DNA of 64,000 nt from an uncultured Paracoccaceae bacterium (lineage in GTDB: Bacteria > Pseudomonadota > Alphaproteobacteria > Rhodobacterales > Rhodobacteraceae), in assembly GCA_947489705.1 (NCBI GenBank), contig CANLEQ010000001.1:124001-188000 (forward strand), given 5' to 3'. Every line of letters starts with the position of its first letter. The first letter of the stretch is position 1. The notes beneath the pieces were generated by a model that saw only the letters and a list, made by a program, of their open reading frames with translations, made no database searches and was not told the origin of the DNA. This document shows positions 1 to 64,000 of this stretch, piece by piece. The position numbers were made by a program, and so were the translations under genes.

Positions 1-1
1 C

Positions 2-655
2 CTCTACGGACCGAACGAGGTCGTCGGCTCCAACTTCTGGTTCGTGAACGTGCTGGTGCAGGCCCTGCTCCTGCTCGCGGCCGGATTGGCTTTGCCGCCC
101 GTCCGGCGCGCGATGCGTCAGCGGCCCTTCGAATGCGCCTGCTTGGCTGTCTGCGGAAGCGTCTTGATCCGCTACGCCAGCGGTGCGGTTTGGGATACAA
201 GTGAGCTTTACAATCGTGTCGTCCAGCAGAAGCTCTGGCTCTTCTCCCTGGGCTGGTGCCTCGCGCAAGCCGCCACGTGGCCGCAGAAGGCCGTCGCTAC
301 AGCGCTGGCACTTAGCGCGCTCGGGCTCGAAATAGTCATGTATGGTGCGCTCCAGCCCCTTACGGCCGCCGCCTTCGCTGTGATCCTCGCGGTTCCGCGC
401 GTTCCCGTGCCCGCGATCGCCGCCACGACCATCACCCGCGTGGCGGCCGCCTCGCTCTTCATCTACATCACCCATCTCCAGTTCCGGACGGTGACGGACC
501 GTCTGCCCGGCCCGCTCAATGCGGACCTCGCAGCCTTCGCGATCGCGATCGCCGGAGGGGTCGCGATCCATCTTCTCTGGGACCGGCTAACGCGGTTCGC
601 GCGACGGCTGACCACGGGACGCAAGCGGTCCTTCTATACGCGCGGCCACCCCTGA
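2..655 (+). CDS. Membrane acyltransferase-like protein, C-terminal part
   Basis: The reading frame is already open at the left edge and runs to TGA at 653-655, so only the C-terminal 217 or so residues are present. They are very hydrophobic, with about six predicted membrane segments. The late segment containing LFIYITHLQF, followed by a last helix and a basic tail, resembles the end of acyltransferase-3-type integral membrane proteins, which acylate sugars or small molecules at the inner membrane. The catalytic N-terminal part lies outside the window, so the assignment is tentative. The gene converges on the MarR gene with only 6 bases between the two stops. Confidence 0.5.
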   Translation, partial: LYGPNEVVGSNFWFVNVLVQALLLLAAGLALPPVRRAMRQRPFECACLAVCGSVLIRYASGAVWDTSELYNRVVQQKLWLFSLGWCLAQAATWPQKAVATALALSALGLEIVMYGALQPLTAAAFAVILAVPRVPVPAIAATTITRVAAASLFIYITHLQFRTVTDRLPGPLNADLAAFAIAIAGGVAIHLLWDRLTRFARRLTTGRKRSFYTRGHP

Positions 656-661
656 CGTCGG

Positions 662-1198
662 TCAGCTTTCGGGCTCGCGGCCCTCGCTCCAGCGGCTGAA
701 GCGGTCGAATAGGGGAATGAAGGTCTCGATCTCGTCGCGGCTCCAGCTGGACAGGAAATCGCCGAGCGTCGCCACCTTGTAGGCACGCACCTCGAGGGCC
801 GCATTCCGGCCTTCGTCGGTCAGTTCCACGATGGTGCGGCGCGCATCGCGCTGGCTGACGGCGCGGCGCACATGGCCGGAGGAGATGAGGTCGGTGATGA
901 GGCGGCTGGCCCGGGACGGATCGATCTGAAGCCGGGCGGCGATCGTGCCAACCATCGTCTCACTGTCGTCGGGCTGATCGAATTCAGCCGGGGATGCCTC
1001 GATGGCCGACAGCACGTCGAGCTTGGGGACATCGAGGTCCAGCCCGAGATCCTCGATCGCGCGCTGCTCCAGCCGGCGCTTCATCGCGCGGCGGCGCCAT
1101 CGCTGCATCGTCGCTTCGAGTTGCAGCGCCGCGTCGGCGGCGGCGCCGTCCAGCCCGCCTTGCGCCATCCGGCGCCTCACCTCGTGGTCATGACCCAT
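662..1198 (-). CDS. MarR-family transcriptional regulator
   Basis: A 178-residue protein with the MarR winged-helix layout: a helical N-terminal dimerisation region, a recognition-helix region around residues 85-115 (DPSRASRLITDLISSGHVRR), then the wing with the DARRTIVELTDEG signature. MarR proteins usually repress a neighbouring exporter and release DNA on binding a small phenolic or drug ligand. It is divergent from an MFS exporter across a 129-base gap that holds a promoter-like and operator-like sequence, so it probably controls that exporter and itself. A GGGAAGGG ribosome binding site lies about 8 bases before ATG 1198. The N-terminal extension of about 40 residues is longer than in many MarR proteins. 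Confidence 0.85.
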   Translation of the reverse strand: MGHDHEVRRRMAQGGLDGAAADAALQLEATMQRWRRRAMKRRLEQRAIEDLGLDLDVPKLDVLSAIEASPAEFDQPDDSETMVGTIAARLQIDPSRASRLITDLISSGHVRRAVSQRDARRTIVELTDEGRNAALEVRAYKVATLGDFLSSWSRDEIETFIPLFDRFSRWSEGREPES

Positions 1199-1234
1199 GG
1201 ACGCACCCTTCCCGACAATGCGAATTACATGCTG

Positions 1235-1271
1235 TTGACATGTATATGATGAAAGCAGATATATGGTGCAA
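1235..1271. promoter_or_regulatory. Putative promoter and MarR operator between marR and the MFS exporter
   Basis: An AT-rich island in GC-rich surroundings. TTGACA at 1235-1240 is a perfect -35 hexamer, with AT-rich candidates for a -10 element around 1257-1265. The block is an imperfect inverted repeat in which each arm reads TTG-N5-TATAT (1235-1247 and the reverse complement of 1259-1271). This is the kind of site a MarR dimer would cover while blocking the promoter. The link to this MarR protein is inferred from position only. Confidence 0.45.
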
Positions 1272-1327
1272 TCCTGAAATTACCGCGCGCGTGTATCCTG
1301 CCGCGGGCGTCCGTCCGGAATGTCGCC

Positions 1328-2842
1328 GTGTCATCACTTACCCTCAAAGCTCCGATAACCGAGACGGGCGACCAGCCCGTCCGCCTGATCCTCGCCGCCG
1401 TGGCCACCGTTCTCTTCGCCGCGTCGCTCGGCCAGACCGTCGTGTCGACCGCGATGCCGGCGATCGTCGGCGATCTCGACGCGATGGACCATATCACCTG
1501 GGTGATCACCGCCTACCTGCTCGCATCGACGGTCAGCGCGCCGATCTCCGGCAAGCTCGGGGATCTCTACGGCCGCAAGATCGTGCTCCAATGCGGGATC
1601 ATGGTCTTCATGGCGGGCTCCATCGTGGCGGGCCTGGCGTGGAACATGGGCCTTCTGGTCGCCGGGCGCGCGCTCCAGGGCCTCGGGGCCGGCGGTCTGA
1701 TCGTGGTCTCGATGGCCGTGGTCGCCGATGTGCTTCCCTCCCGGGACCGCGGCAAGGCGCAGGGCATCATGGGGTCGGTCTTCGGAATTTCGACCGTGAT
1801 CGGCCCCCTGCTCGGCGGGTTCATCGTCCAGAAGTTCAACTGGCACTGGATCTTCTTCGTCAACATCCCCGTGGGGGTCATGGCCCTCATCGTGCTGGGG
1901 CTCGTCCTGCGGCCTCAGAAGGTGCGGGCGACGCCGTCCATCGACTATCTCGGCGCGGCCCTGCTGGCGGCGTTCCTGTCTTCGGCGGTGCTGCTGTCGA
2001 ATCTCGGCGGGGCGACATATGCCTGGGGCTCGGCGCCGACGCTGGCGCTGGGGGCGTGCGCCTGCATCGCGCTTCTGGCCTTCGTGGCCGTCGAGGCACG
2101 CGCGACCGAGCCGCTTTTGCCGCTGCCGCTTTTTCGCATCAACAATTTCGTCGTGATGAACTCGGTGGGGTTCATGGTGGGCACCACGATGTTCGGCGCG
2201 ATCACCTTCCTGCCGCTGTTCCTGCAGGTGGTCAAAGGCGCGTCGCCGACGGCGTCCGGACTGTTCCTGCTGCCGATGATGGCAGGACTGATCGGAAGCT
2301 CCTTCGCCGCCGGGCGGCGCATGACGCGCACCGGACGTTACAAGATGCTGCCCGTCGCATCGACGGGCGCGCTGGTGGCGGGGATGCTGCTTCTCTCGAC
2401 GCTGACTTCCGCGACGCCGCTCTGGCAGGTGGCCGTCTTCATGTTCGTCACCGGCATCGGCATCGGCCCGGTGATCAGCGTCGGCGTCGCCGCGATCCAG
2501 AACGCCGTGCCGGTCCATTCGCTGGGCGTCGGAACGGCCAGCGCCAACATGTTCCGGCTGATCGGCGGCTCGATCGGCACCTCGGCGTTCGGCGCCATGT
2601 TCTCCGCCGGCATGGCCTCGGCATTGCCAGACGGCGCCGAGGCGGGATTCGGCGCCCTCGACGCGAGCTCGGTCGCGCAAATGCCGCCACAGGCCCAGGA
2701 TGCGGTTCTCGACGCGTTCTCGCAAGCCTTGCACCCCGTTTTCCTGGCCGCCGCCGCGCTGGCCCTCGCGGCCTGCCTGCTGTCGCTCCTGGTGATCGAA
2801 CGACCGCTGGCAACGACCTTGCCGACGCGCCCCGACCGATGA
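1328..2842 (+). CDS. MFS transporter, DHA2 (EmrB/QacA) drug exporter type
   Basis: A 504-residue transporter with about 14 predicted membrane helices, the number typical of the DHA2 proton-drug antiporters. The motif-A loop GKLGDLYGRK is present after helix 2, and the motif-C-like stretch MGSVFGISTVIGPLLGG lies in helix 5. It would expel a toxic small molecule across the inner membrane using the proton gradient. The start is GTG at 1328, preceded by the marR/MFS operator region. No membrane-fusion partner is adjacent, so it probably works alone. The substrate cannot be told from sequence. Confidence 0.88.
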   Translation: MSSLTLKAPITETGDQPVRLILAAVATVLFAASLGQTVVSTAMPAIVGDLDAMDHITWVITAYLLASTVSAPISGKLGDLYGRKIVLQCGIMVFMAGSIVAGLAWNMGLLVAGRALQGLGAGGLIVVSMAVVADVLPSRDRGKAQGIMGSVFGISTVIGPLLGGFIVQKFNWHWIFFVNIPVGVMALIVLGLVLRPQKVRATPSIDYLGAALLAAFLSSAVLLSNLGGATYAWGSAPTLALGACACIALLAFVAVEARATEPLLPLPLFRINNFVVMNSVGFMVGTTMFGAITFLPLFLQVVKGASPTASGLFLLPMMAGLIGSSFAAGRRMTRTGRYKMLPVASTGALVAGMLLLSTLTSATPLWQVAVFMFVTGIGIGPVISVGVAAIQNAVPVHSLGVGTASANMFRLIGGSIGTSAFGAMFSAGMASALPDGAEAGFGALDASSVAQMPPQAQDAVLDAFSQALHPVFLAAAALALAACLLSLLVIERPLATTLPTRPDR

Positions 2843-3009
2843 TCGCCACGCATGGAGGATGCGCCACGGGCGCGTCGCGCAAGGCAGAGGGTTCCGCCGC
2901 CGCGTCTCGCTGCACCACGTAGAGGGGCACACGGTATCGCCTCCGGATTGCATGGCCGACGGGGAGTGCCTAGACCACGCGTCACCCGTGCCGAAACAAG
3001 AGCCGTGCC

Positions 3010-3603
3010 ATGAGCCGTTTCGCCTTTCAGGATGCCATCTCCGGCCTCGGGGCGGTCGCGCTGGCGCGCCGTCTGGTCGGGGCGAGCCTGCTCGTGCGCG
3101 GGGCGGGCGGCATTGTCACCGAAACGGAAGCCTACACGCGCGACGACGCGGCTTCGCACAGTTTTCGGGGGCCCTCACGTCGAAACGCCGCCATGTTCGG
3201 GCCGTCCGGACATGCCTATGTCTACCGCTCGTACGGCATCCATCTCTGCCTCAACGTGGTCGCGCAGCCGGGCGAAGCGGTGCTGATCCGCGCCCTCGCC
3301 CCCCGGACCGGCCTGGACGTCATGCGCATGCGACGCGGGCCCGGGCCGCTCTGCGCCGGGCCGGGTCGGTTGGCACAGGCCCTCGGGATCCGTCCCGAAG
3401 ACGACGGTGCGCCCTTCGACGGGGGCGATCTGTCCATCACCCTGACATCCACGATGCCCGAACTGCTCGTGGGCCCCCGCATCGGCATCAGCAAGGCGCA
3501 GGATCTGCCCTGGCGCTTCGGACTTGCTAGAGCGGAGTGTTTCAGCCGCCCCTTCCCGCGATCCGCGGTGGCGCCGTCGCCGGGCTCGAGCACGCAGATG
3601 TGA
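3010..3603 (+). CDS. mpg: DNA-3-methyladenine glycosylase (AAG/MPG family)
   Basis: A 197-residue protein of the AAG/MPG fold, which excises 3-methyladenine, hypoxanthine and other alkylated bases to start base excision repair. Family features seen are the N-terminal VARxLVG-like helix, the catalytic stretch GIVTETEAYTRDDAASHSF with the general-base glutamate, the DNA-intercalating region AYVYRSYGIHLCLNV, and the conserved RRGPGPLCAGPGRLAQALGI segment. The length is normal for bacterial members. The 167-base gap before it contains only weak secondary structure and no further gene. Confidence 0.93.
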   Translation: MSRFAFQDAISGLGAVALARRLVGASLLVRGAGGIVTETEAYTRDDAASHSFRGPSRRNAAMFGPSGHAYVYRSYGIHLCLNVVAQPGEAVLIRALAPRTGLDVMRMRRGPGPLCAGPGRLAQALGIRPEDDGAPFDGGDLSITLTSTMPELLVGPRIGISKAQDLPWRFGLARAECFSRPFPRSAVAPSPGSSTQM

Positions 3604-3722
3604 GGCAAGTCGTCTTGGCGTCCGGGGTGAAATGCACCACCACCGGCATGGACCTTTCCGCCGCGCGGGCACCAGTCGACATTCCCTTCGGCGGTCGGAA
3701 CCACGAGAGGGGAGTGCGCCAC

Positions 3723-4484
3723 GTGCAGACGAGACGGACCGTGATCCTCGGCGGGGCGGCGGCGATCGCGGCGATCCCGACCTTCGGGTATCTGCGGCGC
3801 CAGTTCGCACCCCTTCCCGAATTCGAGGCGATCGCCGATCCCGCGGGATTTCGCCGCCTTCCCACGGGGCCGGTATCGACGGCCGGCACGCAATGGATCG
3901 GCCTCGACACGGCGTCCGACCGGACGGTCCCACGGCTGGAGATGGAGGCCGTTCGAACCGATCCCTGCGCCGCGCTCCATGATGCCGGCGGCATCGCGGG
4001 TGGCACGGTACCGATTGCGTCCTTCTCGGATTATTACTGTACCTTTTGCCGCGTCCAGACCGCGCGTCTGGCCGATCTGCAGCGCGAGATGGGCGATGAC
4101 CTTGCGATAACCTGGCACGAATTGCCCTTGCTGGGGCCAAGCTCGGATCTCGCCGCGCGGGCGGCTCTCGCGGCAAGGCGTCAGGGTGCCTATATCGGCT
4201 TTCACGAGCGGCTTCTCTCAAGCCCGTTTCAGGCCACGCCGGCATATCTTTCCGCGCTTTCCGAGGATCTCGGGGTGGACCATGACAGGCTCATCGCCGA
4301 CATGGAGAGCGACGCGGTGAGAACGGAGCTGGGGAGAAGCGCGGCGATCGCGGATCTTTTCGGGTTCGTCGGCACGCCCGCGATGGTAGTGGGGCGAACG
4401 GTGATCAGCGGCCGTGTGCCGGAGGGGACCTTGCGCAAGGTGATCGCGCTCGAACGCGCCGAAGGATGGAAAGAGGCATGCTGA
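3723..4484 (+). CDS. DsbA-family periplasmic thiol-disulfide protein
   Basis: The mature protein is a DsbA-like thioredoxin fold with the active-site motif C-T-F-C within SDYYCTFCRV and the cis-Pro loop VGTPAMVV near the C-terminus. The N-terminus (MQTRRTVILGG followed by a hydrophobic stretch) is an export signal; the paired arginines would even allow Tat export. I start it at GTG 3723 because GAGAGGGGAG lies 8 bases upstream and the signal begins there, although the frame is open back to 3537. It overlaps the next gene, an ScsB/DsbD-like reductase, by 7 bases, so the two are probably translationally coupled and form an electron-donor and acceptor pair. Confidence 0.82.
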   Translation: MQTRRTVILGGAAAIAAIPTFGYLRRQFAPLPEFEAIADPAGFRRLPTGPVSTAGTQWIGLDTASDRTVPRLEMEAVRTDPCAALHDAGGIAGGTVPIASFSDYYCTFCRVQTARLADLQREMGDDLAITWHELPLLGPSSDLAARAALAARRQGAYIGFHERLLSSPFQATPAYLSALSEDLGVDHDRLIADMESDAVRTELGRSAAIADLFGFVGTPAMVVGRTVISGRVPEGTLRKVIALERAEGWKEAC

Positions 4485-6589
4485 CGGCTTTGAGACATCT
4501 CGCGATCGGCATCGCTCTCGCCGCCGGCCTGTCGGCTCCGGGGGCGGCCCTCGCCGCGGCGTCGGAACCTTTCGTCTCGCCCGCCGTCACGGCCCGCCTG
4601 ATCTCGGCGGAGAACGGGATCTCGCCCGAAACGCGATCGATCTCGGCCGGGCTCGACATCGAGCTCGGAGAGGGATGGAAGACCTACTGGCGCTCGCCCG
4701 GCGAAGTGGGCCTGCCGCCCGAGGTGAAATGGGACGGGTCCGGCAACGTCGCCGATGTCGCGTTCCATTGGCCCGCACCGGACCGGTTCGCCGCCTTCGG
4801 GATCGAGAATTTCGGCTATCATGACGAAGTCGTCTTTCCGCTGCGGGTCGAGCTCGCAGATGCGGGCGAGCCGGTCGCGCTCGAAGCGCAGGTCGACCTG
4901 CTGGTCTGCTCGGATATCTGCATTCCGCAATCGTTCTCCCTGTCGCTCGACTTGCCGCGGATGAGCGGCATCGACCAGCCCTCGGCCGATCGGATCGCCC
5001 TCTTCTCGGCGCGGGTTCCCGACGACGCGACGGACGGGACGGTCGCCTCGGCAGAGGCGCATCTCGATACCGACGGGGAGGCGCTGACCCTGCGGATCGC
5101 GCGTGCCACTCCTTTCTCCGACCCGGATGTCTTTCCCGAGCTGGGCGACGGGGCGGCCCTGGGAGAGCCCGAGATCCGGCTGGGCGACGAGGGCAGGACC
5201 CTCTGGGCCCGCTTTCCGGTGCGCGCCGGCGTGACCGAGGCGCTTGCCGCGCCGCGTGTCACCGTGACGGAGAGCGGCGACCGCGCCATAGCGCTCTCGC
5301 CCGACATGGTCCGCGCGGCCCCCGAACCGCCTTTCGCCGCAAGCGCGCCGAGAGGCAATGACACGTTGGTCTCGATCGCGCTGGTCGCGTTTTTCGGCGG
5401 CCTGATCCTGAACGTCATGCCCTGCGTCCTGCCGGTCCTGTCGATCAAGCTGTCCTCCGCCATGAAGGGTCGGTCGCGCGACCGGATGGCGGTGCGACGC
5501 GGCTTTCTCGCCGCGGCGGCCGGCGTCATGACCTTCATGTGGGGCCTCGCCGCGATCCTCTTCGCCCTGCAACAGGCCGGGGCGATCGTCGGCTGGGGCC
5601 TGCAATTCCAGAATCCGGTCTTCCTCGCCCTCATGTTCGTCATCCTCTGCGGGTTCGCCGCCAACATGATGGGGGCGTTCGAGGTGACCCTGCCGTCGTC
5701 GTGGCAGACGCGGCTCGCCAGCGCCGGCGGGCGCGCGGGCTATGCCGCCGATTTCCTGACAGGCATGTTCGGTGCAATCCTCGCCACGCCCTGCTCCGCC
5801 CCGTTCCTGGGCACCGCCGTCGCCTTCGCGCTTGCGGGGAGCGGCGTCGACATCGCCGTGGTGTTCACCGGGCTCGGGCTGGGGCTGGCCATGCCCTATC
5901 TCGCGGTCGCCGCGGCGCCGGGCCTCGTCTCGCGGATGCCCCGGCCGGGCCGCTGGATGATCTGGATGCGCGCCTTTCTGGGCCTGCTGCTTGCGGGAAC
6001 CGCCGTCTGGCTTCTCTGGGTGCTCGGAAGCGTCGCGGGACAGGGCGCCGCGATGAGCGTGGCCGCGCTCGCCTTCTTGCTGGTGATCATGCTCTCGTGG
6101 CCTTCCATGTCACCCGCCCTTCGATGGAGCGGCGTCGCGCTCTTTGCCCTGCTGCCGCTGGTCGCGGCGGGAACGCTCGCCGATACGGAAACCCGCCGTG
6201 CCCCGGCGGACGACGTCATCCCCTGGGTCGCGTTCGACCGGGGCGAGATCGCCCGGCGCGTTTCGCGTGGCGAGGTGGTCTTCGTCGATGTCACCGCCGA
6301 TTGGTGCCTCACCTGCATGGCCAACAAGAAGCTCGTGCTCGAACGCGATCCGGTGCGGTCGGCCCTCGACAGCATCGGGACGGTGCCGATGCAGGCCGAC
6401 TGGACCCGCCCCGACGACGCCATTTCGCGCTATCTCGAAAGCTTCGGCCGCTACGGCATTCCGTTCAACGCCGTCTACGGGCCGGAGGCGCCGGAGGGGC
6501 TGATCCTGTCGGAACTTCTCGACAGTGCCTCCGTGATCGACGCGCTCGACCGGGCGGGCGCGGATCCGAAGGTCGCCGCGTCGCGATAG
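4478..6589 (+). CDS. scsB: ScsB/DsbD-type thiol-disulfide transmembrane reductase
   Basis: A 703-residue three-domain protein. A signal peptide (about 1-25) is followed by a periplasmic domain with WKTYWRSPGEVGLPPE and LLVCSDIC, which are ScsB-type rather than classical DsbD features. The membrane domain carries the CcdA-like cysteines MPCVLP (near residue 315) and ATPCSAPF (near 438). The C-terminal thioredoxin domain has WCLTC near 610. It would pass electrons from cytoplasmic thioredoxin to periplasmic partners, most likely the DsbA-like protein encoded just upstream. ATG 4478 is preferred over 4466 because AAAGAGG precedes it and it overlaps the upstream stop. Confidence 0.87.
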   Translation: MLTALRHLAIGIALAAGLSAPGAALAAASEPFVSPAVTARLISAENGISPETRSISAGLDIELGEGWKTYWRSPGEVGLPPEVKWDGSGNVADVAFHWPAPDRFAAFGIENFGYHDEVVFPLRVELADAGEPVALEAQVDLLVCSDICIPQSFSLSLDLPRMSGIDQPSADRIALFSARVPDDATDGTVASAEAHLDTDGEALTLRIARATPFSDPDVFPELGDGAALGEPEIRLGDEGRTLWARFPVRAGVTEALAAPRVTVTESGDRAIALSPDMVRAAPEPPFAASAPRGNDTLVSIALVAFFGGLILNVMPCVLPVLSIKLSSAMKGRSRDRMAVRRGFLAAAAGVMTFMWGLAAILFALQQAGAIVGWGLQFQNPVFLALMFVILCGFAANMMGAFEVTLPSSWQTRLASAGGRAGYAADFLTGMFGAILATPCSAPFLGTAVAFALAGSGVDIAVVFTGLGLGLAMPYLAVAAAPGLVSRMPRPGRWMIWMRAFLGLLLAGTAVWLLWVLGSVAGQGAAMSVAALAFLLVIMLSWPSMSPALRWSGVALFALLPLVAAGTLADTETRRAPADDVIPWVAFDRGEIARRVSRGEVVFVDVTADWCLTCMANKKLVLERDPVRSALDSIGTVPMQADWTRPDDAISRYLESFGRYGIPFNAVYGPEAPEGLILSELLDSASVIDALDRAGADPKVAASR

Positions 6590-6703
6590 GTCCGCGGGCC
6601 CGGCTCCTGTTGATCCGGGGAAGGCCACGGTCTATCGCTGCGAGGAATGACGCGATCGCAAGGGGACCCTGCGCGGGTCGAGCCACTGGAACGGGAGGCC
6701 GGA

Positions 6704-7588
6704 ATGCGCCAACTCTGCCTGACCGTCGATTGTCCGTCCCGGCGCGGGATCGTTGCGGCGATCGCGACCTTTCTGGCCGATCGGGGATGCAACATCACCG
6801 ACAGCTCCCAGTTCGACGACACGGAGACGGGCCGCTTCTTCATGCGCGTCAGTTTCGTGTCCGAAGAGGGTGAGACACCGGACGCCTTGCGTGACGGGTT
6901 CGCACGGACGGCCACCGCGTTCGGGATGACCTGGCAGCTTCACGACGAGGCCGCGAAGACGAAGGTCGTCATCATGGTCTCGCGCTTCGGGCATTGTCTC
7001 AACGACCTGCTCTATCGGTGGCGGATCGGCGCGCTGCCGATCGACATCGTGGCGGTGATCTCCAACCACATGGATTACCAGAAGGTCGTCGTGAACCACG
7101 ACATCCCGTTCCACTGCATCCGGGTCACGCCCGACAACAAGCCGCAGGCCGAGGCCGCGATCCTGCAGGTCGTCGAGGATACCGGCGCCGACCTGATCGT
7201 GCTGGCGCGCTACATGCAGATCCTCAGCGACGAGATGTGCCGCCGGATGTCGGGACGGATCATCAACATCCACCATTCCTTCCTGCCGAGCTTCAAGGGT
7301 GCGAACCCCTACAAGCAGGCTTTCGAGAAGGGCGTGAAGCTGATCGGGGCGACCTCGCATTACGTGACCTCCGATCTCGACGAGGGGCCGATCATCGAGC
7401 AGGACACGGTGCGCGTCACCCATGCCCAGAGCGCGGCGGATTATGTCGCGCTCGGCCGGGACGTGGAGGCGCAGGTGCTGGCCCGCGCCGTCCATGCCCA
7501 TGTGCATCACCGGGCGTTCCTCAACGGCAGCAAGACGGTCGTCTTTCCGTCCTCGCCCGGCAGCCATTCCTCAGAACGGATGGGCTGA
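6704..7588 (+). CDS. purU: Formyltetrahydrofolate deformylase
   Basis: A 294-residue enzyme that hydrolyses 10-formyltetrahydrofolate to formate and tetrahydrofolate, balancing one-carbon pools and feeding formate to purine synthesis or oxidation. An N-terminal ACT domain (about 1-85, beginning LCLTVDCPSRRGIV) precedes a formyltransferase-type domain with the catalytic region INIHHSFLPSFKG and the conserved aspartate in SDLDEGPIIEQD. The start at ATG 6704 has GGGAGG 5 bases upstream and gives the usual family length, although the frame is open further upstream. Confidence 0.95.
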   Translation: MRQLCLTVDCPSRRGIVAAIATFLADRGCNITDSSQFDDTETGRFFMRVSFVSEEGETPDALRDGFARTATAFGMTWQLHDEAAKTKVVIMVSRFGHCLNDLLYRWRIGALPIDIVAVISNHMDYQKVVVNHDIPFHCIRVTPDNKPQAEAAILQVVEDTGADLIVLARYMQILSDEMCRRMSGRIINIHHSFLPSFKGANPYKQAFEKGVKLIGATSHYVTSDLDEGPIIEQDTVRVTHAQSAADYVALGRDVEAQVLARAVHAHVHHRAFLNGSKTVVFPSSPGSHSSERMG

Positions 7589-7690
7589 CCCGGACCGCCG
7601 CGGCGGCCTACGCGACGTCGCGGGGAACCCGCGGCGGGGGCCGACCCGTTCCGCAACGGACTGACCAGCACATGGAAAAGAGGCTCGCAC

Positions 7691-8698
7691 ATGAAAGCCA
7701 TCAAGATCGAAAACCCCGCGGGGCTCGACAGACTGCGCGTCGTGGATCTTGCGGATCCGGGCGCACCGGGGCACGGCGAGATCCGCGTCCGCATCCACGC
7801 GTCGTCGCTCAACTACCACGATTACGGGATCGTCTCGGGCGCCATGCCGACCGAGGACGGGCGCGTGCCGATGTCGGACGGGGCCGGCATCGTCGAGGCC
7901 GTGGGAGAGGGTGTGACGGAATTTCGTGAAGGAGACAGCGTCGTTTCGTGCTTCTTTCCGCAATGGAGCGACGGACCGCCACCCGTTGCCGACTTTTCCG
8001 GAACGCCCGGCGACGGGGTTGACGGCTATGCCCGCGAGGCCGTACTGCGCCCCGCGAACTGGTTCACGAAGGCGCCGGAAGGTTACAGCCACGAGGAGGC
8101 CGCGACGCTGACCACCGCGGGCCTCACCGCGTGGCGCGCACTGGTCGTCGACGGAGGTCTCAAGGCCGGCGATACGGTCCTCACCCTCGGAACCGGCGGC
8201 GTGTCGATTTTCGCGGTGCAGCTGGCGGTCGCCATGGGCGCGCGGGTCATCGCGACGTCGTCGTCGGACGAAAAGCTGGCGCGGCTGCGCGAGATGGGCG
8301 CCGCGGAGACGATCAACTACAAGGCCGAACCCGAATGGGGCGCGCGTGTGGCCGAGATGACCGGCGGACGCGGCGTCGACCACGTGATCGAGGTGGGGGG
8401 CCCCGGTACCCTGCCCCAGTCAATCGAAGCTTGCAGGATCGGCGGGCATATCGCGCTGATCGGGGTGCTGACGGGGGCCTCGGGCGAGGTGCCGACGGCG
8501 GCCATGATGGCCAGGCATCAGCGCCTGCAAGGTCTGATCGTCGGCAGCCGTGCCATGCAGAAGGATTTCGTGCGCGCGCTCGAGGTGACGGGGATCCGAC
8601 CCCTGATCGACCGCAGCTTCGCGCTCGACGAGATCGCCGATGCCTTCCGTCACGAGGAATCCGGTGCGCATTTCGGAAAGATCGTCCTGACAATGTAA
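7691..8698 (+). CDS. Medium-chain NAD(P)-dependent alcohol dehydrogenase / quinone oxidoreductase-like protein
   Basis: A 335-residue MDR-superfamily protein. The N-terminal GroES-like half is followed by a Rossmann domain with TLGTGGVSIFAVQLA near residues 160-175, then the conserved GGRGVDHVIEVGG and GGHIALIGVL strands. The usual structural-zinc cysteine cluster is absent and the catalytic zinc ligands are not obvious. It may therefore act as a quinone or enoyl reductase rather than a true zinc alcohol dehydrogenase. The substrate is unknown. GGAAAAGAGG precedes ATG 7691. It stands alone between purU and the efflux pair. Confidence 0.85.
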   Translation: MKAIKIENPAGLDRLRVVDLADPGAPGHGEIRVRIHASSLNYHDYGIVSGAMPTEDGRVPMSDGAGIVEAVGEGVTEFREGDSVVSCFFPQWSDGPPPVADFSGTPGDGVDGYAREAVLRPANWFTKAPEGYSHEEAATLTTAGLTAWRALVVDGGLKAGDTVLTLGTGGVSIFAVQLAVAMGARVIATSSSDEKLARLREMGAAETINYKAEPEWGARVAEMTGGRGVDHVIEVGGPGTLPQSIEACRIGGHIALIGVLTGASGEVPTAAMMARHQRLQGLIVGSRAMQKDFVRALEVTGIRPLIDRSFALDEIADAFRHEESGAHFGKIVLTM

Positions 8699-8824
8699 GG
8701 CGCCGCCTGCCACCCGGCACCGCGCGGTCCGCGCGCGGACACGTCCCGGCGACAGCACCTCACTCGCGCGACCGTGTAATATGTCGCGCTTGAAGTGATC
8801 CCCCTTCCCGTTAGGTGGCGCGGG

Positions 8825-9931
8825 ATGTCTGGGGGTCGCGGCCGCATGAAACGCTTTTCGAAGGTCTTGCTAGTTCTCTGCGCCGTGGCGATCTGTGCGA
8901 TCGGCGGCATGTGGGGGACGCGCTATTTTTTTGCCGAAGGCGAGGCGGCAGAAGGCACGTCCGGCCCCTCCGCCGTGCGGGTCGGCCTCGCAAGGCCCGA
9001 GACACGCCGGATCGAGCGCGACGTCACGGCTGTCGGCACGCTCAGCCCCGTGCGGTATGTCGACATCGTTCCCAGCGTCTCGGGGCGTGTCACCAAGGTT
9101 CCGGTCTCGTCCGGGCAGCGCGTCGCCGAGGGCGATCTGCTGATCCAGCTCGACGACCGCGCGGCGCAGGCCTCGCTCGAAGAGGCGGAGGCGACGCTCG
9201 AAGAGGCGCGACAGGATTTTCGTCGGTTCGAGGATCTCGCGACACGCGACACGGTCGCCGACGCGCAGCTCGAAGCCGCGCGGGCGGCGTTCCGGCGCGC
9301 CGAGGCCGTCGTCGCGGGCGCGAGATCCGACCTGGAGGATCGCGCGATCCGGGCCCCGTTCGGCGGTACGCTCGGCGTCATCGACACCGAACCCGGCGCG
9401 GTGCTCGACGGCTCGGAGGTTGTGACGCGCCTCTCGGACCTGTCGGTCATGGAGCTGCGCGCATCGATCCCCGAGCGATATTACAGCGAGGTCTCCCCCG
9501 GGCAGACCGTGCGCATCACCGTTCCCGCCTATCCGGACGAAACCTTCGAGGGCGAGGTCACGGTTCGCGCCCCCCAGATCGAACAGGCCTCGCGCAGTTT
9601 CGATATCCGCGCCGAGATCGCCAACCCGGACAGGCGGCTGGCCGGCGGCATGTTCGCCAACACGGCCCTCATCCTCGACACCTACGAGGGGCTGGCGGTG
9701 CCCGATGACGCGATCATCTCTGAAGGGTTCACCACCTATGTCTATCTCGCGACTGACGACGACACGGCGCGCCGGGCCGAGATCGTGACCGGCGCCTCCC
9801 TCGGCGAGGTGACGGAGGTCCGCGAAGGATTGTCGGAGGAGGATCGCGTCGTCGTCGCCGGCTGGGACGATCTCTCGGATGGCGACGAGGTGCGGATCGA
9901 CGAGGATTTCGAGGGGGGCGCCCTCGAATGA
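8825..9931 (+). CDS. RND efflux periplasmic adaptor (membrane fusion protein)
   Basis: A 368-residue MexA/HlyD-type adaptor. An N-terminal signal or anchor helix is followed by the biotinyl-lipoyl half-motif PSVSGRVTKVPVSSGQRVAEGD and an alanine/glutamate-rich alpha-hairpin (about residues 95-155). The second lipoyl half (IRAPFGGTLGVIDTEPGAVL) and beta-barrel domains follow. It would bridge the inner-membrane pump to an outer-membrane channel. The start at 8825 has AGGTGG 6 bases upstream; 8795 (GTG) and 8846 (ATG) are alternatives. Its stop overlaps the start of the pump gene (ATGA at 9928-9931). Confidence 0.9.
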   Translation: MSGGRGRMKRFSKVLLVLCAVAICAIGGMWGTRYFFAEGEAAEGTSGPSAVRVGLARPETRRIERDVTAVGTLSPVRYVDIVPSVSGRVTKVPVSSGQRVAEGDLLIQLDDRAAQASLEEAEATLEEARQDFRRFEDLATRDTVADAQLEAARAAFRRAEAVVAGARSDLEDRAIRAPFGGTLGVIDTEPGAVLDGSEVVTRLSDLSVMELRASIPERYYSEVSPGQTVRITVPAYPDETFEGEVTVRAPQIEQASRSFDIRAEIANPDRRLAGGMFANTALILDTYEGLAVPDDAIISEGFTTYVYLATDDDTARRAEIVTGASLGEVTEVREGLSEEDRVVVAGWDDLSDGDEVRIDEDFEGGALE

Positions 9932-12900
9932 CGCTTCCCGATCTTTGCCTGAGGCGCCCCGTTCTCGCCACGGTCATGTCGATCCTGATCGTGGTGCTCG
10001 GGGCGGCCGCACTCACCCGGATGGCGGTGCGGGAACTGCCGAACACCACCTCGCCGGAGGTGACGGTCTCGGTTCCCTATACCGGCGCCGGTCCCGGCGT
10101 GGTCGACAGCGAGCTTGCCACGGTGATCGAGGGCGCGATCTCGACCGTGGCCGGAATCGACCGGATCGAGACCGAATCCGAACTCGGCGGTTTGCGGACG
10201 GTCATCACGTTCGAGCAAGGCCGGGACGTCGATCAGGCGGCCTCGGACGTGCGCGCCGCGGTCGAGGGCGTGACGGACGACCTGCCCGAAGAGGCCGAAG
10301 CGCCCGAGGTCGAGAAGAACGACAGCGAAGGCGACCCGATCATGCGGCTGACGCTGGTCTCGGAGCGTCTGTCCTCGCCGGAACTCACGGATTTCGCGGA
10401 CCGGTTCGTCGTCGACCGGCTGGAAACGCTGAGCGGCGTCGCCGCGGTGCAGATCGGCGGCGAGCGGCCCTATGCGATGCGGATCTGGCTCGACCGCGAC
10501 GCGATGGCAGCGCGCGGCGTGACCGCGAACGAGATCGCCGACGCCCTGCGCGGAAACAACCTCGAACTGCCGGCCGGCCAGATCGAAAGCAGCTCGCGCA
10601 CCTATCTGCTGCGCACCGAGACCCGGCTGTCGAGCGTGGAGGAGTTCGAGGATCTGATCGTCACCGATACCGAAAGCGGCCGCGTCACGCTGCGCGACGT
10701 GGCGCGGGTGGAAATCGGCACGGAGACCGACGACAGCCTCTATCGCGCCAATGGAGAGACGGCGATCGGGCTCGAAGTGCTGCGGCAATCCTCGGCCAAC
10801 ACGCTCTCGATCTCCTCCGCGGTGCGCGAGGCGCTGGGGCCGATCCGCGACCAGCTTCCGGCGGGCACGAGCCTCGAGATCGTCTCGGACGATGCCGAGT
10901 TCATCCGGAATTCCATCTGGCAGGTGCTGACCACGCTGGCCATCTCGGTCGCGATCGTGGTGGCCGTGATCTACGTCTTTCTCACCTCGATCCGCGCCAC
11001 GATCGTACCCGCCGTCACGATCCCCATCGCCCTTCTGGGGGCCTGCGCGGGCATCGCCTTCGCGGGGTTTTCGATCAACATCCTGACGCTCTTCGCGCTG
11101 ATCCTTGCCATCGGTCTGGTGGTCGACGACGCCATCGTCGTTCTCGAGAACATCGAGCGGCGCGTGGAAGAGGGCGACGCGCCCCCCGAGGCGGCGCGAC
11201 AGGGCGCCAACGAGGTGTTCTTCGCCGTCGTCTCAACCTCGATCACGCTGATCGCCGTGTTCGTGCCGCTGTCGTTCCTGCAGGGCGAGATCGGCAAGCT
11301 CTTTCGCGAGTTCGGCATCACGCTCGCCATCGCGGTGGCTTTGTCGACCTTCGTCGCGCTGTCTCTTTGCCCCGTGATCGCGGCGCGGGTTCTGAAGAAG
11401 GGGATGAACGAGGGGCGTTTCGCTCGCATCGTGCACCGCACCACCAAGGCGATGTCGTCGCGGTATCGCAGCGTTCTGACCCGTGCGATCCGGGCGCCCG
11501 TCCTGATCCTCGGCATCGCCGCCGCGCTCAGCGGGATGTCATGGACGCTCTATCAGCAACTCCCGTCGCAACTGACCCCCGAAGAGGATCGCGGCGTCTT
11601 CTTCGTGTCGGTCGAGACACCGGCGGGCTCGGCGCTCGGCCTGACGGACGCCGCCGTCAAGCAGGTCGAGGCCATGCTCGAGCCCTATCGCGACGAGGGC
11701 GTGATCGAGGATGTGATCTCGATCGTGGGCCGCTACGGCGAGACCGGCAGTGCCTTCGTCGTCGCATCGATGGCGCCCTGGGGCGAGCGCGATACGGGCC
11801 CCAGAGAACTCATCTCCGAGCTGCGCCCCCAATTCGACGAGATCACGATCGCCAGCATCCGCAGTTTCGCGCCGTCGGGCCTCGATGCGGGCGGCGGATC
11901 GGGGCTCGAGCTGATCGTCACGGCACCTACATTCGAGGACGCGGCCGAATATTCCCGCCAGATGGAAGACCGCCTGCGCGCGGAGTCCGCGCTGACCGGT
12001 GTGAGGCGCGACTACGAGATCAACACGCCCGGTTACGACATTTCGGTCGACAGGGATCTCGCGCGGGAGATCGGCGTCGATGCCCGCGCGATCTCGAACG
12101 TGGTGCGGACCTTCTTCGCCTCCGAAGAGGTGACGGAGTTCATCTCGCGCGATCGCCAGTATCCCGTGATCCTCCAGGCCCCGGACGCGGCGCGCACGGC
12201 GCCCGACGATCTGCGCGGATTGAACGTGCGCTCGGCCTCGGGTGAACTGGTCCCGCTCGACGGGCTCGTCTCGCTGGAGCGCCGGGCCTCGGTCAGGGCG
12301 TATAACAGGTACGACCGGCAGCCTTCGGTGGAGGTTTCGGCCTCGCTGGCCGAAGGCGTGGACCTGGCCGCCGCGATCGCGGCCGTCGAGCGGATCGCGG
12401 CCGACATGCCGGCCGAGATGTCGATCGCCTATTCCGGTCAGGCCGAAACCTTCCAGGAAACGTCGAGCGGCATCGCCGTCACCTTCGGCCTCGCCCTTCT
12501 CGTCGTGTTCCTGGTGCTCGCGGCGCAGTTCGAGAGCTTCATCCAGCCGGTGGTGATTCTGCTGTCGGTTCCGCTGGCCGCGGCGGGGGCGCTGCTGACA
12601 TTGCTGGTCCTCGGCGAGGCGGTGAACATCTACACGCAGGTCGGCATGGTCATGCTGATCGGGCTGATGGCCAAGAACGGGATCCTGATCGTGGAATTCG
12701 CCAACCAGCTTCGCGAACGGGGCCATTCGGTGCGCGAGGCGATCGTGGAGGCATCGGTCGTGCGGCTGCGGCCGATCCTCATGACCGTAATGTCCACCGT
12801 GCTCGGCGCCGTGCCGCTGGTTGTGTCGAGCGGCGCGGGCGCCGAGAGCCGGTTCTCGATCGGGATCGTGATCATCGGCGGGTTCTTCGGCGCCTCGATC

Positions 12901-12987
12901 CTGACGCTGTTCCTGACGCCGGTCCTCTACGACCTGATGCAGCGCGACCGGAATCCCGCACCTGAGTCCGCGCCCGAGACAGCCTGA
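9928..12987 (+). CDS. RND-family efflux permease (HAE1/AcrB type)
   Basis: A 1019-residue inner-membrane pump with the duplicated RND layout: one N-terminal helix, a large periplasmic loop, six helices, then the same again. The proton-relay aspartates are visible in helix 4 (GLVVDDAIVVLENIERR). The C-terminal half carries GLMAKNGILIVEFANQLRE. Multidrug pumps of this group capture substrates from the periplasm and outer leaflet and export them through a TolC-type channel. No TolC gene is adjacent, so a channel encoded elsewhere is presumably shared. It is translationally coupled to the adaptor by a 4-base overlap. Confidence 0.94.
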   Translation: MTLPDLCLRRPVLATVMSILIVVLGAAALTRMAVRELPNTTSPEVTVSVPYTGAGPGVVDSELATVIEGAISTVAGIDRIETESELGGLRTVITFEQGRDVDQAASDVRAAVEGVTDDLPEEAEAPEVEKNDSEGDPIMRLTLVSERLSSPELTDFADRFVVDRLETLSGVAAVQIGGERPYAMRIWLDRDAMAARGVTANEIADALRGNNLELPAGQIESSSRTYLLRTETRLSSVEEFEDLIVTDTESGRVTLRDVARVEIGTETDDSLYRANGETAIGLEVLRQSSANTLSISSAVREALGPIRDQLPAGTSLEIVSDDAEFIRNSIWQVLTTLAISVAIVVAVIYVFLTSIRATIVPAVTIPIALLGACAGIAFAGFSINILTLFALILAIGLVVDDAIVVLENIERRVEEGDAPPEAARQGANEVFFAVVSTSITLIAVFVPLSFLQGEIGKLFREFGITLAIAVALSTFVALSLCPVIAARVLKKGMNEGRFARIVHRTTKAMSSRYRSVLTRAIRAPVLILGIAAALSGMSWTLYQQLPSQLTPEEDRGVFFVSVETPAGSALGLTDAAVKQVEAMLEPYRDEGVIEDVISIVGRYGETGSAFVVASMAPWGERDTGPRELISELRPQFDEITIASIRSFAPSGLDAGGGSGLELIVTAPTFEDAAEYSRQMEDRLRAESALTGVRRDYEINTPGYDISVDRDLAREIGVDARAISNVVRTFFASEEVTEFISRDRQYPVILQAPDAARTAPDDLRGLNVRSASGELVPLDGLVSLERRASVRAYNRYDRQPSVEVSASLAEGVDLAAAIAAVERIAADMPAEMSIAYSGQAETFQETSSGIAVTFGLALLVVFLVLAAQFESFIQPVVILLSVPLAAAGALLTLLVLGEAVNIYTQVGMVMLIGLMAKNGILIVEFANQLRERGHSVREAIVEASVVRLRPILMTVMSTVLGAVPLVVSSGAGAESRFSIGIVIIGGFFGASILTLFLTPVLYDLMQRDRNPAPESAPETA

Positions 12988-13015
12988 CACCCCGGGCGCG
13001 CCCGAGATGTCAGGC
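12982..13015. terminator. Bidirectional hairpin between the RND pump and doeD
   Basis: A nested perfect inverted repeat. Outer arms GCCTGACA (12982-12989) and TGTCAGGC (13008-13015) enclose an inner palindrome CGGGCGCGCCCG (12993-13004). It overlaps the RND stop codon and sits between two convergent genes. There is no clear T-tract, so it may act as a mutual roadblock or RNA-stability element rather than a classical intrinsic terminator. Confidence 0.6.
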
Positions 13016-13021
13016 ATTCGA

Positions 13022-14404
13022 TCAGTCGCCCAGGACCTCGTGCAGCGCCTCGGCCGTCACCGCGACGATGCGATCGGCTTCCTCGCGGTTGAGGCAGAGG
13101 GGCGGCGCGAAGCCAAGGATATCGCCTTCCGGCATGGCGCGCGCGATCACGCCCTTCTGCACCATCCGGGCAATTACGGCCCCCGCGGTCTTGCCGGGTT
13201 GCTCGTAGTGACGGCGCGTCTCGCGATCCTCGACCAGTTCCACGGCGCAGAGCATGCCCTCGCCCCGGATCTCGCCCACGCGCGGATGCGCGCCCAGCGC
13301 GTCGCGCATCCGGGTGTTGAGATAGGCACCCGTCTCGCCCGCATTGCCGACCAGGCCCAGGCTGTCGACGAGGTTCAGGTTCGCGATGCCGGCCGCCGCG
13401 CCGATCGGATGCGCGGAATAGGTCCAGCCGTGGCCGATCGGACCGTTCTCGTCGGTGCCCTGCTCGAGCACCTTCCACATCCGCTCGCCCACGACGGAGC
13501 CAGAAAGCGGCGCATAGGCCGAAGTCAGCCCCTTGGCGATGGTGATGAGATCCGGCTCCAGCCCGTAATGCTCCGATCCGGTCATCGAGCCGAGCCGTCC
13601 GAAGCCCGTCACCACCTCGTCGGCGATGAGCAGGATGTCATGCTTGCGAAGGACCTCCTGGATCGCGGTCCAGTAGCCTTCGGGCGGCGGGACGATCCCG
13701 CCGGTGCCCAGAACCGGCTCGCCGATGAAGGCCGCGATCGTGTCGGCACCCTCGCGTTCGATCAGGGCCTCGAGCTCGGCCACGCAATGCGCGGTGAACT
13801 GCGCCTCGGTCATCTCGGCATCGGGACGGCGGTAATAGTACGGCGCCTCGGTGTGGATCACCTGTGTCAGCGGCAGGTCGAACTTCCTGTGGAAGAGCCC
13901 GAGCCCGGTCAGCGAGCCGGTCATCAGGCCCGATCCGTGATATCCGCGCCAGCGCGAGATAATCTTCTTCTTTTCGGGCAGGCCGCGAATGTTGTTGTAG
14001 TACCAGACGAGCTTGATGTTGGTCTCGTTCGCGTCGGACCCCGACATCCCGAAATAGACCTTGGACATGTTCGCAGGCATCCGCTCCAGCACCATGTGCG
14101 CCAGCGTAATCGACGCTTCGGTGCCGTGACCGACATAGGCGTGGTAATAGGCCAGCTCATGCGCCTGCTTCGAGATCGCCTCGGCGATTTCGGTCCGGCC
14201 GTAACCCACGTTGACGCAATAGAGCCCGGCGAAGGCATCGAGCAGGCGATTGCCGTCGCGATCCTCGATGAAGACGCCCTCGCCGCCCGTCACGATGCGC
14301 TGCGGTGCCTCGCCGCGGGCGAATTGCGCCAGATGCGTCGACGGGTGGAAGAAACTCTCGCGGTCCCATTTGGCGAGCTGGTCGTTGGTCAGCATCTTGT
14401 TCAT
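13022..14404 (-). CDS. doeD: Class III aminotransferase, probable diaminobutyrate transaminase of ectoine breakdown
   Basis: A 460-residue PLP-dependent class III aminotransferase. The PLP lysine is in TIAKGLTSAYAPLSG (near residue 289). LLIADEVVTGFGRLG holds the conserved aspartate, and SGSDANETNIKL binds the cofactor phosphate. In Halomonas (doeD) and Ruegeria (atf) ectoine loci the equivalent enzyme moves the amino group of L-2,4-diaminobutyrate to give aspartate-4-semialdehyde. That role is inferred from the neighbours: ssd and asnC follow the same order here, next to ueh/eut genes. By sequence alone it could also be a putrescine or GABA transaminase. GGAGT precedes ATG 14404. Confidence 0.8.
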   Translation of the reverse strand: MNKMLTNDQLAKWDRESFFHPSTHLAQFARGEAPQRIVTGGEGVFIEDRDGNRLLDAFAGLYCVNVGYGRTEIAEAISKQAHELAYYHAYVGHGTEASITLAHMVLERMPANMSKVYFGMSGSDANETNIKLVWYYNNIRGLPEKKKIISRWRGYHGSGLMTGSLTGLGLFHRKFDLPLTQVIHTEAPYYYRRPDAEMTEAQFTAHCVAELEALIEREGADTIAAFIGEPVLGTGGIVPPPEGYWTAIQEVLRKHDILLIADEVVTGFGRLGSMTGSEHYGLEPDLITIAKGLTSAYAPLSGSVVGERMWKVLEQGTDENGPIGHGWTYSAHPIGAAAGIANLNLVDSLGLVGNAGETGAYLNTRMRDALGAHPRVGEIRGEGMLCAVELVEDRETRRHYEQPGKTAGAVIARMVQKGVIARAMPEGDILGFAPPLCLNREEADRIVAVTAEALHEVLGD

Positions 14405-14417
14405 GTCTTACTCCTTG

Positions 14418-15902
14418 TCACGCCCAGTCGCGGCAGACGTATTTGATGTCGGTGAAGGCCTCGAGCCCGTAGCGGGCCCCCTCGCGGGCAAGGCCGGATT
14501 GCTTCATGCCGCCGAACGGGATCGGCGCGCCGGTGACCTTGGTGCGGTTGACCGCCACCATGCCGAATTGCAGCGCCCGGCTGGCGCGATAGATGCGGCG
14601 CGGATCCTGCGTGTGCAGGTAGGCGACCAGCCCGTATTCCGTGGCATTGGCGCGTTCCAGCGCCTCCGCCTCGGTATCGAAGGGGGCGATCGCGGCGACG
14701 GGCCCGAAGGTCTCTTCGTGCAGGATCTTTGCATCGGGCGCCACGTCGGCCAGCACGGTCGGCTGGTAGAAGAGCGGCCCCTGCGCGTCGCGCGCGCCAC
14801 CGCAGAGCAGGCGCGCCCCCCGTTCAAGCGCGTCAGCCACGTGATCCTCCTGCTTGGCCACGGCGCGCTCGTTCATCAGCGGCCCCAGATCGGGGTCGTC
14901 GCAGCCGGGGCCCAACGTCAGGGCGCGGGTGGCGGCGGCGAATTTCTCGCAGAACGTCTCGTAGACCGACCGCTCGACGAAGAACCGGTTGGCGCCGAGG
15001 CAATCCTGCCCCGTCGTGGCGAACTTGGCCTTCACCGCCTCGTCGACGGCACGGTCCATGTCGGCATCCGCGAAGACGAGGAACGGCGCATGGCCGCCGA
15101 GCTCGAGGACCAGTCGTTTGACCGTGTCCGCCGATTGACGGTAGAGCAGCCGCCCGATCTCGGTCGAGCCCGTGAACGACAGGGCCCGGACACGCGCATC
15201 TTCGGTCCAGGCGCCGACGATCTCGGCCGCGTCACCCGTCACGACATTGAAGACGCCGTCGGGCAGCCCGACCCGCCGGGCGAGCTCGGCGAGCGCAAGC
15301 GCCGAGAGCGGCGTCTCGGCCGAGGGATGCACCACGGTCGTGCAGCCGGCCGCGATCGCCGCGGCGGCCTTGCGCGTGATCATCGCGGACGGGAAGTTCC
15401 AGGGCGTCACCAGCGCCGCGACGCCGACCGGTTCGCGCCAGAGTTCGACCTCGGCATCCTTCAGGTGCGACGTCACCCCTTCGATATTGGGGCGCCGCGC
15501 CTCCTCGGCGTAGAATTCGAGGAACGACGCGGCGTAGTCGATCTCGCCGCGCGATTCCGAGATCGGCTTGCCCTGCTCGGCAGTCATGATCCGGGCGAGA
15601 TCCTCGCGATGCGCGATCATCGCGCGGTACCAGGCATGGAGCACGCGGGCCCGCTCCTGCGGCAACGAGACCGACCAGCCCTCGAACGCCGCATGGGCCA
15701 CGCCGACGGCGCGCCCGGCATCCTTAGCGGACAGGTCCGCCACGCGCGCGATCTCTGTCCCGGTCGCGGGATCGGTGACGGCGAACCGCGCATCGCCGGC
15801 GATCCATGCGCTCCCGATGCGGCTGCGCGTCTCGAGCAGACCGGCATCTTCGAGCGATGCCGCGAGGTCGCTGCTCGTCTGTGCCTGTGTCCCGTCCACC
15901 AT
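14418..15902 (-). CDS. doeC: NAD(P)-dependent semialdehyde dehydrogenase (ectoine pathway DoeC/Ssd)
   Basis: A 494-residue aldehyde dehydrogenase of the succinate-semialdehyde dehydrogenase group. The general base is in LELGGHAPFLVF (Glu near 265) and the nucleophile in GQDCLGANRF (Cys near 299), with the cofactor segment VTPWNFPSAMITRK. In ectoine loci this gene product oxidises aspartate-4-semialdehyde to aspartate. It lies 13 bases upstream of doeD on the same strand, so both are co-transcribed. Activity on succinate semialdehyde is also likely from the family. Confidence 0.83.
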   Translation of the reverse strand: MVDGTQAQTSSDLAASLEDAGLLETRSRIGSAWIAGDARFAVTDPATGTEIARVADLSAKDAGRAVGVAHAAFEGWSVSLPQERARVLHAWYRAMIAHREDLARIMTAEQGKPISESRGEIDYAASFLEFYAEEARRPNIEGVTSHLKDAEVELWREPVGVAALVTPWNFPSAMITRKAAAAIAAGCTTVVHPSAETPLSALALAELARRVGLPDGVFNVVTGDAAEIVGAWTEDARVRALSFTGSTEIGRLLYRQSADTVKRLVLELGGHAPFLVFADADMDRAVDEAVKAKFATTGQDCLGANRFFVERSVYETFCEKFAAATRALTLGPGCDDPDLGPLMNERAVAKQEDHVADALERGARLLCGGARDAQGPLFYQPTVLADVAPDAKILHEETFGPVAAIAPFDTEAEALERANATEYGLVAYLHTQDPRRIYRASRALQFGMVAVNRTKVTGAPIPFGGMKQSGLAREGARYGLEAFTDIKYVCRDWA

Positions 15903-16008
15903 CGAATCCTCCGTATGCGTTCACGGCATCATAGCCGCGGTGCAGCGAAACTTTCTCTGTTGCTGCGAGGGCATCAGAGGAATCCTCCGAAGTCGCGCCC
16001 CGATCGCC

Positions 16009-16503
16009 TCAAACTTTCGGCGGCTTGCGATGAAGAAGGGCAAAGGGCGGGGCCGCGTCCTTCACCTCCTTCGTCACGATATACGTGAAGTACCGCTTCA
16101 TCCCGGTCCTGGTGGCGAGCATCCGTTCGATCAGCGCCTGGTAACTCGCCACGTCGCGGGTCACGATCTGCAGCAGATAGTCATAGCCGCCCCCGATCGC
16201 CCAGCAGGACACGACCTCTTCCTGCCCTGCCACCGCCCGCTCGAAGGCCTGGAAGCTTTCGGCGCGGTGGCTTTCGAGCTCGACCGTCACGAAGACGATC
16301 ACGTGTGGCCCGAGCTGCGCGAGCGACACGTCGGTGCGATAGCCGCGGATCAGGCCCGCGCGCTCGAGCTTGCGCAGCCGCTCCCAGCAGGGCGTCGGCG
16401 ACAGGTTCACCCGCTCTGCCAGCGCGGTCTTGGCGATACGCCCCTCGCGGGACAGGACCGTGAGGATCGCGATGTCCCGGTCATCGAGGGGAAGCCTGCT
16501 CAT
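16009..16503 (-). CDS. doeX: Lrp/AsnC-family regulator of the ectoine locus (DoeX/AsnC)
   Basis: A 164-residue feast/famine regulator. An N-terminal helix-turn-helix (about 8-55, with LSREGRIAKTALAERVNLSP and CWERLRKLERAGLIRGY) is followed by a RAM/AsnC effector domain. It heads the doeX-doeC-doeD transcript (106 bases before doeC) and is divergent from uehA across 386 bases. Homologues in ectoine loci (Halomonas doeX, Ruegeria asnC) respond to intermediates of the pathway such as acetyl-diaminobutyrate or diaminobutyrate. Autoregulation and control of both divergent operons are likely but inferred. Confidence 0.85.
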   Translation of the reverse strand: MSRLPLDDRDIAILTVLSREGRIAKTALAERVNLSPTPCWERLRKLERAGLIRGYRTDVSLAQLGPHVIVFVTVELESHRAESFQAFERAVAGQEEVVSCWAIGGGYDYLLQIVTRDVASYQALIERMLATRTGMKRYFTYIVTKEVKDAAPPFALLHRKPPKV

Positions 16504-16889
16504 GCGCGGCAGCGTTGGGAAGCGCGCGCGGAATTGTCAATCCTGAGAGGGGTCGCATGCAGTCGCGCGCGCCTTGCGACGCGGCTGCGGCCGATCGGTG
16601 CAAGGCAGGCGGCTTTGTGAGACCGGCACGATCCGCCACCCCCTGCTCCGCACAAGATATGGACAGTGCTGCCCGCATACTGGGGCAATCTTGTACGGAC
16701 GCGCTCAGACCCAATTAAGGAATTGACGACGTCCGGGCGTCGCAACACACTGGAGCGGTGATACTCAAGCGCCCATGAGGGGCGCGCACGAGGCCGGGTT
16801 CGCCGTTGCGGGCCATGGCCGCGCCGTTGTGCTGACCGGCCTGCCAGCCGGAACCGGCGGCGAAGTTCAGACAGGAAGGAAGAACGACC
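16504..16889. promoter_or_regulatory. Divergent control region between doeX and uehA
   Basis: This 386-base stretch has no convincing gene. Two inverted repeats stand out. ACAAGAT (16652-16658) pairs with ATCTTGT (16688-16694). The compact palindrome CAATT-AAGG-AATTG lies at 16712-16725. TTGACG at 16723-16728, overlapping the palindrome, could be the -35 of the uehA promoter, with a weak CACACT about 17 bases on. AGGAAGGA just before ATG 16890 is the uehA ribosome binding site. The Lrp-type DoeX or an EnuR encoded elsewhere are plausible binders. Confidence 0.5.
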
Positions 16890-17909
16890 ATGAGAACGCA
16901 TCACATCTTCACCGGCACGACGCTGGCGCTATGCCTCGCGGTCCCGGCCGCAAATGCCGATACGTGGCGCTATGCCTTCGAGGAGGCCCTCGAGGAGGTT
17001 CAGGGCAAGTTCGCCCAGAAATTCAAGGAAGAGGTCGAGGCCAATTCCGACCACGAGGTCCAGCTCTTTCCCTTCGGCACCCTCGGCGAGAGCGCCGACA
17101 CGATGGAGCAGGCACAGGCCGGCATCCTTCAGTTCGTCGACCAGTCGCCCGGTTTCACCGGCGCGTTGATCCCCGAGGCGCAGGTCTTCTTCGTGCCCTA
17201 CCTGCTGCCGCAGGACGAGGAGACGTTGTTCGAGTTCTTCCGCACCTCGGACGCCATCAACGAGATGTTCCCCGAACTCTATGCCGAGCAGGGACTGGAG
17301 CTTCTGACGATGTTCCCCGAGGGCGATGTCTGCATGACCACGCAGGAGCCGGTCCGCGAGCCCGCGGACCTCAACGAGGTCAAGTTCCGGGTGATGACCA
17401 ATCCGCTGCTGGTCGAGTCCTACGAGGCGTTCGGCGCGGTTCCGACGCCCCTGCCCTGGGGCGAGGTCTACGGCGCGCTGCAGACCGGCATCATCCAGGG
17501 CCAGGAGAATCCGGGCTTCTTCCTCGAATCGACCAAGATGTACGAGGTGACCGACGTCATCACCTGCATCGGCCACAACAACTTCACGACCGCGGTGATG
17601 GCCAACAAGGATTTCTACGACGGCCTTGCCGAAGAGGACCAGCAGGTCATCCAGGACGCCACCGACGCGGCCTTCGAATACATCCTCGAATACCAGCAGG
17701 GTCTGCAGGAGGAGAGTCTCGACAAGATCCGCGAGGCCAAGCCCGACATGGAGATCAACATCCTTTCCGAGGAGGAGCGCCAGCCCTTCATGGAAACGGC
17801 CGGACAGGTCGAGGATGCCTTCATCGAGATGACCGGCGAGCGCGGTCAGGAGATCCTCGACCAGATGAAGCAGGATCTCGAGAACGCGCGTCAAGCGACG
17901 TCGGGCTGA
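16890..17909 (+). CDS. uehA: Ectoine/hydroxyectoine TRAP transporter substrate-binding protein
   Basis: A 339-residue DctP-type periplasmic protein with a signal peptide ending near ANA (about residue 23). Stretches such as LQFVDQSPGFTGALIPEAQ and PTPLPWGEVYGALQTGIIQG are characteristic of the TeaA/UehA ectoine-binding subfamily. UehA captures ectoine or hydroxyectoine with high affinity and hands it to UehBC. Here the imported solute is mainly a nutrient, because catabolic genes follow. A hairpin 13 bases after its stop may raise its expression over the permease genes. Confidence 0.9.
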   Translation: MRTHHIFTGTTLALCLAVPAANADTWRYAFEEALEEVQGKFAQKFKEEVEANSDHEVQLFPFGTLGESADTMEQAQAGILQFVDQSPGFTGALIPEAQVFFVPYLLPQDEETLFEFFRTSDAINEMFPELYAEQGLELLTMFPEGDVCMTTQEPVREPADLNEVKFRVMTNPLLVESYEAFGAVPTPLPWGEVYGALQTGIIQGQENPGFFLESTKMYEVTDVITCIGHNNFTTAVMANKDFYDGLAEEDQQVIQDATDAAFEYILEYQQGLQEESLDKIREAKPDMEINILSEEERQPFMETAGQVEDAFIEMTGERGQEILDQMKQDLENARQATSG

Positions 17910-17922
17910 GACCGCCAAAGCG

Positions 17923-17947
17923 CCGGGCGGGAGATCCCCCGCCCGGC
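17923..17947 (+). terminator. Hairpin after uehA (attenuator or mRNA stabiliser)
   Basis: Perfect 10-base-pair stem GCCGGGCGGG (17923-17932) and CCCGCCCGGC (17938-17947) with a 5-base loop and no T-tract, placed between uehA and uehB. Such structures after a binding-protein gene commonly let the periplasmic protein be made in excess over the membrane subunits, by partial termination or by protecting the upstream RNA. The effect here is inferred. Confidence 0.65.
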
Positions 17948-17969
17948 AGCGCCTGCAGGAGCCAACGAG

Positions 17970-18596
17970 TTGACCACAGAGCCGGACACGGCGTCGGACG
18001 CGACGCAGACGACCTCCACCGATGCGTCGGACACGCGTGACGACGTATCGGCACTACCGGGGCTCCTGGGCACGATCGACCTCGCCGTCGCCCGTCTCGA
18101 AGCGGTGCTGCTCGCGGTCGGGGTGCTGCTGATGGCGACCAATACCGTGGCCAACGTCGTCGGCCGGTACGTCTTCGGATCGAGCATCATCTTCTCCGAA
18201 GAACTCAACCGCATCCTGATCATCCTGATCACCTTCGCGGGGATCAGCTATGCCGCGCGACACGGGCGGCACATCCGCATGTCCGCCGTCTACGACGCGT
18301 TGCCGCCCAAGGGGCGCAAGCTTCTGATGATCCTGATCGCCGCGATCACCGCCATCTGCATGTTCGGCCTCGCCTGGTATTCCTTCGGGTTCATCCGGAC
18401 CTCCGCCGGACAGGGCCGCCTGCTTCCGTCGCTCCAGATCCCGGTCTGGTGGACGCTGGTCTGGGTGCCGCTGGGATTCACCCTGACCGGCATCCAGTAC
18501 GCCCTCACAACCTACAAGAACATCGTCGAGGACGACATCTACCTGTCGACCAACGTGCTCGAAGGCTACGGCACCGACGAAGAGCGGGAGGTCTGA
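17970..18596 (+). CDS. uehB: Ectoine TRAP transporter small permease subunit
   Basis: A 208-residue DctQ-type protein with four predicted membrane helices after an unusually long acidic, threonine-rich cytoplasmic N-terminus (about 35 residues). Conserved family segments include [23 protein letters not shown] and the charged ARHGRHIRM loop. It forms the transmembrane complex with UehC. The start is TTG at 17970, supported by AGGAG about 8 bases upstream. It follows the uehA hairpin and ends 3 bases before uehC. Confidence 0.88.
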
Positions 18597-18599
18597 GCC

Positions 18600-19886
18600 A
18601 TGGCGACGACGATATTCTCGGTGATGATCATCCTGCTCCTTCTGGGCTTTCCGATGATGATCCCGCTGCTGATCGGCGCGACGGTCGGGTTCGTCAGCCT
18701 CTTCGGAGGCCTCGGTCAGATGGAGACGATGGTTCAGCAGCTGATCGCGGGAATTCGCCCCGCATCGCTGATCGCGGTGCCGATGTTCATTTTTGCCGCC
18801 GACATCATGACGCGCGGTCAGTCCGCCGGCCGGTTGATCGACATGGTGATGGCCTTCGTGGGCCATGTCCGCGGCGGCCTTGCCGTGTCGACCGCGGCGG
18901 CCTGCACCATGTTCGGCGCGGTCTCGGGGTCGACCCAGGCGACCGTGGTGGCCGTGGGCTCGCCGCTCAGACCCCGGATGCTCAAGGCCGGCTACAACGA
19001 CAGCTTCGTTCTGGCGCTGATCATCAATTCGGCCGATATCGCGTTCCTGATCCCGCCCTCGATCGGCATGATCATCTACGGCGTCGTCTCGGGCACCTCC
19101 ATCGCCGAGCTCTTCATCGCCGGCATCGGGCCGGGCCTGCTGATCCTGGTGCTCTTCTCGATCTACAGCATGATCTACGCCAGGCGTCACGACGTGCCCA
19201 CCGAGCCCAAGACCAGCTGGCCGGAGCGGGGGCGCGCGGTTCGGGCGGCGCTCTGGCCGCTCGGGTTCCCGGCCATCATCATCGGCGGCATCTATGGCGG
19301 CATCTTCTCGCCCACCGAGGCCGCGGCGGCCTGCGTGCTCTACGCGCTGATCCTGGAGGTGATCGTGTTCCGCTCGCTGAGCCTCAAGGGGGTCTACGAC
19401 ACCGCGAAATCCACGGGGCTCATCACCGCGGTCGTGTTCATCCTCGTGGCGGCCGGTGCGGCGTTCTCCTGGGTGATCTCCTTCGCGCAGATCCCGCAGG
19501 CGATCCTCGGCGGGATCGGCATTTCCGAAATGGGTCCGATCGCGGTGCTGTTCGTGATCTCGATCGCCTTCTTCATCGGCTGCATGTTCGTCGACCCGAT
19601 CGTGGTGATCCTGATCCTCGTGCCGATCTTCGCGCCCGTCGTCGAAAGCACGGGGCTCGACCCCGTCCTCGTCGGCACGATCATCACGCTGCAGGTCGCC
19701 ATCGGCTCGGCCACCCCGCCCTTCGGTTGTGACATCTTCACGGCCATCGCGGTCTTCAAGCGCCCCTACATGGAGGTCATTCGCGGCACCCCGCCCTTCA
19801 TCATCATCCTGCTCGGCGTGGCCGTGGCGCTGATCTATTTCCCGCAGATCGCGCTCTTTCTGCGCGACATCGCCTTCGCCGGGTGA
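18600..19886 (+). CDS. uehC: Ectoine TRAP transporter large permease subunit
   Basis: A 428-residue DctM-type protein with about 12 membrane segments. It shows the DctM features FGAVSGSTQATVVAVGS, IPPSIGMIIYGVVSGTS and a C-terminal IGSATPPFGCDIF. It is the sodium-driven channel of the UehABC system, taking ectoines from UehA across the inner membrane. The start lies immediately after the uehB stop, consistent with coupled translation. Confidence 0.9.
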   Translation: MATTIFSVMIILLLLGFPMMIPLLIGATVGFVSLFGGLGQMETMVQQLIAGIRPASLIAVPMFIFAADIMTRGQSAGRLIDMVMAFVGHVRGGLAVSTAAACTMFGAVSGSTQATVVAVGSPLRPRMLKAGYNDSFVLALIINSADIAFLIPPSIGMIIYGVVSGTSIAELFIAGIGPGLLILVLFSIYSMIYARRHDVPTEPKTSWPERGRAVRAALWPLGFPAIIIGGIYGGIFSPTEAAAACVLYALILEVIVFRSLSLKGVYDTAKSTGLITAVVFILVAAGAAFSWVISFAQIPQAILGGIGISEMGPIAVLFVISIAFFIGCMFVDPIVVILILVPIFAPVVESTGLDPVLVGTIITLQVAIGSATPPFGCDIFTAIAVFKRPYMEVIRGTPPFIIILLGVAVALIYFPQIALFLRDIAFAG

Positions 19887-19890
19887 AATC

Positions 19891-20334
19891 ATGAGCATGT
19901 TCACCAATATCCTCGTGGGCTACGACGGCTCGAAGAACGCGGCAAGCGCGGTGGAAAAGGCGGCGGAGCTGGCGAGCCTCTGCGCCGCCGAGGTGACGGT
20001 GCTGACCGTGTTCCGCCATCACAGCCTGCTCGAGGCGTCGCTGTCGATGGTCCGGCCGTCCGAGCCCGGCTCGCTCGACGCCGCGATGCGCAGCTACGCG
20101 ACCGAGACGGCGGAATACGGCAAGGAGATCGCCCGGCGGCACGGCGCGCCCAATGCCCGCGCCTTCGTCAAGCCGGGCTATCCCGCGCGCTCGATGATCG
20201 ACTTCGCGGACGAGCACAGGATCGACCTGATCGTGATCGGCAGCCGGGGTCTCGGCTCGATCGAGAACTACCTTCTCGGCAGCGTTTCGCACAAGGTGTC
20301 GGGTCTGGCGCGTTGTCCGGTGCTGGTGGTCTGA
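19891..20334 (+). CDS. Universal stress protein linked to the ectoine transporter (TeaD-like)
   Basis: A 147-residue UspA-fold protein. The N-terminal VGYDGSKNAASAVEKAAELA and the C-terminal nucleotide-binding signature G-x2-G-x9-G-S (in GSRGLGSIENYLLGSV) mark it as an ATP-binding member. A usp gene directly after the permease is typical of ectoine TRAP loci. In Halomonas the equivalent TeaD down-regulates uptake by TeaABC. It starts 4 bases after uehC and ends just before eutA, so it is part of the same operon. Confidence 0.88.
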   Translation: MSMFTNILVGYDGSKNAASAVEKAAELASLCAAEVTVLTVFRHHSLLEASLSMVRPSEPGSLDAAMRSYATETAEYGKEIARRHGAPNARAFVKPGYPARSMIDFADEHRIDLIVIGSRGLGSIENYLLGSVSHKVSGLARCPVLVV

Positions 20335-20336
20335 CG

Positions 20337-21110
20337 GTGCGGAACCCGATCGAGACCCTGGGAGAGGTCCGCCTCGATCCCGTGGGCGGCGTCACGCGTC
20401 TGGGGCTCATCGCCCTGGCCACCGACCTCACGTTCGAGCGCGACGCGATGCGCCTGCTGCCGCCCGACGACGTGGCACTGCACGTTGCGCGGATCGCCTT
20501 CGAGAACCCGACCACGCCGGCCAACCTGCGCGCCATGCTGCCGAGGCTCGGCCACGCGGCCGACCTGCTGGTACCGGGGATCGAGCTCTCGGCGATCTGC
20601 TTTGGATGTACCTCCGCCTCGATCACGATCGGCGACGCCGCGGTCGACGACGCCATCGGACGCGTCCGCCCGGGTGTCCCCGTGATCACACCGGCACGTG
20701 CCGCGCTGCGGGCCTTCGAGGCATTGGGGGTGCACCGGATCGCACTCCTGACGCCCTATGTCGTCGAGACCACCGGACCGGTGGCGGATTACTTTCGCGA
20801 TGCCGGGCTCGATGTGGTCCGGACCTGCTGCCTCGAGCTTGCCGACGACCGTGACATCGCGAGGCTCTCGACCGAGACGCTCGTCGAGGCGGCGCTCGCG
20901 GCCGACACGCCCGAGGCGGAGGCAATCTTCGTCTCGTGCACTTCGACACCCGCCCTGCCGCTCATCGCCGGGATCGAGGCGCGGATCGGCAAACCGATGG
21001 TAACGTCGAACCAGGCCAGCCTTTGGCAGATGCTCGACATGGCCGGGGCACCGATGCCCGAAGGCTACGGGCGCCTCTTCGACATCCGGCGGAAGGGGAA
21101 AGCGGCATGA
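20337..21110 (+). CDS. eutA: EutA, Asp/Glu-racemase-like enzyme of hydroxyectoine use
   Basis: A 257-residue protein of the Asp/Glu racemase / maleate isomerase / arylmalonate decarboxylase superfamily. The two catalytic cysteines are seen in SAICFGCTSAS and FVSCTSTPALP. In ectoine loci EutA, EutB and EutC are thought to convert hydroxyectoine to ectoine, and the racemase-like member would act on the hydroxylated carbon or an intermediate. GTG 20337 is the chosen start, 2 bases after the usp stop. Its end overlaps eutB by 4 bases (ATGA). The exact reaction has not, to my knowledge, been firmly established. Confidence 0.83.
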   Translation: MRNPIETLGEVRLDPVGGVTRLGLIALATDLTFERDAMRLLPPDDVALHVARIAFENPTTPANLRAMLPRLGHAADLLVPGIELSAICFGCTSASITIGDAAVDDAIGRVRPGVPVITPARAALRAFEALGVHRIALLTPYVVETTGPVADYFRDAGLDVVRTCCLELADDRDIARLSTETLVEAALAADTPEAEAIFVSCTSTPALPLIAGIEARIGKPMVTSNQASLWQMLDMAGAPMPEGYGRLFDIRRKGKAA

Positions 21111-22099
21111 GCCATGTCGGCATCGACCGGATCGAGTCCGCACGCGACCGGATCGCGGGGCTGATCCGTCATACCCCCGTCGAGGCCTCGGCGTCGCTGT
21201 CCCGGATCGCGGGCCATCCCGTGCATCTGAAGTTCGAACACCAGCAATTCACCGGCAGTTTCAAGCTGCGCGGCGCCACGAACGCGGTCGGGCGGTTGAC
21301 CGACGCCGAACGTGCCCGAGGGGTGACCGGTGCCTCGACCGGCAACCACGGGAGGGCTTTGGCCTTCGCCGCACGGCGCGCGGGCGTCCGCTGCGTGATC
21401 TGCATGTCCGCACTGGTCCCGAAGAACAAGGTCGAGGCCATCGCCGCCGAGGGCGCCGAGATCCGCATCGTGGGCCGCAGCCAGGACGACGCCCAGGAGG
21501 AGGTCGATCGGCTGGTCGCGGAGGAGGGCATGGTGATGGTCCCGCCCTTCGACGACGCCCGCGTGATCGCCGGTCAGGGGACGCTGGGGCTCGAGCTTCT
21601 CGAGGACGTGCCGGACATCCGGGTCGCGCTGGTCCAGCTGTCTGGCGGCGGACTGATCGCGGGGGTCGCCGCGGCGTTGAAGGCACGCAACCCCGACATT
21701 CGGGTGATCGGCATCACCATGCGCCGCGGCGCCGCCATGCATGCGAGCCTCGCCGCCGGAAAACCCACCTTCGTCGAGGAGCTGCCGACGCTGGCCGATT
21801 CGCTCGGAGGCGGGATCGGACTGCGGAATCGCCATACCTTCGACATGGTGCGGGATCTGGTCGACGAGGTCGTCCTGCTCGACGAGGACGAGATCGCCGA
21901 CGGCGTCCGCCACGCCTATTGGCAGGAGCGGCAGGTGGTCGAGGGCGGCGGTGTCGTCGGCATTTCGGCCCTGCTGCACGGCCATGTCCGCCCCGACGGA
22001 CCCACCGCCGCGATCCTGACCGGCGCCAGCATCGACATGCACTTGCATCATCGCCTCATCTCGGGAGAGAACGTCGATCTGATGCAAGAGGCGGGTTGA
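21107..22099 (+). CDS. eutB: EutB, threonine-dehydratase-like PLP enzyme of hydroxyectoine use
   Basis: A 330-residue fold-type II PLP enzyme. The cofactor lysine is in FTGSFKLRGATNAV (near residue 50). The phosphate-binding loop is STGNHGRALAFAA and the glycine-rich cofactor loop is QLSGGGLIAGVAAAL. It resembles threonine dehydratase/serine racemase and is the expected dehydratase of hydroxyectoine breakdown. No C-terminal regulatory ACT-like domain is present, which distinguishes it from biosynthetic IlvA. It is translationally coupled to eutA and followed 5 bases later by eutC. Confidence 0.87.
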   Translation: MSHVGIDRIESARDRIAGLIRHTPVEASASLSRIAGHPVHLKFEHQQFTGSFKLRGATNAVGRLTDAERARGVTGASTGNHGRALAFAARRAGVRCVICMSALVPKNKVEAIAAEGAEIRIVGRSQDDAQEEVDRLVAEEGMVMVPPFDDARVIAGQGTLGLELLEDVPDIRVALVQLSGGGLIAGVAAALKARNPDIRVIGITMRRGAAMHASLAAGKPTFVEELPTLADSLGGGIGLRNRHTFDMVRDLVDEVVLLDEDEIADGVRHAYWQERQVVEGGGVVGISALLHGHVRPDGPTAAILTGASIDMHLHHRLISGENVDLMQEAG

Positions 22100-22104
22100 T
22101 CGAC

Positions 22105-23097
22105 ATGCCGAAGATCACATTGCTGTCGGAGGCGGACTTGCGCGGCCTCGTGACGCTCGACGCCGAGGCGGTCGATGTGGTCGAAGGCGCATTCCGGAGC
22201 CTCGCCGGCGGTGACGTCGTGATGCCCCCGATCCTGTCGATGGCCATTCCCGCAGCCAACGGCGAAGTCGACGTCAAGACGGCCTATATTCCCGGCCTGC
22301 CGGCCTTCGCGATCAAGGTTTCGCCCGGTTTCTTCGACAATCCCGCGATCGGCCTGCCGTCGACCTCGGGGCTCATGATGCTGCTTTCGGCCCGGACCGG
22401 CCAGGTCGAGGCGTTGCTGCTCGACAACGGCTATCTGACAGATTTGCGAACCGCGGCGGCGGGCGCCGTCGCGGCGCGCCATCTGGCCCGCGAGGGCGCC
22501 GAAAGCGTCGCGATCCTCGGGGCCGGCATGCAGGCGCGGCTGCAACTCCGCGCGCTCTGCCTCGTGCGCCCGATCCGCCGTGCCACGATCTGGGCACGCG
22601 ACCGCGCAAGGGCCGAGCTGGCGGCGAAGGAGCTTTCGGAAAGCCTCGGGATCGAGGTCGCTACGGCAGCGGGGGCCGAGGCGGCAATCGACGGCGCCGA
22701 CATCGTCGTGACCACGACGCCCGCGACCGAACCCATCGTGAGGGAGGCATGGCTGCGCCCCGGCCAGCACGTGACCGCCATGGGATCGGACCAGCATGCC
22801 AAGACCGAACTTGACCCGCAATGCGTCGCCCGCGCCGATCTTTACGTGCCCGACAGGCTGTCGCAGACGCGGTCGCTAGGCGAGCTTCGGGCCGCGATCG
22901 CGGCCGGCGCCGTGCCGGCCGAGCGCGACTATGCCGAACTCGGCGCCATCGTGGCGGGCACGGCACCCGGCCGCACCGCCGAAGACCAGATCACCATCGC
23001 CGACCTGACCGGCACCGGCGTCCAGGATACGGCGATCGCAAACCACGCGTTCCGCCGCGCCCGGGACGTCCGGGCCGGAACCCTTTACGAAAGTTGA
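22105..23097 (+). CDS. eutC: EutC, ornithine-cyclodeaminase-like enzyme of hydroxyectoine use
   Basis: A 330-residue member of the ornithine cyclodeaminase / mu-crystallin family. Visible features are the N-terminal VEGAFRSLAGGDVVMPPI, the NAD-binding segment VAILGAGMQARLQLRAL (near residues 130-150) and ADIVVTTTPATEPIV. Family members reduce or deaminate imines with NAD(P). In the eut operon it is thought to complete the conversion of hydroxyectoine to ectoine with EutA and EutB. It is 3 bases from eutD. Confidence 0.88.
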   Translation: MPKITLLSEADLRGLVTLDAEAVDVVEGAFRSLAGGDVVMPPILSMAIPAANGEVDVKTAYIPGLPAFAIKVSPGFFDNPAIGLPSTSGLMMLLSARTGQVEALLLDNGYLTDLRTAAAGAVAARHLAREGAESVAILGAGMQARLQLRALCLVRPIRRATIWARDRARAELAAKELSESLGIEVATAAGAEAAIDGADIVVTTTPATEPIVREAWLRPGQHVTAMGSDQHAKTELDPQCVARADLYVPDRLSQTRSLGELRAAIAAGAVPAERDYAELGAIVAGTAPGRTAEDQITIADLTGTGVQDTAIANHAFRRARDVRAGTLYES

Positions 23098-23100
23098 CCC

Positions 23101-24288
23101 ATGGCCATCATCGACACGTTCCGATTCACCGACGCGGAGTACGAAAACCGCCTTTCCCGCACGCGCGCGGCGATGGAGAAGGCCGGCATCGACGTCCTCA
23201 TCACCTCCGACCCGTCGAACATGGCGTGGCTCACCGGCTATGACGGCTGGTCGTTCTACGTCCATCAGGCGGTGGTGATCGGCCCCACGGGAGAGCCGGT
23301 GTGGTTCGGCCGCGAACAGGATGCGCAGGGCGCGCTCCGGACCACCTACATGGCCGAGCCCGACATCATCGGCTATCCGGATTATTTCGTGCAATCGACC
23401 GAGCGGCACCCGATGGACTATCTCGCCGCGAAACTCACCGAGCGCGCCTGGCATACGGGGCGGATCGGGGTCGAGATGGACAATTACTGGTTCTCGGCGC
23501 GCGGGTATAGGTCGCTCGCGGATGGGCTCGGCAACGAGTTGATCGACATCACGGGGCTGGTGAACTGGCAGCGCGGGATCAAGTCCGAGGCGGAACTCAA
23601 CCACATGCGCAAGGCCGCGCGGATCGTCGAACGGATGCATGCCCGCATCGCGGACAAGGTCGAACCCGGGATGCGCAAATGCGACCTTGTGGCCGATATC
23701 TACGACGCGGCCCTGCGCTATGACGAGGAGTGGGGGTTCGGCGGCGACTATCCCGCGATCGTGCCGCTGCTTCCGTCGGGGACCGACGCGGCCGCGCCGC
23801 ACCTCACCTGGGACGACAAGCCGATGAAGTCCGGCGAGGGCACGTTCTTCGAGATCGCGGGATGTTTCCGTCGGTATCATTGCCCGCTTTCCCGCACGAT
23901 CTTTCTCGGCAAACCGACGCAGCAATTCCTCGACGCGGAGAAGGCCGTCCTCGAAGGGATGGATATGGGGCTCGAGGCGGCGCGGGCGGGCAATACCTGC
24001 GAGGACATCGCGAACGCCTTCTTCGACGTGCTGCGCAAGTGGGGCATCACCAAGAACAACCGCACGGGCTATCCGATCGGGCTCAGCTATCCGCCCGACT
24101 GGGGCGAGCGGACCTGCTCGCTGCGACCGGGCGACAAGACCGAGCTCAAGCCCGGCATGACCTTCCATTTCATGACCGGCCTCTGGCTCGACGATTTCGG
24201 CTTCGAGATCACGGAAAGCATCGCGATCACCGACGGTGCACCCGAATGCCTGGCCGAGGTGCCGCGCAAGCTGATCGTCAAGGATTGA
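23101..24288 (+). CDS. eutD: Ectoine hydrolase EutD/DoeA (M24 peptidase fold)
   Basis: A 395-residue pita-bread-fold protein of the M24 family, the usual length of DoeA/EutD. An N-terminal creatinase-like domain (with SDPSNMAWLTGYDGWSFYVHQ) is followed by a catalytic domain containing RKAARIVERMHARI and GYPIGLSYPPDWGE. The enzyme opens the ectoine ring to acetyl-diaminobutyrate. In characterised systems it acts with the deacetylase EutE/DoeB, which should follow but is absent here: the next gene is on the other strand and unrelated. A perfect hairpin closes the operon. Confidence 0.9.
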   Translation: MAIIDTFRFTDAEYENRLSRTRAAMEKAGIDVLITSDPSNMAWLTGYDGWSFYVHQAVVIGPTGEPVWFGREQDAQGALRTTYMAEPDIIGYPDYFVQSTERHPMDYLAAKLTERAWHTGRIGVEMDNYWFSARGYRSLADGLGNELIDITGLVNWQRGIKSEAELNHMRKAARIVERMHARIADKVEPGMRKCDLVADIYDAALRYDEEWGFGGDYPAIVPLLPSGTDAAAPHLTWDDKPMKSGEGTFFEIAGCFRRYHCPLSRTIFLGKPTQQFLDAEKAVLEGMDMGLEAARAGNTCEDIANAFFDVLRKWGITKNNRTGYPIGLSYPPDWGERTCSLRPGDKTELKPGMTFHFMTGLWLDDFGFEITESIAITDGAPECLAEVPRKLIVKD

Positions 24289-24295
24289 GGGCCAG

Positions 24296-24318
24296 CCTCC
24301 GGCGGCCGCCGCCGGAGG
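24296..24318. terminator. Perfect hairpin between eutD and the convergent hydrolase gene
   Basis: Stem CCTCCGGCGG (24296-24305) and CCGCCGGAGG (24309-24318), a perfect 10-base-pair inverted repeat with a 3-base loop, 7 bases after the eutD stop. It lacks a T-tract but lies exactly at the junction of two convergent operons, so a bidirectional terminator is the likely role. Confidence 0.65.
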
Positions 24319-24357
24319 TCGCCCAATTGGCCTTCGCCCGGCGGACGGGCGACGCCT

Positions 24358-26373
24358 TCAGGAATGGTCCCGAGGGATCGAGACGGACCAGTCATGCTCC
24401 CGCTCGAGCGTGGCCCCGTCCCACGCGCGAAGCTTCGCGACGATGTGATAGAATTCGGCGTCGCACGTCATGCGGGTCTGCGTCTCTGTCTTCACGCGCC
24501 ATCCGTCGCGGGACATCTCGTGGATCCAGGTCACTTCGCCTTCCGCCGATGCAGGGTCCGAGGGCAGGATCGAATACCGCTCCTTCCCTTCGGCGGAATG
24601 ATAGAATTGCTGCGGCTCGATCGTGGCCGCACCTTCGTGATCTCCGATTTCGATCACGATCCGGCCGGTATCGAGATCCTCGCCCACCCGCCATTCCGAG
24701 CGTGGCGGCTCGTGGAACGAGACGTCGAGGGGGGTTCCGGAACGCGGCGGAGCGAAGTCCGGCAGGCGCGGCCCCGCATCCGCGCGGACCGGCAGGCGAA
24801 GCTCCGAGGCGGCCGGAAGGACGGTCAGGGTCACGGGCTCCGGCGCGGGCCAGGCGATCGGAAAGTAGGTCGTCGAAAGCGACAGGCGCAGGCGATGTCC
24901 GGCCGGCAGGGATTGGGCCATGTGCTTGAACGAAAGCGAAACACTCATCTCCTCGCCGGGAACGAGTGTCGCGGGCGCCGCATGTCCGCCATGGTGATTG
25001 AGGTTCAGCAATCCATAGCTTACCCGCGCGGCCGTCCCGTCCGGGGCGACGTCGACCAGGCGCGCGGCGATCTGGGCGACCGGGCGGTCGACGCGGCATC
25101 TGAGGCTCAGATGGGCGTCGCCGACCAGATGGAGATCGGAGTCGAGCGGCGCCGTCTCGAAGACGAGGCTTCCGGCGTCGTCGCGCCGCTGGTCCCCGGG
25201 CTGGTCGCCGGGATGCGCGTAGGAGCACCATTTGCCGCCATGCAGACCCACCCAGAGCGGCGAGCAGACCGAGAGGGGCGCGCCGGACCGATCGGCGTCG
25301 CCCCCGAGCGACCCGTCCGCCCCGAGGCCGAGCACCATCGGCGTCACATTGGGCGACGGCCAGGAGGGCTCGGCGATCCAGTGACCTTCGCGGCTGGCAT
25401 AGTGACTGCGCGGCGGCGCGCTCTGCTGCAAAAACAGGCGCAGCGGCTCTTCGTCCATGATGCCGGTATCGTGGCCCTTGAGCCAGTGATCCCACCACCG
25501 CGTCTCTTCCGACAGCCAGTCGATCGCGGGACCGGGTGCGCCGAGATGGGGATAGCGGTGCGCCCAGGGCCCGACGATGCCCTTTGCGGGCCCGCGGAGG
25601 TTCTCGACCAGCCGGAACACCGCGCTGCAATACCCGTCGGCCCAACCGGAAACCGCGTAGACCGGCACCTCGATATCGTCCCAGTCCTCGCAGACCGAAC
25701 CATGCTGCCAGAACGCGTCGCGCGTTTGATGCCGCAGCCACGTGTCGAGCCACAATCCGGATTCGTCGAGCCGTCGATGCCACATGTCGCGCCAGCGCTC
25801 GCCGACATGCGCGGGGTCGGGCGGCAGTGTGTTGATGCCGAACATCACCGAGGCCCATGACAGCTGTTCGACCAATGGGACGCCGCCCATGTAATGGATG
25901 TCGTCCGCATAGCGGTCGTCGGTGGAGCAGATCGTCACGACCGCCTTCAGCGCGGGCGGACGCAACGCGGCGAGCTGCAAGCCGTTGAAGCCGCCCCATG
26001 AGATCCCGACGATGCCGACGCCGCCGTCGCACCAGGCCTGGTCGGCGATCCACGCGATGACGTCGCAGCCATCGGCAAGCTCGAACTCGGTATATTCGTC
26101 TTCCATCACCCCTTCGGACTCGCCCGTTCCGCGCAGATCGACCCGCACATAGGCGTAGTCGCGCGCGGCGAGCCAGGGCGCGCGCGCCGCGTCGCGCTCC
26201 AGCGTCTTGTCGTTCTTGCGATAGGGAATGTATTCGAGGATTGCCGGAACCGGAGCATTCTCGGCGCCGTCCGGCATCCAGATCCGCGCGGCAAGACGCG
26301 TGCCGTCCGGCATCGGGATCTCGACATGCGGGAGTTCCCGAACCAGGCGTGGCAGGTCGGTATCGATCTTCAT
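24358..26373 (-). CDS. CocE/NonD (peptidase S15) family hydrolase
   Basis: A 671-residue alpha/beta hydrolase. The nucleophile is in GISWGGFNGLQLA (Ser near 123) and the oxyanion region in YAYVRVDLRGTGESEG. A C-terminal jelly-roll domain (from about residue 390) is typical of Xaa-Pro dipeptidyl-peptidases, cocaine esterase and glutaryl acylases. There is no signal peptide, so it is cytoplasmic. It is last in the run cphB-cphA-ATP-grasp, 70 bases after the ATP-grasp stop, and may cleave a peptide or amide made or released by those enzymes. The substrate is unknown. The start at 26373 (MKIDTD) is preferred to the upstream 26403. Confidence 0.82.
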   Translation of the reverse strand: MKIDTDLPRLVRELPHVEIPMPDGTRLAARIWMPDGAENAPVPAILEYIPYRKNDKTLERDAARAPWLAARDYAYVRVDLRGTGESEGVMEDEYTEFELADGCDVIAWIADQAWCDGGVGIVGISWGGFNGLQLAALRPPALKAVVTICSTDDRYADDIHYMGGVPLVEQLSWASVMFGINTLPPDPAHVGERWRDMWHRRLDESGLWLDTWLRHQTRDAFWQHGSVCEDWDDIEVPVYAVSGWADGYCSAVFRLVENLRGPAKGIVGPWAHRYPHLGAPGPAIDWLSEETRWWDHWLKGHDTGIMDEEPLRLFLQQSAPPRSHYASREGHWIAEPSWPSPNVTPMVLGLGADGSLGGDADRSGAPLSVCSPLWVGLHGGKWCSYAHPGDQPGDQRRDDAGSLVFETAPLDSDLHLVGDAHLSLRCRVDRPVAQIAARLVDVAPDGTAARVSYGLLNLNHHGGHAAPATLVPGEEMSVSLSFKHMAQSLPAGHRLRLSLSTTYFPIAWPAPEPVTLTVLPAASELRLPVRADAGPRLPDFAPPRSGTPLDVSFHEPPRSEWRVGEDLDTGRIVIEIGDHEGAATIEPQQFYHSAEGKERYSILPSDPASAEGEVTWIHEMSRDGWRVKTETQTRMTCDAEFYHIVAKLRAWDGATLEREHDWSVSIPRDHS

Positions 26374-26443
26374 GGGCGTGCCTCGGTCGCTGTCTCGGGC
26401 CAAGCGTCTGCCTACCCCGCCCCCGACCCGAACGCCAGCGTCC

Positions 26444-27742
26444 TCAATCGACGATGTCGGTGAATTCGTAGTTCAGCCGCTTCATTACCTGCTCGTAGTT
26501 CCACAGAAGCTTCGACGGCGTGCTCGCCCCCATCCACAGCGATGCGACGGCATAGCTGTAGGCGTCCTGTTCGGGAAGTTCCGACAGTTTCATGCCCTTC
26601 GTCACGTTCGACACGATGCGGGTGCCCTCGACCTGTTCGGCGGCCACCTCGATCTCGGCGCGCGAGGGTGCGCGCGCGACCGTCGCGTCGGGAAAGAACA
26701 CGCGATAAAAGAACTCCGCCGCGACCTTCTTCGAGCCGTCGCGATGCGGCATGTCGGGCTTGCGCCCCAGACCCAGATCCACCGTCACCTGCTGGTGGCT
26801 CACGCCATCGACCATCTCGAAGAGATCGCAATGCGACTGGGCGATCCGGGTGTTGATTTCCAGAAGCCAGATCCGGTTCTCGACCTCGTCCCAGAAATAC
26901 TCGATGTTGAAGCCCGCATTGTCGTAGCCGATATGCGCCATCACGCGGCGCGTGATGTCCCACATCTGCTCCTGAACGCCCCGCGGCAGGTTCGAGGGGT
27001 AGAGGTAGTAGAAGAAACTCAGCACCTGCGGATAGCGGATCGAATCGACCGTTCCGTAGGGCACGACCTCACCGTTGTGGACATATCCCTCGACGGTGCA
27101 TTGCCGACCGCCGATCACCCGCTCGGCCATGCAGTAATGCCCCTCGATCTTCCTGATCTCGTCGGGCAGATCGGCCTGCGACAGGACGTGGTCGAACGGC
27201 TCGCCGATGCTCCTGATCTCGGCGCGCAGCTTCTCGGTCGCGTAGTCGAAATCCTCCGGACTGTCGATGCGGAAGCCCAGCCGCGAGCCCGAAGACTTGA
27301 TCGGCTTGACGAAGAAGGGAAAGCGCAGCCCCGCCTCGCCGATCTTCGACAGCGCATCGTCGTCGAAGGGATCGAATGCCGTGAAGGTCGGGATGTGATC
27401 CGGGATCACCTCGGCCATCACGCTGCGCGACCAGAACTTGTGCTCGCATTTCAGCAGGCTTTCGAGCGAGGCGTTCCGCGTCCCGTACTTCTCGCAAAGC
27501 AGCGGCAGCATCGTCGAGACCGGAAAGTCAATGTAGCCGACGATCGCGTCGATAGAGCCCTCATGCGCATCGAGCGTGGCATCGGCCTCGGCGAGCATCG
27601 CCGGGATGTCGAAGTCCTGCGTCTCGTAGACCTGCGCGGGCGTCAGGAGCGGGTGGAACACGACGTCCTCGACCCCCCTGAGCCGCTTGAGGCGCTCGGC
27701 ATTGTGGTCGTTCAGCCCGACCACGAAAACGTTCTTCGTCAT
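26444..27742 (-). CDS. ATP-grasp ligase in the cyanophycin operon, function unknown
   Basis: A 432-residue ATP-grasp protein related to D-Ala-D-Ala ligase, carbamoyl-phosphate synthase and amino-acid ligases. ATP-binding stretches are FPFFVKPIKSSGSRLGFRI (near residues 145-165) and the metal-binding WLLEINTRIAQSHCD (near 295-310). Such enzymes join a carboxylate to an amine through an acyl phosphate. It follows cphA by 41 bases on the same strand, so it probably makes or modifies an amino-acid amide linked to cyanophycin. I do not recognise a characterised homologue. ATG 27742 has GGAGGGAGAGG just upstream. Confidence 0.8.
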   Translation of the reverse strand: MTKNVFVVGLNDHNAERLKRLRGVEDVVFHPLLTPAQVYETQDFDIPAMLAEADATLDAHEGSIDAIVGYIDFPVSTMLPLLCEKYGTRNASLESLLKCEHKFWSRSVMAEVIPDHIPTFTAFDPFDDDALSKIGEAGLRFPFFVKPIKSSGSRLGFRIDSPEDFDYATEKLRAEIRSIGEPFDHVLSQADLPDEIRKIEGHYCMAERVIGGRQCTVEGYVHNGEVVPYGTVDSIRYPQVLSFFYYLYPSNLPRGVQEQMWDITRRVMAHIGYDNAGFNIEYFWDEVENRIWLLEINTRIAQSHCDLFEMVDGVSHQQVTVDLGLGRKPDMPHRDGSKKVAAEFFYRVFFPDATVARAPSRAEIEVAAEQVEGTRIVSNVTKGMKLSELPEQDAYSYAVASLWMGASTPSKLLWNYEQVMKRLNYEFTDIVD

Positions 27743-27783
27743 GTCCTCTCCCTCCGGCAATTCCCCGTGCCGGCCGCTATTGT

Positions 27784-30426
27784 TCAGGCCTGAGCCAGTT
27801 CCGCCTGGTGCAGAAAGCTCCGACCCTTGAGACGCTCGGTCGCGCCTTGGATATCATCGACGAGAAGCAGCAGGAAATCGCCCTTCTGTGCCGACGAGAT
27901 GGCGCGATCGGTAGCCGCATGTTCGTCGTGGATCGTCTCGACCTGACAGGACGTCCCCGCAGCCTCGGCGCCGTCGTGGATCAGCTGCGCGGTCTCGCCC
28001 GTGGCGCGGCCGCGCGCATCCGTCTCGTAGATGAAGAGCAGGTCGCACATGCCCGCAAGCTCGGCGCCCAGCGCGGCGAGGTCCTCGTCACGGCGATTGC
28101 CGGGCGCGGTGGCCACGCCGATCCGGCGCTGCGTCGCCAGCCCCTCGACCAGGGGTCGCAAGGCCTGGAGCGCGGGGACGTTGTGGCCGTAATCGATCAG
28201 GCACTTCACCCCGTCTGCCTCGAAGTAGTTCGTGCGCCCGGGCATCTGCGCGGGCGTCGGGTGGAAGGTCAGCAATCCCGCCCGGATATCGCCGATCTCG
28301 ACGCCATGGGCCGTCGCGGCGGCCGCCGCGGCCATGGCGTTCTGCACGTTGAAGGGCGCATGCCCCTCGAAGGCGATCGGCACGTCGTTCACTTCGCAGA
28401 TCTCGACGGTCACGCGGCCCCGCAGCAGGACGATCTTGCCGTTCTTGACCGTGAAGACCATGCCGAGCTCGCTCAGATGCTGGCTCAGGGCGGGGTTTTC
28501 GGGGTCCATCGTGAAATAGATGATCTCGCCCCGCGCCCAATGCGTGCCATGCTCCATCACCAGCGGGTCGTCCGCGTTGAGAACGCAATACCCGCCCTCG
28601 CGCTTCACCGCGTCGACCACGACGGTCTTGCAGCGCGCGAGATCCTCGAGCGTGTGGACGTCGCGCTCTCCCAGATGGTCGGAAGCGATGTTGAGCAGCA
28701 CGCCCACGTCGCATTCGTCGAAGCCAAGGCCGCGCCGCATGATGCCGCCGCGCGCGACCTCGAGCACCGCATGCTCGACCGTCGGTTCGCGCAGCACGGC
28801 ATGCGCGGCGGCGGGCCCGGAATAATCGCCGCGCAGGATCACGTGGTTGTCGATCTCCACCGTGCCGGTACAGCCGAGCCCCACCGACACTCCGGACTGG
28901 CGCAGGATATGCGCGGTCAGCCGGGTCGTCGTCGTCTTGCCGTTGGTCCCGGTGATCGCGGTGATCGGGATGCGCCCGTTGTCGGTCGGGTCGGGGAACA
29001 GCATGTCGACGATATGCTCGCCCACGGGACGCGGCGTTCCGTGCGTGGGCGACATGTGCATCCGGAAACCGGGGCCTGCGTTGACCTCGACGACGCCGGC
29101 GGACTGGTTCTCCAGCGGTTCGGACAATGTCTCCGCCAGAAGGTCGATGCCGATGACGTCGAGCCCGACGAGCCGCCCGACCCGCTCCATGGCGAAGCGC
29201 ACCTCGGGATGCACTTCGTCGGTGAGGTCGCTCGCGGTTCCGCCGGTCGAGATGTTGGCGGTCGATTTGAGGAACGCCATTTCTCCCTCGGGCAGGACGG
29301 TGTCGAGGGTCAGACCGGCCTGTTCGAGCATCCGGTGCGTCTGTTCGTCGACATGGATCTGCGTCAACAGGTTCTCGTGGCCGACGCCGCGGCGCGGATC
29401 CTCGTTCTCGCGGTCGATCAAGGCCTGGATCGTGCTGCTGCCGTCGCCCGTCACGTGCGCGGGCCGGCGGCGCGCGGCGGCCACGAGCTTGCCGCCGATC
29501 ACCAGCATCCGGTGATCCTCGCCCCGGATATAGCTTTCGACGATCACGCCTTCGGATCCTTCGCGCAGCCGCGCGGTGGCCGCGTCGAAGCCCGATCTGA
29601 GGTCTTCCATCGAGGCGATGTCGGTCGTGACGCCGCGCCCGTGGTTGCCCGAAAGCGGTTTCGTCACGACCGGCCAGCCGATCCATTCGGCGGCTTGCTG
29701 CGCCTCTTCGAAGGAATAGCAGGTCTGGCCCTTCGGCACGGGTACGCCGGCCTCGTCGAGGATCTGCTTGGTCCATTCCTTGTCGTCGGCGATCGAGTGA
29801 CCGATGATTCCCGAGGCATCCGTCACGGTCGCCTGGAACCGGCGTTGCTTGATGCCGTGGCCGAGCTGGGTATAGCTCGTCCCCTCGGTCAGGTTGTAGG
29901 CGGGAATGTTGCGGTCGCGCGCGGCCTTGACGATCGAGCCGGTCGAGGGGCCGAGCGCGTTCGCATCGCGCACTTCCTTGAGGTGATCGATATGCGGCTG
30001 GAGATCGACGTCCTCACCATCGAACAGCGCCTTGGCGATCTCTACCGCCGCCTCGCCGGCGGCAAGGCCGGTCGCCTCGTCGCGATAGCGGTAGACGACA
30101 TTGTAGATGCCCGTCTCGTAGCTGTCGACGGTCTTGCCGTAGCCGACCGAAAAGCCGACGAGGTTCTGCAGCTCGATCGCGAGATGCTCGACCAGGTGAC
30201 CGGCATAGGTGCCGGCGCGGACCCGCTGGAGAAAGCCTCCGGCCTCGCCGACCGAGCAGCGATGCTCGTAGATCGAGGGGATCAGCGTCTCGAGCCGCTC
30301 CGCCATGTTCGCGACCTGATCGCTGGGCCGCTGCTCCAGCTCCTCGATGTCCAGCCGCATGTAGATCGCCTGATAGCGGCTGTAGTAGTTCGGACCGCGC
30401 AGCGCACGGTGTTCAAGAATACGCAT
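27784..30426 (-). CDS. cphA: Cyanophycin synthetase
   Basis: An 880-residue enzyme that builds the storage polymer of an aspartate backbone with arginine side chains, using ATP. Domains in order are an N-terminal CphA-specific domain (about 1-160), an ATP-grasp domain (about 200-480, with KPLSGNHGRGVTTDI) that adds aspartate, and a Mur-ligase-like C-terminal half. The P-loop TGTNGKTTTTR near 490 adds arginine. The length matches cyanobacterial CphA1 rather than the shorter CphA2. Its start overlaps the cphB end by 14 bases. Aspartate could come from the ectoine pathway next door. Confidence 0.96.
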   Translation of the reverse strand: MRILEHRALRGPNYYSRYQAIYMRLDIEELEQRPSDQVANMAERLETLIPSIYEHRCSVGEAGGFLQRVRAGTYAGHLVEHLAIELQNLVGFSVGYGKTVDSYETGIYNVVYRYRDEATGLAAGEAAVEIAKALFDGEDVDLQPHIDHLKEVRDANALGPSTGSIVKAARDRNIPAYNLTEGTSYTQLGHGIKQRRFQATVTDASGIIGHSIADDKEWTKQILDEAGVPVPKGQTCYSFEEAQQAAEWIGWPVVTKPLSGNHGRGVTTDIASMEDLRSGFDAATARLREGSEGVIVESYIRGEDHRMLVIGGKLVAAARRRPAHVTGDGSSTIQALIDRENEDPRRGVGHENLLTQIHVDEQTHRMLEQAGLTLDTVLPEGEMAFLKSTANISTGGTASDLTDEVHPEVRFAMERVGRLVGLDVIGIDLLAETLSEPLENQSAGVVEVNAGPGFRMHMSPTHGTPRPVGEHIVDMLFPDPTDNGRIPITAITGTNGKTTTTRLTAHILRQSGVSVGLGCTGTVEIDNHVILRGDYSGPAAAHAVLREPTVEHAVLEVARGGIMRRGLGFDECDVGVLLNIASDHLGERDVHTLEDLARCKTVVVDAVKREGGYCVLNADDPLVMEHGTHWARGEIIYFTMDPENPALSQHLSELGMVFTVKNGKIVLLRGRVTVEICEVNDVPIAFEGHAPFNVQNAMAAAAAATAHGVEIGDIRAGLLTFHPTPAQMPGRTNYFEADGVKCLIDYGHNVPALQALRPLVEGLATQRRIGVATAPGNRRDEDLAALGAELAGMCDLLFIYETDARGRATGETAQLIHDGAEAAGTSCQVETIHDEHAATDRAISSAQKGDFLLLLVDDIQGATERLKGRSFLHQAELAQA

Positions 30427-31273
30427 TCCTGGGCTCCAGGGTATTTTGCACGAGCTCGTCCGGCCCTAGGACGCGTCGCTCTCTCAGGCTGTATCCGTAT
30501 CCATCGACCAGCGCGTGCATGGTGACGTTGTGAACCGTAACGGCCTCACCGTCATTGAGGTCGAAGACATTCGATCCGGTTATGGACGAACTGTCAACGA
30601 GGATGACGTGGCCCGGGCCGAAAGCGCGGATCACGTCGTCCTCGAAAAGCACCGCCGCGTCCTCGCCGAGCCCGACCCCGAGATATTCCGGATTTGTCGC
30701 GCCGACTTCCATCAACCTCGAAAAACGACCGCGTTCGAGGAAATGGGTGTCGATGATGACGCCGTCGACGAAACCGAACCCGCCCGACATCTTCACCGCG
30801 CCCTTGCGCAGGCTGTCATCGGCATGGCCGCCATAGACCATCGTCGTCGACTGGCAGGCGGCCCCCGCGCTGGTGCCGGCGACCACCGTTCCCTTCGCAT
30901 GCTGCGCGCGGATCGCGGCCAGGGCCTTCGAGGCTCCGAAGATGTTGGTCAGGCGCATCTGGTCGCCGCCCGAGATGAAGATCACGTCGGACCGGCGAAT
31001 CATCGCGATGAAGTCCTCGTCGGCGGCATCGCGGCGGTCCCGGACGCGGATGTCGAGGACCTCCGAGGCGCCGAGCGACGAGAACGCGGCCGCATATCCC
31101 GCGAAGACGTCGTCGGGGATGGCGCTGGCCGTGGTGATCACGCCGACCACCGCGTCGCTCTTGCCGGAAAAATCTATGACGCGTTTGAGGATCTTCGCCT
31201 CGCTCGACTTGTCCTCGGCGCCGCCGATCGCGATGAGCGGTCCCCTGACGGGCACGTTCACTGACATGTTCAT
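30413..31273 (-). CDS. cphB: Cyanophycinase
   Basis: A 286-residue serine exopeptidase of the S51 family that splits cyanophycin into beta-Asp-Arg dipeptides. The nucleophile motif is GTSAGAACQS (Ser near 134), with the family segments ISGGDQMRLTNI and GVIIDTHFLERGRFSRL. No signal peptide is seen, so it acts inside the cell on stored granules. It is the first gene of the minus-strand operon and overlaps cphA, so synthesis and breakdown enzymes are made together. GGAG lies about 8 bases before ATG 31273; ATG 31267 is an alternative. Confidence 0.95.
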   Translation of the reverse strand: MNMSVNVPVRGPLIAIGGAEDKSSEAKILKRVIDFSGKSDAVVGVITTASAIPDDVFAGYAAAFSSLGASEVLDIRVRDRRDAADEDFIAMIRRSDVIFISGGDQMRLTNIFGASKALAAIRAQHAKGTVVAGTSAGAACQSTTMVYGGHADDSLRKGAVKMSGGFGFVDGVIIDTHFLERGRFSRLMEVGATNPEYLGVGLGEDAAVLFEDDVIRAFGPGHVILVDSSSITGSNVFDLNDGEAVTVHNVTMHALVDGYGYSLRERRVLGPDELVQNTLEPRNAYS

Positions 31274-31459
31274 AAATTGGTCTCCATGCTCAGAGTGCCC
31301 CTATATGCAGAGACCGACTTTAACAATAATTGGTTAATTGTATATGCCTGCCGGATGGATTGCCTTGACTGCGCGCTCCGGCGAGCCGAGACGACCATTA
31401 TCTGGGCATCAACCGAACGACTCGTCCACCCGGGTTGCGGTACGAAAAGAAGGGGCAGC
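31274..31459. promoter_or_regulatory. Divergent promoter region between cphB and iaaA
   Basis: A 186-base divergent spacer with a markedly AT-rich core (31318-31346) in otherwise GC-rich DNA. It contains CAATAATTG (31324-31332), a small palindrome, followed by GGTTAATTG. On the minus strand TTGTTA (31322-31327) is followed about 15 bases later by TATAGG, a plausible cphB promoter. The palindrome overlaps this -35 element and could be an operator for both sides. No specific regulator gene is adjacent. Confidence 0.4.
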
Positions 31460-32380
31460 ATGGCCTATTCCATTGCGATCCACGGCGGCGCCGGGGTGTT
31501 GCCCGCGCAACACATGACGCCCGAACGCGAGGCCGCCTTCCGTGCGGCTCTCGACCGCGCGCTGACGGCCGGGGAAACCGTTCTGGCCTCCGGGGGCTCG
31601 GCCCTCGATGCGGTTACCGCTGCGGTCTGTGCGCTCGAGGACGAGCCGCTCTTCAACGCGGGCCGCGGGGCGGTCTTCACCCGCGACGGGCGCCACGAGA
31701 TGGATGCGGCCGTGATGGACGGACGCGATCGCCGTGCTGGATGCGTCGCGGGCGTGATGGGGCCGCGCAACCCGGTCCGGCTGGCGCGGGCGATCATGGA
31801 GCGGACCGATCACGTGCTGATGATCGGAGAGGGCGCTCTGCGCATCGGCCGCGATGCCGGGATCGAGGACGCGCCGGAAGAGTACTTCTTCACGCAGGAA
31901 CGCTACGACACCCTTCAGGAAACCCTCCGGATGGAGGCCGAGGGGACCCTCGACGACGATCCCGCGCGGCGGCACGGAACCGTGGGCGCGGTGGCCCGCG
32001 ACGCCGCGGGGAACCTGGCCGCGGCCACGTCGACCGGGGGCATGACCGCCAAGCGTTCCGGACGGGTCGGCGACAGTCCCCTCATCGGCGCGGGCACCTT
32101 TGCCTGCAACCGCACCTGCGCGATCTCGGCCACCGGCGACGGCGAAGCCTTCATCCGCCTTTCCGTGGCCCACGAGATCGACGCCCGCATGCGGCTCGCC
32201 GGCGACACGCTGGCCGAGGCCGCCGATCATGTGGTGAACGTGGCGCTGCCCGAACTTAACGGCTCCGGCGGCCTCGTCGCCATCGACGCCGAGGGTCGCG
32301 TCTCGGCCCCGTTCAACTGCGAGGGCATGTACCGCGCCTGGGCCGGCGACGCGATCGAGCGCGAGGTGGCGATCTACTGA
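31460..32380 (+). CDS. iaaA: Isoaspartyl peptidase / plant-type L-asparaginase
   Basis: A 306-residue N-terminal nucleophile hydrolase. The precursor should self-cleave before the threonine in RRHGTVGAVARD (near residue 174), giving alpha and beta chains. IAIHGGAGVL and FNAGRGAVFT are family hallmarks, and STGGMTAKRSGRVGDSPLIG holds the substrate loop. It hydrolyses beta-aspartyl dipeptides. Placed divergently from cphB-cphA, its likely task is to split beta-Asp-Arg from cyanophycin into aspartate and arginine. ATG 31460 has AGGGG upstream, and the frame before it is not conserved-looking. Confidence 0.93.
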   Translation: MAYSIAIHGGAGVLPAQHMTPEREAAFRAALDRALTAGETVLASGGSALDAVTAAVCALEDEPLFNAGRGAVFTRDGRHEMDAAVMDGRDRRAGCVAGVMGPRNPVRLARAIMERTDHVLMIGEGALRIGRDAGIEDAPEEYFFTQERYDTLQETLRMEAEGTLDDDPARRHGTVGAVARDAAGNLAAATSTGGMTAKRSGRVGDSPLIGAGTFACNRTCAISATGDGEAFIRLSVAHEIDARMRLAGDTLAEAADHVVNVALPELNGSGGLVAIDAEGRVSAPFNCEGMYRAWAGDAIEREVAIY

Positions 32381-32430
32381 GCGCGGCCCCGCGGCGAGCG
32401 GAGCGGTTTCGCACCGCCCTCGCCGCGGGC

Positions 32431-33030
32431 TCAGCCGCCGAAGCCGCGCGCGCCGATACCGCCGCCGGTCCGCGATGCGCCGAAACCGCCGCGGCTCTGC
32501 ACGGCCGCGCGCGACAGGGGCGCCGCGGCCCGGGTGCTGCTCGAGGCCGCGAACGAGTTCGGGCGCAGCTGGGTCTTGCCCCTGAGCCCCGAGAGGACAG
32601 TACCGCCCCCGGGTGTCGCGAAACGTCCTCCCGGCGTGCGATAGAGCGGCTTGGCCGCATAGCCCCGCCCGCCCAGCATGTTGCCGATCATGTAGCCGGC
32701 CAGGAGCGGAAGGAAGACGGACGACCCGTCGGAGCGTGTCTCGACAACGCATTCCCCGCCATGCTGCTCCTCGCAAAGTGCCTCGTCCTCGTAGCGCGGT
32801 GCGCTTTCCCGATGGATCGCCTGCGCCTCCTCGAGACCGGCCGCGCAATCCTCCGCGGTGAAGTCGTTCTCGGGAAGGGCGGCCAGCGCGCGACATTCCT
32901 CGACCGAGGGGAAGACCGTCGCGTCGACCTGCTCCTCGGGCTGGCACGCGGCGAGGCCGAAGGCAGCGGTGCCGAGGAGCAGGACGCGCGCATGGCGGGC
33001 GCGCTTGCGGGGCGGGTGCGGTGTCATCAT
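32431..33030 (-). CDS. ygiB: YgiB-like (DUF1190) lipoprotein-type protein
   Basis: A 199-residue protein of the DUF1190/YgiB family. A lipoprotein-like signal (hydrophobic stretch ending LAACQ near residue 28) precedes a cysteine-bearing domain with PSVEECRAL, FTAEDCAAGLEEA and CEEQHGGECV. A glycine- and arginine-rich, low-complexity C-terminus follows. The function is unknown; ygiB is found next to ygiC across proteobacteria. Its ATG 33030 lies 1 base after the ygiC stop, so the pair is co-translated. The frame is open far upstream, but the signal and position fix the start. Confidence 0.82.
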   Translation of the reverse strand: MMTPHPPRKRARHARVLLLGTAAFGLAACQPEEQVDATVFPSVEECRALAALPENDFTAEDCAAGLEEAQAIHRESAPRYEDEALCEEQHGGECVVETRSDGSSVFLPLLAGYMIGNMLGGRGYAAKPLYRTPGGRFATPGGGTVLSGLRGKTQLRPNSFAASSSTRAAAPLSRAAVQSRGGFGASRTGGGIGARGFGG

Positions 33031-33031
33031 G

Positions 33032-34192
33032 TCATGCCTCGATGTAATGCGGGCGAAAGCGGCTGGTATCCTGGGTGATCCGCGACCGATCGGCGCGCAG
33101 GCCCAGACCGTGCGCCTCCGGCCCGACGAGCCAGACCCCGCACATGACGTATTCCTCGCCGAACCTGGGCAGGGGCGCATAGGCCTGAAGGATCCGGGGA
33201 TGGGCGTCGTAGGCGGTATCGGCCGACGCCTCGCTCTCGTCGCCCGCACGGATACGGATGCCGGCCCCCTCGCGGGAGAAGATCGGCTTTTCCACGACGT
33301 CCGGGCCGAGATCGCTTGCATCGCCATCGGCAAAGACCGCCGGAAGCAGGTTCGGATGCCCCGGAAACATGTCCCAGAGAATGGGAAGGATGCCCTTGTT
33401 CGACAAAAGCGCCTTCCACGCGGGCTCGAGGATGCGGCAGCCCGCGCCCGCGATCGCGTCGGCAAAATCGTCGCGCAGCATGTCCTCCCACGGATAAAGC
33501 TTGAAAAGCGCGCCGATCACCCGATCCTCGCCATCCGCGAACTGCCCCGTCTCGGTCACGCCGATCTGGCGGATATCGGTGAAATGCGCGCCCATCCCGG
33601 CCTCGCGCGCGGCCCAGGCTATGGTCTCGACGGTCGCGTAATCCTCGACCGCATCCTCGAACGCGGCAAAATGAATGTCGGTATCGGGCTCGAACATCGC
33701 CCGGAACCGTTCGACGATCGCCTCGTGAATGCCGTTGAACTGGTCCGTGCCCTCCGGCAGGCGTCCCGACGCGATTATGTCCTCGAGCCAGTGCCACTGG
33801 AACCCCGACGTCTCGTAGAGCGTGGTGGGCGTGTCGGCGTTGTATTCGAGAAGCTTGGCAGGCCCCCCGGCGCCGTAGGAAAAGTCCATGCGGCCATAGA
33901 GCTCGGGGGCCTCGTCGCGCCAGCTTTGCGCGACGAGATCCCGATGAGCCGGCGGAATCGCCAACCGGTCCATCAGCTCCTCGGATTCCACGATCCGGGC
34001 CACCGCGTCGCGGCACATTCCGTGCAATTCTTCGGCGGGCCGCTCCAGCTCCTCCTCGATCTCGGAGAGCGTGAAGGCATAGGCCGCCGATTCGTCCCAG
34101 TAGAGCGGACCGTCGAGATGGTGGAAGGTGAAGCCAGCGGCCTCCGCCTTCTCGGTCCAGTCGGGTCGCGCTCCCAGATCGTCGCGCCGCAT
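33032..34192 (-). CDS. ygiC: YgiC-like glutathionylspermidine synthase-family ATP-grasp ligase
   Basis: A 386-residue protein, exactly the length of E. coli YgiC, of the glutathionylspermidine synthase family (synthetase half only, with no amidase domain). Conserved stretches include LLEYNADTPTTLYE, LFKLYPWEDMLRDDF, PAWKALLSNKGILPILW and the ATP-binding VEKPIFSREGAG. These ATP-grasp enzymes form amide bonds between peptides and amines, but the YgiC product is not known. It is paired with ygiB. The downstream xylB-side hairpin at 34238-34256 separates it from the xylB transcript. Confidence 0.9.
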   Translation of the reverse strand: MRRDDLGARPDWTEKAEAAGFTFHHLDGPLYWDESAAYAFTLSEIEEELERPAEELHGMCRDAVARIVESEELMDRLAIPPAHRDLVAQSWRDEAPELYGRMDFSYGAGGPAKLLEYNADTPTTLYETSGFQWHWLEDIIASGRLPEGTDQFNGIHEAIVERFRAMFEPDTDIHFAAFEDAVEDYATVETIAWAAREAGMGAHFTDIRQIGVTETGQFADGEDRVIGALFKLYPWEDMLRDDFADAIAGAGCRILEPAWKALLSNKGILPILWDMFPGHPNLLPAVFADGDASDLGPDVVEKPIFSREGAGIRIRAGDESEASADTAYDAHPRILQAYAPLPRFGEEYVMCGVWLVGPEAHGLGLRADRSRITQDTSRFRPHYIEA

Positions 34193-34237
34193 CCCCGCAT
34201 CCCCCGCATGCTCATTAAATGGCTTGCCACGATATAG

Positions 34238-34256
34238 CGCCCCGGCAAGCGGGGCG
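34238..34256 (-). terminator. Hairpin downstream of xylB
   Basis: CGCCCC (34238-34243) and GGGGCG (34251-34256) form a 6-base-pair stem with a 7-base loop between the xylB stop and the ygiC start. It is followed on the minus strand by the AT-rich CTATATC. It is a weak candidate terminator for the tal-xylB transcript. Confidence 0.4.
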
Positions 34257-34282
34257 ATAGCGGCCCCCGGGTCGCGTTCGCG

Positions 34283-35734
34283 TTACTGGATGTCGCGGAT
34301 CGCCGGATAGGCCGCCCGGAAGGCGTCGTAGGCCGCGTCGAAATCGGCTACGAGGCTTTGCTCCGGCTCGAAGGTCCGGCCGATCTCGGGGCTCTTCACG
34401 ATCGCTTCGGGATCCGCGCCCGTCGCCGCGATGAGGCCGAGCCGTGCGGCGCCGAGGGCCGCGCCGAACTCCCCGCCCGAAGGCAGTTCGACCGGCACGT
34501 CGAGAACCGTGGCGATCAGACGCAGCCAGTAATCCGATCGGGTCCCACCGCCGATGGCGATCAGCCTGTCGATATGCCCGCCGGCCTTCTTCAGGGCCTC
34601 GTGACTGTCGCGCAGGCCGAACGCCACCCCTTCGAGGACGGCGCGGGTCATCTCGTCGCGACCGGTATCGGTCCCGAGCCCGGTGAAGCTGCCGCGGATC
34701 GCGGCGTCGTTATGCGGCGTGCGCTCTCCCGAGAGATAGGGCAGGAACCGCACGCGGCCCGGGGCGTGCAAGCTGTCCCCCAGATCCGAGGTCAGCCGGG
34801 CGGGCTCGACACCGGTGATCCGCGCCAGCCAGTTGAGGTTGTCGGTGGCCGAGAGCATCACGCCCATCTGGTACCACCGCCCCGGCAACGCATGGCAGAA
34901 CGTGTGCAGCGCGGTTTCCGGCGCGGGATTGTAGCCGTCGCGCGCGGCCAGAAGGACACCCGACGTGCCGAGCGACAGGAACCCGTCGCCCTCGGCCTGC
35001 GCCCCGATCCCGACTGCGGCGGCCGCGTTGTCGCCCGCACCGCCGGCGATCGTGACCTCGCCCTCGATACCCCATGCCTCTGCCAGATCGCGGCGAAGCG
35101 CGCCCGCGGGCGCGGAGCCCTCGACCAGACGGGGCATCTGGTCCGCGCGCATATGCGACGCCTCGAGCAGCATGTCGGACCAGTCCCGCGCACCCACGTC
35201 GAGCCAGGAGGTTCCCGCACTGTCGGACATGTCGGCCACATGATCGCCGGTCAGATAGAAGTTCATGTAGGCCGCGGGGAGCAGGACCTTCGCGACGCGC
35301 GCGAAATTCTCGGGCTCGTGCTTGCGCACCCAGGCGAGCTTGGGGGAAGTGAAGCCGGGAAACACGATGTTGCCCGAAACCGCGCGCACGTCGACCATCG
35401 CGTCGAGTTCCGCCGCCTCGGCATGCGATCTGGTGTCGTTCCAGAGGATGCAGGGACGGATCACCCTGTCGTCCCCGTCCAGCAGGGTCGCACCGTGCAT
35501 GTGCCCGGCGACGCCGATCCCCTTCAGCTTCGCGAATTCCGGGTGGGACGCGCGCAATTCCGACACCGCCCCTTCGAGCGCGTCGATCCACTCGGCGGGA
35601 TCCTGTTCGCTCCACCCCGAATGCGGCGTGCTGACCCCGCAGGGTCGTTCGGCCGAGCCCAACGGAACGCCGTTGTCGTCGACCAGCAGGGCGCGAAGCC
35701 CGGACGTACCAAGATCGATGCCGAGAAAGCTCAT
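34283..35734 (-). CDS. xylB: Xylulokinase
   Basis: A 483-residue FGGY-family kinase that phosphorylates D-xylulose to xylulose-5-phosphate. Seen are the N-terminal phosphate loop LGIDLGTSGLRALLVD, the substrate segment VAGHMHGATLLDG, ILWNDTRSHAEA, and the C-terminal ATP-binding GGGTRSDYWLRL. It follows tal by 46 bases on the same strand, a sensible pairing because both feed the pentose phosphate pathway. No xylose isomerase or sugar transporter is adjacent. GGGAGGGG precedes ATG 35734. Confidence 0.92.
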   Translation of the reverse strand: MSFLGIDLGTSGLRALLVDDNGVPLGSAERPCGVSTPHSGWSEQDPAEWIDALEGAVSELRASHPEFAKLKGIGVAGHMHGATLLDGDDRVIRPCILWNDTRSHAEAAELDAMVDVRAVSGNIVFPGFTSPKLAWVRKHEPENFARVAKVLLPAAYMNFYLTGDHVADMSDSAGTSWLDVGARDWSDMLLEASHMRADQMPRLVEGSAPAGALRRDLAEAWGIEGEVTIAGGAGDNAAAAVGIGAQAEGDGFLSLGTSGVLLAARDGYNPAPETALHTFCHALPGRWYQMGVMLSATDNLNWLARITGVEPARLTSDLGDSLHAPGRVRFLPYLSGERTPHNDAAIRGSFTGLGTDTGRDEMTRAVLEGVAFGLRDSHEALKKAGGHIDRLIAIGGGTRSDYWLRLIATVLDVPVELPSGGEFGAALGAARLGLIAATGADPEAIVKSPEIGRTFEPEQSLVADFDAAYDAFRAAYPAIRDIQ

Positions 35735-35780
35735 CAGGCGTTCCCCTCCCGTAGTAATTCGCGAATGCAGGTTGTGGCGG

Positions 35781-36710
35781 TCAGGTCCGCTCGACGATCA
35801 GCCGTTCCAGCTTCACCGCATCGGCGTGAAACTTGCGGATGCCCTCGGCGAGCTTCTCGGTCGCCATCGCATCCTCGTTGAGCTCCCACCGGAAATCCGG
35901 TTCCGGAATGGAGACGGGCGAGCCGCTGCCGGTTCCCGGCGACAGCTTGCGCTCGAGCGTTCCCTCGTCCGAATGCAACTCTTCAAGCAGGTCCGGCGAG
36001 ATGGTCAGCCGGTCGCACCCGGCCAGCGCCTCGATCTGGGCCGCGTTGCGGAACGAAGCCCCCATGACGACGGTCTCGATCCCGTGGGTCTTGTAATACT
36101 CGTAGACCTCGCGCACCGATTTCACGCCCGGATCCTCGTCGGGCGCATAGCCTTCCACGCCCTCGGACGCCTTGTACCAGTCCGTGATCCGTCCCACGAA
36201 GGGCGAGATCAGGAACGCGCCCGCGTCGGCGCAGGCCTTCGCCTGCGCCATCGAGAAGAGCAGCGTGAGGTTGCAGTCAATCCCGTCCTTCTGAAGGCGT
36301 TCGGCGGCGCGGATCCCCTCCCAGGTGGAAGCGAGCTTGATCAGGATCCGCTCGCGCCCGACGCCCCGCGCCTCATAGGCCTCGATCAGGCGCATGGCCT
36401 TGTCGACCGCGGCATCGGCGTCGAAACTCAGTCGCGCATCGACCTCGGTCGAGACGCGGCCCGGCACGATGCCCGCCAGTTCCGCACCGACGGCGACGGT
36501 CAGGGCGTCGGCGACGACCGCCGGCTCCTTGCCGCGATTGGCCTCGATCGTCTCCGACAGCGTATCGGCGAAGTAATCCGAGCCCACGGCCTTGAGCACG
36601 ATGGACGGATTGGTCGTGCAATCATGCGGTTTCAGCCGCCGCACCGCATCAACGTCGCCGGTATCGGCGACCACCACGGTCATCTCGCGCAGTTGGTCAA
36701 GCTTGCTCAT
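35781..36710 (-). CDS. tal: Transaldolase
   Basis: A 309-residue class I aldolase of the TalB type. It exchanges a dihydroxyacetone unit between sedoheptulose-7-phosphate and glyceraldehyde-3-phosphate in the pentose phosphate pathway. The Schiff-base lysine is in [20 protein letters not shown]. The N-terminal [19 protein letters not shown] and HDCTTNPSI are family signatures. I use ATG 36710 rather than 36722 because family members start at this point and GGATGG precedes it. It lies 123 bases after crtB on the same strand, so read-through from the crt operon is possible. Confidence 0.94.
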
Positions 36711-36833
36711 CGTCCATCCCATTCGTCAGTTCGGGTCGGCCATCTCTCGCGCGATCGCGGGTCCGATCCCCTTCGGGAGCGGAGTGAGCCACAGACGGTG
36801 CGCCGATACAAGGGGCGGAACCGCAGGGTGGGC

Positions 36834-37865
36834 TCAGGCGCCCGTCCTGATCCGCGCGCGGTCGTTCTGTTCGAGCTGCGCGAAGACGCCTATCAAGGCG
36901 CCCGCGCGACCCTCGCCCCATTGCGCCGGCGCGGGGTTCGCGCGTGCGGCGGCATCGACGAGGAACGCCACCTCCGGAAGCGGATCGGCATAGAGCACCG
37001 CGGACCGCGGCATCGCCATCGTCAGTCCGGCACGGATCGCGGCGAGGCCCAACCATCCCGCCTTCTGGACGGGCGTAGTGCGGGCGCGCCGGCTGATCGA
37101 ATCGTACGCGTTGCGCCGGACTTCTCCCCCGATGCCGGCATAGATGTGCCGCGCGGCGAAGATCCCCGGTCGCGAGGACCGCGGCAAGGCGCCGATCCCG
37201 GCCTCGGACCGCGTGTAGAGCCTCTCGGCATGATCGAGAAGGTGCCGCACCAGTTCGCGGATCCGCGGGTCCGGGCCCGGTTCCGCAAGGAAGGCGTCGG
37301 GCTCGATCCCGGCGGCATGGAGCCAGTCGGTGGGCAGATAGATCCGTCCCGCCCGTGCATCTTCGCCCACGTCGCGGGCGATGTTGGTAAGCTGCATCGC
37401 CACGCCCAGATCGCAGGCCCGTGCGAGGGCATCGCGGTCGCGCACACCCATCAGCACGCACATCATCGCGCCCACGGCCGACGCGACACGCGCCGCATAG
37501 CCGTGCAGAGCCGCGAGATCGTCGTATCGCCTTTCGAGCGCGTCCCAGGCCAGCCCTTCGAGCAAGGCTTCGGGAAGTGCGCGGGGCATCTGCACCTCCT
37601 CGATCACCGCGGTGAACGCACGATCGGCCGGCGCGTCGAGCGGCCGTCCCCGATAGGCGAGGTCGAGCCGGTCGCGCAGGCGCCGCACGGCGCCCGTCTT
37701 GTCGCCGCCGAGGTCGACCGCGTCGTCGGCCAACCTGCAAAAGGCGTAAAGCGCCAGGGCGGGATCGCGCACCCGGGCAGGCAGCAGCTTGGATGCCGCG
37801 TGGAACGATCGCGACCCTTGCCGGATCGCGTCGCGGCAATGCCGCAGGTCGTCGGACTCCATCAT
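36834..37865 (-). CDS. crtB: Phytoene synthase
   Basis: A 343-residue squalene/phytoene synthase that condenses two geranylgeranyl diphosphates to phytoene, the first carotenoid-specific step. The two aspartate-rich metal-binding motifs are DDAVD (near residue 47) and DVGED (near 163). The SRSFHAASKLLP start and AMQLTNIARDVGED block are diagnostic. It is translationally coupled to crtI by a 4-base overlap at 37862-37865. The usual downstream partners (crtC, crtD) do not follow; tal and xylB do. Confidence 0.95.
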   Translation of the reverse strand: MMESDDLRHCRDAIRQGSRSFHAASKLLPARVRDPALALYAFCRLADDAVDLGGDKTGAVRRLRDRLDLAYRGRPLDAPADRAFTAVIEEVQMPRALPEALLEGLAWDALERRYDDLAALHGYAARVASAVGAMMCVLMGVRDRDALARACDLGVAMQLTNIARDVGEDARAGRIYLPTDWLHAAGIEPDAFLAEPGPDPRIRELVRHLLDHAERLYTRSEAGIGALPRSSRPGIFAARHIYAGIGGEVRRNAYDSISRRARTTPVQKAGWLGLAAIRAGLTMAMPRSAVLYADPLPEVAFLVDAAARANPAPAQWGEGRAGALIGVFAQLEQNDRARIRTGA

Positions 37866-39409
37866 TCGGCGGCAACCTCCACGGGCCTTGCGACGGGCTG
37901 CGCGGCATCGGGCACGAGCTGGCCCAGGATCTCGGCCGACGAGATCACGCCGGGCAATCCGGCGCCGGGATGGGTCCCCGCGCCGACAAGATAGAGGCCG
38001 CGCGCCTCCTCGCTGATGTTATGGGGACGGAACCATGCCGATTGCAGGATCCGAGGCTCGATCGAGAAACCGGAGCCGTTGGTCGAGAGGTACCGGTCAC
38101 GGAAATCGGGCGGCGTCATGACGTGGCTTGCGGTGATACGCTCCCGGAACCCGGGGATCAGCGTTTCGAGCTGTGCCGCGACCTTGTCCTTGTAGGACGC
38201 CGCCTCCGCCGCCCAGTCGACGGCACGGTCGAAGCCCAGATGCGGAACCGGCGACAGGGCATAGAACGTGTCGCCGCCTTCCGGCGCGACGGACGGGTCC
38301 GTGACGGAGGGGCGATGCAAATAGAGCGACATGTCCTCCGATAACTGCCCCTTGATGAAGATGTCGCGCACGAGACCCTTGTAGCGTGGCCCGTTGAGGA
38401 TCGTGTGATGCCCCACATCGGGCCACATCGCGGCGGTATCGCGCGTTCCGAAATACCACACGTAAAGCCCCATGGACCATCGTCGGGACCGCAACCGCGC
38501 GGGCGTCCAGCGTTTCCGCGGACCGTTGCGCAGCAGGCGGTCGTAGGTATGTCCCGCATCGGCGTTCGAAACGACCAGCTCCGCGGCCTCGACCCGCCCG
38601 TTGGCGAGCCGGACCCCTTTGGCCGCGCCGTTCTCGATCAGGATCTCGTCAACCTCGGCGCCCATCCGGATCGTCCCCCCTTGCGCGACGATGACCTTGA
38701 CCATGGCCTCGGCGATGGCCGCGACGCCGCCCATCGCGTAGTGGACGCCGAATTCCTTCTCCAGATGACTGACGAGGATATACATCGACGTCACGTTGAA
38801 CGGATCACCCCCGATGAAGAGCGGATGGAAACTGAACGCCATCTGCAAGCGCGGATCGCGGAACCGGCGTTTCGCATGGGACGCGACAGAGCGGTCGGCG
38901 CGAAGCCTCGCAAATCTCGGCAGCACGCGCACGAGGTCGGCGAACCGGTGCATGGAGCGACGACCCAGATCGCAGAACCCGAAATCGTAGCGCGCCGCCG
39001 CATCCCGCAGGAACCGGTCGTAGCCCGCGACGTCGCCGGGCGAAAGCCGCGCAACCTCGGCGCGCATCGCATCCGTGTCCTGCCTGGCGGTGAAGGTCGA
39101 CCCGTCCGGCCACCTGATCTCGTAGAACGGATCGAGGGCGCGCAGATCGACGTCGGCATCGAAATCCCGCCCGCACGCCGTCCAGAGATCGCGGAAGAGC
39201 TCCGGCACGGTCACGATCGTGGGTCCGAGGTCGAACCGATGCCCCTCCATGTGCAGCGCGGAGCCGCGACCGCCGGGACTGTCGAGCCGGTCGATCACGG
39301 TGACCTCGTACCCCTTGGCGCCGAGCCGCATGGCGGCGGCGAGGCCACCCAACCCGGCGCCGATGACGATGGCGCGGCTGGGCCCGCCGGAAGAGGAGAT
39401 TGCGTTCAT
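37862..39409 (-). CDS. crtI: Phytoene desaturase
   Basis: A 515-residue FAD-dependent desaturase that introduces double bases of conjugation stepwise into phytoene, towards neurosporene or lycopene. The dinucleotide fold is IGAGLGGLAAAMRLGAKGYE at the N-terminus. The C-terminal LYLVGAGTHPGAGLPGVISS is the CrtI signature. It is membrane-associated by family. It is divergent from crtA across a 132-base region holding two PpsR-type boxes. The start at 39409 lacks a good ribosome binding site, and the best promoter candidate (TTGTCA 39440-39445, TAGGCT 39417-39422) would give almost no leader. Confidence 0.94.
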   Translation of the reverse strand: MNAISSSGGPSRAIVIGAGLGGLAAAMRLGAKGYEVTVIDRLDSPGGRGSALHMEGHRFDLGPTIVTVPELFRDLWTACGRDFDADVDLRALDPFYEIRWPDGSTFTARQDTDAMRAEVARLSPGDVAGYDRFLRDAAARYDFGFCDLGRRSMHRFADLVRVLPRFARLRADRSVASHAKRRFRDPRLQMAFSFHPLFIGGDPFNVTSMYILVSHLEKEFGVHYAMGGVAAIAEAMVKVIVAQGGTIRMGAEVDEILIENGAAKGVRLANGRVEAAELVVSNADAGHTYDRLLRNGPRKRWTPARLRSRRWSMGLYVWYFGTRDTAAMWPDVGHHTILNGPRYKGLVRDIFIKGQLSEDMSLYLHRPSVTDPSVAPEGGDTFYALSPVPHLGFDRAVDWAAEAASYKDKVAAQLETLIPGFRERITASHVMTPPDFRDRYLSTNGSGFSIEPRILQSAWFRPHNISEEARGLYLVGAGTHPGAGLPGVISSAEILGQLVPDAAQPVARPVEVAAE

Positions 39410-39426
39410 GGGGTCGAGCCTACCCC

Positions 39427-39444
39427 TGTCAATCGAACCTGACA
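39427..39444. promoter_or_regulatory. PpsR/CrtJ-type box, crtI side
   Basis: TGTCAATCGAACCTGACA is an exact TGT-N12-ACA palindrome, the recognition pattern of the aerobic photosynthesis repressor PpsR/CrtJ. It lies between the candidate crtI -35 and -10 elements, so binding would block crtIB transcription under oxygen or light. A regulator gene is not present in the window. Confidence 0.8.
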
Positions 39445-39488
39445 ATCGGGCATCTTCGCCGAGACCCCGTTGCAAATGCCCCTGAAGA

Positions 39489-39506
39489 TGTCAGAGTGGA
39501 TTGACA
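39489..39506. promoter_or_regulatory. PpsR/CrtJ-type box, crtA side
   Basis: TGTCAGAGTGGATTGACA is a second exact TGT-N12-ACA palindrome, 62 bases from the first (start to start). Its right end forms TTGACA (39501-39506), a perfect -35 hexamer, so occupancy would compete with RNA polymerase for the crtA-bchIDO promoter. Paired boxes in the crtI-crtA interval are also known in Rhodobacter, where cooperative binding occurs. Confidence 0.82.
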
Positions 39507-39541
39507 TTCGTCCCTGCCGCTGGAGAGGCCCCATTCAGATC

Positions 39542-40231
39542 GTGACGCTGTCCCTGCACCGCTTCGACACGCGGCGTGCGCGTCTTTGGGCCTTCTGTCA
39601 GATGGGGCTGGCGCGCTGGCCGCTATGGCGGATGCCCGAATGCCAGTTCTGGAAGCTCTGCGGCTCGGGCAGCGGCGAGGGCTTTGCGCCGATCCCCGAG
39701 ACCTCGACATGGGCCATCCTCGCCTGCTGGACCGACGAGGAAGCGGCGCGGCGCCATCTGGCGAATGCCCCGGTTTTTCGCCGCTGGCGGGCGCGCGCAT
39801 CCGAGAGCTGGACCCTCTTCCTGCGCCCGACCGCGTCGCGGGGCGCATGGACGGGACGGCAGCCCTTCGTGCCGGGCCCCGATCCGGGCGGCCCGTTGGC
39901 CGCGCTGACCCGCGCGACGATCCGGACGCGGCACCTGAGACCGTTCTGGGGTCGGGTTCCCCGCATATCCGACGTGATCGGCACGGATGCGAACGTCGCC
40001 TTCAAGATCGGCATCGGCGAAGTCCCCTGGCTGCACCAGATCACCTTTTCCGTCTGGCCGGACGAGGCAGCCATGGCGGAATTTGCACGCTGCGACGGGC
40101 CGCATGCCCACGCCATCCGCGCCGTCCGCGAGGGCGACTGGTTCTCCGAAGAGCTCTACGCACGGTTCCGCGTCGTCGGCACGCGCGGCCGATGGTCCGG
40201 CGCCCGCCCCCTGCCGGAGATCGCAGCGTGA
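39542..40231 (+). CDS. crtA: Spheroidene monooxygenase
   Basis: A 229-residue CrtA, which oxygenates spheroidene to spheroidenone when oxygen is present. Family stretches are VTLSLHRFDTRRARLWAF, FWKLCGSGSGEGF and FKIGIGEVPWLHQITFS. It lacks the long proline-rich tail of some Rhodobacter CrtA proteins. The start is uncertain: relatives begin MQ-x-VTLS, but here that methionine position is ATT (39533) with GGAGAGG 4 bases upstream. The nearest accepted start in frame is GTG 39542, with a poorer spacing. Upstream ATG codons (39476, 39488) lie in or before the PpsR box. The stop overlaps bchI (GTGA). Confidence 0.88.
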   Translation: MTLSLHRFDTRRARLWAFCQMGLARWPLWRMPECQFWKLCGSGSGEGFAPIPETSTWAILACWTDEEAARRHLANAPVFRRWRARASESWTLFLRPTASRGAWTGRQPFVPGPDPGGPLAALTRATIRTRHLRPFWGRVPRISDVIGTDANVAFKIGIGEVPWLHQITFSVWPDEAAMAEFARCDGPHAHAIRAVREGDWFSEELYARFRVVGTRGRWSGARPLPEIAA

Positions 40232-41253
40232 CCAGGCCCTTTCCCTTTTCGGCCATCGTGGGCCAGCAGGCCATGAAGCGGGCGATGATCCTGACGGCGA
40301 TCGACGCGAAGATCGGCGGCGTGCTGGTCTTCGGTGACCGGGGCACCGGCAAATCGACGGCGGTGCGCGCGCTGGCGGCGCTGCTGCCGCCCATCCGGCA
40401 GGTCGCGGATTGCCCCGTCAATTCCGCCCGAAAGTCCGAGTGCCCCGATTGGGCCCAGATCGGCTCGACCCGCATCGTCCAGCGCCCCACCCCGGTCGTG
40501 GACCTGCCGCTCGGCGCGACCGAGGACCGGGTGACGGGCGCGCTCGACATCGAACGCGCGCTCACCCGCGGCGAGAAGGCGTTCCAGCCCGGCCTGCTCG
40601 CGCGGGCCAACCGCGGATACCTCTATATCGACGAGGTGAACCTGCTGGAGGATCACATCGTCGACCTGTTGCTCGACGTGGCGCAATCCGGCGAGAACGT
40701 GGTCGAACGCGAGGGTTTGTCGATCCGCCATCCCGCGCGCTTCGTCCTCGTCGGTTCGGGCAATCCCGAGGAAGGCGAGCTCAGGCCTCAGTTGCTGGAC
40801 CGGTTCGGCCTGGCGGTCGACGTGACCTCGCCGCGCGACGTGGAAACGCGTGTCGAAGTGATGCGCCGCCGGGATGCCTACGACCGCGACCCGAAGGCCT
40901 TCGCGGCAGAGTGGGACGCCGCGGATGCGGACCTGCGCGCGGCGATCGTCGCTGCGCGCGCGGCCCTGCCGAAGGTGGAGACACCCGAAGGGGTCCTGCA
41001 CGATTGCGCGGCGCTTTGCATCGCGCTCGGCTCCGACGGGTTGCGCGGCGAACTGACGTTATTGCGGACCGCGCGCGCCCAGGCGGCGTTCGAGGGGGCG
41101 GCGGAGGTCGGGCGCGACCATCTGCGCCGGGTGGCCGCGATGGCCTTGCAGCACCGCCTGCGGCGCGATCCGATGGACGAGGCCGGAAGCGCCGTGCGGG
41201 TGGACCGCATCGTGAGCGAGACCCTGGGACCGCTGCGGGCCGCCGCCGAATGA
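40228..41253 (+). CDS. bchI: Magnesium chelatase ATPase subunit I
   Basis: A 341-residue AAA+ ATPase that powers insertion of magnesium into protoporphyrin IX with BchD and BchH, the first committed step to bacteriochlorophyll. The Walker A motif GDRGTGKST (36-44) and Walker B region GYLYIDEVNLLEDHIVD are intact. Sensor and arginine-finger segments include VLVGSGNPEEGELRPQLLDR. The GTG start overlaps the crtA stop, and the end overlaps bchD by 4 bases, so crtA-bchI-bchD form one coupled operon. BchH is not in the window. Confidence 0.96.
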   Translation: MTRPFPFSAIVGQQAMKRAMILTAIDAKIGGVLVFGDRGTGKSTAVRALAALLPPIRQVADCPVNSARKSECPDWAQIGSTRIVQRPTPVVDLPLGATEDRVTGALDIERALTRGEKAFQPGLLARANRGYLYIDEVNLLEDHIVDLLLDVAQSGENVVEREGLSIRHPARFVLVGSGNPEEGELRPQLLDRFGLAVDVTSPRDVETRVEVMRRRDAYDRDPKAFAAEWDAADADLRAAIVAARAALPKVETPEGVLHDCAALCIALGSDGLRGELTLLRTARAQAAFEGAAEVGRDHLRRVAAMALQHRLRRDPMDEAGSAVRVDRIVSETLGPLRAAAE

Positions 41254-42911
41254 GCGATGCGGCGCAATGGGGCCGCGCGCGCGATGCGCTTCGGCTCTTC
41301 GCGCTCGACCCGAAGGCGATGGGCGGGCTCTGGATCCGCGCGAGGCCCGGTCCGGCGCGCGATCATGCGCTGCGGATCCTGGAACCGCTCGGGGCGCGGC
41401 GGCTTTCGCCGTCGATGTCCGACGAGGCGCTCGACGGCGGCCTCGACCTGGCCGCCACCCTCGCGACGGGGCGCCCCGTCCGGCGTTCGGGGCTCATCGA
41501 CGCGGCCGACATCGTCTGCCTGACCATGGCGGAGCGCGCCGCGCCCGCCCTTGCCGCGCGGCTCGGGCAGGCGATGGATGCGGGCGAGCTCGGCGTGATC
41601 GCGCTCGACGAATCGGCCGGCGACGACGAACACCTGCCCGCGGCACTGGGCGAGCGGCTCGGCCTCTTCCTCAACCTCGACGATCTGCCGCGTGGCGCGT
41701 TGGGCGCCGTGCCGCTGCCCGATCGCACGCGTGCGCGCAGCCTCTATTGCAGGGTCACGCTGCCGGATGGCGCGTTCCGCAACATCGTCGCGGCCGCCGT
41801 GGCGCTCGGCATCGACAGCCTGCGCGCGCCGATGCTGACCGGCCGCGCGGCACGCGGGCTCGCCGCGCTCGACGGGCGGCTTCATGTGGAAGAGAGCGAT
41901 CTGATCCGCGCCGTGGAACTGACGCTCGCCCATCGCGGGGTGATGACGGACGCGCCGTCGGATGAGACCGCACCGCCGCCCCCGCCGCCCGACGACCGTT
42001 CGGACGAACGCCCCGACACGCCGCCCGAAGCGTCCGAGGGGCCGCCCCCCGAACTTCTGGTCGAGGCGGCGCGCGCGAGCCTTCCCCCGGATCTTCTGAG
42101 CGCCCTCGTCGCGGGACGCGTCGCGCGGACGCAGCGCGCCGCGCAGGGCTCCGGCGCCGCGATCCGCAGCAACCGGCGCGGCCGCCCCCTGCCGGCGCGC
42201 CCGGGGCAGATATCGGATGCCGCGAGGCTCGATGTCGCCGCGACACTTCGGGCCGCCGCGCCGTGGCAGAAACTGCGGCGCGAGAGCGGACCCGCGCGGC
42301 TCCTGCATCTGCGCTCCGAGGATTTCCGGATACGGCGGTTCGAACAGAAATCCGACCGACTGCTGATCTTCGCGGTCGATGCATCGGGATCGCAGGCGAT
42401 GGCGCGCCTCGCCGAGGCCAAGGGCGCAATCGAGCTGCTGCTGTCGCAGGCCTATGCCCGCCGTGACCACGTGGCCCTGATCGCGTTTCGCGGCGCCGGA
42501 GCGGAGCTCTTGCTGCCGCCCACGAGATCGCTCGTCCAGACGCGCAAGCGCCTGGCCGCGCTGCCCGGAGGAGGGGGGACGCCGCTCGCCACCGGCCTGC
42601 TGGCGGCGGTAGACCTGGCCCGTCACGCGGGCGGGCGCGGCTTTACGCCCTCCCTGGCCCTGCTGACGGACGGGCGCGCGAATATCGACCTCGAAGGACA
42701 CGCGGACCGCATGCAGGCGGGCGACGATGCCCGGCGCATCGCCGCCGAGGTGCAAGCGATCTGCCCCGGCGGCCTCGTCGTCGATACCGGTCGGCGCGCC
42801 ACGCCCGATCTCGCGGCTCTGGCCGGGATCATGTCGGCCCGCTATCTGGCCCTGCCGCGCGCGGATGCGTCCCGGCTGGGGCAAGCGGTCGCGCCGATCA
42901 TGGCAAGCTGA
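41250..42911 (+). CDS. bchD: Magnesium chelatase subunit D
   Basis: A 553-residue BchD. The N-terminal AAA+-like domain is degenerate, with no Walker A. A proline-rich acidic linker (about residues 240-275) and a C-terminal integrin-type vWA domain follow. FAVDASGSQAMARLAEAKG carries the DxSxS metal site near 375-379. It forms the ring complex with BchI and docks the BchH porphyrin subunit. It starts by ATGA overlap with bchI and ends 1 base before bchO. Confidence 0.94.
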   Translation: MSDAAQWGRARDALRLFALDPKAMGGLWIRARPGPARDHALRILEPLGARRLSPSMSDEALDGGLDLAATLATGRPVRRSGLIDAADIVCLTMAERAAPALAARLGQAMDAGELGVIALDESAGDDEHLPAALGERLGLFLNLDDLPRGALGAVPLPDRTRARSLYCRVTLPDGAFRNIVAAAVALGIDSLRAPMLTGRAARGLAALDGRLHVEESDLIRAVELTLAHRGVMTDAPSDETAPPPPPPDDRSDERPDTPPEASEGPPPELLVEAARASLPPDLLSALVAGRVARTQRAAQGSGAAIRSNRRGRPLPARPGQISDAARLDVAATLRAAAPWQKLRRESGPARLLHLRSEDFRIRRFEQKSDRLLIFAVDASGSQAMARLAEAKGAIELLLSQAYARRDHVALIAFRGAGAELLLPPTRSLVQTRKRLAALPGGGGTPLATGLLAAVDLARHAGGRGFTPSLALLTDGRANIDLEGHADRMQAGDDARRIAAEVQAICPGGLVVDTGRRATPDLAALAGIMSARYLALPRADASRLGQAVAPIMAS

Positions 42912-42912
42912 C

Positions 42913-43800
42913 ATGGATCGCACCGACGATTCAGGAGACGGGTTCCCGAGCACCGCGCCGCCGCAACTGGTGACCTGCCGTCCGCATCGCTGGCATGTGC
43001 GGGAACGGGGCGCAGGACCCGACCTTCTGCTTCTCCACGGGACGGGTGCATCCTGCCATAGCTGGGCGGGGATGCTCGATATCCTCGCCGAGAGCCACCG
43101 CGTGATCGCGATCGACCTGCCGGGCCACGGCCTGACCCGGATGGGCACGCGTCAGCGCAGCCGGCCCGCCACGATGGCCACGGATCTCTGGTCGCTGATG
43201 ACCGCGCTTGGCCGGGCTCCGGAGGCCGTCGTCGGACATTCCGCGGGCGCCGCCCTCGCGGTACAGATGGCGGCAGACCCGGATCGACCCCGAGACATCG
43301 CGCATATCGTGGGCGTCAACGCGGCCCTCAGCGGGTTCGACGGTGCGGCGGGATGGCTGTTCCCGATGGCCGCGCGCGCGCTGACGCTGACGCCCGGCGT
43401 CACCCGCGCGCTGGCGCGGCTGGCCCGGAGCGAGGGCCGCGTGGAGCGACTTCTCGAGGCGACCGGATCGCGCCTCGACCCCGAGGGCATCGCGCGCTAC
43501 CGGCGTTTGCTGGAAGACCCGGACCATATCGAGGGGGCGCTGTGCATGATGGCGCAATGGTCGACGCGCGGTCTCGACAGCGTGATCGCGAATTATACCG
43601 GACGGCTGACGCTGGTGACCGGCGACGGGGATCGCACCGTGCCGCCGGCGGTCTCGTCGCGCGCGGCGGCGCTCGCGCGGCATGGCCGCCACGTCCCACT
43701 CGGGCGCGGCGGCCATCTCGTTCACGAGGAAGCCCCCGAGACGACCGCGGAGGCCATTCTCGGGGCGCTCCGTGGAGGTGAATACCCTACTGGACGATGA
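42913..43800 (+). CDS. bchO: BchO, magnesium chelatase accessory alpha/beta hydrolase
   Basis: A 295-residue alpha/beta hydrolase always found with bchID in purple bacteria. The oxyanion loop is LLLHGTGASCHSWAG, the nucleophile elbow is VVGHSAGAALAVQMA, and the catalytic histidine is in GGHLVHEEAPE. Its exact part in magnesium insertion or later pigment steps is not settled. It is the last gene of crtA-bchIDO. Its 3' end overlaps the 3' end of the convergent flgI gene by 14 bases. Confidence 0.93.
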   Translation: MDRTDDSGDGFPSTAPPQLVTCRPHRWHVRERGAGPDLLLLHGTGASCHSWAGMLDILAESHRVIAIDLPGHGLTRMGTRQRSRPATMATDLWSLMTALGRAPEAVVGHSAGAALAVQMAADPDRPRDIAHIVGVNAALSGFDGAAGWLFPMAARALTLTPGVTRALARLARSEGRVERLLEATGSRLDPEGIARYRRLLEDPDHIEGALCMMAQWSTRGLDSVIANYTGRLTLVTGDGDRTVPPAVSSRAAALARHGRHVPLGRGGHLVHEEAPETTAEAILGALRGGEYPTGR

Positions 43801-44890
43801 AGTCCGCGTGGAGGGCGCCGGCGGCCTTGATGCTCTTGAGGATGTCGATCATGTCGCGCGGTGCGACCCCGAGCGCATTGAGCCCCGCCACCACATCCGA
43901 CAGCGACGTACCGTCGGGCACCTCGGCCAGGCCGATGCCAGGCTCCTCCTCGATCGCGGCATTGGTGCGCGGGACGACGACCGTCTCGCCGGGTGCGAAC
44001 GGGTTCGGCTGAACGGCGACGGGCGCCTCTTCCACGCGGATCGTCAGGCCTCCCTGGCTGACGGCGACGCGGCTGATGCGGACATCCTCGCCCATCACGA
44101 TCGTGCCGGATCGCTGATCGACCACGACGCGCGCGCTGCGTTCGGGCTCGACGCGGATATTCTCGATCCGGCCCATCGCATGCGCAGGCGATCGCGCCTG
44201 GGTCGCGGCGATGTTGACCTGAACGGTGCCTGCGTCGAGCATGACCGCCACGGCGCGGTTGAGGTCGCCGTTGATCGCCTGCTCGATCCGCGCCGCGGTG
44301 GTGAAATCCGGTGTCCTCAGGGCGAGCCGGATATCCGTAAGCGACGTGAAATCGAAGTCGATCTCGCGTTCCACACGCGCGCCCGAGGGCACCGACCCCG
44401 CGGTGGGAACCCCGGTGGTCACCGTGGCCGCATCCCCTTCCGCCGAGGCGCCGCCGGCGATGACGGTGCCCTGGGCCACGGCATAGATCTGGCCGTCGGC
44501 CGCGTTGAGCGGCGTCATCACCAACGTTCCCCCCAGAAGGGACGTCGCATCGCCGATGGCCGAGACCGTGACGTCGATCTGGCTGCCGGCCCGCGAGAAT
44601 GGCGGCAACTCGGCGGTCACGAGCACGGCGGCCACGTTTCGCGGGCGAAACTGCTCGCCGTTCACGTTGACCCCGAGCCGTTCGAGCATGTTGGCCATGA
44701 TCTCTTCGGTGAAGGGAGAGTTCCGGAGCCCGTCGCCGGTGCCGTTGAGGCCCACGACGAGGCCGTATCCGACCAGGTCGTTGCCCCGGACGCCGTCGAA
44801 TTCCACCAGGTCCTTGATCCGGACGGGCGCGGCCGCAAGCGCCGTCGACACGACGAGCCCGCAGAGAAGGGTAAGGATGAAACGCATCAT
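43787..44890 (-). CDS. flgI: Flagellar P-ring protein
   Basis: A 367-residue periplasmic ring protein of the flagellar basal body. The signal peptide ends around LAAAPVRIKDL, and VRGNDLVGYGLVVGLNGTGDGL and NVAAVLVTAELPPFSRAGSQIDV are diagnostic. The FlgI C-terminus (LVAGLNALGVAPRDMIDILKSI, quoted in part) reaches the stop that overlaps bchO. ATG 44890 shares one base with the flgL stop (TGATG), suggesting coupling; GTG 44893 and ATG 44887 are alternatives. It is last in the motB-flgE-flgK-flgL-flgI run. Confidence 0.95.
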   Translation of the reverse strand: MMRFILTLLCGLVVSTALAAAPVRIKDLVEFDGVRGNDLVGYGLVVGLNGTGDGLRNSPFTEEIMANMLERLGVNVNGEQFRPRNVAAVLVTAELPPFSRAGSQIDVTVSAIGDATSLLGGTLVMTPLNAADGQIYAVAQGTVIAGGASAEGDAATVTTGVPTAGSVPSGARVEREIDFDFTSLTDIRLALRTPDFTTAARIEQAINGDLNRAVAVMLDAGTVQVNIAATQARSPAHAMGRIENIRVEPERSARVVVDQRSGTIVMGEDVRISRVAVSQGGLTIRVEEAPVAVQPNPFAPGETVVVPRTNAAIEEEPGIGLAEVPDGTSLSDVVAGLNALGVAPRDMIDILKSIKAAGALHADFIVQ

Positions 44891-45894
44891 CACAGGTAGT
44901 TCGTCAGGCTGAGCCGCGACATGCGGGCGGTCATCATATAGAGCGACTCGAGTTGCAATTCGGTCTCCTGCAGACGGGTGGCGGTTTCGTATCGGTCGGC
45001 GCCGATGAGGTTCAATCTCGCCTGCTGGAGCGCGGTATCCTCGGTGGCATTGCGGCTCGTCGCGGCCTCGATGCGGGCCTCCCCGGCCCCCACGACCGAC
45101 CTTTGGGCGATCAGCTCGCCATCGGCCTTGCGCAACTGCGATCCGGAGGAGGCAAGCACGGCCTTGTAGTCGGCACTGCCGGTGGTGAACGTACCGGAGC
45201 TGGCGAAATGCGCCTTGGCGAGACCGGACAGGGCGTCGCGAATGCTCTGGTCGTCCGCCCGCATCTCGCTCGACACGAATGTCCCTTCGGCGACCTCGAG
45301 GGGGGTCAGGCTCTTGTCGCTGCCCTGATAGTCGTCGGCGAGGAACGCACCGGTCGGGCCGAAATAATCCTCGATCGTCGTGATCATGGTCTCGGCATCG
45401 GGACTGTCCGCGACGAGCAGTTCGAGCTTGGCCAGGATCTGGCCCGCATCGCGGAGCGGGGGTGTCCCGGTCTCGGTGCCCGAGAAATGGTATCGACCGC
45501 CCACGGAGGTATTCAGGCCGGCAACGACCGAGTTGAATGCCTCGGCCGACGAGACCTTCGTCGTTTCCACATAGGCGGTTCCCATGTCCGAGGCGCCGAG
45601 CAGGACGTTCGAAAGCACCGCGTCCATCTCGTTCTGGACCTTGTCGAGAGTGAACTGCATCGCGCCCATGCGGACGCCGGCCTGCTTGGCGGTCTCGGTG
45701 AAGGCCGCGACCCGCGTCAGCGAACGTTCGATCCCGGAGATCATGCCCGAATCGCCGGAGACGGCGGATCGCGGATCCGACCGCAGGCCGGTGGTCAGCT
45801 CGGTTCCGAGCGTGGCCATCTCGCGATTGAGCTGCGAGACGGAGCGCCGGGCGATGAAGGTGCTGGCGAGATCGCCGATCGAGGATAGGGACAT
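44890..45894 (-). CDS. flgL: Flagellar hook-associated protein 3
   Basis: A 334-residue flagellin-like junction protein linking hook and filament with FlgK. The coiled-coil N-terminus (SLSSIGDLASTFIARRSVSQ) and the C-terminal helix ending LTNYL are the polymerising parts of flagellin-family proteins. The middle (GGRYHFSGTETGTPPL) matches the FlgL surface region. It follows flgK by 3 bases and overlaps flgI. Confidence 0.87.
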   Translation of the reverse strand: MSLSSIGDLASTFIARRSVSQLNREMATLGTELTTGLRSDPRSAVSGDSGMISGIERSLTRVAAFTETAKQAGVRMGAMQFTLDKVQNEMDAVLSNVLLGASDMGTAYVETTKVSSAEAFNSVVAGLNTSVGGRYHFSGTETGTPPLRDAGQILAKLELLVADSPDAETMITTIEDYFGPTGAFLADDYQGSDKSLTPLEVAEGTFVSSEMRADDQSIRDALSGLAKAHFASSGTFTTGSADYKAVLASSGSQLRKADGELIAQRSVVGAGEARIEAATSRNATEDTALQQARLNLIGADRYETATRLQETELQLESLYMMTARMSRLSLTNYL

Positions 45895-45897
45895 GGT

Positions 45898-47325
45898 CTA
45901 GATCTCCAACAAGCGTTGCAGCATGGCGTCGGCGGCCTGAATGATCTTGGTGTTGGCGCCGTACATCCGTTCGATCATCAGCATGTTCTGAAGCTCCGCA
46001 TCCGTGTCGACGCCATTCGCGAGCGTCTTCTGCGTCAGCTCTGCCGAGCGGCTGGTGGCAAAGGTCTCGCTCTGCTCCGCGCGGAAGAGCTGTCCGCCAA
46101 CGAACGACATCACCGAATCGGCCTGTCCGCCGAGCGTGAGGGCCGAATTGCCGAGCGCGGCCGACCCTGCCGGCGCGGTCAGGTCGAGCGCACTGCGCAT
46201 GGATTGCAGGATCGTGGCATCGCCCTGCGCACCGGCACCCGCCACACCGAGCCCGTCGCGCAGCCGCCAGACCTCGCCGGCGCCATGCGGATCGACGAGC
46301 GTGTTGAGCGAGATGCGCGCCGAGATGCCGGCCTCGTTTCCTGCCGCGAAAGCCGCGCCATCATCGGTGAACAGGCCGGGTTGACCCGGAACCGAAAGGC
46401 CGGGCACGTCGTCGAACCTCTCGATCAGATCACGCGTGAAGCCGTCGAGTTTCGCCTGGAGCCCCGGCGCAAGATCGTCGCGCACCGAGAAAGCCCCGGA
46501 GAGCGTTCCGCCCGACATGGGGCCGTCCGGACGGCTCATGTCGACGACGCGTCCGTCGACGGTCAGGGTGGATGCGGCAGCCGCCCCGAGCGGCATCGCG
46601 GCGGACGGCATGAAGCCGATCACGGCGGGCTGCTCGTTGAGAAGCATCTGGCCGTTCGGGGTCATCAGGCCGACACCGCCATTCGGTCGGGCGATCTCGC
46701 GCAGCGGCACGATCGACGCGATCACGTCGATCTCGCGCTGCCGCATGTCCTTGAGCCCGTTGGTATCCTCGCCCCGCGCGGACGTTTTGAGGATGTCGCG
46801 GTTGAGCTTGTCGATGCGCTGCAATCCCTGATTCAGCGCCTCGACCTGCGTCGCGATATCCCGGTCGGCCTCGCGCCGAATTTGCTGCACGCCGTCGCTG
46901 GCGCGGTTGAGGAACGTCGCGATCTCACCCGCGGTCGTGGCGACGGAGGTGAGCCTCGTCACCGAGGCGGGGTCTCCGGCCGCCTCGATGAGCTGCGCGT
47001 CGAGTTGGCCCATCCGGCCCGACAGCGATGCGCTCGAACCGATATCGCCCATGAGCTTCGACAGACGGTCGAGCGCCTGCCGCCGCGTGCCGGCCTCGGC
47101 CGCTTCGGCCCCCACCAGACGGCTTTCCGCAAGAAGGGCCGGATCGACGGCGCGGCCGACGCCCTCCACCCGCACCCCGCCGGTCACTTGGGTGGCGAGG
47201 TTGGTCTCGCGCACCGCATATCCCGGCGTCAGGGCGTTCGAGATGTTCGACGACACGACCTGAGCCGAACGGCTCGCCGCCCCGAGGCCCGAAAGGGCGG
47301 AATTCATTGCTGCAGAGAGACTCAT
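45898..47325 (-). CDS. flgK: Flagellar hook-associated protein 1
   Basis: A 475-residue hook-filament junction protein. The N-terminal SLSAAMNSALSGLGAASRSAQVVSSNISNALTPGY (in part) is the rod/hook family start with the ANxxTPGY-like turn. The C-terminal block ending MERMYGANTKIIQAADAML-type helices is the FlgK coiled coil (here MIERMYGANTKIIQ). It is secreted by the flagellar type III system and has no signal peptide. GGAGG precedes ATG 47325, and it lies 24 bases after flgE. Confidence 0.92.
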   Translation of the reverse strand: MSLSAAMNSALSGLGAASRSAQVVSSNISNALTPGYAVRETNLATQVTGGVRVEGVGRAVDPALLAESRLVGAEAAEAGTRRQALDRLSKLMGDIGSSASLSGRMGQLDAQLIEAAGDPASVTRLTSVATTAGEIATFLNRASDGVQQIRREADRDIATQVEALNQGLQRIDKLNRDILKTSARGEDTNGLKDMRQREIDVIASIVPLREIARPNGGVGLMTPNGQMLLNEQPAVIGFMPSAAMPLGAAAASTLTVDGRVVDMSRPDGPMSGGTLSGAFSVRDDLAPGLQAKLDGFTRDLIERFDDVPGLSVPGQPGLFTDDGAAFAAGNEAGISARISLNTLVDPHGAGEVWRLRDGLGVAGAGAQGDATILQSMRSALDLTAPAGSAALGNSALTLGGQADSVMSFVGGQLFRAEQSETFATSRSAELTQKTLANGVDTDAELQNMLMIERMYGANTKIIQAADAMLQRLLEI

Positions 47326-47349
47326 CGCACGCCTCCTTCAATGGGTGGA

Positions 47350-48663
47350 TCAGCGTTTCAGGTTGGTCGTTTCCTGAAGCATCTCGTCAACCGTCTGAAT
47401 GATCTTCGCATTCGACGAATAGGCCCGCTGGGTCTGGATCAGATCGGTGAGTTCGGTCGCCACGTCGGTGGTGCTCGCCTCACGGGAATAGCCGACCGTC
47501 TCGCCGACCGGCCCCGTCGCGGCATCCCAGAGGAACATGTCGCCGCTGTCGAGCGTCGCCGTGTAGGTCTGCGCGTTGCCGGCCTTGAGCCCGTTGGGAT
47601 TGGCCACGTCGATCACCGGGACCTGATAGATGGTCCGCGTGAAGCCCGAATCGTAGGTCGCCGTCACGATCCCGTCGGGGCCGATCTCGGCACCGATGAG
47701 GTTGCCCACGGACGAGCCGTTCTTTTCGAGGTTGGTGGGGGAGAACGCCGTGTCGAGCTGGGTCATGCCGGTCACCGAATCGAGCGTGCCCACGTCGATG
47801 ACGATCGTCTCGCCGGCCACGTCGACCGAGATCGTCCCGCTCGCCGCCTCGTATTCGTCGTAGAGCGCGGTGTCGGTCGAATTGACCGAGGCCAGGGTGC
47901 CACCGTTGTCGTTGCCGGTGTTGAAGCGCATCACGTATTCACCGACCACGGCACCGTTGCTCGCGCTGTCGGTGATCGTCATCGTCCATTCGTTCGAGGC
48001 AGCGGGCCCGGCGGCCGGGGTGGGCGTGAAGGTCGCGCGCAGCGTCTCGGTCTGGCCCAGATTGCCGATATATTGCAGGCTGATGTCCTGGGGCGTGTTC
48101 GCGGCACCGGCCTCGGTCTCGCCGGACGGCAGATTGACATGCATCGTCATCGCGTTGGTCGGATTGACCGCCAGCTGGTTGTGGTAAATGTTCACCGGCT
48201 GGAGGCCTGCGGCACTGTCGCGCGGAAAGGCGGGGATGGTGCCGTCGGCATTGGCCGGCGCGCCCAGAAGGACATTGCCCGCGGCATCCGTCAGAATGCC
48301 GGAATCATCGGGCCGGAACGACCCGGTCGTCATCAGCGACAGCGGCAGCGTGCCGCCCTGCGCCGCCGCCGAGGCGGTGGTGACGGGCAGGAAACCCCGG
48401 CCCTTGATCGCGATATCGGTCGAGTTCTTGGTATTCTGGATCTGGCCGCTCTCATCGACCAGCCGCGTTGTCGAGGCGCGGACGCCGCCCGCGGTGTACT
48501 TGCCGGCGGATCCGCTATCGATGACCATCGAGTGGAAATCCGTCATCGTGCGCTTGTAGCCGTAGGTTCCGGAATTGGCGATGTTGTCGGAGATACTGGC
48601 CAGCCGCTGCGAGTTGGCGTTCAATCCCGAAACGCCTGCGGCCATGGATGAGGAAATCGTCAT
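47350..48663 (-). CDS. flgE: Flagellar hook protein
   Basis: A 437-residue hook subunit. The N-terminus (SSSMAAGVSGLNANSQRLAS, then DNIANSGTYGYK) and the C-terminus with TELTDLIQTQRAYSSNAKII are the conserved polymerisation ends of the rod/hook family. The variable middle is threonine-, aspartate- and glycine-rich, as expected for a surface-exposed hook domain. An AAAGG ribosome binding site is 9 bases before the start. A CtrA-like element lies 60 bases upstream. Confidence 0.93.
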   Translation of the reverse strand: MTISSSMAAGVSGLNANSQRLASISDNIANSGTYGYKRTMTDFHSMVIDSGSAGKYTAGGVRASTTRLVDESGQIQNTKNSTDIAIKGRGFLPVTTASAAAQGGTLPLSLMTTGSFRPDDSGILTDAAGNVLLGAPANADGTIPAFPRDSAAGLQPVNIYHNQLAVNPTNAMTMHVNLPSGETEAGAANTPQDISLQYIGNLGQTETLRATFTPTPAAGPAASNEWTMTITDSASNGAVVGEYVMRFNTGNDNGGTLASVNSTDTALYDEYEAASGTISVDVAGETIVIDVGTLDSVTGMTQLDTAFSPTNLEKNGSSVGNLIGAEIGPDGIVTATYDSGFTRTIYQVPVIDVANPNGLKAGNAQTYTATLDSGDMFLWDAATGPVGETVGYSREASTTDVATELTDLIQTQRAYSSNAKIIQTVDEMLQETTNLKR

Positions 48664-48722
48664 GTTAATCGCCTTTCTGCTGCGACGGCATCTTGCTTGC
48701 CCCGTTGATTAGACGACCGGGC

Positions 48723-48738
48723 TTAACGGTAGGCTAAC
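48723..48738. promoter_or_regulatory. CtrA-like binding site upstream of flgE
   Basis: TTAACGGTAGGCTAAC matches the alphaproteobacterial CtrA consensus TTAA-N7-TTAAC in all but one base. It lies in the 96-base motB-flgE spacer, about 60 bases before the flgE start. CtrA drives flagellar genes in many Rhodobacterales, so an internal flgE promoter is plausible. The orientation of the asymmetric half-site is opposite to flgE, which weakens the call. Confidence 0.45.
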
Positions 48739-48759
48739 GGGACCGGTAAAGGTCGGGAT

Positions 48760-49557
48760 CTATCTCAGAAGGATCAGTTCGATCCGGTTGTTGCGCACAT
48801 CCATCGGATCGCGACGGATGAGTTCGCGGTCGGCATAGCCACCGATGCGCTGGATGCGGGTTTCGTCGAACCTTTCCTGCGCGAAGAGTTCACGGGCCCT
48901 TTGCGCACGCGCCGCGGAAAGGTCCCATTCGGTGCGCTGGCTGCGCACGATCGCCTCGGATCGGACATGTCCGTTTATCGCCACCTCGTTCGTTGCGAGC
49001 GCGAAGACGTCCCGCACCACGATCAGAAGGTCGCGCATGAGCCCCGTCGGCCGGTCGGTCCCTTCCTCGAACAGCCGCGCGCCGGGCAGGTCGAAGAGGT
49101 CGACGATCAGCCCCTCGTCGGTGACGCGTGTCACGATATGATCGAGCAGCGGGTCGGCCACACTCGATTCGCCCGAACCCGCTCCCAGCATGTCCTGCAG
49201 CCGTTCGAGTTCGGCCTGGGCCGCGGCGCGATCCTCCGGGCCCACGGGCGCGCCGGGCGGATCGGTCAGCTGGCCACCGGCATTTCCGAGCAGCGTGTCG
49301 TTGGAGGTCGCCTCGTCACCGCCCAGCGCCATCGATCCGCCGCCGGACTTGCGCACCAGCGGGATGCTGGGGCTGAAATAATCCGCGATCCCCTCGCGTT
49401 GTTCTTCCGAGGTCGCGTTGAGCAGCCACATCAGCATGAAGAACGCCATCATCGCCGTCACGAAATCCGCATAGGCGACCTTCCACGCGCCGCCATGATG
49501 ACCACCGCCGCCGACGACCTTCTTGCGCTTGATGATGACCGGCCGGTTCGACGCCAT
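48760..49557 (-). CDS. motB: Flagellar motor stator protein MotB
   Basis: A 265-residue stator subunit. The N-terminal KVVGGGGHHGGAWKVAYADF leads into the single membrane helix. The aspartate in YADFVTAMM is the proton-binding residue of the motor. A plug segment (EEQREGIADYFSP) and a C-terminal OmpA-type peptidoglycan-binding domain with VAINGHVRSEAI and NRIELILLR follow. It works with MotA, which is not in the window. The start at 49557 is chosen because AAAGGGG lies 8 bases before it. Confidence 0.9.
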   Translation of the reverse strand: MASNRPVIIKRKKVVGGGGHHGGAWKVAYADFVTAMMAFFMLMWLLNATSEEQREGIADYFSPSIPLVRKSGGGSMALGGDEATSNDTLLGNAGGQLTDPPGAPVGPEDRAAAQAELERLQDMLGAGSGESSVADPLLDHIVTRVTDEGLIVDLFDLPGARLFEEGTDRPTGLMRDLLIVVRDVFALATNEVAINGHVRSEAIVRSQRTEWDLSAARAQRARELFAQERFDETRIQRIGGYADRELIRRDPMDVRNNRIELILLR

Positions 49558-49696
49558 GGCCGTTGCCCCTTTGTTGTTCGCAAGGGGCTTTAGCAAGGGC
49601 TGATGAAGACGGGCCTAATGGGTAAAGTTTTCGGCAATCCTTGGGTATTCCGGCGCTCCGGGCTATCTCGCCGCGCAACAGCGAGGGAGGTACCGG

Positions 49697-50407
49697 ATGC
49701 CCCGGCAGGACCGCAACGACCTGACGATCTACGACGGCATGGCCGAAAAGTGGTGGTCCGACGATGTCCGCTGGATACGGGTTCTCAAGAACATGGTACC
49801 GGGCCGCCTGTCCTGGTTCGATACGCGAATCGACTGGGCCGGCAAGGACGTTCTCGATCTGGGCTGTGCGGGAGGGTTCATGTCCGAGGCCATCGCGGCG
49901 CGGGGCGCGCGGGTCACGGGGGTCGATCCGGCCGAAAAGGCGATCGCCGCCGCGCGCGCCCATGCCGAGGCAACGGGGCTCGATATCCGCTACCGTGTCG
50001 GAACGGGCGAGGACCTGCGCGATGAGGACGCGTCCTTCGACGCCGTGGTCTGCGTCGACGTTCTGGAACACGTGGCGGATCTCGACCGCGTTCTGGGGCA
50101 GGTCGCGCGCGTTCTGCGCCCCGGTGGCCTCTTCCTCTTCGACACGATCAACCGCAACCCCGTCGCCCGTTTCGCGGCGATCACGATGGCGGAGGACGTG
50201 CTGAAGCTGCTGCCGGCGGGCACGCACGACCCCGACATGTTCATCACGCCGGCCGAGCTTGCGGCCGGCCTGCGCAAGGCGGGGCTCGTCCCCGAGGCGA
50301 CGACGGGGCTCGGGCCGCGCGGCATCGATCGCCGCGGCGATCCGGTCTTCGGACGCCTGCCGAGCACGGCGATCATCTACATGGGCATCGCGGCGAAACC
50401 GGCGTGA
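49697..50407 (+). CDS. ubiG: Ubiquinone biosynthesis O-methyltransferase
   Basis: A 236-residue SAM-dependent methyltransferase, near the 240 residues of E. coli UbiG. It performs both O-methylations of ubiquinone synthesis. Motif I is VLDLGCAGGFMSEAIAARGA (near 55-75). The UbiG-type signature segments are MAEKWWSD and FLFDTINRNPVARF, with late GLGPRGIDRRGDPVFGR. AGGGAGGT precedes ATG 49697. It is divergent from motB and shows no operon partner. Confidence 0.92.
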   Translation: MPRQDRNDLTIYDGMAEKWWSDDVRWIRVLKNMVPGRLSWFDTRIDWAGKDVLDLGCAGGFMSEAIAARGARVTGVDPAEKAIAAARAHAEATGLDIRYRVGTGEDLRDEDASFDAVVCVDVLEHVADLDRVLGQVARVLRPGGLFLFDTINRNPVARFAAITMAEDVLKLLPAGTHDPDMFITPAELAAGLRKAGLVPEATTGLGPRGIDRRGDPVFGRLPSTAIIYMGIAAKPA

Positions 50408-50481
50408 TCGCGCAGGTCCGCATTGCACCCGTACCCCCCGGTGCTATCTGATCCCATGAGAAACAAGGATGGGATCGCGGA

Positions 50482-51435
50482 ATGAGTGGCTTGATTGCGC
50501 TTCTCGACGACGTTGCGGCGATTGCAAAGGTTGCGGCCGCGTCGGTGGACGACGCGATGGGCCAGGCCGTCAAGGCGTCGAGCAAGGCGGCCGGCGCCGT
50601 GATCGACGACGCCGCCGTTACCCCGAAATACGTGCAGGGGTTCTCCGCCTCCCGCGAGCTGCCCATCGTGTGGAAGATCGCCAAGGGCTCGATCTTCAAC
50701 AAGCTCGTGATCCTTCTGCCCATAGCACTGCTTCTGTCGGCCTTCGCGCCCTGGGCAATCCCGCTTCTGCTGATGCTCGGGGGCGCCTATCTCTGCTTCG
50801 AGGGCGCCGAGAAGGTCTGGCACAAGCTCAACCCGACCGATCACCATTCGGAGGAACTGGTCGAGCAGAAGAAGGCCGATGCCTCGCTTGAGAAAAAGAA
50901 GGTACAGGGCGCGATCAAGACCGATTTCATCCTGTCGGCAGAGATCATGACGATTGTCCTCACTGCCCTGCCCGCGGATCTGGGCGTGGTGCAGGTGGCC
51001 ATCTCGCTGGCCATTGCCGGTATCCTCATCACCGTCGCCGTCTACGGCTCGGTCGCGCTGATCGTGAAGGCCGACGATGTCGGCGTCGCGATGGCGGCCA
51101 ACGGAAATCTCGCGGCCACCCGCGCGGTGGGACGGTTCATCGTCAAGGCGATGCCGACATTCCTTACGCTTCTGGTCATCGTCGGGACGGCCGCCATGAT
51201 CTGGGTCGGCGGCAACATCATCGTGCATGGCCTGCACGAGCTTGGCTGGCATGCGCCCTACGACTTCATCCACGGATGGGCCGTTGCCGCGGGCGACGCC
51301 GTGGGCCGCTGGGTCGGCGCCGTCGAATGGGTGGTGACCGCGGCGCTCGACGGCGTCGTCGGCCTTGCGCTCGGGCTTCTGCTCATCCCGCTGACGAAGC
51401 CGCTGATGGGCTTGTTCGGCAAGACCGCGCATTGA
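50482..51435 (+). CDS. DUF808 family integral membrane protein (YedI-like)
   Basis: A 317-residue membrane protein of the DUF808/YedI family, function unknown. The N-terminal segment MSGLIALLDDVAAIAKVAAA and the DDAAVTPKYVQGF motif are family hallmarks. About five or six membrane helices follow, interrupted by a charged cytoplasmic loop (around residues 110-150, rich in lysine and glutamate). It ends in a hairpin shared with the convergent dehydrogenase gene. Confidence 0.88.
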   Translation: MSGLIALLDDVAAIAKVAAASVDDAMGQAVKASSKAAGAVIDDAAVTPKYVQGFSASRELPIVWKIAKGSIFNKLVILLPIALLLSAFAPWAIPLLLMLGGAYLCFEGAEKVWHKLNPTDHHSEELVEQKKADASLEKKKVQGAIKTDFILSAEIMTIVLTALPADLGVVQVAISLAIAGILITVAVYGSVALIVKADDVGVAMAANGNLAATRAVGRFIVKAMPTFLTLLVIVGTAAMIWVGGNIIVHGLHELGWHAPYDFIHGWAVAAGDAVGRWVGAVEWVVTAALDGVVGLALGLLLIPLTKPLMGLFGKTAH

Positions 51436-51442
51436 CGCGCGG

Positions 51443-51468
51443 CGGCCCCGACGAGGATGTCGGGGCCG
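51443..51468. terminator. Bidirectional hairpin between the DUF808 gene and the dehydrogenase gene
   Basis: Perfect 10-base-pair stem CGGCCCCGAC (51443-51452) and GTCGGGGCCG (51459-51468) with a 6-base loop, filling nearly all of the 39-base gap between two convergent genes. On the plus strand it is followed by TCTGCTTC, a poor T-tract. A shared terminator is the simplest reading. Confidence 0.7.
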
Positions 51469-51474
51469 TCTGCT

Positions 51475-52398
51475 TCAGTTCTTGCCCTTCTCGACCTCGT
51501 CGGCCAGGTCGATCCCGTTCAGCCGCGCGACATGGTCGGCGACCATCGGCACGTAGTCTCCCCCCGCACCGATCGACACGGCATGGGCGTAGTAATTGCG
51601 CACTGCGGCGCCCACGGGGTTCATCACTCCCGCGCTCTGCGCCATCGACGCGACATAGGTCGTGTCCTTGAGCGCGTTGGTCAGCGTGAACTTGTGGGCA
51701 TCGCGGTCGCGGTCGACGGCGTAGCTCATGAAGGTCTCGAAGAACCCGTTCGACATGCGGCTCGCACCGATGACCTTGCGGATGGTCTGCGGAGAGATTC
51801 CGTTCTTCGCCCCGAGGCTCAGCGCCTCGGCGAAAAGCGCGCCGTAGCCCATCGAGATGAAGTTCATCACCAGCTTCATGCGGTGTGCGGCGCCCGTCTC
51901 GCCCACGTGGTTGATCGTGCTGGCCCAGCATTCGATGACGGGCCGGACCGTCTCGAACGTGTCCGCATCACAGCCCACCATCGCGTCGAGGGTCCCCTCC
52001 TCGGCCTCCTTCGGCGTCCGGCCGAGCGGCGCGTCCACGAGGACCATGCCCGCATCGCCGAGCTCCTGCGCCAACGTGTCGGTCGAGCTGGGATCGGCCG
52101 TCGTGCAGTCGACGACGATGAGCCCGCTCTTGCCGCTTGCGAGGATGCCGTCCTCGCCGCGGACGATGTCCTCGACCTGTGGCGAATTCGACAGGCAGAT
52201 ATGGATGATGTCGCAGGCTTCTGCCATCGCCTTGGGCGAGCTTGCCTCGGTCGCGCCCTGCCCGACCAGGTCGTCGATCGGCTCGCGGTTGCGGTTGCCC
52301 CTGACCTGAAGGGTATAGCCGCCCTTTAGGATGTTCTTCGCCATGCCGTGGCCCATATAGCCCACGCCGATGAATCCGATGATGGGTTTGTCTGCCAT
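51475..52398 (-). CDS. Beta-hydroxyacid dehydrogenase family protein (3-hydroxyisobutyrate dehydrogenase-like)
   Basis: A 307-residue NAD(P)-dependent dehydrogenase. The Rossmann loop is IGFIGVGYMGHGMAKNILKG, and the catalytic lysine is in AHRMKLVMNFISMG. The substrate loop reads DAPLGRTPKEAEEGTL rather than the DAPVSGG of true 3-hydroxyisobutyrate dehydrogenase. A G-R-T-S loop is found in sulfolactaldehyde reductase YihU and related enzymes, so the substrate is probably different. ATG 52398 has GAGG upstream. A palindromic operator-like site is 26 bases before the start. Confidence 0.82.
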   Translation of the reverse strand: MADKPIIGFIGVGYMGHGMAKNILKGGYTLQVRGNRNREPIDDLVGQGATEASSPKAMAEACDIIHICLSNSPQVEDIVRGEDGILASGKSGLIVVDCTTADPSSTDTLAQELGDAGMVLVDAPLGRTPKEAEEGTLDAMVGCDADTFETVRPVIECWASTINHVGETGAAHRMKLVMNFISMGYGALFAEALSLGAKNGISPQTIRKVIGASRMSNGFFETFMSYAVDRDRDAHKFTLTNALKDTTYVASMAQSAGVMNPVGAAVRNYYAHAVSIGAGGDYVPMVADHVARLNGIDLADEVEKGKN

Positions 52399-52423
52399 GT
52401 GATCCTCCTCGATACGGCCGCGA

Positions 52424-52433
52424 TGGTATACCA
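52424..52433. promoter_or_regulatory. Palindrome, possible GntR-type operator
   Basis: TGGTATACCA is a perfect 10-base palindrome in the 94-base space between the divergent dehydrogenase and PhoD-like genes. Similar TGGT-ACCA palindromes are bound by FadR-type GntR regulators. I saw no other copy of this exact site near the other genes, so it would be a local operator. Confidence 0.4.
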
Positions 52434-52492
52434 AAGGAGTGTCGGTTCAAGCCGACCCTTGCGGCGGGCCATGGGGGCGTTACATCGACCGG

Positions 52493-53920
52493 ATGAGTCC
52501 CGATCGCGCCCCCGACAGCCAGCCCATCCTGCACCTGCGCGAGATCGGCGCGGATCACGTCCGGCTGGCCGCGACGCTGGTGCGGCGCAAGGGTGCGACG
52601 CCGCCGACCCTCTTCGCGGCGAAGGACGAGATCGCAGGCCGGGCGCTTCATTCCGAGGCGGGGGCCACCCTCTGGCGCTATGACTTCACGCTGCCCGCCG
52701 CGCGGCAGGCGCAGTACCGGGTCGACGGACGCGAGTACCGCGTCGCCACCGATTTCTCCGGCGACCTCTCGATCGCCTACGTCTCGTGCAACGGACAGGA
52801 ACACGGCGATCTCGACCGGCCCGTCGCCAGCCGCAACTCTCTCTGGCGGCAACTGGCCGAACGCGGCACGCGGTCGCCGATCCAGCTGCTGCTGCAGGGC
52901 GGCGACCAGATCTATGCCGACGAGGTGACCGACGCGCATCCGCTGTCGAGGGACTGGCCCGACGTGCCGGCCCGCGCGCTTACGGACGCGGAACGGTCGG
53001 AACTACGGGCCGCCTTGTCGCGCGCCTTCTTCCTGCGCTACGCCACGCAGGCCGCACAGGAGGGGTTTGCCGACGCGCTGGCGCGCATTCCGAGCCTCGC
53101 GATGTGGGACGATCACGACATCTGCGACGGCTGGGGATCGCTCAGGGCCGCATCGCTCGATTCCGATGTCGGACGCTGCCTCTTCGCCGCGGCGCGCGAT
53201 GCCTTCCTGCTCTTCCAGACGGGACACGCCCCCGACGAGCAGCCCGACATCGCGCTCGGGCCGGGGCATCTGTCCTGGCGCGTGGAGGCGCCGGGACTGA
53301 CGCTCGTCGCGCCCGACCTGCGCTCGACCCGCCGGCCCGACCGGGTGATGGACGAACGTTCGTGGCACGACGTGGAGCGTGCGATCCGTACATCGCAGGG
53401 TCACGGCCATACCTTCGTGCTTTCGAGCGTACCCGCGCTCGGCCCGCGCCTGTCGCTGGTCGAGAGCGCGATGAAGCTCACCCGGCGGATGGAAAAATAC
53501 GAGGACGACCTGCGCGACCAGTGGCAAAGCCGCGCCCACCGTCCCGAATGGCAACGCTTCCTTCGGCTCCTGCTGGAACGGCATGCCGATCCGGAAACGC
53601 CGGTCACCGTCCTGTCGGGCGAGATCCATCTGGCCACCCGCGGCACGATGGACGCGCCCGCGGGGCCGATGCACCAGCTGGTCGCGTCGGGCATCTCCCA
53701 TCCCGAACCGCCACGCGCCTATGCAAGGGCGCTGGGCACCCTGGCGCGGTTCGGCGAGACGCCCCTCAAGGGTCATCCCATCCGCCTGCGCGCCCTCCCC
53801 GGCCGGTCGGGCATCTATTCCCCGCAGCGAAACTACCTCATGCTCACGCGCAGGAACGGCGGCTGGTCCGCGGAATGGATGCTGGAGAAGACCGGCCTGA
53901 CCGAATCCCTGCCGCTCTGA
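52493..53920 (+). CDS. PhoD-like alkaline phosphatase family protein
   Basis: A 475-residue metallophosphatase-like protein. Metal-site motifs in order are ISYVSCNGQEHGD-like (here IAYVSCNGQEHGD), LLQGGDQIYADE, MWDDHDICDGWG and VLSGEIHLATRG, all typical of the PhoD/MPP family. No signal peptide is seen, so unlike secreted PhoD it is probably cytoplasmic. The true substrate is unknown, with phosphodiesters possible. The start at 52493 is chosen because the preceding 18 codons do not look conserved; a GTG at 52439 is the alternative. Confidence 0.82.
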   Translation: MSPDRAPDSQPILHLREIGADHVRLAATLVRRKGATPPTLFAAKDEIAGRALHSEAGATLWRYDFTLPAARQAQYRVDGREYRVATDFSGDLSIAYVSCNGQEHGDLDRPVASRNSLWRQLAERGTRSPIQLLLQGGDQIYADEVTDAHPLSRDWPDVPARALTDAERSELRAALSRAFFLRYATQAAQEGFADALARIPSLAMWDDHDICDGWGSLRAASLDSDVGRCLFAAARDAFLLFQTGHAPDEQPDIALGPGHLSWRVEAPGLTLVAPDLRSTRRPDRVMDERSWHDVERAIRTSQGHGHTFVLSSVPALGPRLSLVESAMKLTRRMEKYEDDLRDQWQSRAHRPEWQRFLRLLLERHADPETPVTVLSGEIHLATRGTMDAPAGPMHQLVASGISHPEPPRAYARALGTLARFGETPLKGHPIRLRALPGRSGIYSPQRNYLMLTRRNGGWSAEWMLEKTGLTESLPL

Positions 53921-54005
53921 GGCGGCCTTTCTCCGGCTCTTCCGGCCGGCCCGCGCGACCCCCTTGTGGACGCCGCGCCCAGAATGTGCCAGCGATGGAA
54001 CCCGC

Positions 54006-54023
54006 GGTCCGATGGTGCGGACC
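54006..54023. promoter_or_regulatory. Inverted repeat before the first TRAP operon
   Basis: GGTCCG (54006-54011) and CGGACC (54018-54023) are perfect 6-base arms around ATGGTG. They lie 25 bases before the TRAP binding-protein start and just ahead of its AGAGGGAG ribosome binding site. The repeat could be an operator or a leader hairpin. In GC-rich DNA such short repeats also arise by chance. Confidence 0.3.
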
Positions 54024-54048
54024 CGGGAACGCAGAGGGAGCGAGACAC

Positions 54049-55053
54049 ATGAAGATCCTGAGATATGGCAGCCTGCTTGCCGCGGGCCTGATCGCCGGCA
54101 GCGTTCAGGCCGAGACGCTGCGCCTGTCGCACAATGTGGGCGACACGACGACATGGCATCAGGGGGCCGAACGGTTCGGCAAGCTGTTGTCGGACAAGAC
54201 CGACGGCGCCTACGACGTCCGCGTGTTTCCCAATGCCCAGCTTTCGGGCGGCGACCAGATGCGCCAGGCCGAGATGGTGGGCCGCGGTGCGCTCGACCTC
54301 GTGGTGACCTCGGCCATCAACGTCACGCCGCTGGTGCCCGAGATGGCGGTCTTCTCGCTGCCCTATCTCTATGCCAATTACGACGAGGTGGATGCCACGA
54401 CGCAGGGCGCCCCCGGCGAGATGCTCTCGGAGATCCTGCTCGACAAGGGGATCAAGGTCCTGGCCTGGGGCGAGAACGGCTTTCGCGAGGTCACCAACAA
54501 CGTCCGGCCGATCACCGCGCCCGAAGACCTCGAGGGTCTCAACATGCGCGTGGCCGGACCGATGTATATCGACGTGATGAACGCGCTCGGCGCCAACCCG
54601 CAGCAGATGCAGTGGTCCGAGACGCTGACCGCGCTGCAGCAGGGCGTCGTCGACGGCCAGGAAAATCCGATCGGGGCCGTCATCATCCCGCAGCAGGTCT
54701 ACGAGATGCAGGATTACCTGACCGCGTGGCACTATTCCTACGACCCCATCTTCCTCGGGATCTCGACCGAGAAATGGGACAGCCTCGATGCCGAGACGCA
54801 GGAGGCGATGCAGGAGGCCGCGACCGAGGCGATGGCCTATCAACGCGAGATCACCCGCGAGGGCACCGAGGAGGGCGTCGATTTCCTGCGCGAGCAGGGC
54901 ATGGAGGTCTACGAGCCCACCGAGGAAGAGCTCCAGGCCTTCCGCGAGGCGACGCAGCCTGCCTTCGATCAATGGGCCGGCAAGGTCGGCGACGAGATCG
55001 TGGGGGCCTTCCAGGACGCGATCGCCGAAGCCGGTACGTCCGGAACCAACTGA
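54049..55053 (+). CDS. TRAP transporter substrate-binding protein (DctP family)
   Basis: A 334-residue periplasmic solute receptor with a signal peptide ending at VQA (about residue 21). DctP-type features are LRLSHNVGDTTTWHQGAERF, FPNAQLSGGDQMRQAEMVG and ALQQGVVDGQENPIGAVI. The conserved arginine in GLNMRVAGP usually binds a carboxylate, so an organic acid is likely, but its identity cannot be told. It heads a P-Q-M operon and is followed by a hairpin 11 bases after the stop. Confidence 0.92.
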   Translation: MKILRYGSLLAAGLIAGSVQAETLRLSHNVGDTTTWHQGAERFGKLLSDKTDGAYDVRVFPNAQLSGGDQMRQAEMVGRGALDLVVTSAINVTPLVPEMAVFSLPYLYANYDEVDATTQGAPGEMLSEILLDKGIKVLAWGENGFREVTNNVRPITAPEDLEGLNMRVAGPMYIDVMNALGANPQQMQWSETLTALQQGVVDGQENPIGAVIIPQQVYEMQDYLTAWHYSYDPIFLGISTEKWDSLDAETQEAMQEAATEAMAYQREITREGTEEGVDFLREQGMEVYEPTEEELQAFREATQPAFDQWAGKVGDEIVGAFQDAIAEAGTSGTN

Positions 55054-55063
55054 TCCGGTACTG

Positions 55064-55084
55064 CGAGGGGGCCGGACCCCCTCG
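55064..55084 (+). terminator. Hairpin after the first TRAP binding-protein gene
   Basis: CGAGGGGG (55064-55071) and CCCCCTCG (55077-55084) form a perfect 8-base-pair stem with a 5-base loop, followed by CCCTTTCCCC. It sits between the binding-protein gene and the small permease gene, at the same relative place as the hairpin after uehA. Partial termination or RNA protection would favour the binding protein. Confidence 0.65.
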
Positions 55085-55107
55085 CCCTTTCCCCGAGGCC
55101 TCCACAT

Positions 55108-55593
55108 ATGAGTTTCCTGTTGCGAGACGCGGAAAAGATCATCTGCGCGGTGATCTTCCTCGGCATGACGTTCCTCGGTTTCGCCAATGTCGTCGCGCGC
55201 TACGCCACGAATTATTCGCTCGCCGCGACCGAGGAGCTGCTGACCAACGGATTTCTGCTGCTGACGATCTTCGGCGCGGCGATCGCGGCCCGGCGCGGCG
55301 AGCATCTGGCCGTGACGCTCGTGCACGATGCGCTCCCCCCGCGGCTCTGGCGGCCGGTCTTCGTGCTGTCGGTGGCGCTGTCGATCCTGCTGCTGGCGAT
55401 GTCGGCGTGGTTCTCGTGGCAATCGCTCGCGAATCTCTACGCGAACGGGATGGCGTCCTACGCGCTGGGCCTTCCGGCATGGTACTATCAGGCCGCCGTC
55501 CCCTTCGGTTTCGCGCTGATCATCCTGCGCTATCTGCAACACGCGCGCGATTTCCTGAAGGGGCGCGCGCGGATCGAGATCCCCGATGCCTGA
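55108..55593 (+). CDS. TRAP transporter small permease subunit (DctQ family)
   Basis: A 161-residue protein with four predicted membrane helices. The family pattern NVVARYATNYSLAATEELLTN and the charged ARRGEHLAVTLV loop are seen. It joins the large subunit to form the membrane part of the transporter. Its end overlaps the next gene by 8 bases (ATGCCTGA), so both permease subunits are probably translated together. Confidence 0.88.
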   Translation: MSFLLRDAEKIICAVIFLGMTFLGFANVVARYATNYSLAATEELLTNGFLLLTIFGAAIAARRGEHLAVTLVHDALPPRLWRPVFVLSVALSILLLAMSAWFSWQSLANLYANGMASYALGLPAWYYQAAVPFGFALIILRYLQHARDFLKGRARIEIPDA

Positions 55594-56908
55594 CCTGCTT
55601 CCAGATCTGCCCGCCGGCACGCAGATGGTGCTGGTCTTCTTCGGGCTCATGGCGCTGCGCCTGCCGGTGGCCTTTGCGCTCGGGCTGTCTGCGCTCTATG
55701 CGATGTGGAAGATCGGGTTCGGGTTCGACCTCGTGGGCGACCTGATCGCCACCGGCATCACCAAGTATTCCCTTCTGGCCATCCCGTTCTTCATCCTCGC
55801 CGGAACGCTCATGGGCACGCTCGGGATCGCCGAGCGGATGATCCGGTTCTTCCGCGTGCTCGTCGGCGGACTGCCCGGGGGCATGGGCCTCGTCGGCACG
55901 GTCGTGTGCCTCTTCTGGGGCGCGGTGAGCGGGTCGGGCCCGGCCTCGGTCGCGGCGATCGGACCGATGATCATCAAGGGCATGGAGGATGACGGCTATC
56001 CCCGCGCCTATGCCGCGGGCCTCGTCTGCACGGGTGCCGCGCTCTCGATCGTCATCCCGCCCTCGATCGGGCTCGTGATCTACGGCGTGATCGCCGAGAC
56101 GTCGATCTCGCAGCTCTTCATCGCGGCGATCCTGCCGGGCCTCTTCATGGGGCTCACGATGCTCGCGGCACTGCCCTTCGCGCGGCGCGGCCGCAGCGAG
56201 ACGCTCGACGCGCTCAGCCCCGACCCCTATGGCGGCCGCAGCTATGCCCGCGCCCTGTGGCAATCCTTCCGCGACGGATTCTGGGGGTTGATGACGCCGG
56301 CGGTGATCCTCGGGGGCATCTATTCCGGCATCTTCACGCCGACCGAGGCGGCGCTGGTCGCGACCGTCTATGCGCTGGGCGTGGGGGCGTTCGCCTACCG
56401 GACGCTGACGATCCGCGGTCTCTACGATGCGCTGGGCGACGCCGCCGCCTCCTCGGCGGTCGTCATGCTGGTCGTGGCCTATGCGAGCCTCTTCGGCTGG
56501 GTCGTGACGGTCGAGGATCTGGTCGGCTCCTATTCCGAGGCGCTTCTCGGGATCAGCGACAATCCGTGGGTGATCCTCGCGGTGATCATGGCGATCCTGC
56601 TGGTCTCGGGCATGTTCATGGACCCGGTCACGGTGATGTTCATCTCCCTGCCGATCTTCATGCCGGTCGTGCGCACGCTCGGCTGGGATCCGGTCTGGTT
56701 CGGCGTGCTGGTGATGGTGAACCTCGCCATTGGCCTCATCACGCCGCCGGTCGGCATCAACCTCTATGTCGCGGCGAACGTGACACGGCTCTCGATCGAG
56801 AAGGTCGCCCGCGGCGCCCTGCCCTTCCTGATCCTGAGCCTGGTGGGGCTGGTCGTGGTCGCCGGGGTGCCGTCGCTGTCGCAGGTCCTCGTGGAATGGT
56901 TACGCTAG
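55586..56908 (+). CDS. TRAP transporter large permease subunit (DctM family)
   Basis: A 440-residue DctM-type protein with about 12-13 membrane segments. It shows FWGAVSGSGPASVAAIGPM, VIPPSIGLVIYGVIAETS and the C-terminal ITPPVGINLYVAANV characteristic of the group. It is the ion-coupled channel for the solute delivered by the binding protein at 54049-55053. It overlaps the small subunit gene and ends 97 bases before the second TRAP operon. Confidence 0.9.
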   Translation: MPDLLPDLPAGTQMVLVFFGLMALRLPVAFALGLSALYAMWKIGFGFDLVGDLIATGITKYSLLAIPFFILAGTLMGTLGIAERMIRFFRVLVGGLPGGMGLVGTVVCLFWGAVSGSGPASVAAIGPMIIKGMEDDGYPRAYAAGLVCTGAALSIVIPPSIGLVIYGVIAETSISQLFIAAILPGLFMGLTMLAALPFARRGRSETLDALSPDPYGGRSYARALWQSFRDGFWGLMTPAVILGGIYSGIFTPTEAALVATVYALGVGAFAYRTLTIRGLYDALGDAAASSAVVMLVVAYASLFGWVVTVEDLVGSYSEALLGISDNPWVILAVIMAILLVSGMFMDPVTVMFISLPIFMPVVRTLGWDPVWFGVLVMVNLAIGLITPPVGINLYVAANVTRLSIEKVARGALPFLILSLVGLVVVAGVPSLSQVLVEWLR

Positions 56909-56922
56909 CGGGACCATGTTTG

Positions 56923-56934
56923 TGTTGTGCAACA
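56923..56934. promoter_or_regulatory. Palindromic operator-like site before the second TRAP operon
   Basis: TGTTG-TG-CAACA is a perfect inverted repeat with a 2-base centre, 70-80 bases before the GTG start of the second TRAP operon and shortly after the first operon ends. Dimeric regulators of the GntR or LacI classes bind comparable sites. It is the clearest palindrome in the 96-base spacer. Confidence 0.4.
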
Positions 56935-57004
56935 TCGCCATCGGTGGCAGCGTCCCCGGGGCAGAGCGGCGCACAAGAACCGCTCGAGGGAGGGGGAATA
57001 CTGC

Positions 57005-57514
57005 GTGCCGATCATACGCACCATAGACATGCTCAACGAGATCGTCGGACGGATCGTCGTCGTCCTGGCGATCGTCTTCGCGGGCATCATCATCTACGAC
57101 GTCATCTTGCGCTACGTCTTCAACTCGCCCACGCGCTGGGCGTTCGACGTGGCAAAGCAAACCTACGGATTCTACCTCATCCTGCTGGGCGGCTACGCCC
57201 TGCGCCATCAGTCGCATGTGCGCGTCGACCTGCTGACCGAGACGTTCGGCAACGGCCTGCGCCGCGTCGTCGAGATCGCGGGATACGTGATCTTCTTCTT
57301 TCCGTTTGCCTGGGTGTTCGTCGCCCGCTCCTACGAATTCGCCGCAACCTCCTGGGCCCAGCGCGAAGTGACCTACGGCGCCATCGCCATCCCGGTCTAT
57401 CCGCTCAAGGCGGCGCTCTGCCTGGGCGCGATCCTGCTGCTGCTTCAAGGCGTGTCGGAGGTCCTGAAGCTGATCCTCGGCCGCAACCACTGGGAGAGCC
57501 TCGATGGGCGCTGA
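57005..57514 (+). CDS. TRAP transporter small permease subunit, second system
   Basis: A 169-residue DctQ-type protein with four membrane helices. Family segments are YDVILRYVFNSPTRWAFDVAKQ and GYALRHQSHVRVDLL. The start is GTG 57005, supported by a strong GGGAGGGGG ribosome binding site about 8 bases upstream; the longer open frame from 56927 has no support. It is first in a Q-M-P operon and overlaps the large subunit gene by 11 bases. Confidence 0.87.
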   Translation: MPIIRTIDMLNEIVGRIVVVLAIVFAGIIIYDVILRYVFNSPTRWAFDVAKQTYGFYLILLGGYALRHQSHVRVDLLTETFGNGLRRVVEIAGYVIFFFPFAWVFVARSYEFAATSWAQREVTYGAIAIPVYPLKAALCLGAILLLLQGVSEVLKLILGRNHWESLDGR

Positions 57515-58826
57515 ATCCATTGCCCTGATCATGTTCGGCCTGCTGGTCGCGGGCCTCATGATAGGGCATCCGCTCGCCTTCGTTCTGGGCGGAACGGCCA
57601 TCCTCGGCGCGGTCATCGCGGGCAAGACAATGGTGCTCGGGATCGTCATCAACCGGATCTTCGGCGACGTTCTCGACAACTATACCCTCATCGCGATCCC
57701 GCTTTTCGTGCTGATGGCACAATTCCTCAGCAATTCGGGCGTGACCGACCGGATGTTCGAATCCCTGCGCCTTCTGATGTCGAACGTCCGCGGCGGCCTC
57801 GCCCTGGCCGTCGTCTTCATCTCGATTCTGCTGGCGGCGACGACCGGCATCATCGGCGCGTCGATCACCGTGATGGGGGTCATGGCGCTGCGGCCGATGC
57901 TGCAATACGGCTACGCGCCGTCGCTGACCTGCGGGGTGATCGCCGCCTCGGGCTGCCTGGGCATCCTGATCCCCCCCTCGATCATGCTGATCCTGATGGC
58001 CTCCTATTCGCCGCTTTCGGTGGGCGAACTCTTCGCGGGCGCGATGGTGCCGGGCCTGATCCTCGGCGTGCTCTACGCGGTCTGGGTCTTCATCGTCGCG
58101 ATCGTTCGCCCCGACATGGCGCCCTCGGTCTCGCCCGACGACATGCCGCCGCGCGGCGCTTTGATCGCGATGCTGCTGAAGGAGGCGGTGCCGCCGCTTC
58201 TGCTGATCTTCGGCATCCTCGGCTCGCTTCTCGCCGGCATCGCCACGGCGACCGAGGCCTCCGCGATCGGGGCCATCCTGGCGCTGGCGATCGTCATCGC
58301 GCGCGGGCGGTTCACCTGGGCCTCGTTCTACGACGCGCTCAAGGAAACCGGCAAGACCAGCGCCATGATCCTTTTCATCGTGCTGGGCGCCACGGCCTTC
58401 ACGGGTGTCTTCAACATCACCGGCGGGCTGCGGGCCACGCAGGACCTGATCCGCGGTCTCGACATGGCGCCATGGATGCTGCTCACGGTGATGATGCTGA
58501 TCGTGTTCGTGCTGGGCGCATTCCTCGACTGGACCGGGATCGTGCTGCTGAGCTTTCCGATCTTCCTGCCGATCGTGCAGGAGATGGAAAGCGTGAACCT
58601 CCTGTGGTTCGTCGTGCTGATGGCCGTCGTGCTCCAGACGAGCTTTCTTACGCCACCCTTCGGATATGCACTGTTCTACCTGCGCGCCATCGCGCCCAAG
58701 GAGGTAAGGACGACCGACATCATCCTGGGCGTGCTGCCCTTCATCGGTCTCATCGTGCTCATGTGCCTCGTGGTGGCCTTCGTGCCCGCGACGGTCACTT
58801 GGCTGCCGCAGGTCCTCTACCAATAA
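57504..58826 (+). CDS. TRAP transporter large permease subunit, second system
   Basis: A 440-residue DctM-type protein of a subfamily different from the first operon. LAATTGIIGASITVMGVMAL, IPPSIMLILMASYSPLSVGE and the late FLDWTGIVLLSFPIFLPIV are typical of the TakM-like, keto-acid or lactate type transporters. It overlaps the small subunit and is followed by the binding protein after 18 bases. Confidence 0.9.
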   Translation: MGAESIALIMFGLLVAGLMIGHPLAFVLGGTAILGAVIAGKTMVLGIVINRIFGDVLDNYTLIAIPLFVLMAQFLSNSGVTDRMFESLRLLMSNVRGGLALAVVFISILLAATTGIIGASITVMGVMALRPMLQYGYAPSLTCGVIAASGCLGILIPPSIMLILMASYSPLSVGELFAGAMVPGLILGVLYAVWVFIVAIVRPDMAPSVSPDDMPPRGALIAMLLKEAVPPLLLIFGILGSLLAGIATATEASAIGAILALAIVIARGRFTWASFYDALKETGKTSAMILFIVLGATAFTGVFNITGGLRATQDLIRGLDMAPWMLLTVMMLIVFVLGAFLDWTGIVLLSFPIFLPIVQEMESVNLLWFVVLMAVVLQTSFLTPPFGYALFYLRAIAPKEVRTTDIILGVLPFIGLIVLMCLVVAFVPATVTWLPQVLYQ

Positions 58827-58844
58827 GCAACTAGGGAGAAGAAA

Positions 58845-59939
58845 ATGACAGATAGGTTCAAGACTTTGGCCGCGATCGGCGCGCTTGCCACAGGGTTCGG
58901 GACGGCCGCGAATGCCCAGGAAACCTGGACGATGACGTCGACCTGGCCCTCGTCGCTCGAACTGATCGAGACCGACCGTCACTTCGTCGAGCTTGCCAAC
59001 AAGCTGGTGGGCGACGAGCTGACGATCGACTTCTACGAGGGCGGCTCGCTGGTGCCGCCGGGCGAGGTCTTCGGCGCCGTACAGTCGGGAACCGTTCAGG
59101 CCGGCGCCGACTGGCCGGGATACTGGGCCGGACGCGACGCCGCGTTCACACCGCTCGCGACCACGCCCGCGCTCTTCAACGCGGTCGATTACGTCAACTG
59201 GATCAACCAGTGGGGAGGCCGCGAGCTCTATGAGGAGACCTACGGCAATTTCGGCATGCACTACCTGCCCTATGGCGTGGGCAACAACGAAAGCGGCTTC
59301 CACACCAACAAGGAGATGACGACGCTCGAGGATCTCGAGGGCATGCGCCTGCGCGTTTCCGGCAACGAGCAGGGCCGCATCGTCGAACGTCTTGGTGCCA
59401 ACCAGGTCTCGATGGCCGGCGGCGAAGTCTACCAGGCGCTCGAGCGTGGGGTGATCGACGGCGGCGAATTCTCGACCCCCAATGTCGACTGGTCGGCCGG
59501 TTTCCAGCAGGTGACGACGAACTGGTCCACGCCCGGCTGGCACCAATCGGCCTCGGTCTTCGGCGTCATGATCAACCAGGCCGCCTGGGACGCCCTCAGC
59601 GACGAGGCGCGCGAAAAGCTCCAGATCGCCGCCGATGCGACGATGCTCTGGTCTCTGGCCTTCACCGAGAAACGCGCGACCGAAGCCTACGAGCAGTGGG
59701 AAGAGGCGGTGCAGATCGACCGCTATACCGACGAGGCGCTCGAGCAGGTCCAGCAGATCGCGAACGAGGTCATCGTCGAAGTCTCGTGCGAGAACCCGTC
59801 CGCGGCGCGCGTATACCTGTCGATGGTGGAATATCTCGACAATTACGCCCAGTGGCGCGAAGCCTCCGAGCCCTACAATCTCGGCCGCAATCCCGACGGC
59901 CCCTCCGCCGAAGAGCTTCAGGCCTGCGCCGACGGCTGA
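58845..59939 (+). CDS. TRAP transporter substrate-binding protein, TakP-like
   Basis: A 364-residue periplasmic receptor, longer than classical DctP and resembling the TakP-type subfamily that binds keto acids or lactate as a dimer. A signal peptide ends at ANA (about residue 24), then WTMTSTWPSSLELIETDRHF, LRVSGNEQGRIVERLGANQV and DGGEFSTPNVDWSAGF. It is last in the Q-M-P operon, and AGGGAGAA precedes ATG 58845. The ligand is unassigned. A hairpin follows. Confidence 0.9.
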   Translation: MTDRFKTLAAIGALATGFGTAANAQETWTMTSTWPSSLELIETDRHFVELANKLVGDELTIDFYEGGSLVPPGEVFGAVQSGTVQAGADWPGYWAGRDAAFTPLATTPALFNAVDYVNWINQWGGRELYEETYGNFGMHYLPYGVGNNESGFHTNKEMTTLEDLEGMRLRVSGNEQGRIVERLGANQVSMAGGEVYQALERGVIDGGEFSTPNVDWSAGFQQVTTNWSTPGWHQSASVFGVMINQAAWDALSDEAREKLQIAADATMLWSLAFTEKRATEAYEQWEEAVQIDRYTDEALEQVQQIANEVIVEVSCENPSAARVYLSMVEYLDNYAQWREASEPYNLGRNPDGPSAEELQACADG

Positions 59940-59949
59940 CCCCGAGATC

Positions 59950-59975
59950 GCAGGGTGCGCAATCGCGCGCCCTGC
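59950..59975. terminator. Hairpin after the second TRAP operon
   Basis: GCAGGGTGCGC (59950-59960) and GCGCGCCCTGC (59965-59975) form an 11-base-pair stem with one G-U pair and an AATC loop. It sits in the 48-base gap between the binding-protein stop and the convergent DUF2125-like gene, so it is a likely shared terminator. No T-tract follows. Confidence 0.6.
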
Positions 59976-59987
59976 ACCCTCCGCCCG

Positions 59988-61349
59988 CTAGCGGACGGAC
60001 ATCCCGTTGAGCGTCACGGCCCCGTCGGGTCCGAAGCGCAGCTTCGTCAGAAGCCCCTCTCCCTCCGGATCCGGCACCGTCGCGAAGGCGAGCCCCATCC
60101 GCGCGCCGAGTTCCGGCCCCGGCGGCAGCAGCCCTGCCTGCGCAAGATCCCCGATCGCATCGAGCAGGCCGGTCGCGGTCAGAACCACCTCGCCCGACGC
60201 CTGCCCGCGAGACAGCGGCATCGCGACCGCCCCCTCCGCCGTCAGATCGATTCCCAGGCCCGACATTTCGAGCCGGTCGAGCGAGAGGTGCGGCACCGCG
60301 CCCGGCGGGATCGGATCCTCTCCCGCATCCGGCAGGCGCGCTTCGCCCGAAAGCCGCAGACGCAGGTTCATGCCGTCGCGCCCGAGCGCCCCGTCGGGAT
60401 CGAGACGCGCCCAGTAGGCCGCGGTGGGTGCCACGTCCAGCCCGTCGATCTCGAGGGCGACGGGCCGCGGATCGCCCCCCGCATAGGCCGGCAGGGTCGC
60501 GGCCAGACGCAACGCCCCGATCGTCACGTCCGCCTCGTCGCGGGGCACGATATCGCCCGTAGCGCTCAGCCGGACGTCATTCGTCTGGAATGTCGTCGAT
60601 TGCGTCCCGCCGGCGAACTCGGTTCCGGCCTCGCCCTCGCCGGACCGCAATATGAAGGTGGCGGGCCCCGAAGGCGTCCGGCCGTCTCCCGCGATCTCCA
60701 TCGCGGCGAATGTCGTCCGCAGCTCGTGGCGCTCCGTATCGCCGGCCGGCGACAGCTCGGCCTCGGTGGTCACATCGTCGAGGCGAACGTCGACCGTCGC
60801 ACCCGCGGGCCCGGGAAGGGCGATCCGGGCGAGCACGCGCTCGGCGCGCGCCGTGCCGCCAGTCGCGCCGCCATCCGCGGCGTCGGTCGCGAACAGGGCG
60901 TCGAGTCCCGAGATCCTGTAGTCGATATCCGGGATCTGCGGCCCCGCGTCCGACAAGGTCGCGGTCACGCTCGGTGCGGCGATGTCGTAGCTCAGCCCGC
61001 CGCCGTCCTGGCGATCGGCCAGGATCTCGGCCGACCCGAGATCGATCCGTGCCACGGCTTCGTCGGGCAGGCCCGCGCCCGACAGGCGAACCGGCGCGTC
61101 GATCCGGATGCCGACCCGCGCATCCGGCCGGTTCGCGAGGCGAACGCTCTCGGCGAGATAGGCCGCACCGCCGATCCGGAACGTCACGTCCCGAAGAACC
61201 ATGTCGCCGTCGTCCCGGACGATCTCCGTGATCGCGATGCCGTCGTCGCCCTGCCAGATCCGCAGGAGGCCCTCCGCGGTGATATCGGCCCGAAGCGGCA
61301 GCGGTGCCATGGAAACGGCGATGCAGATCGCCAGGGAGGGACGGAACAT
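59988..61349 (-). CDS. DUF2125-like exported protein
   Basis: A 453-residue protein with a clear signal peptide (MFRPSLAICIAVSM, cleavage near LRA) and then a long region rich in beta-strand-like alternating residues, glycine, aspartate and alanine. There are no membrane helices. The ending LRFGPDGAVTLNGMSVR and the overall composition match DUF2125 proteins of Rhodobacteraceae, which have no known function; a periplasmic or envelope role is likely. I start it at ATG 61349, with AAGGG 8-9 bases upstream; ATG 61376 would add nine residues to the signal. Confidence 0.72.
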   Translation of the reverse strand: MFRPSLAICIAVSMAPLPLRADITAEGLLRIWQGDDGIAITEIVRDDGDMVLRDVTFRIGGAAYLAESVRLANRPDARVGIRIDAPVRLSGAGLPDEAVARIDLGSAEILADRQDGGGLSYDIAAPSVTATLSDAGPQIPDIDYRISGLDALFATDAADGGATGGTARAERVLARIALPGPAGATVDVRLDDVTTEAELSPAGDTERHELRTTFAAMEIAGDGRTPSGPATFILRSGEGEAGTEFAGGTQSTTFQTNDVRLSATGDIVPRDEADVTIGALRLAATLPAYAGGDPRPVALEIDGLDVAPTAAYWARLDPDGALGRDGMNLRLRLSGEARLPDAGEDPIPPGAVPHLSLDRLEMSGLGIDLTAEGAVAMPLSRGQASGEVVLTATGLLDAIGDLAQAGLLPPGPELGARMGLAFATVPDPEGEGLLTKLRFGPDGAVTLNGMSVR

Positions 61350-61463
61350 GGAGGCAACCCTTGCTGAAAGTGACATCGCGCGACGATGGGGGGCCGCCGC
61401 GGACTGGTCAAGGCAACCGGATGCTCTAGCCTCTCACGCGACGTCACGATGAAAGGAACGGGC

Positions 61464-62222
61464 ATGGGCACGCTGGACGGGAAAGTCGCGCTGATCACGG
61501 GGGCGAGCCGCGGGATCGGAGCGTCCGCCGCGCGGGAATTCGCGGCCGAGGGGGCGAAGGTCGCCCTGCTGGCCCGGTCCGGGGATGCCATCGCGGATCT
61601 TGCCGGCGAGCTCGGCGCCGATACCGCGATCGCCATCCCCTGCGACATCAGCCGGTTCTGGGAGATGCAGGCCGCGATCGACGCCTGCGCCCAGACATTC
61701 GGCGGCCTCGACATCCTGGTGAACAATGCCGGCGTGATCGAGCCGATCTCGCATCTGAGCCGCGCCGACCCCGATGCCTGGGGTCAGGTCATCGACATCA
61801 ACCTCAAGGGCGTCTTCAACGGGATGCGCGCGGCGATGCCCCTGATGCAGGAGCGCGGCGGCGGCACGATCCTCACGATTTCGTCGGGGGCCGCGCATGG
61901 CCCGGTCGAGGCCTGGTCGCATTACTGCGCCTCCAAGGCCGGGGCGGCGATGCTGACCCGATGCGCGGATCACGAGGGACGCGACCACGGCCTGCGGGTC
62001 ATGGGCCTGTCGCCCGGCACCGTCGCGACCGAGATGCAGCGCGAGATCAAGGCCTCCGGCGTCAATCCGATCAGCAAGCTCGACTGGGACGACCACATCC
62101 CGCCCGAATGGCCCGCGCGCGCGCTCGTCTGGATGTGCGGATCCGGGGCGGACGACTATCTCGGCCAGGAGATTTCGCTCCGCGACGAAGGGGTTCGTGA
62201 CAGGATCGGTCTTTCCCGGTAG
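61464..62222 (+). CDS. Short-chain dehydrogenase/reductase
   Basis: A 252-residue classical SDR. The cofactor motif TGASRGIGASAAREF is near residues 12-18, NNAGVIEPI follows near 87, and the catalytic tyrosine and lysine are in SHYCASKAG. Serine 140 or so comes from ISSGAAHGP. It oxidises or reduces an unknown alcohol or ketone with NAD(P). ATG 61464 has AAAGGA 6 bases upstream. An enoyl-CoA hydratase gene follows 50 bases later on the same strand, so a shared acyl or keto pathway is possible. Confidence 0.88.
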   Translation: MGTLDGKVALITGASRGIGASAAREFAAEGAKVALLARSGDAIADLAGELGADTAIAIPCDISRFWEMQAAIDACAQTFGGLDILVNNAGVIEPISHLSRADPDAWGQVIDINLKGVFNGMRAAMPLMQERGGGTILTISSGAAHGPVEAWSHYCASKAGAAMLTRCADHEGRDHGLRVMGLSPGTVATEMQREIKASGVNPISKLDWDDHIPPEWPARALVWMCGSGADDYLGQEISLRDEGVRDRIGLSR

Positions 62223-62272
62223 GTCTCGGCTCCAGTCCGCAGCGGCGGAACGGGCAATCGGGATTTCCATAC

Positions 62273-62926
62273 TTGAGCAGACATGAAGAGAGCCTCGGCG
62301 CCACCGCATCGCACGTGGCGGAAGAAGGCATAATCGTCGCGGGCGACGAGCAGAGGCTGACGATTACCCTGAACCGGCCGAGCAAGGCCAACGCGATGAC
62401 CGAGGACATGCTGGTCGCGCTGCGCGACGCCGTGCTCGGCGCGCGCGCCAAGGCGCTCGTCCTGACCGGCGCGGGACCGGTTTTCAGCGGCGGCGCCGAT
62501 CTCGCCGCCGCGCGCGAGGGTCTCGCCACATCGCCCAGATGGGAAGAGGTGACCGGCGCGCTGGCCGCATATCCGGGCCTGACCATCGCGGCGCTGAACG
62601 GATCCTGCGCGGGCGGGGCGCTCGGCATGGCGCTGGCCTGCGACCTGCGGATCGCGGTGCCGGGCGCACGGCTCTTCTATCCGGTGATGAAACTCGGCTT
62701 CAAGCCGCAGCCCTCCGATCCCGCACGGCTTGTGCGCCTGGTGGGACCGGCGCGCGCAAAGCTCATCCTGATGTGCGGCGCGAAGATTTCCGCCGAGGAG
62801 GCCCTGGCCTTCGGTCTGGTGGACATCGTCACCGACGCCATCGGCTCGCGGATCCCGGACCTTTGCCAGCACCTGACAGCCGCGCGATCCGAGCATGTCC
62901 ACGCCGTCAAGCGGATGATCGGCTAG
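62273..62926 (+). CDS. Enoyl-CoA hydratase/isomerase family protein
   Basis: A 217-residue crotonase-fold protein. LTITLNRPSKANAMTEDM at the N-terminus, the oxyanion segment FSGGADLAAAREG and the second oxyanion loop NGSCAGGALGMALACDLRIA are seen. It is shorter than the usual 255-265 residues, missing mainly C-terminal helix length. One of the two hydratase glutamates is not obvious, so isomerase or other crotonase activity is possible. The start is uncertain: TTG 62273 or GTG 62315. Its TAG stop shares the CTAG at 62923-62926 with the convergent HNH gene. Confidence 0.8.
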   Translation: MSRHEESLGATASHVAEEGIIVAGDEQRLTITLNRPSKANAMTEDMLVALRDAVLGARAKALVLTGAGPVFSGGADLAAAREGLATSPRWEEVTGALAAYPGLTIAALNGSCAGGALGMALACDLRIAVPGARLFYPVMKLGFKPQPSDPARLVRLVGPARAKLILMCGAKISAEEALAFGLVDIVTDAIGSRIPDLCQHLTAARSEHVHAVKRMIG

Positions 62927-63228
62927 CGGCGTCCGCGCCCCGCGCGGCGCCCGCCCGGCGTCTTCGAGCGAAACCCCGGCGGGCGTTTCGACACCCAGGC
63001 CACGAATTTCGCGATTCGCGGATGCCCCCGCAACGCGTCGATTGTCGCGAAATTGCGCGCAAGCTCCGCCTCCGAGAAGGTCGCGTGGATCTCGTTGTGG
63101 CAGATCTGATGAAGCAGGACCAGCGGTCCGCCCTTGCCGCCGCGCAGCTTCGGAATGAGGTGATGTGCGCTTTGCGGCACGTCTGGCGGGATCGGACGGT
63201 CGCAAAGGGGACAGACGGGATCGCTCAT
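62923..63228 (-). CDS. Small HNH endonuclease-like protein
   Basis: A 101-residue protein. A zinc-knuckle pair (CPLCDRPIP) at the N-terminus is followed by the HNH core SAHHLIPKLRGGKGG and LHQICHNEIHATFSE, then a basic tail. Such small stand-alone HNH proteins are widespread in Rhodobacteraceae, and their biological target is unknown. The start at 63228 matches the conserved region, although the frame is open to 63318. The stop codons of this gene and the enoyl-CoA hydratase overlap in one CTAG. Confidence 0.8.
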   Translation of the reverse strand: MSDPVCPLCDRPIPPDVPQSAHHLIPKLRGGKGGPLVLLHQICHNEIHATFSEAELARNFATIDALRGHPRIAKFVAWVSKRPPGFRSKTPGGRRAGRGRR

Positions 63229-63283
63229 GACCCCGAAGATGGTGTCGCCGATACCCCGTGGCAAGCGCCTCGCATCCCCGCGA

Positions 63284-64000
63284 TCAGGCCGCCTGACGGC
63301 TGGCCTTCCGTGCGACACCCAGAATGTGATCCGCCGCCTTCTCGCCCGTCATGATCGAGGGCCCGTTGAGATTGCCGTTGGGGATGCGCGGAAAGATCGA
63401 GCTGTCGGCCACCCGTAGCCCCTCGACCCCGATCACCCGTGTCTCCGGATCGACGACCGCATCGATATCGTCGGCTTTGCCCATGCGGCAGGTGCCGCAG
63501 GGATGATAGGCCGATTCGACATGCTCGCGGATGAAGTCGTTCAGATCCTCCCTGGTCCGCACGTCGGCCCCGGGCTGGATCTCCGCGCCGCGCACCCCGT
63601 CGAAGGCCGGCTGGGAAAAGATGTCGCGCGTCATCTCGATGACCCGCCGGAAATCGCTCCAGTCCTTGTCGTGCGCCATGTAGTTGAACCGGATCGACGG
63701 CGGTACGGCCGGGTCGTCCGACGCAAGCCGCACGGCACCGCGCGACGGCGAGCGCATCGGCCCCGCATGTGCCTGGAATCCATGCCCCTTGGCCGCCTTG
63801 CCGTCGTATCGCACGGCGAGCGGCAGGAAATGGTACTGAACGTCGGGATAGGCCTCGGACGGATCGCTGCGCAGGAAGGCGGCGCTGTCGAACTGGTTCG
63901 AGGCGCCGAGCCCGCCCCCCGTCAGCAGCCATTCGAGGCCGACCCGCGCCTTGCCGCGGAGATTCCAGTGCGAATATAGGCTGATCGGCTGGCTCGACTG
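63284..64000 (-). CDS. betA: Choline dehydrogenase, 3' part (5' end beyond the window)
   Basis: The frame stays open to the right edge, so the N-terminal FAD domain lies outside; about 238 C-terminal residues are present. The C-terminal GMC oxidoreductase features are [30 protein letters not shown] (catalytic histidine) and [18 protein letters not shown] (with the conserved asparagine). These resemble BetA closely. The enzyme oxidises choline towards glycine betaine, an osmoprotectant, fitting the ectoine genes elsewhere in the window. Confidence 0.88.

What the first reader, a model, noticed from the sequence alone, without database searches (positions are those of the whole stretch)
24358..31273. 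Cyanophycin operon with an unassigned ATP-grasp ligase and an S15-type hydrolase
Seen: cphB, cphA, an ATP-grasp protein (26444-27742) and a CocE/NonD hydrolase (24358-26373) lie on one strand with gaps of -14, 41 and 70 bases, and iaaA is divergent. Known: CphA, CphB and IaaA are sufficient for making and recycling cyanophycin. Inference: the extra ligase and hydrolase form a second make-and-break pair acting on cyanophycin, its dipeptide, or a derived amide. This could be an undescribed tailoring or salvage branch.
Basis: partly seen in the sequence, partly recalled or inferred. Interest (0 to 1): 0.72.

Follow-up and report, generated by a model that had tools for sequence, protein, structure and literature searches.

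The report
Cyanophycin operon's extra ligase-hydrolase pair
In several unrelated groups of bacteria, many of them salt-tolerant, the genes that make and recycle the nitrogen-storage polymer cyanophycin come with two extra enzymes, one that looks able to join two amino acids and one that looks able to split them, which points to an undescribed side branch of nitrogen storage.

Summary
In detail: cphB, cphA, an ATP-grasp gene and a CocE/S15 hydrolase gene form a tight same-strand run, with iaaA divergent. The ATP-grasp protein models (pLDDT 93) closest to L-amino-acid (dipeptide) ligases; the hydrolase keeps a Ser-Asp-His triad. Both lie together in 68 of 75 named loci. In a 77-row ligase tree every cphA-linked row (25) falls in one group of 45 (basal support modest), from Rhodobacterales, Halomonadaceae, Salinisphaera and one Bacteroidales genome, in at least four gene orders, with iaaA or iadA; a second group of 23 has none. 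In a 48-genome family sample all 13 genomes with full CphA have this ligase and none of the 31 without it has full CphA, but 4 of 17 carriers lack CphA. In a phylum sample 8 of 10 carriers have ectoine synthase, against 50 of 388 others. I read the pair as a make-and-break module for a soluble amide, most likely a dipeptide, on the monomer side of cyanophycin metabolism, perhaps an osmolyte. Substrates are unknown. A primer role is unlikely: the window CphA has the primer-independence motif.

The parts
30413..31273 (-). cphB, cyanophycinase (peptidase family S51, GTSAGA motif)
   Evidence: TIGR02069 222.7 bits, cut-off 126.6; PF03575; motif position
27784..30426 (-). cphA, cyanophycin synthetase, 880 aa, with the Cx19HxxEH N-domain motif
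   Evidence: TIGR02068 1122 bits, cut-off 850; motif from residue 57
26444..27742 (-). ATP-grasp ligase resembling L-amino-acid (dipeptide) ligases, 432 aa
   Evidence: PF13535; profile match to 3vot; model pLDDT 93.1; Foldseek matches BacD/YwfE, BL00235, RizA
24358..26373 (-). CocE/NonD (S15) serine hydrolase, 671 aa; Ser125, Asp246, His272
   Evidence: TIGR00976 247.9 bits, cut-off 66.3; PF02129 and PF08530; motif positions; nearest solved fold cocaine esterase
31460..32380 (+). iaaA, isoaspartyl aminopeptidase (Ntn hydrolase), divergent from cphB
   Evidence: PF01112 342.8 bits; HGTVGAV at residue 172

Best explanation
The ATP-grasp protein is an ADP-forming carboxylate-amine ligase that works like L-amino-acid ligases. 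It joins two free amino acids, at least one probably from the Asp/Arg pool that cyanophycin stores and releases, into a soluble amide, most likely a dipeptide. The CocE/S15 protein is the intracellular serine hydrolase that splits that product again. Together they are a make-and-break module on the monomer side of the cyanophycin cycle (CphA makes the polymer; CphB and IaaA or IadA return Asp and Arg). Carriers are often salt-tolerant, so the product may serve as a compatible solute or soluble nitrogen buffer. Shown: gene order, families, folds, pairing, co-occurrence with CphA and with ectoine synthase. Inferred: dipeptide chemistry, opposite directions of the two enzymes, use of Asp or Arg, osmotic role.
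For: Fold: the ATP-grasp model has BacD as first Foldseek match, and BL00235 (TM 0.73-0.75 by target length) and RizA (0.70) have the best target-length TM in the 50 rows shown; the family profile matches 3vot (BL00235) over residues 95-361 of 425, E 1.5e-7. Catalysis: K146, E281, E295, N297 and R299 are invariant in 33 aligned members. Pairing: CocE in 68 of 75 loci. CphA link: in the locus for 49 of 75; elsewhere in the genome for 6 of 8 searched unlinked loci of the same group; family of G600: 13 of 17 carriers against 0 of 31 others, Fisher p 1.2e-8 by genome and 1.2e-5 by genus. Recurrent linkage in other orders: CocE-ligase divergent from CphB-CphA-IadA in 4 genomes and a Bacteroidales cluster, Salinisphaera CphA-IadA-ligase-CocE; IadA confirmed in one representative of each. 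Salt: 8 of 10 carriers have ectoine synthase against 50 of 388 others, p 4.7e-6.
Against: The pair exists without CphA: CphA in 3 of the 17 other genomes, and 4 of 17 carriers in the family of G600 have none. Three of the 49 cphA-linked loci show no CocE: L022 and L061 with 7 kb read on both sides, L059 with 2.9 kb. Urea amidolyase and a biotin carboxylase match the family profile with better E-values than 3vot, over the C-terminal half, and many biotin carboxylases match the fold, so dipeptide chemistry rests on moderate fold similarity. The salinity evidence is indirect, rests on few lineages (4 of the 10 carriers are in one family), two carriers (G013, G774) lack ectoine synthase, and habitats are recalled from names. 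None of ten searches of the held library showed an osmolyte made by such a pair. Counts are not corrected for shared ancestry.
Confidence: 0.48

Rival explanations
1. Tailoring branch: the ligase modifies cyanophycin or beta-Asp-Arg itself, for example by capping it or adding a third amino acid, and the hydrolase removes the addition.
For: Operon position directly after cphA; group-wide co-occurrence with CphA; residues VST of the DFPVST segment are invariant in 80 of 80 rows of the cphA-associated group and variable in the 23 rows of the other, which would fit a substrate specific to this group.
Against: The second group keeps the same pair mostly without CphA, and 4 of 17 carriers in the family of G600 lack CphA, so a free-standing substrate is more economical.
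Confidence: 0.22
2. Salvage branch: the hydrolase is a further beta-Asp-Arg or Asp-Arg dipeptidase and the ligase runs in an unrelated reaction.
For: S15/CocE relatives include aminopeptidases and alpha-amino-acid ester hydrolases; IaaA and IadA from cyanophycin clusters are promiscuous and not specific for beta-Asp-Arg (PMC10206079, passages).
Against: IaaA already lies in 43 of the 49 cphA-linked loci and IadA in the Salinisphaera, family-of-G600 and Bacteroidales clusters; the hydrolase stays with the ligase where CphA is absent.
Confidence: 0.12
3. Halophile hitchhiker: the pair serves salt adaptation only and lies beside cphA by shared transfer, with no functional link.
For: The pair occurs in genomes without CphA in many lineages whose names suggest salt-lake or marine sources; ectoine-synthase association.
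Against: In the family of G600 the two co-occur even when apart (9 of the 13 double carriers), and linkage recurs in different orders and with different CphA, including one only 45% identical.
Confidence: 0.13
4. Primer supply: the ligase makes the short beta-Asp-Arg primers that some CphA1 enzymes need.
For: The minimal primer is (beta-Asp-Arg)-Asp (PMC9262961, passages), a product a ligase could help make.
Against: The window CphA and 53 of 54 CphA sequences from ligase loci (four of them repeat copies or the window itself) carry Cx19HxxEH, the motif that paper ties to primer independence; the other, L070, begins after the cysteine because the locus is cut.
Confidence: 0.03

Closest known systems
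L-amino-acid alpha-ligases BacD/YwfE, BL00235 (3vot), RizA (4wd3)
   Same: ATP-grasp fold; first Foldseek match and best target-length TM in the rows shown; profile match to BL00235
   Different: 13-16% identity; sits with an S15 hydrolase and cyanophycin genes; keeps EINTR, a motif like that of biotin carboxylases (recalled); activity untested
CocE/NonD hydrolases (cocaine esterase; also alpha-amino-acid ester hydrolases and X-Pro dipeptidyl-peptidases)
   Same: Family score over cut-off, catalytic triad, PepX_C domain
   Different: 22-23% identical to cocaine esterase in the structural alignment; regularly paired with the ligase; no signal peptide apparent by eye
Cyanophycin gene clusters cphA1-cphB-iaaA/iadA (PMC10206079, passages seen)
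   Same: CphA, CphB and IaaA or IadA; Roseivivax halodurans, whose cluster-borne IaaA that paper characterised by crystallography, has the same five-gene cluster (L023)
   Different: The main text of that paper holds no occurrence of ATP-grasp, CocE or ligase as word starts; here two more genes belong to the cluster
NAGGN osmolyte system (N-acetylglutaminylglutamine amide)
   Same: A dipeptide osmolyte made by an ATP-grasp-type synthetase, with a peptidase in the cluster (recalled)
   Different: The window ligase has no match to the NAGGN synthetase model TIGR03103 at E 1e-3

Membership tests
L-amino-acid alpha-ligase | ATP-grasp fold closest to known dipeptide ligases | tested here: met
   rank 1 BacD; BL00235 TM 0.69-0.70 (query) and 0.73-0.75 (target); biotin carboxylases 0.51-0.66 (query). 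The margin is moderate
L-amino-acid alpha-ligase | Clear sequence membership over a curated cut-off | tested here: not met
   No NCBIfam cut-off reached; only general Pfam ATP-grasp models. I therefore say it works like one, not that it is one
L-amino-acid alpha-ligase | Conserved catalytic residues | tested here: met
   K146, E281, E295, N297, R299 invariant in 33 aligned members; their roles are recalled from the superfamily
L-amino-acid alpha-ligase | ATP-dependent dipeptide formation | not testable with these tools
   needs an assay
CocE/NonD hydrolase | TIGR00976 cut-off | tested here: met
   247.9 against 66.3
CocE/NonD hydrolase | Ser-Asp-His triad | tested here: met
   Ser125, Asp246, His272 invariant in 19 aligned members; assignment by motif, roles recalled
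Cyanophycin cluster | CphA1 equivalog with cyanophycinase | tested here: met
   TIGR02068 and TIGR02069 over cut-off
Cyanophycin cluster | Isoaspartyl dipeptidase nearby | tested here: met
   IaaA in the window (Pfam cut-off); IadA (TIGR01975 over cut-off) in one Salinisphaera, one family-of-G600 and one Bacteroidales cluster
NAGGN system | GNAT/ATP-grasp synthetase TIGR03103 | tested here: not met
   no match for the window ligase at E 1e-3

The most novel reading that the evidence does not exclude
In salt-tolerant bacteria, cyanophycin is one half of an osmotic and nitrogen buffer: Asp or Arg released from the osmotically inert polymer is turned by the ligase into a soluble, so far unknown dipeptide osmolyte when salinity rises, and the S15 hydrolase returns it to the polymer's monomer pool when salinity falls. 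The second group of the pair, found mostly in genomes without CphA including methanogenic archaea, makes the same or a related osmolyte on its own.
Probability: 0.27. Interest if true: 0.85.

Novelty: new variant of a known kind. Interest (0 to 1): 0.66.

Why it matters
Cyanophycin is usually described as a closed cycle of three activities. A recurrent two-gene addition, in Alpha- and Gammaproteobacteria and in one Bacteroidales genome, means the cycle has an undescribed branch, found beside a cluster whose IaaA already has a crystal structure. If the product is a dipeptide osmolyte, it would join nitrogen storage and osmoadaptation and supply new dipeptide ligases. The prediction is directly testable with two soluble enzymes and a metabolite profile.

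Tried and rejected
Primer-maker role: weakened by the Cx19HxxEH motif in the window CphA. NAGGN synthesis: no model match. Ectoine link: the ectoine-breakdown genes beside the operon are not a conserved neighbour; DoeA lies near the ligase in 1 of 75 loci. Conserved third partner: neighbours in CphA-less loci differ between lineages (judged by eye and by clustering); the nearest to one is a gene shared by 3 Salinisphaera loci, an ArgE/DapE-type deacylase in the one tested, L068. Promoter and terminator scan: counts no higher than in shuffles. Rfam: 0 matches at gathering score in window 20000-36000. Plasmid search: 6 records, all under 60% identity; no CocE annotated near the ligase in the two inspected. 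Literature: searches showed no paper describing an ATP-grasp/CocE pair with cyanophycin, judged from listings and the passages named; that library holds no preprints and few subscription-journal papers. A lead not settled: the DFPVST segment may lie near BL00235 Pro85, a specificity residue (PMC6920838, passages), but this is extrapolated from the offset of a local alignment that starts about ten residues later.

Limits: the gene caller is my own simple ORF scorer and it misses genes: it missed the CocE gene beside the ligase of G774, which tblastn finds. One search's output was cut, so part of L224-L226 was not seen. The scan used six 8-residue words and misses distant relatives. The first-group label in the 48-genome family was set by profile score (17 genomes at 639-689 bits, next copy 590), after seeing the gap; 12 of those 17 loci were also placed in the tree (G600, G892, G899, G901, G902, G906, G908, G912, G916, G919, G923, G924) and G920 is the same strain as L063, which was; G854, G907, G925 and G926 (G926 is in it as L217) aside, none contradicts the label. 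In the tree 113 rows were cut to 77: 5 left out as duplicates (one, L145 from G854, was not a duplicate and was left out by mistake) and 31 close Rhodobacterales-type relatives thinned; three re-fetched copies remained among the 80 rows. The deepest splits have modest support (90/56, 92/79), two Nitrospirota rows and 7 distant rows lie outside both groups, and the root is for drawing only. The Bacteroidales cluster lies on a 17-kb contig of a metagenome-assembled genome, so a binning error is possible.
Full report
What is there. The window carries cphB (31273-30413), cphA (30426-27784), an ATP-grasp gene (27742-26444) and a CocE/S15 hydrolase gene (26373-24358) on the minus strand, with iaaA divergent at 31460-32380. 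The genes overlap or nearly touch, and the cphA and ATP-grasp starts follow purine-rich stretches. CphA, CphB and the hydrolase pass curated NCBIfam cut-offs; IaaA passes its Pfam cut-off only; the ATP-grasp protein passes only general Pfam ATP-grasp models. The window lies in G000, contig C1; of 13 matches to the CphA model in that genome one, this gene, is over the cut-off.

The ligase. An AlphaFold2 prediction with 33 family members gave mean pLDDT 93.1. Foldseek ranks the dipeptide ligase BacD first, and BL00235 and RizA have the best target-length TM scores in the 50 rows shown; many biotin carboxylases also match. By profile, BL00235 (3vot) matches over residues 95-361 of 425 at E 1.5e-7; urea amidolyases and one biotin carboxylase score better but over the C-terminal half only. 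K146, E281, E295, N297 and R299 are invariant in the alignment. So it works like an amino-acid ligase by fold; membership in that family is not shown by a curated model.

The hydrolase. It has a cocaine-esterase-like fold with a PepX_C domain and invariant Ser125, Asp246 and His272 in 19 aligned members. Its own model is only moderate (pLDDT 76.5). I saw no signal peptide by eye, so I place both enzymes inside the cell; this was not computed.

The pair. A scan of one genome per species found 75 distinct named loci with a relative of the ligase. CocE lies in the same locus in 68 of 75. Of the seven without it, five end near the ligase on one side (226 to 395 bases for L076, L079, L082 and L086; 2.9 kb for L059), and two have 7 kb read on both sides (L022, L061). 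The two genes keep company in loci without CphA from Onishia, Thiohalobacter, Nitrospirota, Balneolales, Methanosarcinaceae and others, so they are a unit.

The cyanophycin link. CphA lies in 49 of 75 loci; in 41 of these 49, CphB, IaaA and CocE are all there with CphA and ligase on one strand. The ligase tree (77 of 113 rows) puts every cphA-linked row in one group of 45 rows (25 linked, 20 not), with basal support 90/56, against a group of 23 rows with none linked; two Nitrospirota rows and seven distant rows lie outside both. Of the 75 named loci, 58 belong with the first group: 49 linked, and of the 9 others 8 genomes could be searched, of which 6 have CphA elsewhere (four Onishia strains, Halomonas salinarum and Salinisphaeraceae UBA4764), while L057 and Salinisphaera japonica show none and L060 is not held. 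Group membership of thinned rows was taken from their 80% or higher identity to the window. Of the 17 other genomes CphA is in 3: Litchfieldella, a Spirochaetales and a Bacteroidales genome. Litchfieldella and the Bacteroidales genome also hold a second ligase copy of the first kind. Fisher p for 55 of 57 against 3 of 17 is 1.6e-10, uncorrected for ancestry.

A within-family test. In 48 genomes of the family of G600 (Halomonadaceae, judged by contigs shared with named Onishia and Litchfieldella records), 21 have some ligase of this family and 17 of these a high-scoring, first-group one; 13 have CphA over the cut-off. All 13 are among the 17; none of the 31 others, which include the 4 with only a lower-scoring ligase, has full CphA, though G915 has a match of 627 bits below the cut-off. 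By genus it is 8 of 9 against 0 of 15. Fisher p is 1.2e-8 by genome and 1.2e-5 by genus. Four genomes have the first-group ligase without CphA (G916, G919, G923, G924), which counts against an obligate link. In 4 of the 13 the genes are neighbours, CocE-ligase divergent from CphB-CphA-IadA; in the other 9 they lie far apart or on different contigs.

Other arrangements. A Bacteroidales genome (G890, a metagenome-assembled genome) has CocE-CphA facing CphB-ligase-IadA, with a CphA only 45% identical to the window's but well over the cut-off (1242 bits). Salinisphaera sp. GH4 has CphA-IadA-ligase-CocE (IadA confirmed). Pararhizobium mangrovi has IaaA-ligase tail to tail with CphA-CphB and no CocE. 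The same functions thus recur in different orders with either isoaspartyl dipeptidase.

In the window's own order. CphA is over cut-off in 15 of 149 genomes. Four of these (G000, G048, G117, G118) have the close ligase, and no genome in the sample has the close ligase without CphA; G013 has a more distant ligase (43%) with CocE and no CphA. CphA proteins with the ligase are about 880 aa with Cx19HxxEH, while the 11 without it are about 933 aa with Cx21HxxEH. So here the ligase goes with one CphA type.

Salt. In 398 phylum genomes the ligase profile matches 10 and ectoine synthase 58, with 8 in common; p 4.7e-6. G013 and G774 have the ligase but no ectoine synthase. Among the 29 CphA-bearing genomes of the same sample the ligase is in exactly the three with ectoine synthase (G000, G600, G854) and in none of 26 without (p 2.7e-4). 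Many named carriers suggest marine, hypersaline or soda-lake sources, but that is read from names and recall.

Mechanism. The most economical reading is a cytosolic pair that makes and splits a soluble amide, likely a dipeptide, from amino acids that cyanophycin stores. The osmolyte role is a further inference. A 2005 review names two uncharged amino-acid or dipeptide osmolytes and says the enzymes making them had not been explored (PMC1224877, passages). A primer role is unlikely because 53 of 54 CphA sequences from ligase loci carry the primer-independence motif and the last is cut short (PMC9262961, passages). A direct action on the polymer or on beta-Asp-Arg remains possible. Residues 75-77 (VST of DFPVST), invariant in 80 of 80 first-group rows and variable in the 23 others, are a candidate specificity site.

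What is known. The 2023 survey of cyanophycin clusters (PMC10206079, passages, not the whole text) counts cphA1, cyanophycinase, iaaA and iadA and characterised IaaA from Roseivivax halodurans; a word search of its main text finds no ATP-grasp, CocE or ligase. A halomonad genome paper mentions cyanophycin genes in passing (PMC5518125, one passage). I found no description of the pair in ten searches of the held library (listed under Tried and rejected).

Verdict. Chemistry and purpose await an assay.

Noticed in passing
window 20313-24288, + strand: Ectoine/hydroxyectoine breakdown genes eutA-like (TIGR02990 265.7 bits, below the 318 cut-off), eutB, eutC and doeA (over their cut-offs) run convergent to the cyanophycin operon; DoeA is near the ligase in only 1 of 75 named loci.
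   Followed up: partly
L103:7880-11217 (G000:C1:227897 onward): The window's genome has a second, divergent ligase-CocE pair (34% and 50% identical) outside the cyanophycin operon, next to a flavin oxidoreductase-like and a permease-like gene (the neighbour names are by eye).
   Followed up: partly
L114-L122, L124, L125: Eleven order members have a different CphA type, about 933 aa with a longer C-terminus and Cx21HxxEH instead of Cx19HxxEH, and lack the ligase.
   Followed up: partly
L068:6524-13013, L069, L070: Three Salinisphaera-type loci carry two ligase paralogues, CocE and a shared extra gene; in L068 that gene is an ArgE/DapE-type deacylase.
   Followed up: no
L110:7688-10064, L102:5794-7203, L101:5605-7116: Distant ATP-grasp relatives (30-33%) occur without CocE in the stretch read, one beside a metallo-beta-lactamase-fold gene (by eye) and two on plasmids.
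   Followed up: no
window 33032-34192, - strand: A glutathionylspermidine-synthase-type ATP-grasp gene (PF03738, 462 bits) lies just past iaaA.
   Followed up: no
L060:6794-10570: Rhodovibrio sodomensis has a ligase of the cphA-associated group (70%) with CocE; its genome was not held, so presence of CphA there is an open prediction.
   Followed up: no
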